Source: Exobasidium rhododendri (lineage: Eukaryota > Basidiomycota > Exobasidiomycetes > Exobasidiales > Exobasidiaceae). From it: a DNA stretch of 64,000 nucleotides. Positions 1 through 64,000 of this stretch are shown in pieces. The DNA is taken from assembly GCA_026210745.1 (NCBI GenBank), contig CP110632.1, positions 1 to 64,000 on the forward strand, given 5' to 3'. The position numbers and the translations under genes are program-made. Each line of letters opens with the position of its first letter. Positions within the stretch are counted from its first letter, which is position 1. Under the pieces are notes generated by a model, which searched no databases, was not told the origin of the DNA, and was given only the letters and a program-made list of their open reading frames with translations.

Positions 1-390
1 CCTAACCCTAACCCTAACCCTAACCCTAACCCTAACCCTAACCCTAACCCTAACCCTAACCTAACCCTAACCCTAACCCTAACCCTAACCCTAACCCTAA
101 CCCTAACCCTAACCCTAACCCTAACCCTAACCCTAACCCTAACCCTAACCCTAACCCTAACCCTAACCCTAACCCTAACCCTAACCCTAACCCTAACCCT
201 AACCCTAACCCTAACCCTAACCCTAACCCTAACCCTAACCCTAACCCTAACCCTAACCCTAACCCTAACCCTAACCCTAACCCTAACCCTAACCCTAACC
301 CTAACCCTAACCCTAACCCTAACCCTAACCCTAACCCTAACCCTAACCCTAACCCTAACCCTAACCCTAACCCTAACCCTAACCCTAACC
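1..390. repeat. telomere, (CCCTAA)n array
   Basis: The + strand is an almost perfect CCCTAA array, so the chromosome end is to the left and the G-rich TTAGGG strand runs toward it. One unit near position 57-62 is a base short (CCTAA); otherwise the array is uniform until it stops abruptly at about 390. The sharp edge and lack of decayed repeats suggest a true terminal telomere rather than an old interstitial one. Confidence 0.98.
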
Positions 391-1680
391 TGCCGCCCGA
401 CCCGCCTCCGAAATTTCCCTTTTTCCTTTTTTTTGCTCTTTTTTCCTTACTTCATATCTTGCTTCTGACGCGCTTTCTGGATGTATTGGGCCCCCCTGAA
501 CACTGCATTCACTCTTCTGTACTTAGCAAAATTTCACCTTTTTCACCAGCATCGGCCATCTTTTTTTCCTGCTTCCTAACCGGCTTCTGTTCACCTTGCA
601 CACACTCTGACATGCACACAGACCACCCTGAATCATTCACTTATCCACAAATAATAACGGCAACACCACTTTACACCCCCTTGGACGCCCAGAATCATGC
701 CTCGGAATACACACGCAACCCACCTGGAATGCCCTCCATCATGCTTAGTTATCCTCTCTCATGCCTTTCCATGCGTTGGGGTCTTGGAAATACAACAAAA
801 TCACACAAATACATCGATCTTTATTCCCTGTCCTCTTGCGGTGTTTTATGATGATTTGTGGGATAAATGTTGCGCATTCTTGTTCAATCTGCCTGATTCT
901 CTAGTATGCCGTGTGAATGGCCTCAAAAACATGCCCTGCCAAGTTGCAATAGATTCCAATCATGGAAAGAGAGACATTGCTCAGATGGCCGTCTGAAAAG
1001 GCACTGTTCTTGGATGATACAGTCATATAATGCTGTGTTGCGCTTTACTTGGCCTTGAATATAGTCAGACATGCATACACTGTACTCTCATGCCTTTTGA
1101 ACATGGAAAATACAACAAGAATGCGCTGGAATGGCCATTGGTGCTGGTTGACGCTTGTGGGGATGAACGGGAATGATCTGCGCACAGAAGTGTCTGATCT
1201 GTCTGATCTTGTAGTATGATATGTGAACTGGCCCAAAAACATGCCACGCCAAGTCTGAAAAGATTCAAATCACAGAAATTGACACTTCACTATGTGGGGT
1301 CTATACCATCACGTCTGTATGGGTCAAGTATGACAATATGGCATGATAGACCCCTCAAAGCACTTGCATATCCTTAAATAAACCCCTCTGATAGATTCAC
1401 ATCTTTTTTGTTTTACATTTGCATCTCACATGAATGGTGCTCTCAGTTTGTACGCTTAAGTGCCCGTACTCGTCATTTACAGTTCACTTTGCGCACTTTT
1501 CTCTCTGATTCTTATGAGCTTCTAGTATGACGTGCCATCTGGTTTAAAAACATGACACACCAAGTCTGAGCTCAATCGAATCACAAAAACACGTACATGC
1601 ATTAGAGCAACATGTTTTGGGACACGTAAATTGATGAAATTGGCTACTGAGTAAAGTATTTACTGTGAGGTGGGGAACAC
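391..1680. repeat. subtelomeric repeat block, copy 1, distal part
   Basis: No credible gene is present; open frames here lack family features. From about 585 the sequence is a diverged copy of 10,835-11,900: both contain the same succession of short phrases, for example CACAGACCACCCTGAATCA, CACTTTACACCCCC and GCGCTGGAATGGCCATTGG. The part from about 1,425 to 1,670 is repeated again at 2,087-2,335, so the dimeric module between them sits inside a local duplication. The first ~195 bp after the telomere are pyrimidine-rich and not repeated elsewhere in the window. Confidence 0.8.
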
Positions 1681-1784
1681 TTCAAACTTTGCAAGCACAC
1701 TCCAATAGTCTCAATATACATCCTTGCAAGGTAACAAGAAGATTGGGAAAGGTTGAAAAAATACATTTTGGACTCACATAGAAA

Positions 1785-2086
1785 GACGTCTGACTGAGTA
1801 AAGTCCGTCAATATTGACAATTGGGGGTAGGGTCATTGATGGGAATAAGAGAGTAGTCTATGCTCTACCCGTCTGCTTCATAAAAAAGAGGAACCCTGGG
1901 GCCTTTGGGAAATTCACCGGAACCATGGTCGCGACACGCAAAAAAGACGTTTGACGGGCTAGCGCCGTCAATTTTGACAATTGTGGGTAGGGTGGCTCAT
2001 TCAGATGATAGAGTAACATATATTCTTCCTGATTAGAACATAAAAGGGACCCACCCTAATGGCGCTGAGAGGGAAACCATGTGTAC
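1785..2086 (+). repeat. dispersed ~300-bp dimeric promoter-like module, copy 1
   Basis: The module has two related halves. Each starts with GACGT(C/T)TGAC, has GTCAAT(A/T)TTGACAATTG followed by GGGTAGGGT, then an A-rich TATA-like stretch (CATAAAA) about 40-50 bp before ACCATG. In the first half GTCAATATTGAC is a perfect 12-bp palindrome. It is almost identical to 20,625-20,928 and is diverged at 10,551-10,837. Sequence on both sides differs between the three sites, so it behaves as a discrete dispersed unit. Confidence 0.8.
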
Positions 2087-2880
2087 ATTTGCAACTCACA
2101 TGAATGATGGTCTTGGTTTGTACGCTTAAGTGCCCGTACTTGTCATTTACAGTTCACTTTGCGCACTATTCTCTCTGATTCTGATGAGCTTCTAGTATGA
2201 CGTGTCATCTGGTCTAAAACCATGGCACACCAAGTCTGAACTCAATCGAATCACAAAAACACGTACATGCATTAGAGAGACGTGTTTTGGGACACGTAAA
2301 TTGATGAAATTGGCTACTGAGTAAAGTATTCACTGTGACATGCAATTGCGTTCAAACTTCACAGAGAATGTTAGTTTGTTATTACAGTGATACCTGTCAA
2401 GCTGCTAAGCCTTGACACAATTTTGAAAAATACCATGTTTTGCCTCTCAGACACTCAGCCGTATACTTGTATCTACCCTGCAAATCACCTTTTCTGGCAT
2501 CTGTATACTGTATAGAAGGTATATGGAGCATACTAAGAGTGAATGGAACCCAATCTGGCGGGATGAAATTTTGACAGGGATGCTTTTTTAGAAACGGGGA
2601 CACGCGTACAGCCAAACGCTACTTGATGATCTGTCTACCGTTTCTTGAATATAGTAGCTATAGCTATGGCTCAACTTTCAAAGCAATGTTGTATTTTTGA
2701 TGCGCCAGATGATAACCTTCTCCCGTCTCATACCTCTGCTAGACGTCTGCATTACACTGGAGTCACCACACCAGGCGTTGAAGACACAAAGAAGCCCCCA
2801 AAGAGGCACTTTTGCAGTGTATTTGTGGCAGATGTGTGTCATTGGTACCTATTTCAGTGAATAAGTGACATTCATAGTGT
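2087..2880. repeat. subtelomeric spacer repeat, copy 1
   Basis: The segment from about 2,340 to 2,880 is repeated at 11,890-12,440 and 20,975-21,530. Shared landmarks include TTGAAAAATACCATGTTTT, ATGGAGCATACTAAGAGTGA and AGAGGCACTTTTGCAGTGTA. No gene is recognised; the open frames shared by the three copies carry no recognisable domain and differ between copies. Confidence 0.8.
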
Positions 2881-4985
2881 ATATTGGCCGTATAGAGCTG
2901 GAGTTAGGGTGCGCGCCCTTGTATCGCCTCGATACAGCCAAGATAGAGCCGGCGCATCGAAAAGTTTGAGCTGAGGTTAGGGTGCGCGCATTTATTACGC
3001 TTTTGCTCTTGCAAAAGTCGTGTTTCAAACTTTGGGCTTGCAAGACCTGAATAAACCGCCAGAGAGGCACTTTAGCAGTGTATTTGGGGAAGATTCAGGT
3101 CATCTGTATCCATCTTTATCAAAAAAAGACTTGCGATCGACAAATACAGCTGGGGTTAGGGTGCGCGCATCTGTATTTCTCTATGGAAGATAGAGCTAGC
3201 GCGTCGATGATAATAGGCTGAGGTTAGGGTGCGCGCACGTGTATTTCTCTATTAAGGGTATCGCTAAGATAAAGCTGGCGCGTCGATGAGATCCAACAGA
3301 GGTTAGGGCGCGCGCATCTTTCTTTGGCACTTGCAAGAGTCGTATTTCTATCATTAGGCTCGCATGACCTGAATAAACCGCCAAAGAGGCACTTTAGCAG
3401 TGTAATTGAGGAAGATTCAGGTCATCTGTGCCTATCTTCATCAAGAAGAGACTTGCGATCGACAAATAGAGCTGGAGTTAGGGTGCGCGCATCTGTATAT
3501 CTGTATCGAAGATTAGTGACGATAAGTCTTACGCGTCGAAGTTATTGATCCGAGGTTAGGGTGCGCGCATCTGTTTGGCTCTCGCAAGAGTCGTGTTCCC
3601 AACTTTAGGCTCGCATGACCTGAATTACCCGCCTGAGAGGCACTTTGGCAGTGTGTTTGGGGCCTATGCAGGTCACTCGTTCCTATCTTGAACAAAAGAT
3701 CAATTGCGATCGATGGTACTAAGCTGAGGTTAGGGTGCGCGTATCTGTATATCTCTATTAAGGGTATCGCTAAGATAGATCTTACGCGTCGAAGTCATCG
3801 ATCCGAGGTTAGGGTGCGCGTATCTGTGTCCGGCCCTCGCAAGAATCGCTTTTCTATCATTAGGCTTGCATGAATAGAATTACCCGCCACAGAGGCACTT
3901 TGGCAGTGTGTTTGGGGCCTATGCAGGTCACTCGTACCTATCTTGATCAAGAAGTAATTTGCGATCGACGACTCAGACTGAGGTTAGGGTGCGCGCATCT
4001 GTATTTCTCTAAGGAAATCGCTAAAATAGAGTTGGCGCATCGACGATAGAGTGCTGAAGTAAAGATGCTCATCTCTGTATTTGGCTTTTGCAAGAATCTT
4101 GTTTCTATCATTAGGTTTGCATGACCTGAATTAACCGCCACAGAGGCACTTTGGCAGTGTAATCGGGGAAGGTGCAGGTCACTCGTACCTATCTCGATCA
4201 AGAAGTGATTTGCGATCAACGACTCAGACTGAGTTTAGGGTGCGCGCACTAGTATGGCTGTATCGAAGGTTAGCAGAAATAGAGCTGGCGCAACATTGAT
4301 ACAGAGCTGAAGTTAGGGTGCGCACAAATCTCTGGCTCTCGCAAGGATCCTATTTCTATCATTGGGCCTGCATGACCTGAATTAATTGCCACAGAGGCAC
4401 TTTGGCAGTGTAATCGGGGAAGATTCAGGTCATTCGTACCTATCTTGGCCAAGAAGTGGTTTGCGATTGACAGTACAGTGCGGGAGTTAGGGTGCGCGCA
4501 TCTGCCCTACCATATTGCCGTATCAAAGGTGAGCTAAGATAGAGTCGGCGCATCGACGATAGAGTGCTGAAGTAAAGATGCTCATCTCTGTATTTGGCTC
4601 TCGCAAGACTCCTGTTTGTATCGTTAGCCTCGCATGACACGAATTAACCGCCACAGAGGCACTCTGGCTGTGTAATTGGGGCAGATGCATGTCACTCGTA
4701 CCTAATGTGACCAACAAATGAGTTGCAAACAGCAATTTAGAGCAGGAGTCAGGGTATGCATCGCTGTACTATCTCATCGAAGGTAATGCTCAGATAGGGC
4801 AGGTACATCTACGATACGGTGCTGTTCCCCTCATTAGGCTTGCACGACTTGATTCACCCGCCACAGAGGCACTTTAACAGTGTTGTTGTGGGAGATGCAG
4901 GTCAACTGTACCTATCCTGGTGAATAAGTGACATTTGGAGAGAAGATCGACGGTGTAGAGCTGGAGTTAGGGTGCGCATTGTATC
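2880..4985 (+). repeat. array of ~250-bp units with paired TTAGGGTGCGCG motifs, array 1
   Basis: About 14 copies of TTAGGGTGCGCG or close variants occur, all on the + strand and therefore inverted relative to the terminal telomere. They alternate at spacings of roughly 80 and 170 bp, giving a higher-order unit of ~250 bp. Each unit also holds phrases such as GAGGCACTTTGGCAGTGT and CGATCGAC. The last units (from about 4,700) are more decayed. No gene is present. Confidence 0.88.
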
Positions 4986-5127
4986 GTCCGTTGTAGTCTC
5001 ACCAAAAATAGCTGCAGGGGCTGGAGACTCAGAATAGCCGCCGTAGAGGCACTTTTCCAGTGTGTCTGTGGGCTCCAAATGTCCTCAATGCCTAAAACAG
5101 ATGTCATCCTGTCGATAGCGATGAGAT

Positions 5128-5727
5128 TAGTGGCCACGTGTGAGGTGAGCCTTCGAGTCGATACAGAGGCGAGATCGGGATTCGGCCGATGAAACAGGCG
5201 GCCACGTGTTGAAGTAACACGCGTGTCGATACAGAGGCGAGATCGGGATTCGGCCGATGAAACAGGCGGCCACGTGTTGAAGTAACACGCGTGTCGATAC
5301 AGAGGCGAGATCGGGATTCGGCCGATAAAACAGGCAGCCACGTGTTGAAGTAACACGCGTGTCGATACAGAGGCGAGATCGGGATTCGGCCGATGAAACA
5401 GGCGGCCACGTGTTGAAGTAACACGCGTGTCGATACTGAGGCGAGATCGGGATTCGGCCGATGAAACAGCTAGCCACGTGTGAAGTAACACGCGTGTCGA
5501 TACAGGGGCGAGAGGCAGCCACGTGTTGAGCTTGAGACGCGTGTTGATACAAGTGCGAGATCGGGATTCGGCCGATGAAACAGGCAGCCACGTGTGAAGT
5601 AAGACGCGTGTTGATACAGGGGCGAGAGGCAGCCACGTGTTGAGCTTGAGACGCGTGTCGATACAGGGGCGAGATCGGGATTCGGTCGATGAAACAGGCA
5701 GCCACGTGTTGAGCTTAAGACGCGTGT
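5128..5727. repeat. 68-bp minisatellite
   Basis: A 68-bp unit is tandemly repeated about eight to nine times; successive GCCACGTGTT starts at 5,201 and 5,269 give the period. Each unit carries a CACGTG palindrome, an ACGCGT palindrome (ACACGCGTGT) and an interrupted ATCGG...CCGAT inverted repeat. Copies toward the right (from about 5,490) include shorter deleted versions. Long open frames on the minus strand are a by-product of the repeat and are not called as genes. Confidence 0.92.
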
Positions 5728-5760
5728 TATATTCTCTATTTGTATCGCTTAATGTATACA

Positions 5761-5832
5761 AGTTGCTGTAGTATAGCGGCTAAATGTCTATTTGTGCTCT
5801 ATTGAGCTCGGGTTCGAATCCTGATCCTACTA
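5761..5832 (+). other. tRNA-like sequence with Pol III A and B boxes
   Basis: TAGTATAGCGG at 5,769-5,779 fits the A-box consensus TRGYNNARNNG, and GGTTCGAATCC at 5,811-5,821 is a perfect B box at normal tRNA spacing. A T-stem can form around TTCGAAT. The acceptor and anticodon stems do not pair well, so this is more likely a tRNA-derived element (SINE-like or pseudo-tRNA) than a working tRNA. Confidence 0.4.
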
Positions 5833-5929
5833 TTTTGCTAGGGTTACCGATTCGGCTCAATTTTGAGCCACGAGCAGGCTCAAGACTCCCCTTAAATAGG
5901 CAATTTGGTGACGATACTTTCATAACAGG

Positions 5930-6004
5930 ACTTAGGTTAGTGGCTGGCGTTCCATTGACTCATTTCTATTGCCTTCTGGCGCGGGTTCGATTCCCGACCA
6001 AGGT
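5930..6004 (+). other. second tRNA-like sequence with B box
   Basis: GGTTCGATTCC (about 5,983-5,993) is a B box within a good T-arm. ACTTAGG at 5,930 can pair with CCAAGGT at 5,998 at six of seven positions, giving an acceptor stem over a 75-nt span. A four-pair D-like stem is possible, but no clean anticodon arm is visible. Degenerate tRNA or tRNA-derived repeat; it lies 160 bp from the previous one. Confidence 0.35.
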
Positions 6005-6261
6005 AGCAGGAGTGGGAATTTAGAACATACGTCGGTCACCCTAGGGAATCATAGTGTTCCGGTTGAGGAAAGCTACTGTCTAGATGTGAGAAATATCCCC
6101 TTCTTCGTCAAACCTTTAGTAAGTATCCAATTTGGCGGCTGTGTGGAGCAACGGTCTGCTCGTGTCTCTGCCTTGGGGGGTATCCTTGGCGGTTGGTACG
6201 AGTGGGTCACGCTTCTGAGGTCGGGTAGCTCCGACCTCAACACTCCGGTGGGCCTAGCTAG

Positions 6262-6483
6262 CCCAGGTGGAGAGACAGTAGGCCCCAGGGCCGAAGTCTT
6301 TTGGGCGGGTTGGTGGTAACAATGTGCTACGGGAGTATGCACGAAAGACGGTGAACGTCTACCACCCAGACAGTAGGCCTTAGGGCCGAAGTCTTTTGCT
6401 GCGCATACACCCAACTCAGAGAGAGGGCCATGCGCCTTTACTGTGTTGGGGCAGGGCCATGCGCCTTTACTGTGTTGGGGCAT
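6262..6483. repeat. short direct repeats upstream of the dioxygenase gene
   Basis: A ~30-bp phrase beginning CAGTAGGCC and containing AGGGCCGAAGTCTTTTG occurs twice (about 6,278 and 6,370). Then AGGGCCATGCGCCTTTACTG is duplicated in tandem (about 6,423 and 6,452). They lie 110-330 bp upstream of the dioxygenase ATG and may be promoter elements. The rest of 5,728-6,593 holds the two tRNA-like sequences and no recognised gene. Confidence 0.6.
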
Positions 6484-6593
6484 GGCATTTAGTCATGTGA
6501 CTTGGCTAAAGACGGAAAGGTGAAAGACATAAAGGCAACCAAATCCTCACTTTGCATCTTACCTTCCTACCACAACCATCTCCCCCTTCTACA

Positions 6594-7802
6594 ATGGTAC
6601 GACACAAGAAACACCTCTTCAAACACAGTGGCAATACAGTGAACCGTAAGGTGAGAGGGTACCAGTGTGAGATCAACAAAGAGGCCCACTTTAGGAAGGT
6701 AGACCTCCACCGGTTGGCCAAAAAGGGACATCAGTGGGGCCCTAAGATGTTTAGGAGCATGACTAGGGACTATCGGTTGGCACCTCTGCAGAGTACCCCT
6801 ACACACAGCATTTACACTCTGGCTGGCTGCAGAGTGGTCCTGTGCAAGACAATGTCCTTTGTAGAGGAGGTGGCCAAGGCAGAGTCGCTCTCCAAGAGCC
6901 AGAGTAAGGGAGATGCTACCCTGAAAGTAGAAGAGTGGTTTCTGCACCTAAAACAGGCTAGCCCAGAAGAGAAGTCGGTTGTAGTCGTTGACCGAGACGG
7001 ACTACACTTTGCAAGCATACACTGGAAGCCAAGTGACCCCAATCACAAGTACAGCCAAGCTGTAAAGACTTGGGCAAAGGAGGTAGCTGCTATCCCTGCT
7101 ACTGTGGTAAAGGCAGTGGGAACCTCTCCCACAGCCTCTAGAAATAGCTCTGGAGGCTACCAAGTGAGCCACTTCCGACTCCGAGGCTTGGACGGCTGTC
7201 ATGTGCCAGGAGCGCCCAATTGGGACGGACGCTTCTACCAGCATCGTTCTCAAGTCGGCCACCTAGTCTTTGGAGAGAGTGCAGAGGTGGTAAGACAACA
7301 AATAGTCTCCTACCTGGCCATCCACTTCAACAAGGTCTTCCTGAAGATGGACAACTGGCAGAAGGACGGCTACCTGCGCCAACACCCCTTCCCAGATGAC
7401 TGGACTAAGGATGAGGACACCAAGAAGCGCATAGCAGAGGCAGGAGCCTCTCTGTGGCAGCCCTACACTGGCTATGCTCTCAAGTGGCCAGTGCAGTCTG
7501 CAGACTGCAGTCCCCATGTGGACTCTGCAGATGACAGATGCTCCTTGTGCACTGTCATGGCCTTTGGGGACTTTGAGGGAGGGGACCTGGTAATGCACCA
7601 ACCGGGCATAGTCACCGCTCTAGGCAGTGGCGACATGATCACCTTCCCTCCTAGTACTATCTGGCACTCCAACAAGCCAATCACCAAGGGCAAGAGAGGA
7701 AGTACCATCAGCTTCCTCACAGGATCCTTGCTCAAGCTCAAGAAGGGCAAGCTACACACTACCACCCCCTTCTTCAATGTAAAGGACTTCCAATGTATCT
7801 AA
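6594..7802 (+). CDS. 2-oxoglutarate/Fe(II) dioxygenase, TET/JBP-like
   Basis: Predicted 402-residue intronless protein. The C-terminal third shows the layout of a double-stranded beta-helix dioxygenase: HVD (iron-binding H-x-D), then FGDFEGGDL, a GSGD turn, the distal iron-binding His in IWHSNKPI, and a basic residue in KRGSTISF that would hold 2-oxoglutarate. This spacing resembles TET/JBP proteins, which oxidise thymine or 5-methylcytosine; basidiomycete genomes often carry them with transposons. The N-terminal part is basic and unrecognised, perhaps nucleic-acid binding. The start is the first ATG in the frame. It converges on the 712-residue gene. The fold is read from motifs; the DNA substrate is inference, and another 2OG-oxygenase family is possible. 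Confidence 0.75.
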   Translation: MVRHKKHLFKHSGNTVNRKVRGYQCEINKEAHFRKVDLHRLAKKGHQWGPKMFRSMTRDYRLAPLQSTPTHSIYTLAGCRVVLCKTMSFVEEVAKAESLSKSQSKGDATLKVEEWFLHLKQASPEEKSVVVVDRDGLHFASIHWKPSDPNHKYSQAVKTWAKEVAAIPATVVKAVGTSPTASRNSSGGYQVSHFRLRGLDGCHVPGAPNWDGRFYQHRSQVGHLVFGESAEVVRQQIVSYLAIHFNKVFLKMDNWQKDGYLRQHPFPDDWTKDEDTKKRIAEAGASLWQPYTGYALKWPVQSADCSPHVDSADDRCSLCTVMAFGDFEGGDLVMHQPGIVTALGSGDMITFPPSTIWHSNKPITKGKRGSTISFLTGSLLKLKKGKLHTTTPFFNVKDFQCI

Positions 7803-8004
7803 CTTCTTTATACTTAGCGTAATCGAACTCTTTACGTATCCCCTTATACTTAGCGTGTTTGACTAAGTAGATACACTTTCTTTTTGTACTTAGTGTATAT
7901 CATACGTATATTGTTAGTACCCGCACTAAGTATACACGTCATTAACTAGTACACGTCATTTATAATACACGTCATACTAGTAGACACAAGTAAATGGCGT
8001 GAGG
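7803..8004. other. AT-rich intergenic region between convergent genes
   Basis: About 200 bp between two convergent stop codons. It contains four versions of ACTTAG(C/T)GT and three of ACACGTCA, arranged as short direct repeats. It probably carries both 3' ends. A similar phrase (TACTTAGTG...ATACG) occurs at 16,568 upstream of the paralogous gene. Confidence 0.5.
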
Positions 8005-10143
8005 TCACATGAGGAACATATCTGCCAGCGCGTACTCCACAAAGAGCTTCTTACATGCCATCTCATTGTAGGGCTTCTTGCATAGCCGACACCTCAAGCG
8101 GAAAGAACTCTTCTGATGGTCTTGGTTCAGTTGTGCAGTGGAGACATTGCATGCCTGGCAGAGGATCAGTGCACGCCTGGGAAGGAAGAACTCTTTTAGC
8201 GCAGTCACGCCATGCATGTCTGCTATGACCTGTGCCAAGTCAGTGTTGTGCGTAGGAGGTGGGGTAAGGGGAGGCGTGAGAGCTCTAGGCATGTCAATGA
8301 CCACGTCCACCAGCTGCTGCCTTCCTGTTCCTCTGACGGGTGAGTCAATGACAACCTCCAGAGAGGCAGTGCGCCTTGCAGGAATGATGGACGCTGATGT
8401 GACTCTCTCCTGCAGAACCCTCTGCTGTGACGCATATCTTGCAATGCGCAGCTGTGGGTTCTCTTGCATCCTTCTCCTTCTGTTGGCCGTGTCTGGACTG
8501 GGGAGAAGGCGCTGGACCATGCACTCCAAGAGATACTCCCGCAGTGCCCTGCCCTGCAAGCCATGGCCTGCTTTCTTGCACTGTAGACGTAGAGGAGACT
8601 GCCTAACCACCTTATAGGAGTCATAGGTGCCGTCTTCACATACCTTGCAGATCAAGTGGTGGCGTATCATCTGGAAGTACGCTGCACACTCCCTTTCTGC
8701 CCTGATCTGGTTGCGTATGTCAAACATCTCTGCTGGTGACAGTCTTGGCTCCAGGAAGCGCACAGAGTGGATGTACGCACTGGGCAGACAGAGGTCTGGC
8801 TGCAGCATGAACTCTTCTGACCACCACGGCAGCTCCTTGTCCCACTTGGTAGGCTTGCCTGGGCGTCCAAAGTTGAACCCTATAGAGTTGCACAGGTCAA
8901 TAGAGACCTGGCGGTGCAGCGCTCCTGTGGTTCCAGAGTGACGCCCAACAAAGATCCTCAACTGCTGCGCACGCCTTAAGAGACGTCTGCTGTTGGCTAA
9001 GAGGCATTCCATGGACAGTGTCTGGCACTCTAGATAAAGATGCGCATGCTCTTCTTCTTTGGTGTACGTCTTCAGGTCAAGCAGAGGTGTGGCGTCTATC
9101 TGCGCTTTGGCTAGCTGCATAGTAGGCGCAAACACACTGGCTTCCACACGGCAGCCTCCCCAGATTGCAGATGATGATGCCGCAAGCTGCGCTATCTTCT
9201 TCATAATCATACTACGTCTGTTGACAAGCATGTTGAAGGTGTTAGGGGTGGTGGTGGGTGCCTTCTGTCCACCCGCCTTCAGCAAATGTATGAGACGGGA
9301 GTAGATCTTTATATCTATCATGGCCACGTCCTCTCCTCCCTCTGGCGGCCAGCGCACAGTGAAAGAGGTACTGCCATAGTTCTCCCCCAGCGGTACTATC
9401 ATGGGGTAGTGCTTCCTGCGCACTGGCTTGAAGGTGGGGCTGGGCCGGAAGAGGACTATGTCATCTGTTGGCCACGTAGTCCCAAAGTCAAAGCGGTTGG
9501 TGTGCGCCAGGGGATGGTCAGGCTGGCCTATGTCTTCTTCTTCTTCACCCTCCCTGAGCAGTTGATGCTTCATGCCGTAGCCAGTGACACGCACAGCATC
9601 CACCTCTGCTGCCTCCATTGCCCGCACTAGATCACTGATACTGACCTGCGCATTCCCTGCAATGAGGACAGTTGGGTATGTGTTGGGAAGAATGACATGC
9701 CCCTGCGCCTGCAAGGCATCTACCAAGGCATCCTTCCACTGGGGCGCAACCATCAGCCGGCTGTTCACTGTGGCTACCAAGATCCAGTTGTGATACAGGG
9801 GCAGATCCCGTGGCGCATCCTTGCTGTATGATGCCAGCTGTACTGGCGTATAGGGGCCAAAGAAATCAATCAGCCCATCTGGTGTTATAGTGACGCTCCA
9901 TGCGTCCAGGTCAAGCGCACTATGCTCTTCAGGAAAGGTAGGATCCATCAGCACGTCTTCTTCCTCTACATACCCTGCGTCACTGCTCTCAGCTGTGCTG
10001 CTATTGCTGCTGGCAGTGGTGTTGGGGACAGAGCGCATGTTCCTCCTTGTTGGTACCTCCTCCCCGCTGTCACTACTGTCATTGTGGCCATGGAAGCCAT
10101 CACTGTAATTACTGCCGCTGTCACTATCTATATTGTCCGGCAT
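8005..10143 (-). CDS. subtelomeric family protein with two zinc-ribbon-like modules
   Basis: Predicted 712-residue intronless protein, not matched to any named family. The N-terminal ~90 residues are acidic and Ser/Asp-rich, so probably disordered. A central region (about 100-480) aligns by eye with the 1,072-residue protein at 16,850-20,250: EVDAVRVTGYGMK versus ECDAVRVMVYGIK, IKIYSRLIHLLKA versus MKIYPRYVHNLKA, GGCRVEASVFAPT versus GGYRMEVSIQAPT. Two Cys modules follow: C-x2-C...RLQC near residue 505, and C-x2-C...RLRCRLC near the C-terminus. It lacks the OTU domain of its paralogue. The ATG follows a stop-rich region. Possibly a nucleic-acid-binding protein of a telomere-associated element; function unknown. 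Confidence 0.85.
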   Translation of the reverse strand: MPDNIDSDSGSNYSDGFHGHNDSSDSGEEVPTRRNMRSVPNTTASSNSSTAESSDAGYVEEEDVLMDPTFPEEHSALDLDAWSVTITPDGLIDFFGPYTPVQLASYSKDAPRDLPLYHNWILVATVNSRLMVAPQWKDALVDALQAQGHVILPNTYPTVLIAGNAQVSISDLVRAMEAAEVDAVRVTGYGMKHQLLREGEEEEDIGQPDHPLAHTNRFDFGTTWPTDDIVLFRPSPTFKPVRRKHYPMIVPLGENYGSTSFTVRWPPEGGEDVAMIDIKIYSRLIHLLKAGGQKAPTTTPNTFNMLVNRRSMIMKKIAQLAASSSAIWGGCRVEASVFAPTMQLAKAQIDATPLLDLKTYTKEEEHAHLYLECQTLSMECLLANSRRLLRRAQQLRIFVGRHSGTTGALHRQVSIDLCNSIGFNFGRPGKPTKWDKELPWWSEEFMLQPDLCLPSAYIHSVRFLEPRLSPAEMFDIRNQIRAERECAAYFQMIRHHLICKVCEDGTYDSYKVVRQSPLRLQCKKAGHGLQGRALREYLLECMVQRLLPSPDTANRRRRMQENPQLRIARYASQQRVLQERVTSASIIPARRTASLEVVIDSPVRGTGRQQLVDVVIDMPRALTPPLTPPPTHNTDLAQVIADMHGVTALKEFFLPRRALILCQACNVSTAQLNQDHQKSSFRLRCRLCKKPYNEMACKKLFVEYALADMFLM

Positions 10144-10550
10144 GGTCTGTCTGTGTTGTTAAGTCTCCAATTCCAAAGACGCGCACTCATTTGTGAGGGG
10201 AGTGTACGGGGGGAATCTTCCTGTACTTCTCTGAAGAAGACGTGTATAATAGGGAATCTGCCCCACGTCCTCTCTCAATATTCACTGGGCACCAGAGGAG
10301 CATAGAAGAAATAGAGACGTCCTCTCTGTTCAGAGACAGCCATTCTGCCTCCAAATCCAACTTTCTGGACGCGTCCTCCTTTCTTAATTTGTATTGGTGA
10401 ATAGAATCATTGTTGTATGCAGTGACAGCTTTTGTATGGTAGTGTTGCGCTAAGGCTTGTGAGTGTTGGACTAACGCGTCTCTGGCCAAGTGCCAAGTGC
10501 GCCAAAGCAGAGATTGGCAAACGTCAGGCTGCTATATTGTACATAGAAAG
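10144..10550. promoter_or_regulatory. 5' flank of the 712-residue gene
   Basis: About 400 bp between the start codon of the minus-strand gene and the next dimeric module. No gene is seen. It must contain the promoter, but no clear TATA box could be assigned. Confidence 0.35.
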
Positions 10551-10837
10551 ACGTCTGACTGAGTAAAGTCCGTCAATATTGACAATTGGGGGTAGGGTCA
10601 TTGATGAGAATAAGAGAGTGGCATGTGCTCTACCCGTCTGCATCAAAAAATAGATGAACCCTGGTGCCTTTTGGAAATTCACCCGGACCATGGTCTCGAC
10701 ATGCAAAAAAGACGTTTAGTGGGCTAGCGCCGTCAATATTGACAATTGTGTGTAAGGTTGGGGTAACAGGGGACTCATTGGCATCTATTCTATCCAACTA
10801 TACCATATAAAACATCAACCTTTACGCACAACCATGT
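10551..10837 (+). repeat. dispersed dimeric promoter-like module, copy 2
   Basis: Diverged copy of the module at 1,785-2,086. It keeps GACGTCTGAC, the GTCAATATTGAC palindrome (here in both halves), TATA-like CATATAAAA and the ACCATG ends of both halves. After the second ATG the sequence differs from copies 1 and 3. Confidence 0.75.
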
Positions 10838-12440
10838 GTAACCCACAGACCACCCTGAATCACTTGCTCAATCACAAACAATAACAGCAACACCACTTTA
10901 CACCCCCCTTGGACGTCCAGAATCATGACTTGGAAGAAGCACGCAGACCACCTGGAATGCCCTCCATCATGCTTAGTTATACTCTCTCATGCCTTTGCAT
11001 GCTTTTGAATCTTGGGAATACAACAAAATTGCGCATATACATGGATCTTCATTGCCTGTACTCTTGCGGTGTTTCACAGTGATTGGGGGATAAATGTTGC
11101 GCAGTCTTGTTTGATCTGTCTGATTCTCTACTATGCCGTGTGAATGGCCTCAAAAATATGCTTGGCCAAGTTGCAACAGATTCCACTGATAAAAACAGGG
11201 ACCTCACTCAGTTGGCCGTTGGGAAAAGCACCATTCTTGGCTGATACAGTCATATTGTGCTGCGCTGCGCCTCACTTGGCCATGAATATAGTCAGACATG
11301 CATATACTGTACTCTCATGCCTTTTGAACATGAAAAATACAACAAGAATGCGCTGGAATGGCCATTGGTGCTCGTTGACGCTTGTGGGGATTAACGGGAA
11401 TGATCTGCACACAAGAGTGTCTGAGCCTTTTGATCTTGTAGTATGGTGTGTATTATAGTCTGAAAACATGCCACGCCAAGTCTGAAAAGATTTGAATCAC
11501 AAGAAATGACACTTCACTATGTGGTGTCTGATCAGTCACGTCTGTATGAGTGATGTATGGTGAGAATGCTTGATAGACTCTTCAGAGCACTCAGATATCA
11601 TTGAATAAGCCCCTTTGATGGATTGACATCTTTTTTGTTTTGCATTAGAAACTTCTTTGAGTGATGGTCTTGGTTTGTACACTTAAGTGCCCGTACTTGT
11701 CATTTACAGTTCACTTTGCGCACTTTTCTCTTTGATTCTTATAAGCTTCTAGTATGACGTGTCATCTGGTCTAAAAACATGACACACCAAGTCTGAGCTC
11801 AATCGAATCACAAAAACACGTACATGCATTAGAGCAACGTGTTTTGAGACACGTGAATTGATGAAATTGGCTACTGAGTGAAGTATTTACTGTGACATGC
11901 AATTGCGTTCAAACTTCACAGAGCCGGTCAATATATAGATATATAGGTGTGAGTGAAGTCACTAAGCCCTGAAGCAGATTTGAAAAATACCATGTTTTGC
12001 CTCTTGGACACTCAGCCGTATACTTGTATCTACCCTGCAAATCACCTTTTCTGGCATCTGTATACTGTTTAGAAGGTATATGGAGCATACTAAGAGTGAT
12101 CAGAACCCAATCTGACGGGATGAAATTTTGACGGGGACGCTTTTTTAGAAACGGGGACATGCGTACAGCCAAACGCTACTTGATGATCTGTCTGCCGTTT
12201 CTTGTATATGGTAGCTATAGCTATGGCGCAATTTTTAAAGCAATGTTGTATTTTTGATGCACCCGATAATTCCCTTCTCCTGTCTCGTACCTCTGCTAGA
12301 CGCCCACATTACACTGGAGTCACCACAACAGGCGTTGAAGACACAAAGAAGCCCCCAAAGAGGCACTTTTGCAGTGTATTTGTGGCAGACGTGTGTCATT
12401 GGTACCTATTTCAGTGAATAAGTGACATTCATAGTGTATA
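10835..12440. repeat. subtelomeric repeat block, copy 2 (spacers)
   Basis: The segment 10,835-11,900 repeats 585-1,680, and 11,890-12,440 repeats 2,340-2,880. No gene is recognised. In copy 2 the two segments are contiguous, whereas in copy 1 the dimeric module and a duplicated ~250 bp lie between them. Confidence 0.8.
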
Positions 12441-14235
12441 TTGGCGGTATAGAGCTGGAGTTAGGGTGTGCGCCCTTGTATCGCCTCAATACAGCCAAGA
12501 TAGAGCCGGCGCATCGAAAAGTTTGAGCTGAGGTTAGGGTGCGCGCATTTGTTACGCTTTTGCTCTTGCAAGAGTCGTATTTCAAACTTTGGGCTTGCAT
12601 GACCTGAATAAACCGCCAGAGAGGCACTTTAGCAGTGTATTTGGGGAAGATTCAGGTCATCTGTATCCATCTTTATCAAAAAAAGACTTGCGATCGACAA
12701 ATACAGCTGGGGTTAGGGTGCGCGCACGTGTATTTCTCTACTAAGGGTATTGCTGAGATAGATCTTACGCGTCGCCGTTATCGATCTGAGGTTAGGGTGC
12801 GCGCATCTGTTCGGCTCTCGCAAGAGTCGTGTTCCCAACTTTAGGCTTGCATGACTAGAATTACCCGCCTGAGAGGCACTTTGGCAGTGTAATTGGGGCA
12901 GATGCATGTCATCCATGCCTAATCTGGCCAACAAGTGAGTTGCGATCGACAGATACAGCTGGGGTTAGGGTGCGCGCATCTGTATATCTGTATCGAAGAT
13001 TAGTGACGATAAATCTTACGCGTCAAAGTTATCGATCCAAGGTTAGGGTGCGCGTACCTGTGTTTGGCCCTTGCAAGAATCGCTTTTCTATCATTAGGCT
13101 CGCATGACCTGAATTACCCGCCACAGAGGCACTTTGGCAGTGTAATCGGGGCCTATGCAGGTCACTTGTACCTATCTTGATCAAGAAATAATTTGCGATC
13201 GACAACTCAGACTGAGGTTAGGGTGCGCGCACGTGTATTTCTGCATGGACGATAAGTCTTACGCGTCGAAGTTATCGATCCGAGGTTAGGGTGCGCATAT
13301 CTGTGTTTGGCCATCGCAAGAATCCTATTTCTATCAATAGGCTCGCATGACCAGAATTACCCGCCACAGAGGCACTTTAGCAGTGTAATTGAGGAAGATT
13401 CAGGTCATCTGTACCTCATATGGCCAATAAGTGAGTTGCAATCGACAAATACAGCTGGAGTTAGGGTGCGCGCACGTGTATTACTGCATTGACGATAAGT
13501 CTTACGCGTCGAAGTTATTGATCCAAGGTTAGGGTGCGCGCATCTGTTTGGCTCTTGCAAGAGTCGTGTTTCAAACTTTAGGCTTGCATGACCAGAATTA
13601 CCCGCCACAGAGGCACTTTGGCAGTGTAATCGGGGCCTATGCAAGTCACTCGTTCCTATCTTGAACAAAAGATCAATTGCGATCGATGGTACTAAGCTGA
13701 GGTTAGGGTGCGCGTATCTATATTTCTCTATTAAGGGTATTGCTAAGATAGATCTTACGCGTCAAAGTTATCGATCCGAGGTTAGGGTGCGCGTACCTGC
13801 GTTTGGCCCTCGCAAGAATCTCTTTTCTATCATTAGGCTTGCAAGACCAGAATTACCCGCCAAAGAGGCACTTTAGCAGTGTAATCGGGGCCTATGCAGG
13901 TCACTCGTACCTATCTCAATGAAGAAGTAATTTGCAATCGATGATATCAGGCTGAGGTTAGGGTGCGCGTATCTGTATATCTGTATCGAAGATTAGTGAC
14001 GATAAATCTTACGCGTCGAGGTTATCAATCCGAGGTTAGGGTGCGCGCATCTGTTTGGCCCTCGCAAGAATCGTGTTCCCAACTTTAGGCTCGCATGACC
14101 AGAATTACCCGCCTGAGAGGCACTTTGGCAGTGTAATCAGGGCCTATGCAGGTCACTCATACCTATCTCAATGAAGAAGTAATTTGCGATCGATGATATC
14201 AGGCTGAGGTTAGGGTGCGCGCTCTGTATTTGGTC
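12440..14235 (+). repeat. array of ~250-bp units with paired TTAGGGTGCGCG motifs, array 2
   Basis: Fifteen TTAGGG-type motifs, all on the + strand, fall at about 12,460, 12,535, 12,712, 12,790 and so on to 14,210, alternating ~80 and ~170 bp. This is the most regular of the three arrays. Conserved unit phrases include ACGCGTCGAAGTTATCGATC, GAGGCACTTTGGCAGTGTAA and GCAGGTCACTCGTACCTATC. Confidence 0.9.
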
Positions 14236-16440
14236 TCGAGTGCTGGTCAAACTTCTTGTCTCGGGTGACTAGAAAAAACCACAATTTAGGCACTTTAACA
14301 GTGTATTTGTGGAAGATGCATGTCCTATGATCCAATACCAATGAACACAAGCATAGTCAGCTGTTTTCTAATTTTTCTGATTCTCTCGGGGAGGGAAAAA
14401 AAGAAAGTCTCTACTAGGAAAAGTCTCTCAAATGGCCACTAGAGACGATGTCTCATGGCAGTCAAATATGCTCATATAGTCCATACGGACCTATAGAAAC
14501 AATAATAGCTGTCTTTATTTTTTTCCATTCTCTCGGGGTCAGAAAAAAAAAGCGTCTGGACTGGGTAACGTCAGCCAGATGACTACTAACGGTGCTGCTC
14601 AACACTGATGAAACATCCTCCTATTGCCTCTACAGACGCCTAGAAACAGCTTTGACATGTGAAGGAGCCCCTACATAGAGCATACGCCCCCTTTACGGCT
14701 TTACGGCACCCATACGCCTCCACCACACACTCCTACCAACCCTTTCTGGACACCCACCCACCTCGTGATAAGCCTAGAGTAGCCTAGAGTAGCCTACATG
14801 CAAAATGTTTGGGGTTAGTGCCAAGATTTGGACCAGAAAAGGACCCCTTATCCTGCCGCAGATCGCTATGAAAACTATGTGTCAAAAAAATGAGAAAAAA
14901 CAATTAAAAAGTTGACCGAGGGTTTTGAAAAGCAGGAACAAAAATCGCCCCCCCCTAGCGCATATGTAAGAAGAGTCAAAAAAAAGATTCTTCTAGGAGT
15001 TAAAGTTTTTTTTCTCATTGGATCCTCACTTTTAGTGCAGCGATACTTAAGAACACTAACTTAAACTCTGAAAAGTCTTCATTCTGAATGGAGCAACTCG
15101 TCGAGGGGAGGCTTCTATGGCCTACTGTATAGTTTCCAATCATTTGGAGCTCTGCTAGTCATAAAGTTCTCATAGTGGGTTCTGGGGGCGATTTCTCAAC
15201 TTTTACTGCTTAGTTCTGATTTTTTCAGCTTTCCAGTGACTTAGAGACTTCTGGCTTGGGGGATAGAGCTTTGTGCTCGTCAGGAGACTGCTGCAATAGT
15301 CAGAAAGAAGATTCTTCTAGGACAAAAAGATTTTCTTCTTATAGGATCCTCATTTTTAATGCGACGACCCTTAGGAGGACTATCTTAGAGTCTGAAAGTC
15401 TTCATTCTGAATGAAGCAGCTCGTCGAGGGGAGGCTTCTATGGCCTACTGTATAGTTTCCAATCATTTGGAGCTCTGCTAGTCATGAAGTTCTCATAGTG
15501 GATTCTGGGGGCGATTTCTCAACGTCTACTGCCTAGTTCTGATCTTTTTCAGCTGTCCAGTGACTTAGAGACTATTGGCTTGGGGAATAGAGCTCTCTGC
15601 TCGTCGTGAGGCTGCTGTGAATCTTCCAGCTGTCCTGGCAATGTAGTAGAGGTGCTCCTTGGCTCTGGGGGAGGGATTTCTTGACGTCTAATGCCTAGTT
15701 CTGATCTAATCAGATGTCCGGTGACTGAGAGACTTCTGGCTTGGGGAATAGAGCTTTGTGCTCGTCGGGAGGCCTATAACAGCCTATGTTGTACCCTGTG
15801 GTGAAGGGGGGGATAGTTTTCCCTGATCCACTTGACTGCGTTTGCCGCCACCGGGCTGCCCTTTTTGACGGAAAAGAGTAGTGCGGTGGCTGGCATGTGA
15901 GAACACAGAGCCCTTGCTCAGCCTGGCTGTCCTGGAGGTGCCGCGTTAGTATTAGTAGTCAAAAAGAGGGGACAGCGCTGTTGGCTACTACACATCCGAA
16001 TGCACTCGGGATGTCTTTGGCTCATGGGGGATCACTTGTTGAATCTGGGGGAGAATGCAACCGGGGGAGAATGTATCTGGGGGAGAATGTATCTGGGGGA
16101 CACCACCTTCTTCTTTTTTTTGCCGCGGCGTGATGGTATCATGCGTGCATCCCGGCAAAAGAAAGAAGAAGAAGAAGAAAAGAAAAGAATGGAAGAAAGG
16201 TACTACTCACCTCATGTCTTTACTGCTCTTGTTACCATTGCCCCCAGGTGAACCGGGACGGGGCTTGCTCTGTCCCACATACTCAATACTTAGAAAGTTG
16301 CGGCGTCATAGAGGGATCATATGATAGATCAGAGGGCTATATGATATATGATAGAGGGATCATATGTCTTAGAGGGATATGGAAAGATGGTGCGCTCATG
16401 GTAGTAAGGCGCACTCTTAGTCTATGATTGTAAAATGAGA
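14236..16440. repeat. gene-poor repeat region with ~323-bp tandem duplication
   Basis: No gene is recognised. The stretch around 14,980-15,290 is repeated at 15,305-15,620 with a 323-bp offset; TCGAGGGGAGGCTTCTATGG recurs at 15,101 and 15,424. A third, partial copy lies near 15,665-15,780 (GGCTTGGGGAATAGAGCT). A smaller pair built on TCTCTCGGGG plus an A-run occurs at 14,375 and 14,532. At 16,040-16,100 a 17-bp minisatellite (GGAGAATGTATCTGGGG) is present about three times. Near 16,315-16,375 are overlapping ATCATATG and GAGGGAT repeats. Confidence 0.7.
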
Positions 16441-16547
16441 CTAAGACATCTTTTCTTTATTTTTTCTTTCTTTTTTTCTTTCTTTTCCTTAAGGGATATC
16501 AGACGTCCATGATATACTTAAGGAAAAGAAAGATTTTGTTGTCTTAG
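16441..16547. repeat. long inverted repeat (hairpin)
   Basis: TTCTTTCTTTTCCTTAAG (16,476-16,493) faces CTTAAGGAAAAGAAAGA (16,517-16,533) across a ~23-bp loop. Outer arms CTAAGACA and TGTCTTAG extend the pairing to the ends, with an imperfect section between. It could be a MITE-like remnant or a transcriptional structure; it sits 300 bp upstream of the four-exon gene. Confidence 0.7.
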
Positions 16548-16659
16548 AGAATATTTGAACTAGGCGTCATACTTAGTGATATACGCTATGGTTCATGAGA
16601 GTATATATGGGGGCGCTGTTAAGTTCCCCCCTTGCAAACTATCGGATACAACGCTTTCA

Positions 16660-16835
16660 AACACACACACACACATCTTCACACACACACACACACACAC
16701 CAAAGCGCCATCTGATAGTTGACAAGGACACTTGCAGAAAATCCAGGTTTCGCCTCCCAGCGGCCGCCCCCGGGTAGAGGACATCCACTCTAGCTGAAGA
16801 GCCTGGTAACACACACAAAGCACACACACACACAC
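16660..16835. repeat. CA microsatellites in the 5' leader
   Basis: Two (CA)n runs (about 16,660-16,700 and 16,805-16,835) lie just upstream of the start codon at 16,850, probably in the promoter or 5' UTR. Confidence 0.75.
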
Positions 16836-16849
16836 AGACGCCAGCCATC

Positions 16850-19800
16850 ATGGTGACCACCAGATCACAGGCACAGACGCAAAGACAAAAGACAGAGGAG
16901 AAGAAGAGGAGAAGCAGCAGCCATGCCAGGCCCTCACGTATCACTCCAAGACGGGGAATGGGGCCAGTGGTGGAAATTCTGGCTGAGAGACTAGGACAGA
17001 CCGGACAGGAGCCAGTCATAGAGGTAGTCATAGAGAGAAGACGGGTAGAAGCAGTGGTAGAGATTGAGATGAACAGAATGCAGACAGAAAACGTGAGTGG
17101 CCAGAACTGCCTCACATAGACGCTAAGACTCATATGACGCTTCTTTGCAGACACAAAACCCACAAAACAGACAAGACTCAGAATCAGAATCAGAACGAGT
17201 ATCAGAACCGGAATCAGAACAAGTATCAGAACCAGAATCAGAACGAGTATCAGAACCAGAATCAGAACGAGTATCAGAATCAGAATCAGAACAAGTATCA
17301 GAACCAGAATCAGAACAAGTATCAGAACCAGAATCAGAACAAGAACTAGCAGACGTGGACGTTCCAGAGCCAGAAGAAGATATGATTGTAAATAATGAGA
17401 CAGAGACAGAGACAGTAAGTGACAGGCATGACACGCATACAGCAGGAACACACACTGACTCCTGACTATACAGCCGGCACAAGCAACAGTGGATGTCAGG
17501 GACGGGGCCAGCCCAGCAAGACGTGTAGTGTGGTTCACACTGGAAAGGGTATCAAGAAGGACTGTAGCAGAGCGTGAAGCACGGTTTCTGGCTGAATGGC
17601 AGCGCATGGTGAGTACAGAACTGATACTATGGTACCCTCACACAGTACTGACACGCTTGCCTCTTCTCTGCAGGATCACACTATTGGCGTACAGCCTGCA
17701 CCGCCTCCAAGCATCCAGTCAAGTGTCATGGACACACCACCAACCTCTGCCACAGACCCGCCACCGTCCTTTCTTGACTACGCCAACAGTGACAGGTCCA
17801 ACAATGACAATGACAACATGACAGCCTCACCAATGACTCATGTGGGGTCACCGCTGTCTAGTATAGCACCCATCCAGGACAGCCCCACTAACAACAGTCA
17901 GGACAACAATATGGACTATAACATGGACTACAACATGGACGCTGACAATGAAATTGACAACAATGATGACCCAGACTCCAGTGACAGTAGCAGCAGCTCC
18001 AACGCCAGCAATAAAGACAGCCCTGACCGTCCAACAGAAGAGCCTGAAGAGCCTGAAGAGCCTGAAGAGCCTGAAGAGCCCAAAGACCGCCACCTCTGGA
18101 GACTGCCAACAGACGTTGACTCATACAACATCACCATCTTCCCCAAGAACTTGTGGGAGCATGGCACGCAGAACACCATTGTAGCACTCTGTCCTCAGGC
18201 ACCACAGCCACTGATCAGGGACCTGCCCAACTTCCACGACTGGGTCTGGCTAGCCAAGGGTATCAGCTACTTCAAGATCCCGCCAGCCTTCAAGAAGCCA
18301 CTACTGGAGTACCTCAAGACCAAGATCACCATTGAAGGAGCCACCTACGCCACCGCCTTCTCCTCTGGCGGCCATCCCATCTCCTTTCCCCTCCTTATTG
18401 AAGCACTTGTAGCAGTAGAGTGTGACGCAGTCCGGGTGATGGTGTATGGCATCAAGAATCCCATCAAGCACTACCGCTATGACCCTGGCACAGAGCAGCA
18501 TCCGTTGGCTAGATACAACACCTTTGAGATTGGCAGGATGGTATCATCTGACAGTGTACCTGTCTTCCGTGCGGCATACTTGACCAAGACACCAGTCAAG
18601 ACGGTGCCCATGTTCCTGGAGGCGGGCCAAGGCTGTGGCTCAGTCAGCTTCAAGATGAAGAGAGACGGCAGGAACCTGGGCATGAAGATCTATCCACGCT
18701 ATGTCCACAACCTCAAGGCCATCAAGGCAAAGCACGTGGCCACCCACCCACTCACTCATGTAGCAGCCCGCAAGAGATACAAGTCCATCTGTGCCATGCT
18801 AGCCAGGATGAAGAAGATCAAGATCACAGGCGGCTACCGCATGGAAGTCAGCATACAAGCGCCCACCCTTCAGGCAGCCTGTGATTATGTCAGAAAGTCT
18901 GCCCTGCTCAATCTGGACGCATATACTGACCCACTCACAGAGGAGTATGCCAACTTGAAGGTGGACGTCCTGGAGCTGGACCCGGCAGAGATCTTGGAGC
19001 ATGCAGAAGAGACCATCACCAAGGCCCAGCAGACAGGATTGTTGCGGAGGAAAGATACCAGACAGCCAAGTGAGCGTTTAAAGGAGGTGCTAGTAGACTG
19101 CCTGAACAGCATTGGATGGGCACCACGCTTCTTCAAGCCAACCGCTTGGAAGAATGACAATGCCTGGTGGAAAGAAGACCTGCCAGAAGACAACACGCCA
19201 CCCCCTCAACCAGCACAAGTAGAGAAGCCACGCACAGGACCAGACTGGACAGTGGAGGAGGCCAAGACATTCTACATGGCCAACAGACAGATCCTCCCGT
19301 GTCCCATGTGCAAGACATCCACTGACACCACCTGGGATGGCTTCAAGCGCCAATTCCGCATCAGATGCAAGGGAGAAGGCTGTGGGAAGCGTTCCAGCAA
19401 GCAGACGTGTCTTGCCTTCTGGACAGAAGAGTATCAGCTGGGACACATTGACATTGAGGACGGCAACTGGCCAGAGAACCACCAGCAACCAACACAAGAC
19501 TCACCCAGCCCGCCAGTGACCAGACAGAGAAAGGAGAGACGCCAGCTGCCACCGCAAGTGCCCAACGCAACACTCAAGAAAGCTTCAAGACGCTCCAAGA
19601 GAGGACTGGAGGTAGACACAAGTGAGGAAGAGGAGGAGGAAGAGGTTTTCTACCAGGAAGACAACACGGAGGATGAGTATGAGCCAAGCCTCCACAGCAG
19701 TCAAGCGTCTCCTCCTGCCAGCATAGAAGATAACATGGAGACAGAGATGGAAGAACAGACAAGCGCCCACCTCCCACTCAAGAACAAGAGAGACATCTTT

Positions 19801-20250
19801 GGAGACACACGCAAGCTCCCCAAGATGCGGCAGCTGCAAGGCAATCTGACTGTGACGGTGGACTTTGTACCGGCCCAGGGCAACTGCCAGTTTGCTGCCA
19901 TCAGCTGGCACCAGTTTGGGAACCTGCGCTCTGCGTACCCAGTCCGGAGACGTGTGGTGGGATGGATGGGACAGCCAGACAACCGTCACTACATCACCAA
20001 CTTTGCCACAGAAGATGAAGGACACCTAGGCACCGCCCAGTGGCTCAAGACAATGGCCAAGCCAGGAGTGTGGGGAGACCAGCTCAGTCTCTTTGCAGCA
20101 GCCTCTGCATATGGCCTGCCGCTAGCAGTAGCCAGCCTGCAAGAAGACGGCACCCTGGCCTGGTCATACTATCCTGACAGTGAGCAGGTCTCTTATCATG
20201 GACTCTACCACGCCAACAACCACTATGAGCTCCTCTTTGTATCCTCATAG
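16850..20250 (+). CDS. subtelomeric family protein with C-terminal OTU-type protease domain
   Basis: Four exons: 16,850-17,092, 17,151-17,414, 17,474-17,608 and 17,674-20,250. The three introns (58, 59, 65 nt) are phase 0 with GTGAGT or GTAAGT donors, giving about 1,072 residues. The N-terminus is basic. Exon 2 encodes an 8-residue repeat (SEPESE[QR]V) from a 24-bp DNA repeat. An acidic region with five PEE-type repeats precedes the core shared with the 712-residue protein at 8,005-10,143. A Cys module (CPMC...RCKGEGC) follows. The last ~130 residues look like an OTU cysteine protease: QGNCQF with candidate Cys952, a middle WGDQLSLFAAA block, and NNHYELL with candidate His1064. OTU enzymes usually cleave ubiquitin; here substrate and role are unknown. 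In known transposons OTU domains occur as accessory domains. Confidence 0.85.
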
Positions 20251-20624
20251 TCCTGTATGTATCCTGTAAATAGTTCTTGTGTTCCAGAAATGAATTGTGT
20301 TTCCTATACGTGCTGTGTGTGAGACGGCTTGAAGAGACAGGTGAAGTGAAAAATATCACTAAGTATGATGAGACATACATGTGTTCATAATGCCGCCCTA
20401 AGCCCATATATGATGCTAAGAGTGGTCTGGTAAGACTGGAATAAATACGCTTTGCGCTCATGTACCCGTTTTTGAAAGGACGGGCTACTGAGTGGACTCT
20501 GTCAGTTCTGTTAAGGGACTCTTTATTCTTTGCATACACCCTTTTTTGGTCTCTCTGAACGTCTCTGTGAAGTTACAGAACAATTGTGATAGTTTGAAAG
20601 ATAGTACATTCTGGCATGAAAGTC
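20251..20624. other. 3' flank of the OTU-domain gene
   Basis: About 370 bp between the stop codon and the third dimeric module. No gene, no clear repeat; presumably holds the poly(A) site. Confidence 0.4.
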
Positions 20625-20928
20625 AGACGTCTGACTGGGTAAAGTCCGTCAATATTGACAATTGGGGGTAGGGTCATTGATGGGAATAAGAGAGTAGTCT
20701 ATGCTCTACCCGTCTGCTTCATAAAAAAGAGGAACCCTGGGGCCTTTGGGAAATTCACCGGAACCATGGTCGCGACACGCAAAAAAGACGTTTGACGGGC
20801 TAGCGCCGTCAATTTTGACAATTGTGGGTAGGGTGGCTCATTCAGATGATAGAGTAACATATATTCTTCCTGATTAGAACATAAAAGGGACCCACCCTAA
20901 TGGCGCTGAGAGGGAAACCATGTGTACA
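20625..20928 (+). repeat. dispersed dimeric promoter-like module, copy 3
   Basis: Nearly base-for-base identical to copy 1 (1,785-2,086); by eye one substitution near the left end. Flanks differ on both sides, which argues for recent movement or gene conversion rather than a shared long duplication. Confidence 0.8.
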
Positions 20929-21530
20929 ATGTGTTTTGAGACACATTAAATGACAAGACTGGCTACTGAGTGAAGTATTTGCTGTGACATGCAATTGCGT
21001 TCAAACTTCACAGAACCAGTTCATATATAGATATATAGGTGTGAGTGAAGTCAATAAGCCCTGAAGCAGATTTGAAAAATACCATGTTTTTCCTCTCAGA
21101 CACTCAGCCGTATACTTGTATCTACTATGCAGATCACCTTTTCTGGCATCTGTACATTGTTTAGAAGGTATATGGAGCATACTAAGAGTGATGGGAGTTC
21201 AATCTGGCGGGATGAAATCTTGACGGGGACGCTTTTTTAGAAATGGGGACATGCGTACAGCCAAACGCTACTTGATGATCTGTCTATTGTTTCTTGTATA
21301 TAGTAGCTATAGCCACAACGCAACTTTTAAAGCAATGTTGTATTTTTGATGCACCCAATAATTCCCTTCTCCCGTCTTGTACCTCTGCTAGACGTTCGTA
21401 TTACAGTGGAGTCATCACATTAGGCATTGAGGACAGAGATAAGCCACCAAAGAGGCACTTTTGCAGTGTATTTGTGGCAGACGTGTGTCATTGGTACCTA
21501 TTTCAGTGAATAAGTGACATTCATAGTGGA
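20929..21530. repeat. subtelomeric spacer repeat, copy 3
   Basis: Matches 11,840-12,440 (and 2,340-2,880), including TATATAGATATATAGGTGTG, which is shared with copy 2 but not copy 1. No gene recognised. Confidence 0.8.
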
Positions 21531-21915
21531 TATCGATGGTATAAAGCTGGAAATAGGGTGCGCACTCTTGTATTGCCTAAATACAGCCAAGATAGAGCCG
21601 GCGCGTCAAAGGCATTGAGCTGAGGTTAGGGTGCGCGCACCTGTATTTCTGCATTGAAGATTAGTGAAGAAAGAGTTGGCGCGTCAAAGATATCCAGCTG
21701 AGGTTAGGGTTTGCGTAGCTGTATGTTGCCTTTCTTAGAATCTCTTTTTTATCATTAGGCTCGCATGACTAGAGTCACCCACCTGAGAGGCACTTTGGCA
21801 GTGTGATTGGGGCAGATGCTTGTCACTCATACTTATCTTGATCAAGAAGTGAGTTGCGATCGACAACATCAAGCAGAGGTTAGGGTGCGCGCCTTTGTAT
21901 TTCTTCACTAAGGGT
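21530..21915 (+). repeat. short TTAGGGTGCGCG array 3, inner edge of the subtelomere
   Basis: Three to four motifs (about 21,555 degenerate, 21,625, 21,703, 21,877), same orientation as in arrays 1 and 2. Repeat similarity ends near 21,950; beyond this the sequence is single-copy in the window. The interval 21,950-22,380 shows no gene. Confidence 0.75.
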
Positions 21916-22384
21916 ATCGCTAAGAAAAAGCCTCACCCTACTTCTTGCATTTGGCTTTCTGATTGTGAGCTAATCTCCATTCAATCTTCATATCTTCCTT
22001 GCCCATATTGTTCTTTGAGCGAGAATCTTCCAACAAAGTCACATGTACGTTCACTCCAGCAACGCGCTGCATCCTCTATAGCACCTGTCGATAGTTGGTG
22101 GAACTTCTGTGTACTGTACTTATATTTACAAGCCGCGACCGCCTAATTTGTATTTCAGATGCATCTCGCAATGCTTACCCCCCTCTTGTCGCTCACATTC
22201 GCTCGTCCGCCATCCAGTAGAGGTCAATAATTGACGTGGACATACAATTACGCTGGCTGCAGGCGAAATCTGCAAGATCCAAGCGAGATTGACTTCTTTG
22301 CCTTTACCGTTCTATTAGTGTGGGTCGATCTTGGCAGGTATAGTAAACTTGGTATTATGCATTTGTAATCTTTCGCGGATATTT

Positions 22385-22428
22385 TGCGGCCCACACTAGT
22401 GCGCGCACCCCGAGCCTGGCCCGCACTA
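22385..22428 (+). promoter_or_regulatory. paired GGCCC[A/G]CACTA motif upstream of HGD
   Basis: GGCCCACACTA at 22,388-22,398 and GGCCCGCACTA at 22,418-22,428. The wider strings TGCGGCCCACACTAGT and CCTGGCCCGCACTA recur exactly at 28,472-28,487 and 28,451-28,464. They lie about 160-200 bp before the HGD ATG. Likely binding sites for a shared regulator (inference). Confidence 0.6.
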
Positions 22429-22504
22429 GCACGGCACTTCACTTAGTCGAATTCCTACGATCTCAAATTGGACAGTCCCTCGGAACACTTATTGGAGCAC
22501 TAGG

Positions 22505-22513
22505 TATATATAG
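22505..22513 (+). promoter_or_regulatory. TATA box of HGD
   Basis: TATATATAG 76 bp upstream of the chosen HGD start codon, at a normal position for a fungal core promoter. Confidence 0.5.
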
Positions 22514-22588
22514 AGATGATTTGCCCGTTCTGAAGACAGAATGACTCCCCACTTTTCCGTACTTGTGCTACGTCAGACACACACAAAC

Positions 22589-24294
22589 ATGGTCAGAAGC
22601 ATCTCTGCTACCAGCGGCTACTTTATCGAGAAGGAGTATGAGGCAGATCCCTATAAATATCAGGTCGGTTGTGAGTGTGCATTTCCAGTCATTCTGGATT
22701 GATTTGATCGCGTTCTTTGTAGAAGGAGAGCGCTCAACCTTTACCTTCTTCACTCTCATTAGTCGGAAATCAATTCGCCTCCGAAGCTATTCCAGGCACG
22801 CTTCCGCTAGGCCAGAACTCCCCTCAAAAGGTGCGATTCGATCTATATGCTGAGCAACTTACTGCGACTGCTTTCGTTGCACCGCGTCACCTTAATCAGC
22901 GGACCTGGCTCTACCGTCTTCGACCCGCCGTTGCCCATCAAGGCTTTAGCCCTTATGCTGGTAAGAAGCCAGAGATTGAATCCGACTTCTCTCCATCGAA
23001 CAGCAATGTGCATGTGAGTCCGACCCAGCTGGCATGGAAGCCGTTTGAAGTGCCTCAAAAGGGAGAAAGGATCAACTTCATCGAAGGTCTGAAAACACTC
23101 GGTGGGAATGGAGAACCCTCTCAGAAGTCCGGCTTAGCCATTCACATTTACACGGCCAACATCAGTATGGAAAAGGAAGCCTTCTGTTCGCAAGATGGAG
23201 ACATGCTCATTGTACCTCAACAGGGCCAACTAAATATCCAGACAGAGCTCGGAATGCTCTGGGTGCGACCTGGAGAGATTTGTGTAATTCAGAGAGGGCT
23301 GAGATTCAAGGTCAGCCTCCCTGATGGACCCTCGAGGGGCTACATTCAAGAGGTGTATGGTGCACACTACGAGTTGCCAGAACTCGGACCACTGGGTGCG
23401 AATGGGTTGGCGAATGCGCGGGATTTCCACCACCCCCTTGCCTCTTTCGACTTGGATCAGAGTGATTGGACGATCACATACAAGCTCTGTGGACAGCTCT
23501 TTGACTGCCACCAACGTCACACGCCATTTGATGTAGTTGCTTGGCACGGAAATTATGTTCCTTACAAGTACGACCTGAACAAATTCATCGGCGTTGGCTC
23601 CATCACCAAAGATCACATTGATCCTTCCATCTTCTGTGTCTTGACTGTGCCAAGCTCGGAAATTGGAACACCACTGGCCGACTTTTTGATCTTCAGTCCG
23701 CGCTGGGATGTGGCGACTGAAACGTACCGGCCACCATATTATCATCGTAATGCAGCGTCTGAATTCATGGTGAGTCCCGCCGTGCTTTCCAGGCACGACA
23801 GAGGTTTCTAATCTGCCACCTCCTTCATCCTTTTTTGCGCTCCACTCTCGACAACTGTAGGGCCTCATCTACGGCGATTACCCTGGCCGCTCCGACGACT
23901 TTCTTGCAGGTGGTGCATCTTACGAGTGCGGTGAGTGAAGTGATCAAAGGTGGCTGACAAGTGCGCTCACCGAAGAATGTGCCCCCTTTTCCTGAGTACA
24001 GGCTTTACCCCACACGGTGTCTCTTTTGAGGAATTCGAAGCTGCGACCAAGGAAGAGCAACATCCTCAATTCGTGTCTAAAGGATCGATTGCATTCATGT
24101 TCGAGTCTAGTCGCATGTTTACGCTCACAAATTATGCCATGACTAGTCCAAACAAGCACGAGCATGAACCGGAAATGTGGGATCCTCTGCAAGCGTTGTT
24201 TGCAAATCACCTCGAAGAGGTCAATGACGCTCTCAAGGCAGTGGGACAAAAGCCAATTCAGTCAGATGAGATTTCTGCACTGGACAGTAAATGA
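22589..24294 (+). CDS. hmgA/HGD: homogentisate 1,2-dioxygenase
   Basis: Opens the ring of homogentisate to maleylacetoacetate in tyrosine/phenylalanine catabolism; a cytosolic Fe(II) enzyme. Proposed exons: 22,589-22,663, 22,723-23,769, 23,861-23,930 and 24,002-24,294, giving ~494 residues, slightly longer than usual. Family signatures: LPLGQNSPQK and LYAEQLTATAF near the N-terminus, DGDMLIVPQQG, WHGNYVPYKYDL, HRNAASEFM (metal ligands His366 and Glu372) and TPHGVSFEEFE (third ligand His402). Introns 2 and 3 have clean GTGAGT donors. Intron 1 is weaker: it needs a GTCGGT donor to keep frame, so exon 1 is less certain. It is the first single-copy gene inside the subtelomere, with a TATA box and motifs shared with the 28.45-kb promoter. 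Confidence 0.95.
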
Positions 24295-24802
24295 AGGCAA
24301 CCAGCTCGACCCGTGCAGCTATTGACCGTAGCATAGCCGAGATGCAACATCTCACGAACAAGGCGGATCTCCCTTCGTTCTGCTCTCTTCCGTTGTTTCT
24401 GCAATAAGCTTGCACCACAAAATCCCCCATCTGGTGCGATTTGCAATACAATCTATCGTACACTTTACTATGCCATGGTCAACATAGACATGGAAAGAAT
24501 CCTCTTTATCTGTGAAGGTCTGAAGTGCCTCTCTCAGATCTCGCTGGTGCATTTTGTTGCTGCCGACCGAGCATGCTTCTTCTTCTGCCAGACAGACAGG
24601 CACTCCGCGTACGCATGGCTCTTATTACGCGCTTTTCGCTCCGGATCAGAAGGATGCGCTCTACCACGTGAGCACCGCGTATCATCTGTGTGGAGAAAAG
24701 AGGAGAAAGGTGATGATATTTCTCCACGAAGCCCCACAAAGAAGCGGCAGGAGAACGTCACGTCGCTCATCTAACACTCCATGCTACCACTTCTGCTCTT
24801 AC

Positions 24803-27658
24803 ATGCCGAGGACGTTCTGTTGCTCGTACCTCAACTGTAGCTATGCCTGCGCAAAAGCATCTCATCTACAGCGTCACGTAAAGTCACATACCAGGGAGCG
24901 CGACTTCAAGTGTTCTCTGTGCCATGCCGACTTTTCGAGAAACGACAGTCTGCTTCGACACGTTTCGTCGCAACATGGAGGCGTGAGGCATCCAACATCC
25001 CTACTACCCTCGACAGATGAGCACCAGGAGGAAGCAGGTGTAGGGTCTGGGAGGGCTCAAGTGAGCTACACTTCGGACGAGTTGCAGAGTGAATCGACGA
25101 TCGCCGCAATCAACAGCATTGATACGCAACCTCGCGTCACATTCGAGACGAGCAGACTCACAGCTGATCCTACAGACGGCGATAGTGCGTCTGTCATTGC
25201 GACAGTAGCAGCAGACTCTACTCCTCACTTCGAGTCGGAGCAAAGCGATTTCGACATGCAAGTTGGAGGCAGTCCAATAGGTCTTAGTGATGCATTGTGG
25301 GACGTCTTCTGCAACAACATTTCGGATGCAGTTTTTGGGGCAGAAATGCTAGGACAGGGCGGATTATCATCACCCAAGACCACTATACAGTCCATGGATG
25401 CGTCTAACGTCGGATTTTCTTCTACTCAGAGTAGTGATCTTCTGCTCAGTGAGTCTGTCGTCCTTATCACGGGTTGAGTTTTGATTTGGGCTGATCTGAT
25501 CGTCTCGCCTTGATAAGATAGAAGTGCACAAAACAATGCTGCCATGCTGGCCAATAACGAAGATGAAGTGTCGAACAGGCAACGAAACATCCTCAGCCAA
25601 AGCCGACACGCCTCCTCGGTTCCATCTGTGCTTGGTAGCGCTGTGCCTCACTCGAATCGATATCAGGCTTGGTGCAGCAGTACCCACACGCCACTACCAA
25701 CAAGACCATCGACGCCGAGCAGACCTACCTCGACATTTGCCTCGACGTCCTTTGATGAGACCGGTCAGAAGTTAGAGTCAATGAAGTCGGACCTACGAGC
25801 TTTCATGCTACAGATACAACCGCCCAAAAGGGGTCCTTCCGCAATGATGATTGAGCAATGCATATGGGCGTGCCAGCATCGCTTTCTGCCAATCGGGCCA
25901 ATTCTGCCGACTCACTCTTTAATATCGAGATGCTCGCAAAGGCCTGGTCTGCTCATGAACATGATAGCTCTGGGCAGTCTGTGGCAGTCTTCCGTGCAGG
26001 ATGTTGAAAAGGGAGCGGAAATGTGGCGTTTTGTTCTTGGTACGAATTGGTGCAACGGATGGCGAATGGTAGACTCTAATGAAGCAACTGCCTATACGAT
26101 GTCCTTGCTGTACACTGGACATTCGTACACTATGATGACGAACAGCCGCCAGATACACCAGATTGGACGCGCTGCTTGGTCGTATGCTCATTCCTTTGCG
26201 ATTGACCCGGCATGGCAAATTGGATCGTTGATTTCATCGTCACCCTTTCACAGCTTTCAAGAGCTCACCTGGGATGCGCTGCAATCCAAGACAAAGAGTC
26301 AATTGCTGACCACTTGGCACAATTGGCATCGAGATGAAGAGAAGTTGCGCGTAGCTTTAAGCCTGGCGATTCTCGACGCACAACAACGACGCTTCTTTCC
26401 TCGTCAGTCTTCCTTTCAAACTTTGATTTTACGATCGCCCGAATGTGCTTCAGAGAGCGCTTTCCAGGCTTCTACCGTTTCGGAGTGGAAGGACAGCATC
26501 CGCAAAGCAACCATCCCCAGGCGAGCACTAGGCGATCTGATGAGGCGATTATTCACACCCTATCGACCCGACGTTGATCAGGAAGACGAGGAACGTGATC
26601 ACGGAGCGTTTATTGGACAGCTTTCCATGAGCGCTTTACTAGAGGGCATCAGCAATGCCGGCCAACTAGAGTCGCAGAACGAGGGCCAAGTGTCCGGTCT
26701 TTGGGAAGGCAGTCAACAGGACGAAGAACTTGTGACGAAGAGAGAAATCGAAATGAATAAGAGGACACTGCACGCACTTGCGAATTGGGCCACTTGGTGG
26801 CTGAACGGAAGTCTTCCTATCGCTATCGACAGAACTCTCACTTCTCTGCCGCAAGACACGCTGGGACTCGAGATGCGCTGGCATGCAATTCACATGGAGA
26901 TGTTTGCCCGGAATATTGACGTTCTCGAGCCCCTGACAGAGTTATGCAGAACAAGAAGCTCCTTTCCCAAGTACCGCATTACCTCAGACATCACACTGAC
27001 CAAATGCTTTCGCGGAGACTTGAAACAATGGCTGTCCACTCCGCTTGGTCGGAGAGCAATGGTACACGCTGGGCGGCTGATCGCATGCTTTGTACAGACT
27101 ACTTCGCACCTTAAGTCACTTGCGATTGGCGTTGCTCAAGGTGTATTCGATGCAGTCGTTTTGTTGACATGCCTGGTCATTGAAGAATCGGCTACGCAGA
27201 ATGATGGCGTTGGAGAGGCTCGCGATTCACGTCATACTCGCCATACTAGCATCGAGCTCGTACCGCCCTACCGCCGCTCTTGTCGACATTGGACCCAGCT
27301 TGGTTATGCCGGGCTCGCCGAGCAGATTGGTAGTCAAGATCCTCTCTCTACATCGGCCATTACACAAGACTGGGTGCAAGACCAGGCATCCTCTACCGTA
27401 CATCATCCACACGGCACAGAGTGTCCAGACGCAAGAACATCTGACTGTGAAGCGATGAGGAGCACACGTCACTGGATTCAGCATGGCCAAATGGAGGATG
27501 CGCGTATCATGGGCACTTCTGCAAGACAAGCTTTGCCCACGATGCAAAAAGTGGTCAAGCTCGTACATGCTGCTGATCTGAAATGGTGCTATGCCAGGGA
27601 TTGCACTGACATCTTAGAGCAAGCTCTGCAACACGCAAAAGAGCAACGAGACTTTTAG
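24803..27658 (+). CDS. C2H2 zinc-finger transcription factor with fungal regulatory domain
   Basis: Two C2H2 fingers lie at the very N-terminus: C7-x4-C12-x12-H25-x3-H29 and C37-x2-C40-x12-H53-x4-H58. A Ser/Thr-rich linker follows, then a long alpha-helical region (about residues 310-800) resembling the fungal-specific transcription factor regulatory domain (FMLQIQPP..., LISRCSQRPGLLMNMIALGS). One intron is predicted, 25,449-25,517 (GTGAGT donor, AAG acceptor), giving ~928 residues; an alternative TAG acceptor four bases later would break the frame. ATG 24,803 was chosen; ATG 24,713 in the same frame would add 30 basic residues. It lies between the HGD and Dabb/carboxylesterase promoters that share a motif, so it is a good candidate pathway regulator (inference). 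Confidence 0.85.
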
Positions 27659-27789
27659 CTGCAGGGAAAGGAGGAAGAATCCTGTTTGGTTCTCCTTTCA
27701 GCTCCTGGCTTCAGTTTTACATATATACCCCACGTTGAACCACGACTCGAATGTACATCATTCATCAACTTCTTCACTCCTATACAAAA

Positions 27790-28348
27790 TCAAAGACCAC
27801 AAAATCTAGCGAGCAAGTTGATGTTATTGGTGTGATTTGCAAGGGGTGGACTGTTCCGCGGCTCACCTTCACAGACCAAGTCACGCAGAGCAAATGTACT
27901 GTAGTTGTGAGGTCATGTCAGCTGCGTACTTCGCTGAGCTCAAGTCTCACGACTCACGCTTTGTGCGAGGGGTGAACAGCGTATACCTGTTAACAGCAAT
28001 AGCTCAGCATGGCGGTCTGGTCAGCAAAGGGGGATATTTCGACGAAGAAGCTACTCACAGGCAGCACGTTGGCGCCCTCCATTCTCGCAAACAAGCCTAA
28101 AGTATAGCCTTTTGCCTTTTCTGCTGTCTGAAGGAGACCCGAACCAATCTCCAGTTCCAACAGGCCGGGTATCTGTCCTTTCATAGCTCTTGCCAACCTA
28201 CAAAGTTCGTCGACATTCTCCTTTGTGGCGTCTTGCTTCACCTTGAAAAGGACTATGACGAGAGCAAACAGAGGATGTAAGTGCCTGCGCAATAGATGCA
28301 GTTGCGCTTGATAGAAAGCCGTCACTTACCCGAGCGGTACAGTGTCAT
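27790..28348 (-). CDS. stress-responsive alpha/beta-barrel (Dabb) domain protein
   Basis: Small four-exon gene on the minus strand: 28,348-28,330, 28,252-28,059, 27,986-27,958 and 27,898-27,790, about 116 residues. The spliced product begins MTLYRSVLFKVKQDAT and contains KGQIPGLLELEIG, KGYTLGLFARME and YAVHPSHKA, in the order typical of Dabb ferredoxin-fold proteins (VLFK..., KG.IPG, G.D..L, HP.H). Fungal Dabb proteins are dimers; some act in polyketide or aromatic metabolism, most are uncharacterised. Splice phases agree throughout. The end is less sure: GGTGAGC in the last exon could be another donor. It is divergent from the carboxylesterase. Confidence 0.75.
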
Positions 28349-28450
28349 GGTACAGTCAGTCAGTAAGTCTTACGCACAACAGCCGTTGATGGGTCGGATC
28401 GATATTCTCTAACAACGACGATTTACCAAACTACCCCGCACGTTCGTTTT

Positions 28451-28487
28451 CCTGGCCCGCACTAAGAAAAGTGCGGCCCACACTAGT
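28451..28487 (+). promoter_or_regulatory. paired GGCCC[A/G]CACTA motif in divergent promoter
   Basis: GGCCCGCACTA at 28,454-28,464 and GGCCCACACTA at 28,475-28,485, inside the 267-bp divergent promoter of the Dabb and carboxylesterase genes. Same two motifs as at 22,385-22,428, in the opposite order, with 14- and 16-bp exact extended matches. Confidence 0.6.
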
Positions 28488-28615
28488 AAATATGTGCCCC
28501 ACGCAGCTTTAAATCTTAGCGTGCAGATTTCCACCCCCCGGCATTCTTCTCCCTTTACACGATATGGAGATACTCAGAAAGACGCTGCTTCTCTTTCGTT
28601 AAGCAGCTCATATCA

Positions 28616-30622
28616 ATGGCTGAAGACGGGCATAAAAGACGAAGCTCGGTCGTCAAGATCGAAAAGCAAGGCAGCATCGAAGGCGTCTTTGTGGATGTGA
28701 GAGATACGCGCAACGCGGATTCATCATGCACAACCATCACAGCATACCTCGGCATTCCTTTTGCTCAGCCTCCTGTAGGACAACTGAGGTGGAAAAGGCC
28801 TCAAAGACCTGCCCCGTCTTGGAAAGATGGAACTATTCGACTTTCGGCATGGAAGTGCGACCCGTTTCAGAATCTAGGCCAATCCGACTCCCTTCAAAAG
28901 CCTCGCAGGAATGGAGACGAGAGTGTGGCAGCTCACAGCACAATCAGCGAGGATTGTCTTTACTTGAATGTATGGGTCCCGCCTTCTTCTTCTGTCAAGC
29001 AGTCGCACATATGTCCCGTCCTAGTATGGGTATATGGAGGTGCTTTTGGGTTTGGAGCTGCATCACAGCCTGCGTATGATGGCGCTCGATTGTGCAAAGA
29101 GACAGGCTGCGTTGTTGTCAGCATCACGTATCGCGTTGGACCATTTGGATGGCTAGGTTCACGAGAACTGGCTCGATCAGAGAACCGAGTAGTAGATGAA
29201 GGTGAACAAGGTACTGGGAATTACGGTGCTTGGGATGTGATAGCTGCACTGGAGTGGATAAAGGAAAACATCAAGTCCTTCTCTGGCGATTCGAGTAACG
29301 TGACCATCTTCGGCGAGTCTGCCGGTTCCATTCTCATACACTATCTCTTGATCAGTCCAGCTACACCTGCGCATCTCTTCCAAAGAGCGATCCTTCAAAG
29401 TGGTACGGCGACTACAATCTTGCCTCGTACCATACCATCAGCTCAAGCCACGTTCGATGCCATAGCACTGGGGCTAGGTGCTTCTACGACAGCAACAGAT
29501 GCAGAAAAGATGTCCATCATGTACTCAGCATCAGCTTCTTCAATACTAGAAACAGCTGCTTCCTTCAACAGCTACAGACCACGAACAGAGTATCGAGTCG
29601 ATGCTCTGCTTGGTCGCCCCGAAAGACGTTTAGACCACGACCAGGACAACATCACACTGGAATCAAGTTCACTCTTTGGCCCTGTCTGGGACGGTACTTT
29701 TGTATCGAAAGCATTCATCCACCTAGCTTGCCAGGGACTACCCGCCGCCGATCAGCTGCGTAATGGACAGAAAGGCATAATAGTGGGCTATTGTGCTGAC
29801 GAGGGGAGCATATTCAATCCCAGCGTTAGTACAGCAGAGGAGCTCAAACGGCATGTATCTGGTTTTCATCCGCAGTTGCTGCCCGATGTAAGGCAGTTGT
29901 ACGGGATTCCAAAGATCAAGACCGACGACGATGCTTTTGCCGCTTGTGCTGCCTACACCGGGGACGTTCTCTTCGATGCTCCTATACGTGCGCTCATGTT
30001 GCAATTGGCCCAGCGAAGCAGTCCCCCAAGTCATGCCTACGTCTTTGCTCACCGTCGCAAGACCAGTTGGAAGCCTAGCTTTGGTAAGCCAGGCACAGAT
30101 TATGGTGCGATGCACATGGCAGAATTGCCTTTTATCTTTGGCTTTGATGGTATGGACAGCTATGTTTTCGAGCGAGACCACTACCCTGGTGCGAAGCTCA
30201 AGCACCAACAAAATAGTGCAGATCCTTTCACTCGCGAAGAGCAAGATCTCTCACTGAAGTTGATGAGTAGTATCAGCAAATTTACAAGAGATGAAAAGCC
30301 TTGGATTGCTTTGAGTCCCCCAAGCGAGGCCATTCTCCGAGTCGAAGATTGCCAGATTCTTGCGATTGGGGGCTGTGCCAAACTAGGATCACATACGACA
30401 ACAGCTGTTGCGTCTCTAGAAGCATTGAAGGCTGAGAAAGACATTCCTTTCCGTGAAGAGAGATTAGGCGACAACACTGCATGGACAGAGAAGGTCGGAC
30501 CGGTTGATGCTCTCGCAGAAATGGGGTCGCAAGCTGAAAAGCAAGATTTCTGGACACAAGACGGACTCAAGAATATCATCATCAATTATTATGGAGACGA
30601 GCGTATCCACTTCTTACCGTAA
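28616..30622 (+). CDS. type-B carboxylesterase/lipase
   Basis: Predicted 668-residue intronless alpha/beta-hydrolase that should cleave carboxylic esters. Family marks in order: GIPFAQPPVGQLRWKRPQ (45-62), EDCLYLNVW (112-120), oxyanion loop YGGAFGFGAA (140-149), nucleophile elbow FGESAGS with Ser235, acidic residue in CADEGSIFNP, and catalytic His in the YGAMHMAELPFIFG segment. It lacks a signal peptide, so it is probably cytoplasmic, unlike secreted lipases of this family. It is divergent from the Dabb gene and shares its promoter with the paired motif. Length is somewhat above the usual 530-600 because of insertions. Natural substrate unknown. Confidence 0.93.
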   Translation: MAEDGHKRRSSVVKIEKQGSIEGVFVDVRDTRNADSSCTTITAYLGIPFAQPPVGQLRWKRPQRPAPSWKDGTIRLSAWKCDPFQNLGQSDSLQKPRRNGDESVAAHSTISEDCLYLNVWVPPSSSVKQSHICPVLVWVYGGAFGFGAASQPAYDGARLCKETGCVVVSITYRVGPFGWLGSRELARSENRVVDEGEQGTGNYGAWDVIAALEWIKENIKSFSGDSSNVTIFGESAGSILIHYLLISPATPAHLFQRAILQSGTATTILPRTIPSAQATFDAIALGLGASTTATDAEKMSIMYSASASSILETAASFNSYRPRTEYRVDALLGRPERRLDHDQDNITLESSSLFGPVWDGTFVSKAFIHLACQGLPAADQLRNGQKGIIVGYCADEGSIFNPSVSTAEELKRHVSGFHPQLLPDVRQLYGIPKIKTDDDAFAACAAYTGDVLFDAPIRALMLQLAQRSSPPSHAYVFAHRRKTSWKPSFGKPGTDYGAMHMAELPFIFGFDGMDSYVFERDHYPGAKLKHQQNSADPFTREEQDLSLKLMSSISKFTRDEKPWIALSPPSEAILRVEDCQILAIGGCAKLGSHTTTAVASLEALKAEKDIPFREERLGDNTAWTEKVGPVDALAEMGSQAEKQDFWTQDGLKNIIINYYGDERIHFLP

Positions 30623-30674
30623 GAAGGGCAGGAGAGGTAAAAAAAGGGGCGAAGAAAAGGGCTAATTAATCTGC

Positions 30675-31230
30675 TTGGAATTGACACCAGAATTTTATTT
30701 TGTTGTTGGCGGACTGTTGGTAGGACCAGTAGGTACTCTGAATCTCACAAAGACAGTCTACACATCACAGAGTGACGGCTTCTCTTGCTCGGCATCTCAA
30801 GCCTCCTTTCATCCTGCAGATCCGTATACCATCAAATCAGAAGGCGCAAAAGTAGACGGGTTTCGCACTCTGTTCATGAGAAGCGTTCGAGACCATATTC
30901 TAGTAGGTCAAATTGAAGACTTCTGCCAGGGAGTTCAGAAACACGTTGCCCGTGTTTTTGCCAAATAAAGGCACTGCAGGGCAGTACAAGTCCATTATTC
31001 GTACCTACGGCAAAGATGGCACCATGGGACTCCTCGATCCACTCGCTATCAACGACAGGGCATATCTTGAGGTGTTTTTGCTCGGTGAAGTGGAAGCGAC
31101 GACGCAAACCCTCGCCGGTCAGTTCACCTCGGCTAAGCCGTATTCGCCTAGTTCACGCTGCCTATCCGAATCAAAAAGCTACCTCGGTGCTATACATAGA
31201 GATACTGTATTTTAAGCCACCGCATATTCC
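30675..31230 (+). pseudogene. remnant of AtuA-like (DUF1446) protein, C-terminal part
   Basis: Pieces of one protein appear in three successive frames. The first frame holds TPEFYFVVGGLLVG... and GFRTLFMRSVRDHILVGQIE, ending in a stop at 30,968. The second has TYGKDGTMGLLDPL and LEVFLLGEVEATTQTLAGQ (to about 31,125). The third has HAAYPNQKATS. In that order they resemble the C-terminal half of fungal acyclic-terpene-utilisation AtuA-like proteins (…VRDP…, YG.dg.MG.LEP, LGEV.A.TQ, YPGQKATSG). The N-terminal domain is absent, and no GT-AG introns join the frames cleanly. The assignment is from recalled family motifs; a real intron-containing gene is less likely. Confidence 0.5.
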
Positions 31231-31382
31231 GTGCAAAGTGTCAAACACGCCTAAATGGAAGTTTAAGCGTGCAGCTAAAACTTCGCACGTCCCGAAGGCT
31301 GCGCGGGCAGACCTCCACACCGTCCACTTTCCCTTCTTAACTTCGCAACACATCTCTTTTCCCCTGTTGTACTCTTATCGCG

Positions 31383-33870
31383 ATGATGCCTTGCCTCATC
31401 TTTGCTTCAAGTGTTGCTCTGCTCTTCCTTCTCTATCGCCGACTGCAGTCCAGCAGCTCAGTGCATCGTTGGGATGGTATTGAGAGGGTGAAGCGGGCTT
31501 CCTGGCTAGTGAGTATTGTCCATCGCTCCGGTTGATGTGTGTGCCAGTACACTGGCAGATTGTTCATTCGCGATCGCAGGCAGGCAATCGTATGGTCAAG
31601 GCAGAAACGGAAAGGGAAGCAGAGCCGGAAGCGTTATTGCGCCAGTACACTGAAAAGCATGGCTCGACTTTCGTATATCCAGGTAAGCTTGACGTGGATC
31701 CTCGAGACGCCGCGATTGATCATCCAAGCGCTTAATTGACCCGCCACAGACGTCTTGGGGCGAGATATTCTGTACACAAGCGACACAGTCGCCATGTCTT
31801 ACGTCTTGTCTGACATAGACTCCTTTGTTCGTGTGAGTGAACAGACTGCAAGCTTCTTTTCCTGGTAATCCTTCCGCTGACCAGCTTCTTCTCGGCCCGA
31901 TAGGATGAGACCATTGTTGCCTTCATCAATGTGAGTCTACCTTTGGCCCCCTCACGCCTTGCTCTCTGTCTGACGGTTCCGTCTTTGCACAGTTCCTCAC
32001 TGGAGGTGGCCTTGTTGCGGCCTTTGGACAAGCACACCGGCGCATGCGAAGAGCACTGTCGCCATCTTTCTCTTCTATGCAACTCAAGAAGGCCTTTGAG
32101 ATCATTGCTTCGGTGATTGCCACAGGGAAGGAGTAGTAGAGATGCTGTATCTCATATATACCCCCGTCTCATCCTTCAGAAGGCTGCTCTGCTGTCGGAT
32201 AAGATGGCAGACCAAGCTGTCGACCCTGATAGCGACTTCAACTGCTGCCCCCTCCTCGACAGTGCTGCACTAGACTCGATCGCAGAGGCCGGATTCGGGT
32301 ACAAGACTAGGGTGGGTGAAGAAGTCTTGCTGTGTTTGATTGCGTCACGACACCCTGATCTGTTCTCTATGCCAGGCACTTGAAGATGGCATCGAGAATA
32401 GCTTGCTGGCAAAGACGTATTCCACTACTGTCAAGAGCGCCCTCGGTGGAAAGATGTCTCTGCTTTTGATGATCGGTCTTGGCAAAGGTGCGCTCGTTTT
32501 GCGCGAGCACTGTTCGAATGCGGTGACTGACGTATGTGATCTCATCATCAGCTATCAGTCCACGGATGGTGGTGAGCAGAGTCATTCACATACACGACGT
32601 GTGAGTCTACATCCTACTTATAATCTCCCCGGCAGTCTATTCCCTTGACAGGATCCAACAGGACGATAATCAAGCAAAAGAGTGTCCTGGAAAAGGTTGC
32701 TATGGATATAATTCAAACGAAGAAGGGAACGTTCGGCGGCCTTGATAAGGACACTATCAAGGATGAGTTGAGCGAAAAGGACATTCTGAGCAGCATCGTT
32801 CGGAATAATCTTACCAGCCCGGCAAACTCTAGACTTTCGGAAGAGGAGCTTCTCGGCCAAGTACAAACATGTGCGCACGAAGTAAAGATGAGTGAAGCTG
32901 GAAATGGTGACTACTGCTGAAGCATAAAGTTGCAGTTCTATTCGCAGGGTTTGAAACTACAGCTACGACATTTTCATGGTGTCTCTGGCACTTGGCCAGA
33001 GCTAGTGAATTGCAAGAGAGACTACGAGAAGAGGTGACGGCCTTCTTTCTTGAAGAGGGGATTTCCTCCGTAGCAGAAATGACTTATGAGCAGATCTGGG
33101 ATGAAAGGTTGGACCTGGTCACAAGAATCATCAATGAGACTCTTCGCATGCACCCTCCAGTCGCTTCGGTCGATAGGATAGCGGCAAAGGCGATGGTCAT
33201 ACCGCTCAGCAATGGTCGGTGAGTCATACATTGGGCTGGTGTCACTGAGTCTTACGCATGACGTATCTCTCGCATCGCCAGTTCTGTGGTGGTAAATAAA
33301 GGGGACACGATTTCTCTTGGCCTCTCTTCCTTGAACTTCGAGAGCAGGTGAGCGAGTAGACGGGTCGTCTGGAGATAACACTTCATATTGCTGATCAGCT
33401 ACACTCAAGGTATTATGGCGCCGACGTTCATACATTCCTCCCGGATCGCTGGCTTAGTCTACCCGACGAGCACAAGAGTGCGGGCTTGTCACAGCACGGC
33501 CTTCTGACTTTCTCCTCTGGTCCCAAGTCTTGGTGAGTAGTACTGAGCATGTGACGGAGGATCGATAAGCCTGGGAGAAGTGTTTTCTCATAATCCTGTG
33601 CTCCTGCCTAGCATTGGATCGAAGTTTGCGCTTTTGGAGATGAGGTCCTTTCTGATGGAGCTCATTGCCAATCACAGCTTCCAGGTGAGCCTTGCACGCT
33701 ACTACTTTTCTGAGGAAATCGACTGAAGTACATCCTTGAAGCCTTCACTGCAGAAAGTAGTCACCCGTCAAGCCCTGGTCCTGCGGCCGACAGTTGTGCA
33801 GAGTGACGGAAACATGCTGCCCATCATGCCACTCCGAATCAAGAGACTGAGCAGCCGACCCCACGTATAG
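31383..33870 (+). CDS. cytochrome P450 monooxygenase, microsomal type
   Basis: A heme monooxygenase with an N-terminal membrane anchor (CLIFASSVALLFLLYRR), so ER-bound and dependent on a P450 reductase. The gene is cut into roughly a dozen short exons with GTGAGT-type introns of about 50-90 nt. Segments in order: EALLRQYTEKHGSTFVYPG, FGQAHRRMRRALSPSFS (helix C), LDSIAEAGFGY, I-helix GFETTATTFSW (oxygen-activation region), K-helix ETLR of ExxR, RWLSLP, and heme loop FSSGPKSCIG with the Cys ligand, split by an intron right after that Cys codon's start. Ends RPHV. All diagnostic motifs are intact. It resembles the fungal CYP group with AGxETT helices; substrate unknown. Exon borders around 32,480-32,650 are the least certain. 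Confidence 0.93.
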
Positions 33871-34405
33871 AGTGGCCTGCGAGCATGAACACTGCCGAGC
33901 CGGCTTGCTTCTGCTACTTTCGTCGACGTAAGCCTTCCATGGCTCCGCTCTTCTTAATCTCTTCATGGACATAATTCGCTTTCCCCGGATGGCGTCGATG
34001 GAGATGCCGCTCAAGGCAAAACTGACAAAGGCAATCTTCGTACCAGACATGACGCCAGCAAGCGCCTTGCTCCAGGTCTTACATGAGCAAGCAGGCCATC
34101 GTACCTATGAAGAGTGACAGGGTGGGGAGGAAAAGAGGAGTCGCAATTCAGTACACTTGTGCAGTGGAAGAAGTGGAGGCGAGAAGGTGTGGGGGCGGAA
34201 AGATGTGGAGAGAAGCTAAGAGAGAAAGACGTGAAGATCTGCTTCTATCTTGAGAGTCCGCTAGCTCTGTGAGAAGTGAGCATCTTATGTACCAAGAAGA
34301 AAGGACAAGAAGTGTCGAGGCGCCTTTGATACATTCTGAAGCGGAGAATTGATGGTAGATGATGTCATTCACAGTACAACAATGCAGTGCAAGCTTCAAC
34401 GCTGT
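33871..34405. other. intergenic region
   Basis: About 530 bp between convergent genes (P450 + and hydrolase -). No gene or clear repeat seen. Confidence 0.4.
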
Positions 34406-35260
34406 CTAAGAGCGTGTATGTAGGACTCTTCCCAAGACGTCTTGCATGACAGAATCGCGAGTGCGATCGCTGTGTGTGCCGCTCTCAATGATTTGCACGA
34501 GGGGGTGTACGTCTAACGATTGTAAGTGCTGATCGAGATAGTGCAAACGTGCCAGGCGAGATAGACCAAATGCATTCTGTCCTGTGTCGTCTTGCGCCTT
34601 TGTGTCCTCCTCTGAATTGTCACAAGATCCGATGGTGAGTAGTATGGGGACTTTTCTGAGTCCTTCCAAATCAAAGTACTTTGACATTATGTCAGGAAAA
34701 AGCTGCGGCACACTTGCCATCCCCATGGGCCACTCCTTCTCCTTGTCAAAGACGGTGATGCGTCCAGGAGCACTTATCAAGGCTGCTCGGACTCGCCTTG
34801 GATATAAATAAAGCATCCGCAAGGCAAATTGACCCCCTCCAGAGTGGCCTGCCAGGATGAAAGTCGAGACGTCAAGTGGGGCATACTGCTTCGACACCTC
34901 CTGAAGCATGCCCAAAAGGATGGTGTCATATCGTATCGGCGGTGTGCCTTTATTGTCGAGCAGCTCCTTGTAGCTGCTGACGTCGCGAGGATGGGAGATG
35001 CCGACCGGGAAGAGGGGCATAAAGACGACGACGTTGTGCTGCTCCGCAAAATCACCCCAGGCATCTCGTTCCTTCTGAGCATCTCGGCCAGTACCGTGAA
35101 TGACGACTAGAAGCGGCGCTGTGTCAAGTTGTTGGCCAGCTCTGGGGACATAGAGCCCGTAGGAGAAGCGCTGGTCCTGCTGATAGGCACACCAAGGGGT
35201 CTGGTTAGTGAAAAGTTCGCGAGCAACGTGGCCATCAGGTATGTCAGAGAGCCTGAACAT
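34406..35260 (-). CDS. alpha/beta hydrolase, esterase/peptidase type
   Basis: Predicted 284-residue intronless protein with a complete hydrolase core: LLVVIHGTGRD (oxyanion region, 50-60), nucleophile elbow AGHSGGG with Ser140, a likely acid in GSCDN (Asp214), and catalytic His in ESGTHSDRT (His263). The layout resembles small cytosolic esterases of the poly(3-hydroxybutyrate)-depolymerase/feruloyl-esterase-like clan. No signal peptide or membrane segment is visible. It is convergent with the P450. It could trim an ester or lactone in the same pathway, but nothing in the sequence fixes the substrate. Confidence 0.88.
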   Translation of the reverse strand: MFRLSDIPDGHVARELFTNQTPWCAYQQDQRFSYGLYVPRAGQQLDTAPLLVVIHGTGRDAQKERDAWGDFAEQHNVVVFMPLFPVGISHPRDVSSYKELLDNKGTPPIRYDTILLGMLQEVSKQYAPLDVSTFILAGHSGGGQFALRMLYLYPRRVRAALISAPGRITVFDKEKEWPMGMASVPQLFPDIMSKYFDLEGLRKVPILLTIGSCDNSEEDTKAQDDTGQNAFGLSRLARLHYLDQHLQSLDVHPLVQIIESGTHSDRTRDSVMQDVLGRVLHTRS

Positions 35261-35827
35261 TGGGCGGTGAACAAGGTCCTAAGAAACTGATGCTGAGTTG
35301 CCCTGGCGCTGCGCGTTGATGCTCGGTACAGTTTTATTTGTACGCTAACGTGCGTCGTGCGGGGGGGAGGTCACAAGATCTTTCAGGACAAGTTTATCCT
35401 CGGCCGAAGCTGCTAGAGTCCAATGACAGAGCAGGGTCTTGCTTTTCTCCAAAATAGTAGCTTTACCCCTTTCTTTTGGCTTGCAGCAAGAACGGTAGCC
35501 GCCTTTTTTGTGGCATTTGTCAGCCGCACTCGCTTTGTTCCCATTCACCGTCAGCTCCGCCTTTGATTGCCAGCAGAGGATGTGCACGAGAGAAGTCCCT
35601 TTGATTGCTACAACTGATCACGAAGAACACGCAATATTGACACAATGTTCTGATCTCCCAGGAGGGCGCATAGATTCTGCTATATCGTGCGAGTACAACT
35701 CCGCAAAAATACACATGTAGATTGCAAATGCATAGACAAGTCGTGTAGAGCTGCACTCTACTCTACTTTGTACCAGTAGAGTTGAAATTATAATCCGGTT
35801 TCTCCTTCAATGCCAATACCGTCAAGC
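35261..35827. other. intergenic region
   Basis: About 560 bp; no gene or obvious repeat. It includes the promoter of the hydrolase at its left edge and the 3' end of the duplicated-domain gene at its right edge. Confidence 0.4.
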
Positions 35828-37366
35828 TCAGCTTGGAGACAAAGCTGTGGGGTCTTCGATTGTCTCGGTGGCTAGTGCTTCTTGAAGTTGTCCCACATCA
35901 TTTTTCAAGTTGATACTATCTTGGTCACTATCTTCTCCGGTCATGTTGCCCAACACAATGCCGATGGTCTGACCCTGTTCATTCTTGGCATATGAAAATG
36001 CATGTATTTCTTCATCTGCAATCATGGTACCGCCTACGTGAATACCTGGACCACAATACCAATTACAGTCGAGCATTGCATAGTGGCAATTCCACTCTTC
36101 AGCGATTTTCTCATACCATTCTGCGATTGTTTCGTCCCCTTCCAAGGGGCGTCCATATAAAAATGTGTAGTATTCGTTGGAAAAGACATAATTAGATCGG
36201 ATAGCCATCCCATGTTCTGATCCGGGATGGTCTTCTTGGTGTTGCCAGTGTAGCGATTGAACGTACTCAGCTCGAGAGCGCATTCTCACTGCTTCTTGCA
36301 TCTCACTTCCTATCTCTTGGTATCCCGCCATTTGATTCACAATCTCCAACGAAGAGCCATCGCACAGCCAGACAGCCCAAAGCGCCTTTGCTTGCGCATA
36401 ACCGTCTTCGTACCTTGCAAACGTTCGCCACAGACCAGGTCGAAACGAGGTAAATTGCCAGAATTGGAACATCTTTCTCTCGTCTTCCACTATTTCCACC
36501 TTGCCGTCTTTTGCTACAATGAAAGTCATGTAAAAAGTTCCCTGTCGGTCCTGACAAGCACGTCGAAGCAATTGTTCTCGATCTTCCTCCACCAACATCA
36601 CGCTGCGCCGAAGATTACCTTGTGACGACGCGAGATCGGCTTCTTCTTCTTCCTGCTGATGCGCATCCAAAGTGCGATCCACTCGATTCTCTTGGCTATC
36701 CGTCATGCTACCGAACAAGAAGCCGATGATCTGGCCTTTCTCATTCTTGGCAGACGAAAAGTGACACTTTTCCATGCCTTTACAGCTCACGACTGCTCCT
36801 CCCACATGAATTCCACATCCGTTGCCGTGCTTGGGAATCTGGCAGCGTCCTTCTGTGCATTTGAACCAGTCTGTGATCGTCTCTGGCAACTCTGCAATCG
36901 CCTGCTCAACGTCTTCCTTGATGCCACCGCCGTGTATGGCCCAATAAAATGTAGGAGAGAGGACAAATCGAGATCGCACTGCAATGTCAGCTCTTGCCCC
37001 TAGATCTGCATATTGTACATCGGATTGCCATTCTAGTCCTCTGGCGTAGTCGAATTGACTGCGAATTCTGATCCCTTCGCTCACATTATCAGCCACAAGC
37101 GCATGCCCCATCATCTCATACATCAGTGACAACGGGTGACTATCGCAAAGCCAGACAGCCCAAAGGCCTTTGACATCGTCGTTTCCGTCTTCATATCCGG
37201 TAAAGGTACGCCACAACCCAGGACGTAGACCGTCTAGCTGCCAAGCTGGTGTCGTGTTGTCGTCTCTGTGAATGTCGACTCTTCCATCATCTACAATAAA
37301 GGCTCTGTAAAACAGACCCGCAATGCTCCTACAAGCATTTCGAAGAAGCTTGACTCTATCTTCCAT
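35828..37366 (-). CDS. protein with tandemly duplicated unknown domain
   Basis: Predicted 512-residue intronless protein. It consists of two copies of a ~220-residue domain (about 1-225 and 260-490) joined by an acidic E/D-rich linker. Matched pairs include FRP-type blocks GLRPGLWRTF/SFRPGLWRTF, GLWAVWLCD/ALWAVWLCD, CGIHVGG/PGIHVGG and SSAKNEKGQIIGFLFGSM/SYAKNEQGQTIGIVLGNM. The repeats are clearly diverged, so duplication is not recent. No signal peptide or membrane helix. I do not recognise the domain; the many Trp and Gly turns suggest a compact beta-rich fold. The first in-frame ATG is 37,366. Confidence 0.85.
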   Translation of the reverse strand: MEDRVKLLRNACRSIAGLFYRAFIVDDGRVDIHRDDNTTPAWQLDGLRPGLWRTFTGYEDGNDDVKGLWAVWLCDSHPLSLMYEMMGHALVADNVSEGIRIRSQFDYARGLEWQSDVQYADLGARADIAVRSRFVLSPTFYWAIHGGGIKEDVEQAIAELPETITDWFKCTEGRCQIPKHGNGCGIHVGGAVVSCKGMEKCHFSSAKNEKGQIIGFLFGSMTDSQENRVDRTLDAHQQEEEEADLASSQGNLRRSVMLVEEDREQLLRRACQDRQGTFYMTFIVAKDGKVEIVEDERKMFQFWQFTSFRPGLWRTFARYEDGYAQAKALWAVWLCDGSSLEIVNQMAGYQEIGSEMQEAVRMRSRAEYVQSLHWQHQEDHPGSEHGMAIRSNYVFSNEYYTFLYGRPLEGDETIAEWYEKIAEEWNCHYAMLDCNWYCGPGIHVGGTMIADEEIHAFSYAKNEQGQTIGIVLGNMTGEDSDQDSINLKNDVGQLQEALATETIEDPTALSPS

Positions 37367-38489
37367 CACGCGTCACTGTGTTGCGAAAGTAGTGTAAAGG
37401 AGAAGGAAGAGAGCAATGGATTTCTTTTCCCAGGTTCTGCACTTGCGAGGAACGAAAGCCGAATGTGCGCGCAGCATGGAGATGCCCGTGCAAGTCATCC
37501 AAGTGGTGGTACACAAACCAAGATGCAATGTTGCGATTATTGGGACCCCACCGCGTTGACGCTAAAAGGGGGACGATATTCTTTCTTTTTCTTTTCTTTT
37601 TGTATTTTGTACACATATAAGAAAGAGAGAGGAAAAGGGGTTAATGTCATGTGGTCAGGTAATTATTAGCCTAGTCGAACTCGACGTGGGTATAATGAAT
37701 GGCATTGAGCAAAGATGGAGAAGACCGAACTACAAAATAGGGCGGCCTGCGTCGAAATTCTCTCCATGTTCCCTGCTTCTGAAGAGACTATGGGGAGAGG
37801 TCGCCGCTGCAGCAGCAGCAGAAGCGGATGGCGAAGAAAGTAACCGCAAAAAGAGAATGCAGAGGAGACAGACCACGACGAGGAAGATCGGCTTCCTAGC
37901 GCCAATGATTCAGTGATTGTTCATGGATGTTAAGTCTGAGCGGGGAAATTGGGCGGAAGGAGGAATGGCCTCTTACTAAACGGTGCGAGATTTGGGCTCG
38001 CACAATCTACCCGGTCGCTGGGGATGAAGTCGGCATTGACTGGTACGACAAAGGTAGTCAGGGCCAATGGAGAGTGCTGAAGAGCGCATATCGGTGGCTT
38101 CTGCTCGTTTAGAGATGTCTCACAGCAGTATCATTGTATAATTTGAATGATGGCTATCAAAGTAATATTAAGGGCAAAGATCGTCTGTAGCCCTGTGCGT
38201 TTTCGACAAGAATAAATAATGTCGTCTTATCACACAAGTAAAGACTGAGTCAAACTCTATTAGCTTTTAGTTTTTATTTTTCCACCTTTCTTGGCATCTC
38301 AGCTTGTATGTATTCATTACATCCGTGCGTTCTGGAGTCGCATGGACTGTATGCTGCGCCTCGAGGGACCATCTGGCAAATCACTTCAGGTATCTCCTTT
38401 TTCGAAGTACTCTTCCCGATACGACAAACTTGATTGTGCTTCTGTGTCTTTTGTGGAGTTACTCCATCTCAAGAACAAAAGAAGAGACG
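37367..38489. other. intergenic region, no recognised gene
   Basis: About 1.1 kb. Contains a T/C-rich tract (37,580-37,600) and GA-rich sequence after it. Short open frames lack family features and introns that would join them. No repeat shared with the subtelomere. Confidence 0.4.
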
Positions 38490-39046
38490 ATGAGCACTCC
38501 ACTGAGTCTAGAATACGACACGCATGTGCGCCTCCCAGGAAAGGCACTGCTCGATCTTACATGCCACCTCGTCCATACGTATCAAAGAGCGTGGAAGGGC
38601 AAGTTTGATGAGGTCAGCGACGGGGTCGATGAAGATGCCTACGAAGAAGCGGTATACCACTTGGGCAACTGCCAAACCGTGCAATATCTCATTGATCCAC
38701 AACGATATGCGGAGAACATGCAATTGCAGGGTGGGTCTGCTAGCTAATCATTGTGTTGCGTAGGTGTCGCTGACAATACAAGGGTTCAATCTGACCAGGC
38801 GCAGATGACACACAGGATAATGACAACGATGTTTCAGCCCGCGTAAGGAAACTTCTCCACATCGGCAAAGAATGGAGAGGAAAGGGTACAATCAGCGACG
38901 CCATCAAATCTTACAAAGAAGGACCGCAGAATGCTTCTCCTTTCTACTCTCCAGAGATCGACGCAGCCCTTCTTGCATTGCTCGCCGTCCTGATACGAAC
39001 CGAGTCCTCTGCATCTCTTCTTATAATGGAAAGTGTTGATGAGTGA
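38490..39046 (+). CDS. hypothetical protein, two exons
   Basis: Exons 38,490-38,730 and 38,799-39,046 joined by a 68-nt GTGGGT...CAG intron, giving 162 residues (489 nt in frame). The first exon encodes a helical segment (DLTCHLVHTYQRAWKGKFDEV); the second an acidic start, then KLLHIGKEWRGKGTISDAIKSY and a Leu-rich helix. No signal peptide, no known domain. The clean frame-preserving splice is the main support. Confidence 0.55.
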
Positions 39047-40369
39047 CTCTTCAGCAATCTCTTCTGCGACGCTCTATGGCGAGGCCAGCGCCAGAAGACG
39101 CCCATCTCGCTCCAAGAAGGTCCAAGAGGCAGTAAATGTCAAAATTGTATGTGCAAGTAATGTCAATTCAATGGAATTCACAATAGTCTGTGTTTAGGAC
39201 TCAAGGATATAGTGCAACAAAAGAAGACAATAAGAGGACAGAGCAGAAGAGAAGGGTAAATCCGATGTCGTAGTCCCCTTCCTATGATGGTTCGCAACCA
39301 CAGCCTTTACTCTTGCAAAGCGTGGTCTGATCTGGTGCCGGCATGGTCCCTCTTCCTCTTCCAACCACCCTATACACCGTCGTCATCTCCTGCAGTACAT
39401 CAACGATAGGAAAGGTAGAAATGGCATCGACAGGACCGCATCCCGCGATCACACGTAAATATCAGGTTTCGCTTGGGCTTTCCAGATAAAAACGAGGATT
39501 AAAATCGCCAATCCAGTTATTTTCAGCGGCGATGATGCAGATGACAACTTCATAAGCGTGTATTGTGACGCTGAGCAATTTGTGGTTGCTCTCCGAGGTC
39601 AGTATTCTAGCGATGGCGGTGTGGATAGGCTCGTTGAACGAACGTCTCCAGATCCTCGGCAAGAGATTCGGATTGCCATTGTAGACTGTCAAGAGGACCT
39701 CGTCGGATTCTTCAAACTTCATTCTGTCAAGTGTAGCTCGAGGAATAGTCGTTGTGTGGTCACTCTGCGATGGTCGAGCTGCTTAATTTCTACAGCCCTC
39801 GAAAGTTGCTCTAGGGAGACTGAGCAGTATGAAAGAAGGAGGGAGGAGGGATCTTAGTGGACGTATGTCGGACACAAAATGGGCCACTTATGTCCCTTTT
39901 TTCTAGTGTAGCTCTACATGCATCAGTGAGTACAGACGTCATCTCGGTAGAAATACACGACTTCGGGGACTAGTGATATAGGAAGAAATCATGAGGTTCA
40001 CCGTCTAAGTTCTAGGCCTACCGAACTTTCTTCGCTTTAAGGTTTGTCTTGTGCATTGGAAAAGGGAGGCCTGCCCGAAAGGGCGGTTAAAGTCCTTGCT
40101 GCATTGCTGTCGCACACACTCTACCTTTGCTACGTTGGAGAGATACCAAGCTGCAGGCGAGGTCCTTGGAAGGTTTGAATGACGTTACCAATTATTGGAT
40201 TAGAGCAGCAATAATCGATCTCAACAAGATGAATACGAGGAGGACAAGAGATTGCGCATCTCGCGTATTGCTTTTCTTACGAGGGCGTTGCGCTGGGCCA
40301 GTCAGTTAGTCGAAGTGATTTCCATCCTAGAGCCCCTACTTGTCCAGCAGCGTGCGCAGGTCAGCAATC
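39047..40369. other. intergenic region with only weak coding signals
   Basis: A minus-strand open frame at 39,462-39,722 (86 residues, starting MKFEESDEVLLTVYNGNPN) has somewhat protein-like composition, but no upstream exon or family match could be found, so it is not called. The rest shows no gene or repeat. Confidence 0.3.
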
Positions 40370-40962
40370 ATGCTATTTTTCACCACAGATCAATCCCAAT
40401 CCCTGTGCAGCACAGTAGAACTGCAACCTACGATCGTGGATGATGAAATGGAAAGATTCGACGTCGATGGGACTCTCGTATTCTATCTCACTCGCCATCT
40501 TACTGCACCACAGGAGCAAAAGATATGCGCTCTAACTGAAGAACCAATCTTATCTTTTCATAAGACCATACGGCACTTTCCCTGGAAGGTGAGCAAATAT
40601 CCACACAACATCGATAGGATGATACGTTTTCTTTTTCAGAGATTTGTTCAGACTCACAGAAGAGCCGTATTTCTTACTTTCTCTTATTGATGATACAGCA
40701 CGAAGTGGATGGAACATTGAAGGATGTGCGACGAATTGCTGACAATACCAGTGTGAGGCATGATCCTTTCGAGTGTCACTGCATGGTGTTCATCGACAGA
40801 CAATCTGCCGAGGATGACAGCGTGATGATAGTGGAGTGCTTGGGGGGAGCACAAGTACGAGCAAGATGCAGAAGGATCGATCGGAACAAGAGGGCGGATG
40901 GCAGCAGTGATGGCACCTGCAGCAGTTGTCAATTCAGCCATCGGCAACATGAGCTTGCTTGA
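40370..40962 (+). CDS. hypothetical protein, two exons
   Basis: Exons 40,370-40,588 and 40,699-40,962 join in phase 0 across a 110-nt intron (GTGAGC...ACAG), giving 160 residues. Exon 1 includes MERFDVDGTLVFYLTRHL; exon 2 continues HEVDGTLKDVRRIADN and ends in a Cys/His-containing basic tail. VDGTL occurs in both exons, but I see no known domain. A further donor near GTACGAGC in exon 2 could change the C-terminus. Low certainty. Confidence 0.4.
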
Positions 40963-41301
40963 GTTTCTGGTGGGCAATGTTGAAGAGTGGAAGGGGCGTC
41001 TTACAGTATTATCGTGAGGGCCAAGACGACACCGACGACGACGTAGAAGTCGAAGAAGACGGTGGCGTGCGGGTTACAGAGCAGAAGTGAGGGAGTACGT
41101 TTACATGGCAGAAGACAGACGATAGCAAGGCCACTTGTCCACACGCATCGGGATCACACGACCTGGCTGCCAAGACACCTCTCTACCTAATACTTACTTT
41201 ATATATATATATATCTCTATGTATCACCTCGTAGACGTGGAGCATTGCATATCATTCTGACTTCGACTAACTGCTCTCCTTCCTTTATACAGGGTTGAGG
41301 G
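40963..41301. other. intergenic region with AT microsatellite
   Basis: Convergent 3' ends; a (TA)n run lies at about 41,200-41,212. No gene. Confidence 0.4.
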
Positions 41302-44300
41302 CTACGACGAGAGGGTCAGGAAGCCACTCTCGCCGAATGCCTGCGCCATCTTCTTCACATACGCTCTCGACAGCGGTCCCGAGAGGATGTTCGACTGCGC
41401 AGGCTGCTTGCTCGCGATGAAGCCAGTTTCAAAGTCCCGCGAATCCTCGACATAATTTGTGTTCTCTGCCTCCTTCTCATCACTACTGGAGGAGGAATCT
41501 GCCGAGGAGACGGAAGAGTTGCCGCTCGAGCTGGCAAATCGCTGCTCCCAGACGTGCATGAGCTTCAGTGCCGGGTTGCTGTCGTGTGAAGGTTGAGTGG
41601 AGGCCTTTTTCATCTCCTCGAGCCAGACGGGAGGGTCGATGAGTGGGAGCTTCATTCCGGCGTCCTCGAGGCCCTGGCATACGACAGACCATGGCGTCAG
41701 GAATGGGTGCACCAGATTGACGATCCTTGCCTGTCCCACGGTTTCCTCTGCCCTCATGATCTGGACTACCTCATCGGCTGCTGTGTCGACCGGAAGCCAG
41801 CGAACAGGCTGCGAGGGGAGAGAGAGAAAGAGAAAAGAGCCGCGGTACTGTCAGCGTCTGTAGAGGAGCACCACCCAAAACAACAAGGCAACCCACCGTG
41901 ACATCGGCGAGGGAGCCAATCTCCTGAGACCCGCGCAGCAGCAGAGGCCACAGCTCCACTTCGTTCCAGATGCCCGTGCTCGAGTGAGCAGACATCTGGC
42001 CGATCCGGATGATGTTGACTTGGAGTCCGCTAATCTTCTTCGAGGCCTCCTCACACAGCGCCTCTGCCACCCACTTGCTCTTGGCGTACCCCATGTCCAG
42101 TGCATTGCTGGGGTCGGAAGTGGGCCCTTCTGGTATGCGTGTTTCCGGTCGCATGTTCAGCACAGTAGAGATCGACGACGCAAAGGAGAACGACGGTGGC
42201 GACGGCTGTGAAGTCGAGGAGGAGCAGAAGTTGAGCAGGCGGGTGAGCGTTTCCAGCTGCGCCTCGTACGCCTTGATCGGCCACAAGAAATTCACTGTCC
42301 AGGCGATGTGGATGACATGCTGCACTTCGCTCTGCATCTGGTGGTATGTGTCGTTGTCCAGTCCAAAGCTGGCTTTCTCGAAATCGGCGGCGAGGGCCAC
42401 GACTTCCGTCTCGTCATCGGCATGTCCCGTCAGAGTGCTTTGGGTGTCTCCCTCGAGCTTCCTTTTCAGAAGCGCCTCCTTCACACGCGCCTGTGCCTCG
42501 TCGTTGCTCTTAGCGCGCACCAAAGCGTACACCTTCCGCACCCCCTCATCTTTCAGCTTCCTTAATACGTTGCTGCCCAGGAACCCAGTCGAGCCGGTCA
42601 GGAGCACGGTGGATCCTTGAAGAGTTGTCCGATGAGCGACTTGCCCTCCCACGCTCTCACGACGGGACACAATCTGCTGCGAATACTTTTCCACCAAGGA
42701 GTGCATCGCCTCGGCTTGTTTCAGCGCATCGTCCTCTTCCTCCTCCCTGTGAGCGTCTCCACCGTCCTCTCCTGCCGCCTCTATACTCTTTCGGCGCATG
42801 ACAGTGGCCAATTCTCCGACGCTGTGCGCCTCCAAGACCACGTTCCACGGCAATTTATCCTCTTCCTTTGTCGATGGGCCCAGCTTGGACGACAGTAGAC
42901 TCCGTAATCGTTGTGCCTGCATGGAATCGATTCCCATCTCCGTGAAAGTGGTGCTCTCGTCGATGTCCTTGTCGTCCACATCCGGCATCACTTTCTTCAC
43001 TGCCTCGGACACGCAATTCACCGCCTTTTCCTCGGTCCGCACATCAGCCACGCCCTCGTCAGCACTTGCAAACTGCGCCTGCCCTTTATCGAAGCGGCGG
43101 TAGATGTCGTCGATGAGAGCAGCAATCGTTTCGTCCTTGTACGCTCTAGCGCGTATGAGTGATCCCTTGTCCGTCTTTGGCAGCTTGATCACCTCTTCTG
43201 ACTGGATGTCGACGAGCTCAGGCAGCAGCCTCGAATGCGACGGCACCCTCTCGTTCACATTCATCAACATCTCGTCGACCTTCTCTCGAACGGTCCTCGA
43301 TCTGTCCTCGCCAGCGAACTCTTCCGGAACAATGACGATCGCACCGGGCAAGTGTCGACCTGCGCCAAAGACGAGGACCTGCGTGATGTTTTCATCTGCC
43401 GCACGCAACATCCCCTCGATCGGCACCGGATTCGTCTTTTCGCCCGACGAGTGGACAAGGGTGTCGTCGAGCCTTCCTTGGTGCTTGTAGGCGCCTTCGA
43501 TGTGCTCGTGCTGGTGATACATGTCCCGAGTGGAGAAGGATCCGTCTGGATTGTTGCTCAGGGCCTGTCGAGTGATTAAGAGGGGGAGAGGAGGAGTAGA
43601 GCGGCAAACGGTGAGGAGGCAATGAAACTGAAAGATGAGACATAATGCACTCACCAGGCCTGGCCAACCGGGGAGCAGCACCAACTCGTACAGTCTTCTC
43701 TGCTCATCGACGGCATCCCAGCGCATCCACTTCCTCCTCGCAGGAATAGGTCGCATGTCTAATTAAGAAAGAGAGAGAGAGAATTGAGTGCGCTTCACAG
43801 GAGTGTGACATCCAACTCGCCCACTCACACTGCCATTCTTTGTCGTTGTCAAAGTCGCGCACGGAAGTCATGATGCCGCCCGTCTCTGTCATGCCCAGCA
43901 ATGCTGCCAGCTTGACGTCGTGGCGGATGATGGTGTCGCCGACTTCATCAGAGCAAGGTGATCCAGCAAACGTGACAAGATCGAGAGCTTTGATGGATTC
44001 GAGGTAATCGCTTGCGCTGGAATGGGAGAAAAGCTCCAGAGTGTAAGGGACTGTGTAGAGGTGTTGCACGGCAGCCGCATTCGAGGTGGTCGAGGTAGCG
44101 TCGAGTGCGGCAGATATTCCTTGTGCCGTCATGGGAAGCCTCGACATGGGGTAGATGTAGATGCAGAGACCAGAAGCGAAACCTCGCCACATTGCTTCGT
44201 TGCCGTGGTTGTGGAAGAGGGGAAGCGTGGTCATGGCGGGAAAGCCCATGTTGATCGTCACGGTGCTGATGGCCGCCGTGTGCGGTATGGCGATCATCTT

Positions 44301-45027
44301 GGGATAGCTTGTCGAGCCGGAGCTGTGCGTCTTGTAGGCAATCGCGTGGTCCTCAAACGTGACAATGGGCAGGACCGGCGAAGAAGAGGAGGAGGACGAG
44401 GAGGAGTACTTACGTTCCAGCTCTGTGATTGACAGGGAAGAGAAGTCCGGCAGATCCAGCTGCTCGTCGAGGAGTTTAATAGTCGAAGGAGCATTTTTGC
44501 ATCCTCGCGCTTTCTCTTCGATCGTCTTGTCACAGAAGACGATGGATACGTCCATGTCGTCAAAGAGGTGCTCCATCGCCTCCTGGCTGTTGTTCGGAGA
44601 GATGAGCGCACAGCAGTAGCCGCTGTTACAGGAGGAGGACAAAAAGAGGGATCAGCATGAATGCAGTGCCAGTCATCCTGCCCTACAAGACCCACAGATG
44701 CATCAGGCACAACTCGTGCACGATATACGAGAGCCCATGGGACGGTGCCACGAGTGCAGCAGTGATTTGAGGCGGCTTTCCAGACGTACTTGTATCCTTG
44801 CGGTGCTGGGGAGTGGAGAGAATGCCGGACTCGACGAGGTCATGAGCGAGAGCAAGGACGAGCGCATACAACTGTCGATAGGTGATCACTTCATACTTGA
44901 TCTTGATGCCTGACGAACTCTTCTGATCGGTAGACAGGATCGATGGGATGCCCAGAATAGGTTGATCACCTCTCTCAGCCAGCTGGTTGTAGAAGAGGCT
45001 GTAGAGCGTCACACCAGGGTTGCTCAT
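41302..45027 (-). CDS. NRPS-like carboxylic acid reductase (A-T-R)
   Basis: Activates a carboxylic acid as acyl-AMP, loads it on a phosphopantetheine arm and reduces it with NAD(P)H to an aldehyde. Five exons (45,027-44,687, 44,622-43,829, 43,758-43,655, 43,564-41,897, 41,808-41,302), all phases consistent, 1,137 residues. Adenylation domain ~1-560: A3 loop SSGSTSYPK near 214, GRLDDTLVHSSGEKTNPVPIE (443-463), A10 Lys546 in PKTDKGS. Thiolation domain ~590-660: GIDSMQ with Ser627. Reductase domain from ~730: GSTGFLG (737-743) and YAKSK with Tyr906/Lys910. No condensation domain, so it does not build peptides. It resembles Lys2-type and fungal aryl-acid reductases; Lys2 is less likely given the subtelomeric context and lack of its N-terminal extension. 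Substrate unknown. Confidence 0.93.
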
Positions 45028-45619
45028 TATTGTCGATGGAGTGTAGGAAAAAGAGAGAGAGAGAGAGAAGAGGAAGATTTTCCCCCTTGATTTATGACTA
45101 CATCCCTATAGCCAGACGTGGATTGGTGAGGCAAAATCCAGCCATTGTCGTCATCGCTGTCCCGCCGTTATCTCTTCTTGTCATCGTGCCGATCTGTGAA
45201 CGGTATTTGCCGAGCAATCTTTCATACGATGTCAAAAGTTTCCTGTCGCTTTGATCGAAGTCGGTCTCCACCTATGAAAACTTCCAGATCTTCAAGATTA
45301 TACACACACGTCCGACGGGTAAACGCTCATAATTAGACAAAGTTTGTGTTCTTCTCTTTCTGAAACTGTACTTATAGGCTAAGCGCGATGCAAGTGAAAC
45401 TTGGCACGGACCTCCTTATCTTATCGCGTTTAATAGCAAACTACAGTATCTCTTATAGTACGTAAGGAGGCTCTATCTTTTTATAGCTCATCGCGTGAAG
45501 CAAGGGGGGGAGAAAGTAACTGATTCAATAAAACTTTGTCTTTACACGTCTTCTGCGTCTATCATTGAGATCATTAACTAGTGTCGCTGTGGAGGAGGAC
45601 GACAGGCCCAGAATGAAAG
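45028..45619. other. promoter region of the A-T-R gene
   Basis: About 590 bp with a (GA)n run at 45,053-45,070 just upstream of the start codon and AT-rich sequence beyond. No gene. Confidence 0.4.
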
Positions 45620-46108
45620 CTACAGAGGACCCTGCGTCGGCAGTCGATACAGCGTGATTCCTGACAACTGCTGGTAGAAGCCAGGATCGGCCTTGCACTT
45701 GTAGGTGTTGGGGCTGCTCGGTTCGAGGTACTTTGTCACGTATCCCGTCGGTGTGGTGAGGTGGAACTTGACCACCAGCCCGTCAGTGTGCTGATTGCTG
45801 CCAGGGGGATACAGTGGGTCTCGCGTGTCGATGAAGAGCGTCTCGTCAGGGGTGCTGAAGGCGAGGTAGTGGCCGACTTTGCCAGACCGCTTGGTGTAGC
45901 GCGTCGTCTCGTAGGGGTACGGTGCGTTGAGATCGGGTGAAAGGAAGGGCTGCTTGCTAAAGTACACGGGACGATCGAGCCACGGCTTCGTGCAGTCGTC
46001 CATATTGACAGCAGTGCAGTCGAAATCACAAGGAACGATGGCCAAGGCAGGCGAGCACAGCTGGGCCAGGACAGCAACCAGGACGATAAAGAGCGAAAGC
46101 GAGAGCAT
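45620..46108 (-). CDS. small secreted protein, paralogue A
   Basis: 162-residue single-exon protein with a clear signal peptide (hydrophobic MLSLSLFIVLVAVLAQL, cleavage probably after SPALA). The mature part starts IVPCDFDCTAVNMDDC and resembles the divergent neighbour at 46,578-47,087: the Cys spacing PC-x3-CTA...C, an LF-type strand, a V-x-FH/V-x-EF strand, C-x-(A/M)D near the end and a terminal LYRLP/LINLW strand. Four or so Cys could form disulfides. No known domain; candidate effector or surface protein by size, secretion and subtelomeric place. Confidence 0.8.
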   Translation of the reverse strand: MLSLSLFIVLVAVLAQLCSPALAIVPCDFDCTAVNMDDCTKPWLDRPVYFSKQPFLSPDLNAPYPYETTRYTKRSGKVGHYLAFSTPDETLFIDTRDPLYPPGSNQHTDGLVVKFHLTTPTGYVTKYLEPSSPNTYKCKADPGFYQQLSGITLYRLPTQGPL

Positions 46109-46577
46109 GGCGAGGGTCTATTAGGAAGGGAAAGAGGACGTCAGTATGAAAAGGCTCTTGGTTGGAGCAGCTAGTACTAACGACTTACTTGATAAAAGGA
46201 GGACTTGAGTGGATGAAATGGGGGGGGAGGGCGGTCCTCGATGAAGGAGAGTGTATGACCTTTAATAGTCGAGCTTTCAAGGGAGAGTGCCAAGACGCAG
46301 CGGGGTTGGATCGGGCTCCGAATGGGCGAGGGTGAATCTGGCTCTCAATCGCGGTTCAAGGCATCTCCGCAGACTGCCTCCTTGTCGTGGCTGATGTTCC
46401 TTCAAGGTGCGGACAACGGCGTACTTGCAGTCCCGACTCCGCTGGGTGGCGTTGTGTAGCGTTGCTCTCTCTTTTTTTCCCTGCACAAAATTTGGATTGA
46501 CCTTTCTTTGTTCACCTCACCCTCCTCCCTTTACTTCTGCCTATACTACCTGCTACATCCTCACAGTCTCCCACACC
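46109..46577. promoter_or_regulatory. shared divergent promoter of the secreted paralogues
   Basis: 470 bp between two divergent start codons. No gene; pyrimidine-rich on the right, G-run near 46,222. Co-regulation of the pair is plausible but not shown. Confidence 0.45.
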
Positions 46578-47087
46578 ATGCGCCTATCTCTTCTCTTTCG
46601 TACCACTCTTGTCGTCGCCGTTGCCAATGTGACTTCCTTGGCCAATGCCGTGACAATCAAGCCGTGCACCATCACCTGCACTGCATTCGACAAGAGCCAG
46701 TGCCTGAATACGGGCAGCGTCGACTATTCTCGCCTCGTTCCCTATGAGCACGACGAGCACAGGGACAGATTCCCTTACGAAGACAATCCAGACGAGCACA
46801 TCAAAGAGATCGGCGACCCCCACAAGCTCTACTCGGTCGTCTACGAGAACTCCCGCCTCTTTCTTCACGCAGCCAATCCGACCTTTGAGCGCGGCGAGAA
46901 TACGTCGACCCAGGCATTCGTCTTTGAGTTTGTCCTGGCACCATTGAAAGCAGTCGCTACACCAAAGAAGTACGAGAGGCTCTACATGCAGATCAGCAGC
47001 CCGGCGTCGTCCTTCTGCCAGATGGACACCTCCTCACGCTTCTACAACCGACTGATACTGATTAATCTGTGGACCGGGAGGAAGTAG
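46578..47087 (+). CDS. small secreted protein, paralogue B
   Basis: 169-residue single-exon protein. ATG 46,578 begins a typical signal peptide (MRLSLLFRTTLVVAVANVTSL, cleavage near ANA). The mature part starts VTIKPCTITCTAFDKSQC, sharing the PC-x3-CTA pattern and later strands with the protein at 45,620-46,108. Upstream in-frame sequence lacks signal features, so this start fits best. Sequence identity between the paralogues is low, suggesting fast divergence. Function unknown. Confidence 0.8.
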   Translation: MRLSLLFRTTLVVAVANVTSLANAVTIKPCTITCTAFDKSQCLNTGSVDYSRLVPYEHDEHRDRFPYEDNPDEHIKEIGDPHKLYSVVYENSRLFLHAANPTFERGENTSTQAFVFEFVLAPLKAVATPKKYERLYMQISSPASSFCQMDTSSRFYNRLILINLWTGRK

Positions 47088-47488
47088 GGGTGCATACCAT
47101 GAGCGCCCGTGTAGTCGTCATGAGGGAGCACACAATAGACAATGGTACTCTAACCCTACACCAAACAGCGTGCTCAATTCCACTCATGCACTTCTAGTAA
47201 GAATGCTCAAATGACTGCTCAGCATGACTCTATCCTTCCGGCCCGGATTTGTACTTGAAAGCAGACGTCATTCAATTCACAACATAAGCGTCAACAGAAG
47301 ACCTCGCCATGTACGTGTCACCAAGTGGATGTCTTTTCGTTAAAGAAATGAAAAGTAGTCCTAAGAATCATGACAGGAAAGTACAGAGTCGATGTTGTCT
47401 AGTGAAGTTAGAATGGAAAAAGGTACACTGAACCTTTCGTCGATACTCGTGCGCAATCATGTGTTTGCTTCATGTCTTTGCTTGAAGG
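47088..47488. other. intergenic region
   Basis: 400 bp between convergent stop codons; nothing recognised. Confidence 0.4.
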
Positions 47489-48956
47489 TCAAGCGTCGAA
47501 GTGCCTGTCCAAGTTTCCGCATCGTTGCTTCGATATGGCCTCTTTGACATCGGCACCGACCTTTGCCAACCAGGTCGATTCCTCCGTGCCGACAAGGACA
47601 TACCATCCATCTGCGCGTCTCTGCAACCTGGACGCATCGATCAGTGTTCGTACAAGCGGTGGTAGCGAGGGCCATGTCCTGACCTCTTGCAGTGCCTCAT
47701 CCACCGAGAGAGATGGTTTCGCTTCCGTCTTGCGCCATCCTTTCAAAGCCCAAGCCGCTCCTACGGCATCGTCTACACTTTCGCGGCGTCTCAAGTCTAA
47801 CAAGACGACCGTTGCTCCGAGCACGATGAAGAAAGTGACGATTACGGACACACGAACAAGACCCTTGAGCCACCACTGCCAAGACCCACAAAGAGGCCAC
47901 GAGACGAGAGCCAGCAAGAACAGGGCGATCGTCGTGAAGAATAAGTTCACAGGATTGACGGATGCCACGATTGGATGTCGATATGTACGAGCTGCCTCTT
48001 GCGTCGCAAAGTAGTGCACGCTCATCAACGGAGCCGGGCAGAGGACTTCCACAGTGAGGTGATGTGTAGAAGAAGAGGAAAACCATCCACGCGGTATCAT
48101 CTTGTTGATCTCTGACTCGATGAAGTCCATGTCCCATCCATACGAGACTTGTGGAATGATGAGCCATCTGGATCGATAGGATGATGCGGCATTGTTGCAC
48201 AGGTAGTTGTACAGGAGCTGGTGAGTGTTTCCACTGTCACGCGTGCCATCCCGCAGACAAGCCCAGGGCGGGACTGTGTTCCTCTTTCGCCGTGCATTCC
48301 AGTGCTTTACCGAGCCTGGAGTGGCCAGCTCGAGAAAGTTGCCGACGCTGTTGATGACTCGTGCTTCGTCTTCCTCGCAGTACTGATCGGGCCATTCCGA
48401 GCGTCGATTGCAAAGTCTCTTGCACACACCAGACGCAGCCGCATGACCAGGACTGGAGCGGATGGATGGACAGTCATCCGCCTTTCCATACAGGGCACCT
48501 TGCATTGGCAGCATCTTTGGAAGAGGAACTGTAAAGGAGAAATTGCAGGAAGGATCATCCTCGAATGGGTGGCTGGTCACCTTCAGATAGAATTGCGGCG
48601 ATGCGGTGGACAATTGCGAGGAGATCAGGTTGTCTACACATCATCATGTTCTTCAGTCAATGTTCCCCCCCGATCCTGCTCTAGCCTCCTTGAACGTTTC
48701 TCACAAACTCACAAAGCGCATTGTAGTCTCGGATTCCATTGTCAAGGCCGCAATAGACGCCTTCTTGTACTGTCAGGCCAAGACTGTCGAGTACGGACAC
48801 GGACTCTTGTGCTTGCGGATGTTCTCCATCAGCAAGGGAAGAGGATTCTCCTGAAGGTTCAGGAGGCTGCATCGGTACGGCCACATATCCTTTGCTGGTA
48901 GGCTGACCCTGCGAGGGCAGACCCTCATCATACGAGGGTGGATGCTCAAACTTCAT
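47489..48956 (-). CDS. membrane protein with two transmembrane helices
   Basis: Two exons, 48,956-48,713 and 48,633-47,489, with a 79-nt GTGAGT...TAG intron; 462 residues. The N-terminus is Pro/Ser-rich (PPSYDEGLPSQ). A large region with several Cys, basic patches and GWDMDFIESEINKMIPRGW follows. Two hydrophobic helices lie at about 311-330 (LFFTTIALFLLALVSWPL) and 339-360 (GLVRVSVIVTFFIVLGATVV). A ~90-residue C-terminal tail completes it. The layout looks like a fungal multi-copy membrane family, but I cannot name it. Confidence 0.75.
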
Positions 48957-49342
48957 CACTGTTGACGGTGTCGGTGGATGACAATGTTGACGGTGTGGGA
49001 GGAGAGGACCGAATAGCTGGTAAATTTACAATCAACTTCAATCAACTTCAATGCACATATTTGTGTGTGTGTCCACATGGGAAAAAACGCACGCGAAGAC
49101 TTGCTGATCAAAACCACATGATCTTGATCGACGTCTTCTTTAGATTTCATGCCTACTAATCCTACTTGCATTGAAGGTCGCACTGGGACCTGGATCTTCG
49201 AGATTAGAGACGAAGCAGCAGCCTGCCTGTTGTCCGTTCAAGTCAGAGAGCTCCGCCCACTTTATCAGAGTCTTTGTCGTTCGCTGTACACTCTTGCACC
49301 TTACAGATCTACAAATTACAGCCTATCCTAATTAGAAGGAGG
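48957..49342. other. intergenic region
   Basis: 385 bp; no gene. Contains a small tandem ATCAACTTCA duplication (about 49,030-49,051). Confidence 0.4.
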
Positions 49343-50656
49343 TCACCGCCTGTCGAGGGACAAGAACTGCCTGTTCTTCCTCCACGCCTTGTAGTACGAA
49401 TTGATTGGCTCCTCGACGTAGATTGTGGAAAACATGGCAAAGAGAAAGGCGACGGCCGAGTCTCCCATCGCTGGCCACATCGTGTACGTGTTGTGCGACA
49501 GGAACAGGATCGGGATCTGCCAGAGATACCACGCATAGGAGACACGCCCAACGAATTTGAGGGGGCTCCACTCTAGTAAGAAGTTGCCCTTCGGTGAAGT
49601 GCTCACGCTGCACAGGACGAGCGAGGTGGAGAGCGTCGTCAGGATGTCGGTCCAGGTCAATACGGGCTTGAAGTGGTGCTCCCAGCCGGGAAAGTAGTTC
49701 TCGTACCTGGGTTGCGGCAAGTACGTGAGGTAGACTGTCGCAGCCATGAGGAGTAGCCCCACGTAGGAGGCACCCGTCTTTTTGACTTGTGAGGGCACAG
49801 GAACGAGACGAAGAAGCGAGCCGAAGAGCATCTTGTACACGTTCAGTGGCAGGGCAGAGTACCAGTCCATGTCGCCCAGCACGCCAGGGTACATGGTGAC
49901 GTACAATCTCGTGGCGATGGAGAGTGCAATGGCGGTGACGATGAGCAGGCCCCTTGTGACGTTCCTCCTCGCCAGAAGGAAAGGCAACACAATCGACCAG
50001 ATGATGTAGAACTGCTCCTCGCAAGCCAGGGACCATAGCTGTGGAAAGGGTCCTGATGTCTCCGGCAGCTCCAGGCTGCGTATGTTGGATAGGTATGTGA
50101 TCGCCAAGAGAGAGTAGCGATTCATCTTGGCCTTGTCGTCCGGCCAAAAGTAGAGGTAGTGCCAACCATAGTGAAGTACGATCAGGAACAGAAGGGCAGG
50201 AGCGAGTCGGAAGAATCGATCGGCGTAGAAGCGTGCAAAGTAGGCCTGCCTCGATGCTGCTCCATCCTCCACCCGAATGAGCACGGCAGTGATAAGGAAA
50301 CCCGACAGGACAAAGAAAATCGTCACGCCCATCGATCCGATAGCGTCTCGCAGATTCTGAGGACCGGGAAGGCAGTGGCTGACGACTGTGAATGAGACAG
50401 CCATGCCACGCAGCCCCTCGAGTGCCGGTATGAACGTGTGCGCCATTGGATCCACCGGACTCCACGCCACCTTCTTCGCTGTCACTGTGTCATCCTCCGA
50501 GTGATACCATCTACCGACACTTCCCAGCGACCACTTCTCCCTCCCATGCCGAAATGAGACAGCCTGATCCTGACCAATCAGAGGCTCCAGGTCACCGACG
50601 TCAGTCGAGGTCGAAGTCGAGCAGGTGCCGGTCTCTTCCAGCTCGTACGCCTCCAT
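49343..50656 (-). CDS. acyltransferase-3 family membrane enzyme
   Basis: About 437-residue multi-pass O-acyltransferase. Early motif HTFIPALEGLRGMAVSFTVVSH with the catalytic-type His, then FFVLSGFLIT, the RFYADRFFRLAPALLF block, LWSLACEEQFYIIW, and around ten hydrophobic helices, ending with SYAWYLWQIPILF and VEEPINSYY. These enzymes move acyl groups onto sugars, lipids or small molecules. The ATG at 50,656 (MEAYELEE) gives a normal cytosolic tail; an in-frame ATG at 50,773 would add 39 residues with a signal-like hydrophobic stretch. In this cluster it could acylate a metabolite (inference). Confidence 0.9.
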   Translation of the reverse strand: MEAYELEETGTCSTSTSTDVGDLEPLIGQDQAVSFRHGREKWSLGSVGRWYHSEDDTVTAKKVAWSPVDPMAHTFIPALEGLRGMAVSFTVVSHCLPGPQNLRDAIGSMGVTIFFVLSGFLITAVLIRVEDGAASRQAYFARFYADRFFRLAPALLFLIVLHYGWHYLYFWPDDKAKMNRYSLLAITYLSNIRSLELPETSGPFPQLWSLACEEQFYIIWSIVLPFLLARRNVTRGLLIVTAIALSIATRLYVTMYPGVLGDMDWYSALPLNVYKMLFGSLLRLVPVPSQVKKTGASYVGLLLMAATVYLTYLPQPRYENYFPGWEHHFKPVLTWTDILTTLSTSLVLCSVSTSPKGNFLLEWSPLKFVGRVSYAWYLWQIPILFLSHNTYTMWPAMGDSAVAFLFAMFSTIYVEEPINSYYKAWRKNRQFLSLDRR

Positions 50657-50773
50657 CCCGCAGATCAAGTTCAGGAAAGGGTGCTGTCGGGTAGTAAGTG
50701 GAGAAGAAGAGAGGGAAGAAGGGAGGAGGAAGGCTGCTATAATTAAAATCTGGAAACAACACAACTTCAACAT

Positions 50774-51528
50774 TCTCCGCAGATTCCCCTGCAGCTTGGC
50801 AACTTTTAATTTTAGTCTTTGGTTTCATTCGGATTCGGCGGCGACGGCGGCTATTACTGTAATTAAAATAGGAGATAGAAGCCGCGACTGGAACAAATAG
50901 ATACGAAGCAGCGATAAGCAAATAGAACGCGCATCCACGTGGCGGTAAGATCAGTCATCAGCAGCGTGCTTGAACTAACCTCACTATCATCCCCTGAAGC
51001 GTGGCGTCTCGGCTCTAAGATGGCCCACCATGTATGCTCGACCAGGAAGCACGGATGCTCACTTTAGGCGTAGAGACACTATGCCGTCATCGTTCGCCAG
51101 ACACACGTATAGTGTACCTCTCTTCCCCTTTCAATCTACACCGATGGATCGGGTGAAAAGACAGAATGAATAGTGATTATGCGCTCCTGAAATAGTATGA
51201 ATCGGTGTGTCCTCCTTTTAGAGGGCCATAACCACTCTGCGTCACAAAGAGCACCTGAACAAAGTCCAACACAGACTCCATTCTAGTCCTTTGCGCCGAG
51301 TCTCTACATCCTCGGATACGAAGCCTCGTATCTGTGCGCATAATTTAATCTGTCTTTGGACGATACTGGTACCTTGAAGATCGATCAGCGAAAAGAAGCC
51401 TTAGAGTGCTATTGGCCTCGTCGAGGCGGAACTACATAGAGTCAAAGTAAGACAATGGGGTGCCGAGCCATCCGCCTTGGTGAGGAGGTGTCTGACAGGC
51501 TTCCGATCATCGTGAAGATGTAAAGGCA
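50774..51528. other. intergenic region
   Basis: About 750 bp upstream of the acyltransferase and of the secreted-protein gene. No gene or repeat seen. Confidence 0.4.
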
Positions 51529-51536
51529 TATAAAAG
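51529..51536 (+). promoter_or_regulatory. TATA box
   Basis: TATAAAAG 55-62 bp before the start codon at 51,591. Confidence 0.55.
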
Positions 51537-51590
51537 GTGGCTCCTTCTATGATTCGTATCTTGACAGCCATCCTCACAAACTTCATCGCC

Positions 51591-52067
51591 ATGCAGCTTT
51601 TCACCAAATTGGCCGTTCTAGTGCCCCTCTTCAGCGCTGCTCTCGTTCAGTCAGCGACGATCAAACAAGTGGCGTGCGCTCCTTTTGATCTCCGCTTCTC
51701 TGCGGATTCAAAGTGGGAACAGAACGGCCTGCTCGATATCGACGATCGTGGAGATGCTGGCGGGCTCTACAAATCAGGCCACAAGAGGATCGTAAGAAAT
51801 ATCGGCCAAAAGTGGGGCGAGCGAGATCGATACATGTACACCATCTTTGCAGGCGTCGGCAGGGATGTGGGAAGCACACTCTACGTGCAGGTCGACAGAT
51901 CAAGTGGAAAAGGCTTGGGACAGAAGTTCCGGGTCAACTTTTACGACAAGAAGAACAGGGACACGATGCTCGGATCCTACTGGATCAGTCCGAATGAGAG
52001 GTGCACCATCAAGAGTCCTTTTGCTGCCGACAGCGTCGATCGTATTTCGGTGTGGTCCCAACTATGA
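51591..52067 (+). CDS. small secreted protein
   Basis: 158-residue single-exon protein from ATG 51,591, with a signal peptide (MQLFTKLAVLVPLFSAALVQSA). The mature part has only two Cys (VACAPF and ERCTIK), many charged residues and a beta-strand pattern ending DRISVWSQL. An upstream in-frame ATG (51,549) would spoil the signal peptide, and lies close to the TATA box. No known domain. Size and secretion make it an effector candidate. Confidence 0.75.
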   Translation: MQLFTKLAVLVPLFSAALVQSATIKQVACAPFDLRFSADSKWEQNGLLDIDDRGDAGGLYKSGHKRIVRNIGQKWGERDRYMYTIFAGVGRDVGSTLYVQVDRSSGKGLGQKFRVNFYDKKNRDTMLGSYWISPNERCTIKSPFAADSVDRISVWSQL

Positions 52068-52648
52068 GCGGCTTTTCTCTCTTGTTCTCCTCCCTCTTCT
52101 CACCCAAACAGTATGATCCTGTATTCCCATCTCGATATCTACTGAATCTCGCTAATACTAGTATACTTAGAATCTCCTTGCAACTGTGAACAAGACCGCC
52201 AAGACTGTTTTGCAAGCGGATCCTCAACCTAATCTTCTTCTTGAAGCTGCGGAGTACAGATCGTAAGGCAATCTCGCCTTGCTGGGGCCCGCTCTCAACC
52301 CTTTAGAAGTCATATCCGAGATGTGTGCTATGACTGTTGCCTATTCCGCTCGTGATGCATCTCCGCGCCGCCCTGTTGCGTCGTCTCGTGAGCATATATT
52401 TGAGACGCCACCAGCCACCATTGGTCTGCTATGCCGGACCGACGTGCACAAAAGCGGCCCCTATCGTGTGCTGAGTATGAAAGCGGAGAGAGACAATCAG
52501 CATCCTCTCGCATGTTTTCTCCTGACTCTCGCCGCTCCTTTTGTGTAGTGAAAGCAGACTCGCATAAAGGCGTCAACCAGGTTCCAGTCGAATGAGCCCA
52601 TCTTCCCCTCCGCCATCTTACTTTCCCTTCTGAAGCTCCAGCCTCACA
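52068..52648. other. intergenic region
   Basis: 580 bp between two + strand secreted-protein genes; no gene recognised. Confidence 0.4.
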
Positions 52649-53251
52649 ATGCACTTCACTCCTCTACTTGCCGCCTTTGCTCTTCTAGTCACCTTAGTAC
52701 TCGCAAATGAGGACGGATCCGATCAGCATGTCAACCTAGAAGCACGAGGATCGGCTTACCCATGCCCTAAAGGTCAGCGTCATCAGTACCCAGGGGGTGG
52801 GCCCTGCTTCGACATTCCTCCGCCCATCAATGCATGCGAGCTCCTGTGCACATCGAAGCCGCATGTGAATGCCTCTCGCTGGGGTCCTGAACAGCCGGGG
52901 ATGTATTGCATGCATGAGAAACTCCCCCTCGCTGGAGTACCTACGGACCCTACGTCCAATCCAGATGCAAAGTCGAAGAGTTGGATGATCACAAACACAG
53001 GGGAAGCCTTTCGAACGATCAAGGGGGAAGAGAGAGACTTCAAAGGAAGCATCACAGAAGCAGGCGAACTCGAAATGGGCTCTTACGGCGTCACTGCAGC
53101 AGGCTTCAAGTACGTCGTCGGTCTCAAAGTAGGCAGCTGGGTGTACTACTACAACCTGAAAGGCTACTCCAACTGCCGCACACCTGCGCCCGGTATCAGG
53201 GATCAATACCTGCTTCTGACCAAGGTGACAGTGTACGACAATGGCTATTGA
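52649..53251 (+). CDS. small secreted protein with Cys-rich N-terminus
   Basis: 200-residue single-exon protein. Signal peptide MHFTPLLAAFALLVTLVLA, then NEDGSDQHVNLEARG, where LEAR could be a pro-peptide cut site. Cys residues fall at YPCPKG, GPCFDI, CELLCTS, YCMHE and NCRTP. The C-terminal half (ITNTGEAFRTIKGEERDF..., GLKVGSWVYYYNLKGYSN) appears beta-rich. No known domain. Its size and chromosomal place match the other secreted proteins nearby, though no sequence similarity to them is clear. Confidence 0.78.
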   Translation: MHFTPLLAAFALLVTLVLANEDGSDQHVNLEARGSAYPCPKGQRHQYPGGGPCFDIPPPINACELLCTSKPHVNASRWGPEQPGMYCMHEKLPLAGVPTDPTSNPDAKSKSWMITNTGEAFRTIKGEERDFKGSITEAGELEMGSYGVTAAGFKYVVGLKVGSWVYYYNLKGYSNCRTPAPGIRDQYLLLTKVTVYDNGY

Positions 53252-53614
53252 CAGACATGAATCTGATAGATAATGACCATGGTTGGCTAAACGAGTGAAT
53301 GCGTGATGAGTGTGACATGAAGTGGAGATGCGAAGAAAGAGGGGGTAGGCGACAGATGACGCGCGTGTGATTGTGTTGCTTCTTCCTGCTGATTGTGGAG
53401 GGAAGGGCCAGGGCGTGATTAGTCAGCCGGGGTATACTTTTTTATTCGCCAAACAAGATTCGCCGCCGCCATTATGTCTGGAGTGGACAGATTTTAGCTG
53501 TTTGGAGTGCGTGTGCAATCATCATCTGGCCCACTCCAACAGCTCCTCTAGTACTGAATCGAGGTCTTTTGCTTGCTGAACTCCGGCTCCAGCAGTAGCA
53601 GGGCGAGAGAAGGT
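53252..53614. promoter_or_regulatory. promoter region of the DHA1 transporter gene
   Basis: About 360 bp upstream of ATG 53,615; no gene. TTTTTTATTCG near 53,438 is the only AT-rich core-promoter candidate. Confidence 0.35.
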
Positions 53615-55818
53615 ATGCAGCACCTCAATGAGAAGGACGGCAAGCCAAAGTCAATAAGAGAGGCGTCAACGGAAACTGCGACCCTCAATGCCACCGATCT
53701 GGAAAGGCCAGCTCGTGGTGGTGATGTAAGGGAGGATGAGGTGCCGAAGGAGAGCCTTCACTTTATACAGACAGAGGAAGGGCTTAGGAAGGTTCAATTC
53801 GTCGAAGGTGACCCTGAGGTGAGCGCAGAAGTGGAAAGAGGCAACAAGGAACACCTGACTTGGCTGATCCACCTTCCTTTTGTCTTTTGTTTAGAACCCC
53901 CGAAACTGGTCCCGCGGAAAAAAGTGGTACTTGACCATCCTATGCAGCTACCTTAACATTCTCGTCTCCTCTCAGGCAAGTGCTTATTCGACGGGACAGA
54001 CGCAAATCGTCGAAGAGTTCGGCATCAGCGATGAATTAGCGATAGGCGGTCTAAGTCTATACATCCTCGGTAGGTTTCAGCTTTGAATGCTCGCTTGTGC
54101 GATCGGTGCATCAATCGAATTACCCGCTCACCGTATCCTCCCCCCACCCCTTCTTGTCTTCTCTTTGCAGGCTTTGCCATTGGTCCGATGCTCATGGCCC
54201 CCTTGAGTGAGACATTTGGACGGCGCAGAGTATACGTCTGGTGCTGGACTTTGTTCGTCCTGCTTCAGTTTGGCGTTGCTTTCGCTCCAAACATTCCCGT
54301 TCTCTTGTGAGTGTTGCGGGAGGTCTTCGGCGCAAGTCTTTCCTGAATTACCCCCCTCCTTCCAGCGTATTCCGGTTCCTCACCGGCTTCTTCTCGTCGC
54401 CCCCTCTGGCAAACACCGGTGAGCAGCGAGAATAAAGCAGTACGAAAGACGCAGAGGAAATCAGGTGCCGACCCCGAATTGTCCTTACCCACAGGTGGCG
54501 TGATCAGCGATCTCTGGGCAAGGGACGAATCAGGTCCTGCCATGGCATTCTACACATTCGGCTCCTGCATGGCGCCACAATTGGGAAATGTGTATGCCGG
54601 TTTCATTGCGCAACAACTTGGATGGAGGTGGATCTTCTACCTGACTAGTTTGCTCATCCTCGGTCTTCACTGGTTTCTCATCTTCTTCACCCTCAAAGAG
54701 ACGCGGCACAAGTGAGTTTTGCAGTAGGAGACGGAGCTCCGAGATGATGTCTTATGTATACGTCCCCTCGCGCAGCATTCTTCTGGAGAAAAAGGCGGCA
54801 AGACTGCGGACAGAGACGGGAGATGAAACGTACGTCTCCTTTGATTCCAATGAGACAAAGACGATGTGGCAATTACTACAGCATAGTCTTTCGAGGCCGT
54901 TCGTCTTTCTGGCGACGGAGCCGATCACCATGTTTGCTTCTTTGTGGTATGTGAGAAGGAAACTTTGACAAGCTCGTCTGCCTGTCCTCAACTAGATTTC
55001 TCCCTTTTCTTCTTTGCCTGACACAGGAATGGACTGCTCTTCGGCCTCATCTTTCTCTTCAACGAAGCCTTTGTCGCTGTCTTTGGACCGGGCGAAGGGT
55101 ACAATTGGCAGCACCCCGGCGTGGTTCAGTTGACCTTTCTCGCTCTGGTTGTTGGGGAAGTGATTGGCTACCTCCTCTATCCCTTCACGCAGGAGCGGTA
55201 CTACCAAAAGGCGATCAAGAAGGCGGGTCAGAGTGTACCAGAGGCTAGAATGGCGAGCGGAGTCGTCGGTTGCTGCCTCCTTCCTGTCGGGCTTTTCATC
55301 TTTGCCTGGACGTGCGATCGGAGCATTTCCTTCATCGTGCCGCTTATCGGTGCCGCCATCTTTGGGTGGGTCCTGCCTCGTTACTCCTTCGAATTATTTC
55401 ACACTGACTTAGCATTCCTTTCTGTCTCCAGCCTTGGCTTCTTCCAGGTTCTCTATGGCATCCTCAGCTGGACGATCGACTCGTATCAGGAGTACGCTGC
55501 TTCCGCCTTGGGTGCGACTATCCTTGTGCGAAATCTACTGGGAGCCGCCTTCCCTCTCATAGGCAGGCCAATGTATCAAAATTTGGGGAGGCACTGGGCA
55601 AGCAGTCTTATCGCCTTTCTGGGCGTGCCCCTGATACCGTGAGTGGATAGAGTAGAGGAGGAAAAGAAACGATCAAATAATCGTATTGATCGCCCTCTCT
55701 TACACTGATTAATTTTCACAGCATCTCCTGGATGTTCTTCTTTAAGGGGCATCTCATTCGCGCAAAGAGTCCATACGCTGCCACTCACTTCCAGGACGGC
55801 AAAGACGAAGCGCATTGA
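53615..55818 (+). CDS. MFS drug:H+ antiporter, DHA1-type (12 TM)
   Basis: Exporter of small molecules at the plasma membrane. About eight exons; clear junctions include 53,818/53,895, 54,069/54,171 and 54,306/54,366, with GTGAG(T/C) or GTAGGT donors. The cytosolic N-terminus ends DPENPRNWSRGKKW, typical of fungal DHA1 transporters. Then come GGLSLYILGFAIGPMLMAPLSETFGRRRVY (antiporter motif A region), FRFLTGFFSSPPLANTGGVISDLW (DHA1 signature), a central loop after FTLKETRH, and later helices ending GVPLIPISWMFFFKG. All parts are present, so the gene looks intact. Substrate unknown; may export the cluster product. Confidence 0.9.
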
Positions 55819-56338
55819 GTTCACATTGTACGACGGCCCTCTACTCCTGCCCCCTTCTATACTGCTTCTATCTGCTCCTGCTAATAACCATAGACTATAA
55901 AGATTAAGATGCCGACGCTGCCGCACATCAGATTTCTCACGGGAACAACAGGAGTGCGGCAAGGGTGTTCGACCAGTCTCCCGTATGTTGCTGGGAGGGA
56001 GTCATTGAAGCGATGCGCGCCTCTGCAGATGAGGTCGTAACCATGTCAGCCTGCATTTAGGTCTGCGACATGTGCCTCTACGAGATGGTCGACATGGCAA
56101 AGAGTGAGCGGCAGGATTCAGAATGTAGTGACAATTCATTGAGAAGGCCCGCTAGATTGTCGCTGCAGATCACGTCTGAAGAAGCTCTGTGAAGGGATCC
56201 AATCTATGTATTAAGAAATTGCAAAAAGCACCAGGGGAGGAAGAAGAACAGAATTACGAGGGAACAGTGACAGTGGGGAAAAGAAAAAGGGGATGCAGAG
56301 TACCGAGTATGGAAAAAGGAAAAGGAAAAGGAACAGCT
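55819..56338. other. intergenic region
   Basis: 520 bp between convergent stop codons; A-rich near 56,275-56,335. No gene. Confidence 0.4.
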
Positions 56339-58030
56339 CTAATCGACAAACGACGTCCACTCCGCACGAGGCCCGCGCTCCTCCATGTCATCTCGAATGC
56401 GAAGAATGTACGGATGCCAGGCGAGTTGGGGGTCTTTCGCCGACTTGAGTGTAGACTTCAGGTCGATTGCACTGGATACGTCAACCTGCAAGGCGCTGCA
56501 GTCGATCACAGGGTCACTCCACTCTTGCGGAAGATTCCTCGTTGTTGTGGAGGGTCCTTTGCTGCTCAAGCTGATATTGGAGAGCTGATCCGATGTCACG
56601 TTCACGTCGGAGATGTTGGTGAAGGCGGAGTGGACCTGCATCACTTTTGTCGCTCGTCTGGTACTGAAGTCGAGCTTCTTGCAGAGGAAAGGCTTGTACA
56701 CCTTGAGTAGGTTCTTGACGGGAATGTAGGGCTCTTCCAGGCAGAGTGTGGGGTCGTTGAGTGTCTGAATCGAGATGTTGTGCGGCCCCGACAATCCTGA
56801 GGCAATGTTGTAGATGGGAATATTGTTTCCATCTTGGTTGACCGGGTTACAAGGATTGCGCGGGTGAGCAACGTCGTCTTTGCTGAGCTTGTGTGTCTGG
56901 TGCGTGGCGGCTGTGATGGCTATGATCTGATTGACGGCGATATCGACGGGGATCACTGGAGGTTTAGAGAGATTATACGTTGGTGAGACGAGCGTACGGT
57001 GGGTGTAACATTAATCTTCCTGCCGAACTCACCGTCAAGGAAAGCACCATCTGCAAAAATACTAATGTCTTTAATTTCTTCGGCGGCAAGTGCTGCACAA
57101 AGGGGACTGCTGGGATGACCAGCACCCCAAGCAGGTCTGGGAAACGAGATCGACGGTCCAATGGTGGACAGTCGCAATATACGAGCGGCTTTCCCATGGT
57201 GAGTTCGGCCGTTCTGCGGCACAAATAGAGCGTTGACGCAACCTTCTGCCAATGTCTTTGCGTGAAAGTAGGTGTTGACGTGGTGCTCGTACTTGCCGTC
57301 GCTATTAAACCAACAAGGAACAGGCGATTAGACAGGCGTCAATGCAAGACAAAGACACAGAAGCTCACCTTGAAAGACCCTCTTGGATCAGGTTCTCCTT
57401 GACGACAGATCCATCCGGCAAGAACCAGGCGACAAACGTAGTGGAGATGTGGATGTGTGTCTTGACTTTGTAGGAGAGAAGCGAGAAGCGAGAGGTCATG
57501 TAGGCCAAGTCAGACTGGGTGAGAGAGGGGGAAGGAGAGAAAAGAGGGTCAACATATTATTACACCGCACTCCAGCGTCTCTTCACTTCAGTACTCACGA
57601 TGCTGCCCATTGCGTCTGACAGTGGCAGAGTGAAGCGTGTGTCTCCAGCAGCGTGGATGACGATGTTTGCTTGGAGTGCGACTTCCAGTGCGTCATCCGC
57701 CAGGCCAAGGTTCGGCTTCCCACAATCACCGTTGAGCACAACCAATCGGGGCGTGTCGTGCTCATCGAGAGGAACGGTCAATTTCTGAAGGGAGGTGGGC
57801 ATTCGAGCTGTTGCGGCCTCAATAGACTCCCCTCGAACGATGCAGATCACTCGCTTGATTCCCTTCAGGTTGTCATCTCCCAGCAATCTTTGCACGAGGG
57901 CGACACCGACGAAGCCGGCCGCACCGGTGATGAGGATCGTGGTGCCGTGTAGAACACTGGCAACGTCATTGACAGGCGCACCCGTGGACACAAAGCCAGA
58001 GACGACATCGTTGGAGGAGACGGGAGCCAT
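56339..58030 (-). CDS. fatty-acyl-reductase-like NAD(P)-dependent reductase
   Basis: Four exons (58,030-57,599, 57,514-57,369, 57,301-57,033, 56,955-56,339) with agreeing phases, 487 residues. Rossmann motif TGAAGFVG at 35-42 and catalytic YFHAK with Tyr204/Lys208 place it in the extended short-chain dehydrogenase group that includes fatty-acyl-CoA reductases and thioester reductase domains. HISTTFVAWF and RLSTIGPSISFPRPAWGAG fit the substrate-binding part. The ~200-residue C-terminal region is less conserved. It likely reduces an acyl-thioester to aldehyde or alcohol. It could act beside the A-T-R enzyme at 41,302-45,027, but that is inference. Confidence 0.85.
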
Positions 58031-59278
58031 GCTGTGAGGGAAAGGGGTTTTCAGAGGGGAGATGGGAGACTAGGGTGGAATAGGGTGGATAAAAGGGCGG
58101 AAGGGTCTTCGACAAGTAGGCATCGTACTTATACGGTATTCTGCACACACACGGAAAAAAAGATACGGCATGCAAAGGCCCAGTACACCACAAACATACA
58201 GCAATCCCCTGCCCCTTCCTTCTTCCTTCATTCTCCGAGGAGAAAATCAGGTCTGTGTTGTCTGTATTGTCTCTCTTTCAGATCGGGACCCCGGTCGTGG
58301 AAGGGGCTCGTGCTCCCCTTTTTCCCTCTGAACTTTTTGTGTGGTAAGATAGGGCAGAGGGCAAGAGATAGGAGCAGACGTGCTTCTTCTTTCCCTTTTG
58401 GAGAACTATACCGCCGGTTTCTTAGCCTCGTCTCACTTTTGGGCTCTATTCTACTTCACACTTTACTCCGCCTTTTTCTCTCTCTAGCCCCGTTTCTCGT
58501 TGGTCCGGCATTAGAAAGTGTGTCTAATAATACACTCGGGACATCTGTCAGCCACACAAAAAACGCACGATGCGAGGTTAGAAGTGGACATGTGTGGACA
58601 AAAGGCCTAAATTTGAAATTTTCGAATCTTAACTAGGGATTTGACCTCGAATGACAAATGCAACCCCCCCAGAATAGAAGCAGAATAAAGTGCGCGGAAA
58701 GGCTAGAAGAGAAGAAGCCAAAATTGAGAAATAAAAATGCGAGACCTGTCCAACGTGCGTTATGATGTGCGCGCTCAATACAATTATTTTGAAAACTCCA
58801 TGATTCTTTTTTCTTGGACTGAGTTTGACAGGCGCTGATTTAAGTCGAATGCCTCCAAAACAATTATAAATGTGCCGGAAAGGAGGATTGTGTATATAAC
58901 AATAGGAATTTGAAAGAGGAGGGGAAGATTTTATTTGCACGATAAAAATAGAAATTGTGCCACAATATCGCTTCGTTGCGGTGGTGCGAGGACTTGTAAC
59001 ACTTGCAAGGGAAGGGCCGCGCTCCTTACTGTTCATGTGCTCATCTCTGTTTGTAGCCTCTCACATAAATGACAAAGATCTAGAATTTAAACAAGAGACA
59101 TCATCAGATTGAGAACTTTGCGTGATTTGACGGTTCGAATTGGCTCATACTGGGGCAGTGCATACACCGTCTCTCCACCTCCTCTTTCCACCTTTCCACG
59201 TTTGCTCGGCGCCAGACACACTAGCGAGGAGAGGGGGGGAAGAAGTCACCCTCAGACTAGACTGACACTAAAGGGCTG
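58031..59278. promoter_or_regulatory. divergent promoter region, no recognised gene
   Basis: 1.25 kb between the reductase (-) and the DHA2 transporter (+). CT-rich left half and AT-rich right half. An open frame at 58,034-58,636 (+) overlaps the reductase promoter and is Arg/Ser/Leu-rich without motifs, so it is not called. Confidence 0.4.
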
Positions 59279-61594
59279 ATGGACACTATGTCGGAGTCCT
59301 CTTTCACTGCAAAGGAAAATTTCGATCAGAAGATGATGGAGGCCACTGAAGAACTCTTATCGTCATTTTCGCAGCGAATGTATTCTCGCCGTGAAGCGAT
59401 GCCTGCATCAGAGCGGCGATTCTTGGATTCTGACACAACACTCCACGCCATGAACAGCAGTCTCAAGGCAACGTCGTCGCAGGACGATCTCCTCGTCTCG
59501 AAGCACCTCACTTTCGTCGAGAATGCAGGAGCAGCAGGATCAGGAGGAGGGGAAGAAGATATAAGCGTTGTGGAATGCCTCAAGGAGAAGGATGACGACA
59601 AACCTAGGAAGAAACGTGGATGGGCATTTTGGCTCGCCTTTCTCAGCATCTGCTTGACCAGCTTTCTCAGCGCACTTGATCTGGTGAGGAGGGACTGTAT
59701 AGTAACATTCACATGATAACCCACCCAGCTCACACCTCCTCCCCCTTTCTTCTCACAATGCTAGACGGCAGTCTCTACCGCACTGCCCACGATTGTTGCC
59801 ACGCTGCCCGCATCCGATCACAGAAGTTTTCATCATGACCTAGATCGAAGATTCATATTCGAGAGGAGCTCTCCTTCGCTGCTACTAGCGAACTCCACTT
59901 CGACACTTTGCACTTCGCTCACTTCGACACAGCAACAGACAAAGGGAGACGGTGGCGACTTCATCTGGATAGGAACAGCATACACACTCGCAGGCACCGC
60001 TCTCATGCCGTGGATAGGCGGGCTTGCTCAGATATGGGGTCGAAAGCATCTCTTCCTGCTTTCCATCGCTCTCTTTGCCACGGGAAGCGCCGTGTGTGGA
60101 TCCGCATCGGACCTGAAGATTCTTATTGCAGGCAGGGTCATTCAAGGGCTCGGCGACGGCGGCATCATCTCCCTGTCAGAGATTCTCATCGCTGACTTGG
60201 TCCCTCTCGCAGAACGAGGCACATTCGAAGGCCTGCTTGGATCCGTTTGGGCACTTGCAAGTGCGATTGGCCCGCCCGTCGGAGGCGCTCTAAGCTCGGG
60301 AAAGGGCATGAGTCATCGATGGCGATGGCTGTTCTACCTCAACATCCCACTTTCTCTCGTCTCTAGCGTCTCCATCTACTGCTTCCTCGTCAATCGAGCG
60401 CCCAAAGCTAGCATACGTAAGAAGATTGCACAGATGGACTGGGCGGGGAACGTGGCAATCATTGCATCGCTCTGCTGTCTCACCCTCGCACTCACATGGG
60501 GCGGCACTCGTTTCAACTGGGTGTCTGCACCCATCCTCATCACACTCATCCTCGGCGTTTTGCTCTTCATCAGTTTCTTCATCTATGAATTTCGATATGC
60601 AAAACATGCCACGATTCCTTCCACTATCATCACCACCAGTACGGCTAAAGGTGCATACACCTCCGCCTTTCTTCACGGCATCGTTAGCATGGCAGTCATC
60701 TACCTCCTGCCGACATACTTCCAAGCATGTCTCCATGCGACCCCTTTACAATCCGGTGTCATGATCCTGCCTCTTGCTTTGACAATCGCACCGTTTGCCA
60801 TCTTTGGAGCCGTAGCGATCGAGTGGACGGAAAAGTATCTCGCCATCAATTACGCAGGCTGGCTTCTCACCATCTTTGGCGTCGCTCTCTTGACTCTACT
60901 CAAGGCAAGTCCTGCACGATGGCTTTGGATTCTCGTGCAGATTCCACTGGGCATCGGTCTTGGTTTTCTCTTTGTCTCGCCACAATTCCCAATTCTGGCC
61001 GCCGTATCCCCACAACTTGCTGCGCCTGCTCTGGCCACCTACACCTTTGTCAGCAGTCTGGGTCAGGTGGGTGCTTTACGAGAGACTGATTTGATTGACA
61101 TGCTGATTAAATAGCTGATGAACCTTTCTTTTCTCCTCTCTTCCATCGCGCCCTTCTCTCCCAATTTCAAATTGCGACTTTTGAAACTCTCTTCTTTACC
61201 CCTCGATCCCTCTTCATGATGTCAGACGCTCGGCATTGCGATTGGAGATGCCGGCCTGCAGAGCACCGTGCGTCCGCTGCTGGCGAGGATATGCGACTCC
61301 AACGAGATCAGCTCGACGTTGTCAGCCGTCGAAGGCATCCGCGACCTGCAGACTGCGATACGCAACCAAGTGGTTCAAGCGTTCGTGCAGGGCTTCCGTA
61401 TCGTCTGGTTGAGCATGCTCCCCTTCTGTGTTCTCGGCCTGGTGACTTGCTTTGCGTTGCGTAACATCAAGATGCACACAGAAGTCGATGAAGACTACTA
61501 TGCCCTTGGCAATCGTCCAGCATCCCTCCTGGAGGCGACGACGGCGGCGCAGGTCAAAGCAGAGACAAAGGGCTACGAAATGAACGCCTTTTGA
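59279..61594 (+). CDS. MFS transporter, DHA2-type (14 TM)
   Basis: Three exons (59,279-59,683, 59,765-61,066, 61,226-61,594), all phase 0, 691 residues. The long polar N-terminus ends in KKRGWAFW. The first helix reads LTSFLSALDLTAVSTALPTI, the usual DHA2 start, but a Ser/Thr-rich ~40-residue insertion follows it. Then GTAYTLAGTALMPWIGGLAQIWGRK, GRVIQGLGDGGIISLSEI (motif C-like GIG region), WRWLFYLNIPL and further helices, with a C-terminal tail. DHA2 proteins export drugs, toxins or amino acids. It is divergent from the reductase and convergent with the amine oxidase, an arrangement often seen in metabolite clusters. Confidence 0.92.
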
Positions 61595-61628
61595 GCGGAT
61601 CGTTTTCCTATTATAAAAATACATTCCT

Positions 61629-63095
61629 CTACAAACTCTCGCACACAAGAGCAGCAGCACGCTTCCCTGAATTGACGGCACCCTCCATGTATCCTTGCCA
61701 TGCCTCACTGATACCATCACCTGCGAAAAAGATGTTGCCCGCTTGCGAAGTCTGAGTGTCCTGTTGAAAGGCAGTAAGTACGCCGGGGGGATTGTACGAT
61801 CCATACGCTCCCAAGGCAGTTTCTTCGGCGGCCCACACTTTGTCGTGATAGGCGATGGGAAAGCCTGCCTCGCTGCCAAAGAACTCCACGAGCTTCTGCA
61901 CGACTATCCTCCTTCTGACGTCAGCAGACTCGTCGTAGTGGTTGCGACCGTCGAGACCAGACATGAACGTTACGATAACGCCTTGCTCGCCCGAAGCAGG
62001 GGAGTTGTCGTAGGTGATCTGAATGGGGCTGTCCTTGTCTGCGCATACAACGGCCCCGCTCAGACCTCTCTCTCTCCAGAATGGTCTGCTGTACACTACA
62101 TTAATCTTGATGACAGAGCCCATCGGTTGATGCTGGAGCAACTGCTGCGCTTTCGTCGGCAGAGCAGGCTTGAAGGCGACTCGACTCAGCACAGCGCGAG
62201 GCATGGTGCAGATCACCTTCTTACATCGAAACGTGCGTGTGTCTGTCGTTACGTGTATCTCATCCGCATCTCCCTCCTGCTGAATACTCCTGACGAGCTG
62301 ATTGTACTGGATGCTCCCACTCCTCAGCGCCTCGGCCATCTTCCTGGACAGCGATTGAGGGCCATCGACGAAGCGCAAACTCTGAGCGTCGTCCAAAATC
62401 GCATTGATGTCACCCCCCGCACTGGCAATGGAGGACAGCAAATCGAGCAGGCTGATCAGGGATGCCGTCTCGCCATACACGGCCTGGACAGCCACATTGA
62501 TGAGATCCTTGCCCTCTCTCGTGTGCATGTTTGCTTCTGTCCAGGACCCGATTGACTGTTGATCGTATTTGGTTGCCTTGCTCGAACTCCAAGGCTCCAG
62601 CGCCGGCACGTTCTTGGCCATTCGATTGAGCTTCTTCGTTCCAAAGTACAGATCCAGCTTAGCGAACAGCCCACAAGGGATGATCTCGTCGTACAGCGTA
62701 TTCTTCCCAGCTTTGTGATAGATCGACTTGCCCTGATCGTAGACCTTGAACGTGGGCAGTTGCAGCTCCCTCGCCAGTGCCAGAACCTCGTCGTGACCAG
62801 GACTGATCCACTGTCCCCCCATCTCTACTGGCCACCCTGTAGGCGTCTTTTCATCGAGCGTACGACCACCTACACGATCTTGCGCTTCCACAATGATAAA
62901 GTCGCCCCCTCTCCCTGCCTGACAAAGCGCTCGTGCCGCAGACAGTCCTGCCAAGCCGGCGCCTACGATGACGACGTCCCACACCCTCTCCTCGTGCTCC
63001 TTCTCCTCCTCCTTGCGTGTTGATGAAGGCACTGCATTCACAGAAGAAGAGTGCAGCGTCTCGGCGGAGTCACCGTCGATGAAAGCACCCTTCAT
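61629..63095 (-). CDS. flavin-containing amine oxidase (MAO-like)
   Basis: 488-residue intronless FAD enzyme that would oxidise an amine to an imine/aldehyde with release of hydrogen peroxide. The dinucleotide-binding motif VVIVGAGLAGLSAA (Gly45, 47, 50) ends at Glu70 and is followed by DRVGGRT. EMGGQWISPG, the central substrate region, and the C-terminal GNIFFAGDGISEAWQGYMEGA fit the monoamine-oxidase group. The Cys that holds FAD covalently in animal MAOs is replaced in the GAYGSYNPPG region, so FAD is probably non-covalent as in fungal MAO-N. The C-terminus is ESL, not a clear peroxisome signal. Its stop is 34 bp from the transporter stop. Confidence 0.93.
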   Translation of the reverse strand: MKGAFIDGDSAETLHSSSVNAVPSSTRKEEEKEHEERVWDVVIVGAGLAGLSAARALCQAGRGGDFIIVEAQDRVGGRTLDEKTPTGWPVEMGGQWISPGHDEVLALARELQLPTFKVYDQGKSIYHKAGKNTLYDEIIPCGLFAKLDLYFGTKKLNRMAKNVPALEPWSSSKATKYDQQSIGSWTEANMHTREGKDLINVAVQAVYGETASLISLLDLLSSIASAGGDINAILDDAQSLRFVDGPQSLSRKMAEALRSGSIQYNQLVRSIQQEGDADEIHVTTDTRTFRCKKVICTMPRAVLSRVAFKPALPTKAQQLLQHQPMGSVIKINVVYSRPFWRERGLSGAVVCADKDSPIQITYDNSPASGEQGVIVTFMSGLDGRNHYDESADVRRRIVVQKLVEFFGSEAGFPIAYHDKVWAAEETALGAYGSYNPPGVLTAFQQDTQTSQAGNIFFAGDGISEAWQGYMEGAVNSGKRAAALVCESL

Positions 63096-63454
63096 GCTCT
63101 GTTGCCGTGGACACAGAGACCAGCGACCTTTCTGTGGCGAGCAGCAGAGTTACACAAGTATATCGTTATGCAAGGATCAGAGCCAAGAACGTTTCGCGCT
63201 AGAATCGAACAGTCAGACCTGGATCTTTTATTTTTAGCAGGAAAGGAAGGAAAGCATCCGTAGTGAGGCGTGTAAATAATCTAATGGGAAACACGTGGCC
63301 AGGATGTACACAAATCTGACTCCGCGGTTTCTGCTTGCGTGAAATCTTCCTCTTCGTTGCTGGTACGGGACCATTATTTCATTTCTGACACGAATACACA
63401 GTATTGCTGAGGAGTTATGATACACATGGGGTTGTTTACATAGGTGGAAGCTGC
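63096..63454. other. intergenic region
   Basis: 360 bp holding the amine oxidase promoter and the 3' end of the last gene; no other feature seen. Confidence 0.4.
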
Positions 63455-64000
63455 TCAAGTCGTTCGGGAGTCGCTTCTGTGCGAGCGATGAGATGGTGGT
63501 GCACTCCTCTGAGAGCTGTGCGGTCTACCTCTGGTCAAGGGTCGGCCTCGAGGGGGTGACGAGGAGAGCGTCGCTGGGAGGGAGACCCGCCGCCTAGATT
63601 CCGCATACCTGAGACCTTCCCCCACATCGTCACTACTGATATCACCACTACTATTCTGTGCCAAAAGGTGGTCGGCAGTTCTCGGTGGAGGTGTTGCCGA
63701 TGTGGATAGAAGAGGGACAGCAATTGAGTCCCGATTTGATTGCCTTCTCGTCTCGTTCCTCTTTTCCAGTGTCCCTCGATATTCTTGTCTTGTTTCGACG
63801 GTGGTGTTAAGATGTGGATACAATTCTCTTCTCCTGCCGATCGACTGGACAGCATCAACACCCTTGTACCCATACGCTGGAGTGGGCATCTTGGGGGACC
63901 TTGAACTGACTGGTGGCGATGGATTGGTCTGGCTTGGCTTACGTGCAAAGGATATCGTGACGTTCTCGGTGGCCGATAGCTGCTTCGATGGACGACGCTG
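63455..64000 (-). CDS. C-terminal part of a gene running off the window
   Basis: The minus-strand frame is open from the window edge (64,000) to a stop at 63,455, about 181 codons. The encoded tail is rich in Ser, Arg, Pro and Thr and looks disordered (PSPPVSSRSPKMPTPAYG, many RS/SR pairs). No domain is visible in this part, so the product cannot be named. Confidence 0.55.
   Translation of the reverse strand, partial: QRRPSKQLSATENVTISFARKPSQTNPSPPVSSRSPKMPTPAYGYKGVDAVQSIGRRRELYPHLNTTVETRQEYRGTLEKRNETRRQSNRDSIAVPLLSTSATPPPRTADHLLAQNSSGDISSDDVGEGLRYAESRRRVSLPATLSSSPPRGRPLTRGRPHSSQRSAPPSHRSHRSDSRTT

Follow-up and report, generated by a model that had tools for sequence, protein, structure and literature searches.

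Yeast Y' elements and telomere-linked helicase repeats are subtelomeric repeats that carry open reading frames (ORFs) together with short internal telomere tracts and spread between chromosome ends. MoTeR elements of Magnaporthe and FoTeR elements of Fusarium encode a reverse transcriptase and, according to the available portions of two papers, occur at chromosome ends only, in one orientation, with truncated copies and with short telomere motifs at a fixed end (PMC12857005, PMC8381367). Likewise, Terminons and the endonuclease-deficient Penelope-like elements of rotifer telomeres form head-to-tail telomeric arrays with 5'-truncated copies, accessory ORFs and C-rich telomere letters at the attaching end, and Terminons combine a reverse transcriptase with a hammerhead ribozyme (PMC6431247, accessible part). 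A different kind of system is found on fungal DNA transposons, including Harbinger elements, which carry 2OG oxygenases of the TET/JBP family (PU, AG and PE types; PMC12730594, accessible part).

We compared these systems with a subtelomere of the plant-pathogenic fungus Exobasidium rhododendri, contained in a window of 64,000 nucleotides at one end of contig CP110632.1. It is built from two element families, A and B, which resemble MoTeR, FoTeR and Terminons in being restricted to telomeres, in having one orientation and a fixed proximal end, and in being truncated distally. However, instead of a reverse transcriptase they encode an oxygenase with a Cys-rich protein (A) or an OTU fusion (B), and the RVT_1 model had no match in either. 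At E ≤ 0.01 this model had a single match in the genome, which is not at a chromosome end and looks like telomerase. A Terminon-type hammerhead ribozyme was not supported either, as Rfam gave nothing at gathering level in window positions 1-22500 and, at E ≤ 10, no row at one of two right ends and two chance-level rows at the other. A and B share ORFs, telomere tracts and spread between ends with the Y' and helicase repeats, but the cargo of those repeats is a helicase, and none of the three proteins tested matched a Pfam helicase model.

Organization of the subtelomere and its two element families

The window starts with a terminal telomere array, (CCTAAC)n (1-390; Tandem Repeats Finder, 65 copies, 99% match), with the G-rich TTAGGG strand on the minus strand; all elements that follow lie on the plus strand. 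The outermost one is an OTU-less short deletion derivative of element B (391-2085; matching 17-1313 and 10017-10398 of the B reference), whose fixed right end, ...AACCATGTGTA, was located by right-end alignment. Next comes a left-truncated copy of element A with the gene pair (2086-10541), tiled on the A reference (C1R 416-10722); it is a mosaic, with the first ~1.7 kb closer to B than to A. Its fixed right terminus (TGCTATATTGTA, 10530-10541; right-end alignment) is common to five other A ends with different flanks. This copy is followed by a left-truncated element B tail ending in ...CAACCATGTGTA (10542-10840; right-end alignment and tiling), by an older, nearly full-length B copy (10841-20926; matching the B reference from position ~261, right-end alignment) and, at the inner edge of the subtelomere, by the oldest, left-truncated B remnant (20927-21925; tiling on the B reference). 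Tandem-repeat searches detected a 251-bp array with GTTAGGGTGCGCGC motifs (3218-4704, plus strand) and a 68/114-bp array upstream of the oxygenase gene (5157-5728, plus strand) in the A copy, and a TTAGGG-bearing array of 252-bp units (12568-14231) in the older B copy. The preliminary description placed TTAGGG arrays on both sides of the oxygenase gene; both are present, but the right-hand array belongs to element B and not to the carrier of the gene. The motif TTAGGGTGCGCG occurs 26 times, always on the plus strand, against 0.01 occurrences expected from 100 shuffles.

Over all six chromosome ends, both families have a fixed centromere-proximal end, ...TGTA, in 16 copies with 15 distinct flanks and in one orientation (six right ends in A and ten in B). 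Whole-genome searches with the A and B tails found matches at chromosome ends only (at least 6 and at least 10, respectively). On the 5' side of the fixed end, the family A tail is 91-100% identical over 104-363 bp, and the next 40 nt past the A ends have a mean identity of 28% (15 pairs). The corresponding identity past nine exact B ends is 30% (36 pairs, of which C2L/C3L is the same junction), although the B ends were listed by motif search, which in itself produces part of the agreement in their last letters, and the whole 344-bp tail is common to only 6 of the 10. The full-length B copy at C2R ends at 12510 and is followed by a truncated tail; the B reference used for tiling runs past this end, to 12646. 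In 12 of the 15 distinct flanks, the flank is a truncated older copy starting at an internal position, which is expected for additions after erosion.

The oxygenase gene, its partner and a transposon-borne relative

The oxygenase ORF (402 aa; 6594-7802, plus strand) starts 6.2 kb inside from the telomere, in agreement with the ~6 kb first described, and is convergent, tail to tail, with the partner ORF (712 aa; 8005-10143, minus strand). Its translation contains the metal triad and a downstream Arg as H308-x-D310...H358...R368, as the preliminary description had recognized; most 2OG-Fe(II) oxygenases show this layout, and it is not specific to TET/JBP enzymes. Oxygenase copies that are 98-100% identical were found at four of the six chromosome ends, and the partner accompanies them at the same four; the other two ends are without the gene. 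Of the 24 differences between the intact copies at C3L and C1R, which belong to different groups, 17 fall on third codon positions. Because of this pattern and the recurrence at four ends, we consider the ORF to be more than a chance frame. The proposed pairing with a Cys-module protein and the linkage to subtelomeres thus both hold beyond this chromosome end, and we regard it as well supported that element A, a telomere-associated element of ~10 kb, carries the two genes as cargo. Compared with C3L, the gene pair at C2L is frameshifted by three single-base gaps, all in C5 runs, which are the sole differences over the 8,456 bp of 2086-10541 (0 substitutions); C1L and C1R differ by 3 substitutions and by two such gaps, one in a C5 and one in a C3 run, over 4,964 bp. 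These gaps may be sequencing errors and were not used as evidence. Upstream of all four oxygenase copies, and nowhere else in the 6 x 30 kb of chromosome ends, there are two motifs, GGTTCGAATCC at 5811 and GGTTCGATTCC at 5984 (5811-5994, plus strand), which we take to be Pol III B-box-like; ARAGORN predicted no tRNA. In the whole genome, the 854-bp stretch upstream of the oxygenase matches these four places only.

The partner, which is the only protein common to A and B, contains two clusters of Cys residues (C499/C502/C522 and C662/C665/C685/C688). In B, a relative of the partner carries an OTU cysteine-protease domain at its C terminus (884 aa; 17596-20250, plus strand; PF02338, E 1.1e-5, 26.3 bits with the cut-off at 23.3). 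The partner core is shared with this OTU protein (29%) and with the one outside relative of the partner in protein databases (P0004; 684 aa, 49%), which comes from contigs of at most 3,055 bases. The oxygenase found only E. rhododendri entries in protein databases, one of these searches having scored the candidates that share most words, and scans of viral contigs confirmed no relatives. The predicted structures were too poor to use (mean pLDDT of 31 for the oxygenase by AlphaFold2 without an alignment, and 38 for the partner with a 5-row alignment).

The oxygenase could not be placed in the TET/JBP family that had been proposed for it. Pfam, including Tet_JBP (PF12851), gave no match to the full 402-aa protein at E ≤ 1, and its two C-terminal pieces at E ≤ 10 gave WelO5 (0.26) for one and none for the other. 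A genome-wide search with PF12851 at E ≤ 10, scoring the best candidates, found seven sub-threshold places, none at the oxygenase gene, and the oxygenase profile had 0 matches among PDB sequences at E ≤ 10. The lowest E-values were obtained with generic 2OG models (phrog_61, 5.1e-6). The residue layout, with weak profile support, points to a member of the 2OG-Fe(II) oxygenase superfamily.

A PIF/Harbinger transposon of the same genome (L037) carries, as its third ORF, the nearest relative that we found (26% over ~250 aligned aa, 2e-20). The suggested link to transposons is therefore borne out as homology to a transposon-borne oxygenase, without the TET/JBP membership. All of the H, D, H and R residues are kept in the transposon protein, and R368 is replaced by Q in a relic (L038). 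The transposon exists in three 4.79-kb copies that are 99.96-99.98% identical, with 17-bp terminal inverted repeats and a DDE_Tnp_4 transposase (PF13359, 4.4e-21); a target duplication, looked for by eye, was not established. Its second ORF is Myb-like (PF13837, 0.0033, below cut-off), unlike the TET+ Harbinger of Puccinia, which lacks a Myb/SANT protein (PMC12730594, accessible part).

Purifying selection acts on the cargo genes (dN/dS 0.09-0.22): the ratio is 0.16 for the partner, 0.09-0.22 for the OTU protein and 0.10-0.16 when the two groups of the oxygenase are compared. These genes are also CpG-depleted like transposons: the three have observed/expected ratios of 0.27, 0.46 and 0.36, as compared with 0.77-1.01 in all but one of 28 other ORFs, the exception (0.46) being an ORF of a transposon. 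In the non-coding repeats, C/T differences per site are highest at TCG (0.249), ACG (0.138) and CCG (0.119), the 13 other contexts reaching at most 0.106 and GCG not being raised (0.079); these counts are unpolarised in direction and come from overlapping, non-independent pairs. CpG transversions are likewise raised in coding sequence. The CpG depletion and the C/T excess suggest that the chromosome ends may be methylated. The genome has two DNA_methylase genes above cut-off, one of them with SNF2. A 2167-aa frame (L044) joins a DNA methylase and an SNF2 ATPase/helicase in one protein (PF00145, 1.4e-13; PF00176, 4.7e-24; PF00271, 2.1e-6), an architecture like that of DNMT5, although the RING finger of DNMT5 was not among its Pfam matches (PMC7862722, accessible part).

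Possible origins of the elements and roles of the oxygenase

The best reading of these data, to which we give an even chance, is that element A is a telomere-colonizing selfish element with an anti-silencing oxygenase. A and B copies would be added to eroded chromosome ends, the fixed end being joined to the chromosome 3' end or to a telomere vestige, and the shared partner protein would serve maintenance or attachment of the element. The oxygenase would most likely act on a chromatin mark of the subtelomeric repeats, methylated cytosine or another one, and thereby keep the element expressed and spreading; in B, the OTU protease fused to the partner would take the accessory place. This suggests that selfish DNA uses an oxygenase to resist silencing. 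Against this reading, Pfam transposase models found nothing in the 402- and 712-aa proteins of element A, with the RVT_1 model no mobilizing enzyme was found among the ORFs, and ladders of truncated copies can also arise when short tracts of telomere repeat recombine, the alternative treated below. We also consider, as a tentative and rather unlikely proposal, that A and B form a new class of chromosome-end mobile elements without a reverse transcriptase, in which the TGTA terminus would be joined directly to the 3' end of the eroded chromosome by the Cys-rich partner, or by telomerase as apparently the only RVT_1 protein of the genome, with interchangeable anti-silencing cargo (2OG oxygenase in A, OTU protease in B). 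If the element reading is true, the subtelomeres of E. rhododendri are the work of selfish elements that have fixed ends but lack any detectable reverse transcriptase of their own, and this combination was not found in the literature examined. The range of transposon-borne oxygenases would then reach beyond DNA transposons to telomere-bound elements, and to the Exobasidiomycetes, a fungal class that, like Ustilaginomycotina, goes unnamed in the main text of the most recent survey found (PMC12730594). The species offers a testable setting, since all six ends of its three chromosomes are assembled and its methyltransferase-like genes possibly make the opposing mark.

A possible, though somewhat unlikely, alternative is a passive subtelomeric repeat, in which eroded ends invade other ends at short interstitial telomere motifs and copy all of the sequence distal to them (telomere-attrition-induced replication, as in Magnaporthe), so that the end would be fixed only because an old telomere vestige lies there. 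Eight of the 15 distinct flanks begin ACC or AACC, telomere-like C-strand letters after TGTA, as this alternative would have it, but the other seven begin CA at the same exact terminal base, without a telomere vestige. Near-identity between C2L and C3L (10.5 kb at 99.8%) and between C1L and C1R (5 kb at 99.9%) indicates that ectopic copying has been recent, and the restriction of RVT_1 to the telomerase-like locus also fits, as do published cases in which telomere failure is followed by tandem arrays that contain truncated copies and are delimited by telomere motifs (PMC8381367, accessible part). However, both families end in TGTA, and a single exact end next to unrelated flanks is not what copying by homology should produce.

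As for the enzyme, it is doubtful, but conceivable, that it hydroxylates a protein or small molecule (PKHD- or prolyl-hydroxylase-like, with a chromatin or ribosomal protein as a possible substrate) and is carried for another reason. The best NCBIfam match is a PKHD-type Fe2+ dioxygenase (NF003974, 4.9e-4, 19.7 bits, far below the cut-off of 143), and the transposon relative weakly matches PF13640 (0.057 for the full length, 0.016 for the domain). These generic matches lean towards the non-nucleic-acid family that the preliminary description had named as counter-evidence, without settling the matter, but they are at superfamily level only. CcTET, the characterized relative of the transposon-borne fungal enzymes, acts on DNA, which also speaks against this reading, although no transposon-encoded fungal enzyme of this kind has been assayed (PMC12730594, accessible part). 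A host TET/JBP-type enzyme modifying bases at telomeres, the role first envisaged, is very unlikely, and less likely than an element-borne enzyme: the subtelomeric location, the CpG-methylation-like signature, the two DNA_methylase genes and the TET/JBP enzymes on transposons of other fungi (PMC12730594, accessible part) would fit it, but Tet_JBP and PDB sequences gave no match, a repeated element carries the gene as cargo, and two of the six ends do without it.

Turning back to the Harbinger transposon, we rejected a recent gain of the oxygenase by an oxygenase-less element. In both of the oxygenase-less copies that we examined, the start codon of the oxygenase is retained and the breakpoints are not the same, pointing to two losses.

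The gene pair at the chromosome ends

Exobasidium rhododendri strain CBS101457 is a genome-sequenced isolate according to PMC13010171. The assembly comprises 17.65 Mb in four contigs, of which three (C1 to C3) are chromosome-sized (5.0-7.1 Mb) and begin with telomere repeats at all six ends; the window forms the left end of C3. The preliminary description placed a dioxygenase and a Cys-module partner between telomere-motif arrays, and this arrangement was confirmed. The oxygenase ORF (6594-7802, + strand, 402 aa) and the convergent partner ORF (8005-10143, - strand, 712 aa) are both present, with the layout H308-x-D310...H358...R368 in the former and Cys clusters 499/502/522 and 662/665/685/688 in the latter. 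TTAGGG-bearing arrays lie on both sides of the pair, the telomere array itself spans positions 1-390, and TTAGGGTGCGCG occurs 26 times, always on the + strand, against 0.01 expected.

When we searched the other chromosome ends, oxygenase and partner were found together at the same four of six ends (C1 left, C1 right, C2 left and C3 left), the oxygenase copies being 98-100% identical. Residues 278-381 of the oxygenase also matched four further places in the genome at 36-38%. In the left-end copies on C1 and C2 the partner is broken into two or three parts, and the gene pairs there (C2, 7.7-9.4 kb; C1, 4.1-6.0 kb) carry frameshifts alongside single-base differences. All three gaps between C2 left and C3 left fall in C5 runs, with no substitutions, and the frameshifts at the C2 and C1 left ends may be sequencing errors. 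Partner relatives (31-32%) occur as 884-887-aa frames at C3 left (17.6 kb), C2 right and C3 right; the 884-aa protein shares a common core with the partner (29% over 541 columns) and has an OTU domain at its C-terminal end (PF02338, 1.1e-5, above the cut-off). Because a 684-aa relative (P0004, 49%) comes from a different source, the partner family probably extends beyond this assembly.

Two exact Pol III B-box-like motifs (5811-5821 and 5984-5994) precede all four oxygenase copies and are absent from the rest of the 6 x 30 kb of chromosome ends; they may be remnants of tDNAs or boundary elements. Close to the subtelomere border, on its inner side, a homogentisate 1,2-dioxygenase-like ORF (23167-23811) matches the N-terminal domain from profile position 136 and positions 2-64 of 153 of the C-terminal domain, and is possibly an exon or fragment.

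Enzyme family and transposon relative

Its motif and two weak profile hits (phrog_61 at 5.1e-6; PKHD-type NF003974 at 4.9e-4, well under the cut-off) mark the 402-aa protein as a 2OG-Fe(II) oxygenase. The suggested TET/JBP identity is not supported, as the Tet_JBP profile gave no match to it. PDB sequences likewise contained no match to the oxygenase profile or to the related transposon protein described below, apart from two irrelevant entries. Failure of the Pfam test lowers the likelihood of TET-like activity, although it is not decisive, because the transposon-borne TET/JBP-like enzymes reported by Kojima (PMC12730594) are very divergent and were placed by structure.

The four distant matching places are ORFs of a PIF/Harbinger transposon, present as three 4.79-kb copies (99.96-99.98% identical) and one 94% relic. 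The element has 17-bp terminal inverted repeats, a DDE_Tnp_4 transposase (4.4e-21) and a weak Myb-like ORF. Its oxygenase frame is intact in two of the three copies (broken in that on C3), as is its transposase (interrupted at C1:3.63 Mb), so that both are whole only at C1:6.45 Mb. In Pfam, the full-length transposon oxygenase matched PF13640 only (0.057), and its domain alone matched PF13640 at 0.016 along with weaker entries. The subtelomeric and transposon oxygenases align over ~250 residues (26%, 2e-20). The alignment also takes in a VD-x-x-x-(L/V)HFAS stretch beyond the catalytic core, which suggests a single family rather than a pair of enzymes with a common generic core. The genome gave thirteen matches to the transposase; two have 56% identity, and some represent a single copy in two pieces. 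Two oxygenase-less copies were inspected, L040 (2751) and one ~20 kb inside the C1 right end, ~22.5 kb from the telomere; as their breakpoints differ and both keep the oxygenase start codon, their state is best explained by two independent losses of the gene from an ancestor that carried it.

Two telomere-associated elements with fixed ends

Alignment of the six ends showed that the subtelomeres are built as ladders from two related elements. One, A (reference C1R 416-10722), carries oxygenase and partner; the other, B (C2R 2115-12510, with a comparison reference that ran on to 12646), carries the OTU fusion. Three stretches, lying in the first 3.3 kb of A and the first 2.0 kb of B, show 85-86% identity between the elements, their arrays are related at 70-80%, and beyond these no match of at least 150 bp was found. 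The centromere-proximal end of A is fixed at ...TATTGTA in six copies, first recognised as alignment boundaries. That of B is fixed at ...AACCATGTGTA in nine exact copies and one with a mismatch, where agreement in the last letters is partly by construction because the set was completed by motif search. The whole 344-bp B tail is common to six of the ten B ends; two others have 139 bp in common, and the remaining pair is alike in an upstream sequence of its own. All A and B ends have a single orientation, and all 11 near-matches in the B motif scan lie on the + strand, that at C2R 13070 being probably due to chance. Among the matches listed, the A and B tails occur in the whole genome only at chromosome ends.

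The 16 junctions give 15 distinct flanks, as C2L 2094 and C3L 2085 represent the same event. Mean identity over the next 40 nt past the fixed end is 28% for A and 30% for the nine exact B ends. Of the sequences that follow these ends on the right, 12 are element copies starting at an internal position, one is a full-length B (after C2R 2114) and two have no similarity to A or B (after C2L 11324 and C2R 12646). A 1.7-kb OTU-less B derivative adjoins the telomere at four ends. Eight of the 15 flanks begin with telomere-like ACC or AACC and seven with CA. Either of two routes could have brought the elements to the chromosome ends. The partner protein or telomerase might attach the fixed terminus to the 3' end of an eroded chromosome; the only RVT_1 match in the genome at E<=0.01 (C3:2023438-2024748) appears by eye to be telomerase, suggesting that LINE-type reverse transcriptases are scarce in this genome. 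Alternatively, ends might copy one another via telomere vestiges, as described for Magnaporthe in PMC8381367, which agrees with the ACC-type flanks but only poorly with the CA-type ones, where the element stops at the same base.

In the open-licence literature, as far as its text was accessible, we found no telomere study of Exobasidium and no description of telomere-associated elements that carry a 2OG oxygenase or an OTU fusion. We have filed A as a telomere-associated selfish element with a divergent 2OG oxygenase as cargo.

Selection, CpG footprint and a second candidate enzyme

The dN/dS ratio is 0.10-0.16 for the oxygenase between the C3L/C2L and C1L/C1R groups (24 to 31 differences), 0.16 for the partner (C3L vs C1R) and 0.09-0.22 for three pairs of the OTU protein; within each oxygenase group, a ratio of 0.71 from only seven differences is uninformative. 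Despite their adjacency, dS is nearly ninefold higher in the partner (0.60) than in the oxygenase (0.07), and the last ~117 partner residues are 97% identical against 82% for the remainder. The oxygenase and this partner segment look homogenised by recent exchange.

CpG observed/expected is 0.27 in the oxygenase, 0.46 in the partner, 0.36 in the OTU protein and 0.40-0.57 in four transposon or repeat ORFs, compared with 0.77-1.01 in 27 of the 28 other mechanical ORFs (300 aa or longer) from these end regions; the 28th (0.46) is a Harbinger Myb ORF. In non-coding repeats, C/T differences at CpG (0.156) are about double those at other C (0.072-0.075), and transversions are not raised; these values come from 55 kb of aligned pairs that overlap and are not independent. 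By context, measured over positions 391-22000 and the other five ends, TCG is highest (0.249 per site), followed by ACG (0.138) and CCG (0.119), and GCG is not raised (0.079). A TCG pattern is reported for Pucciniomycotina (rust-fungus) repeats in PMC12730594. In coding pairs (22 kb aligned), CpG transversions are raised too (0.088 vs 0.051-0.055), which weakens the coding part of the methylation argument. The genome encodes a DNMT5-like protein (DNMT, SNF2 and helicase C), a second, fragmented DNA_methylase gene in which GPPCQ and ENV motifs were identified by eye, and one further sub-threshold match at C3:2569651.

The transposon relative, the CpG-methylation-like footprint and the persistence of functional genes together suggest that the oxygenase is most likely anti-silencing cargo. 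The transposon relative speaks for retention of the enzyme by mobile elements to their own advantage, and the subtelomeric genes remain functional and bear the marks that CpG methylation would be expected to leave.

A 332-aa 2OG-like protein, weakly matched by Tet_JBP (E 4.8e-4, below the cut-off) and encoded in a ~4.25-kb repeat, is a better candidate for TET/JBP membership than the subtelomeric oxygenase. The repeat has six near-identical copies (one at L041:1193-5001, continued in L042:1-445, equal to C1:2816492-2820745) and a seventh, partial and diverged, at C1:988.4-992.5 kb. Beside the 332-aa gene, 238 bp (L041:2437-2674) are 87% identical, in opposite orientation, to L037:5473-5710, the segment between oxygenase and transposase of the Harbinger element, as though flanking sequence had been transferred from one repeat family to the other.
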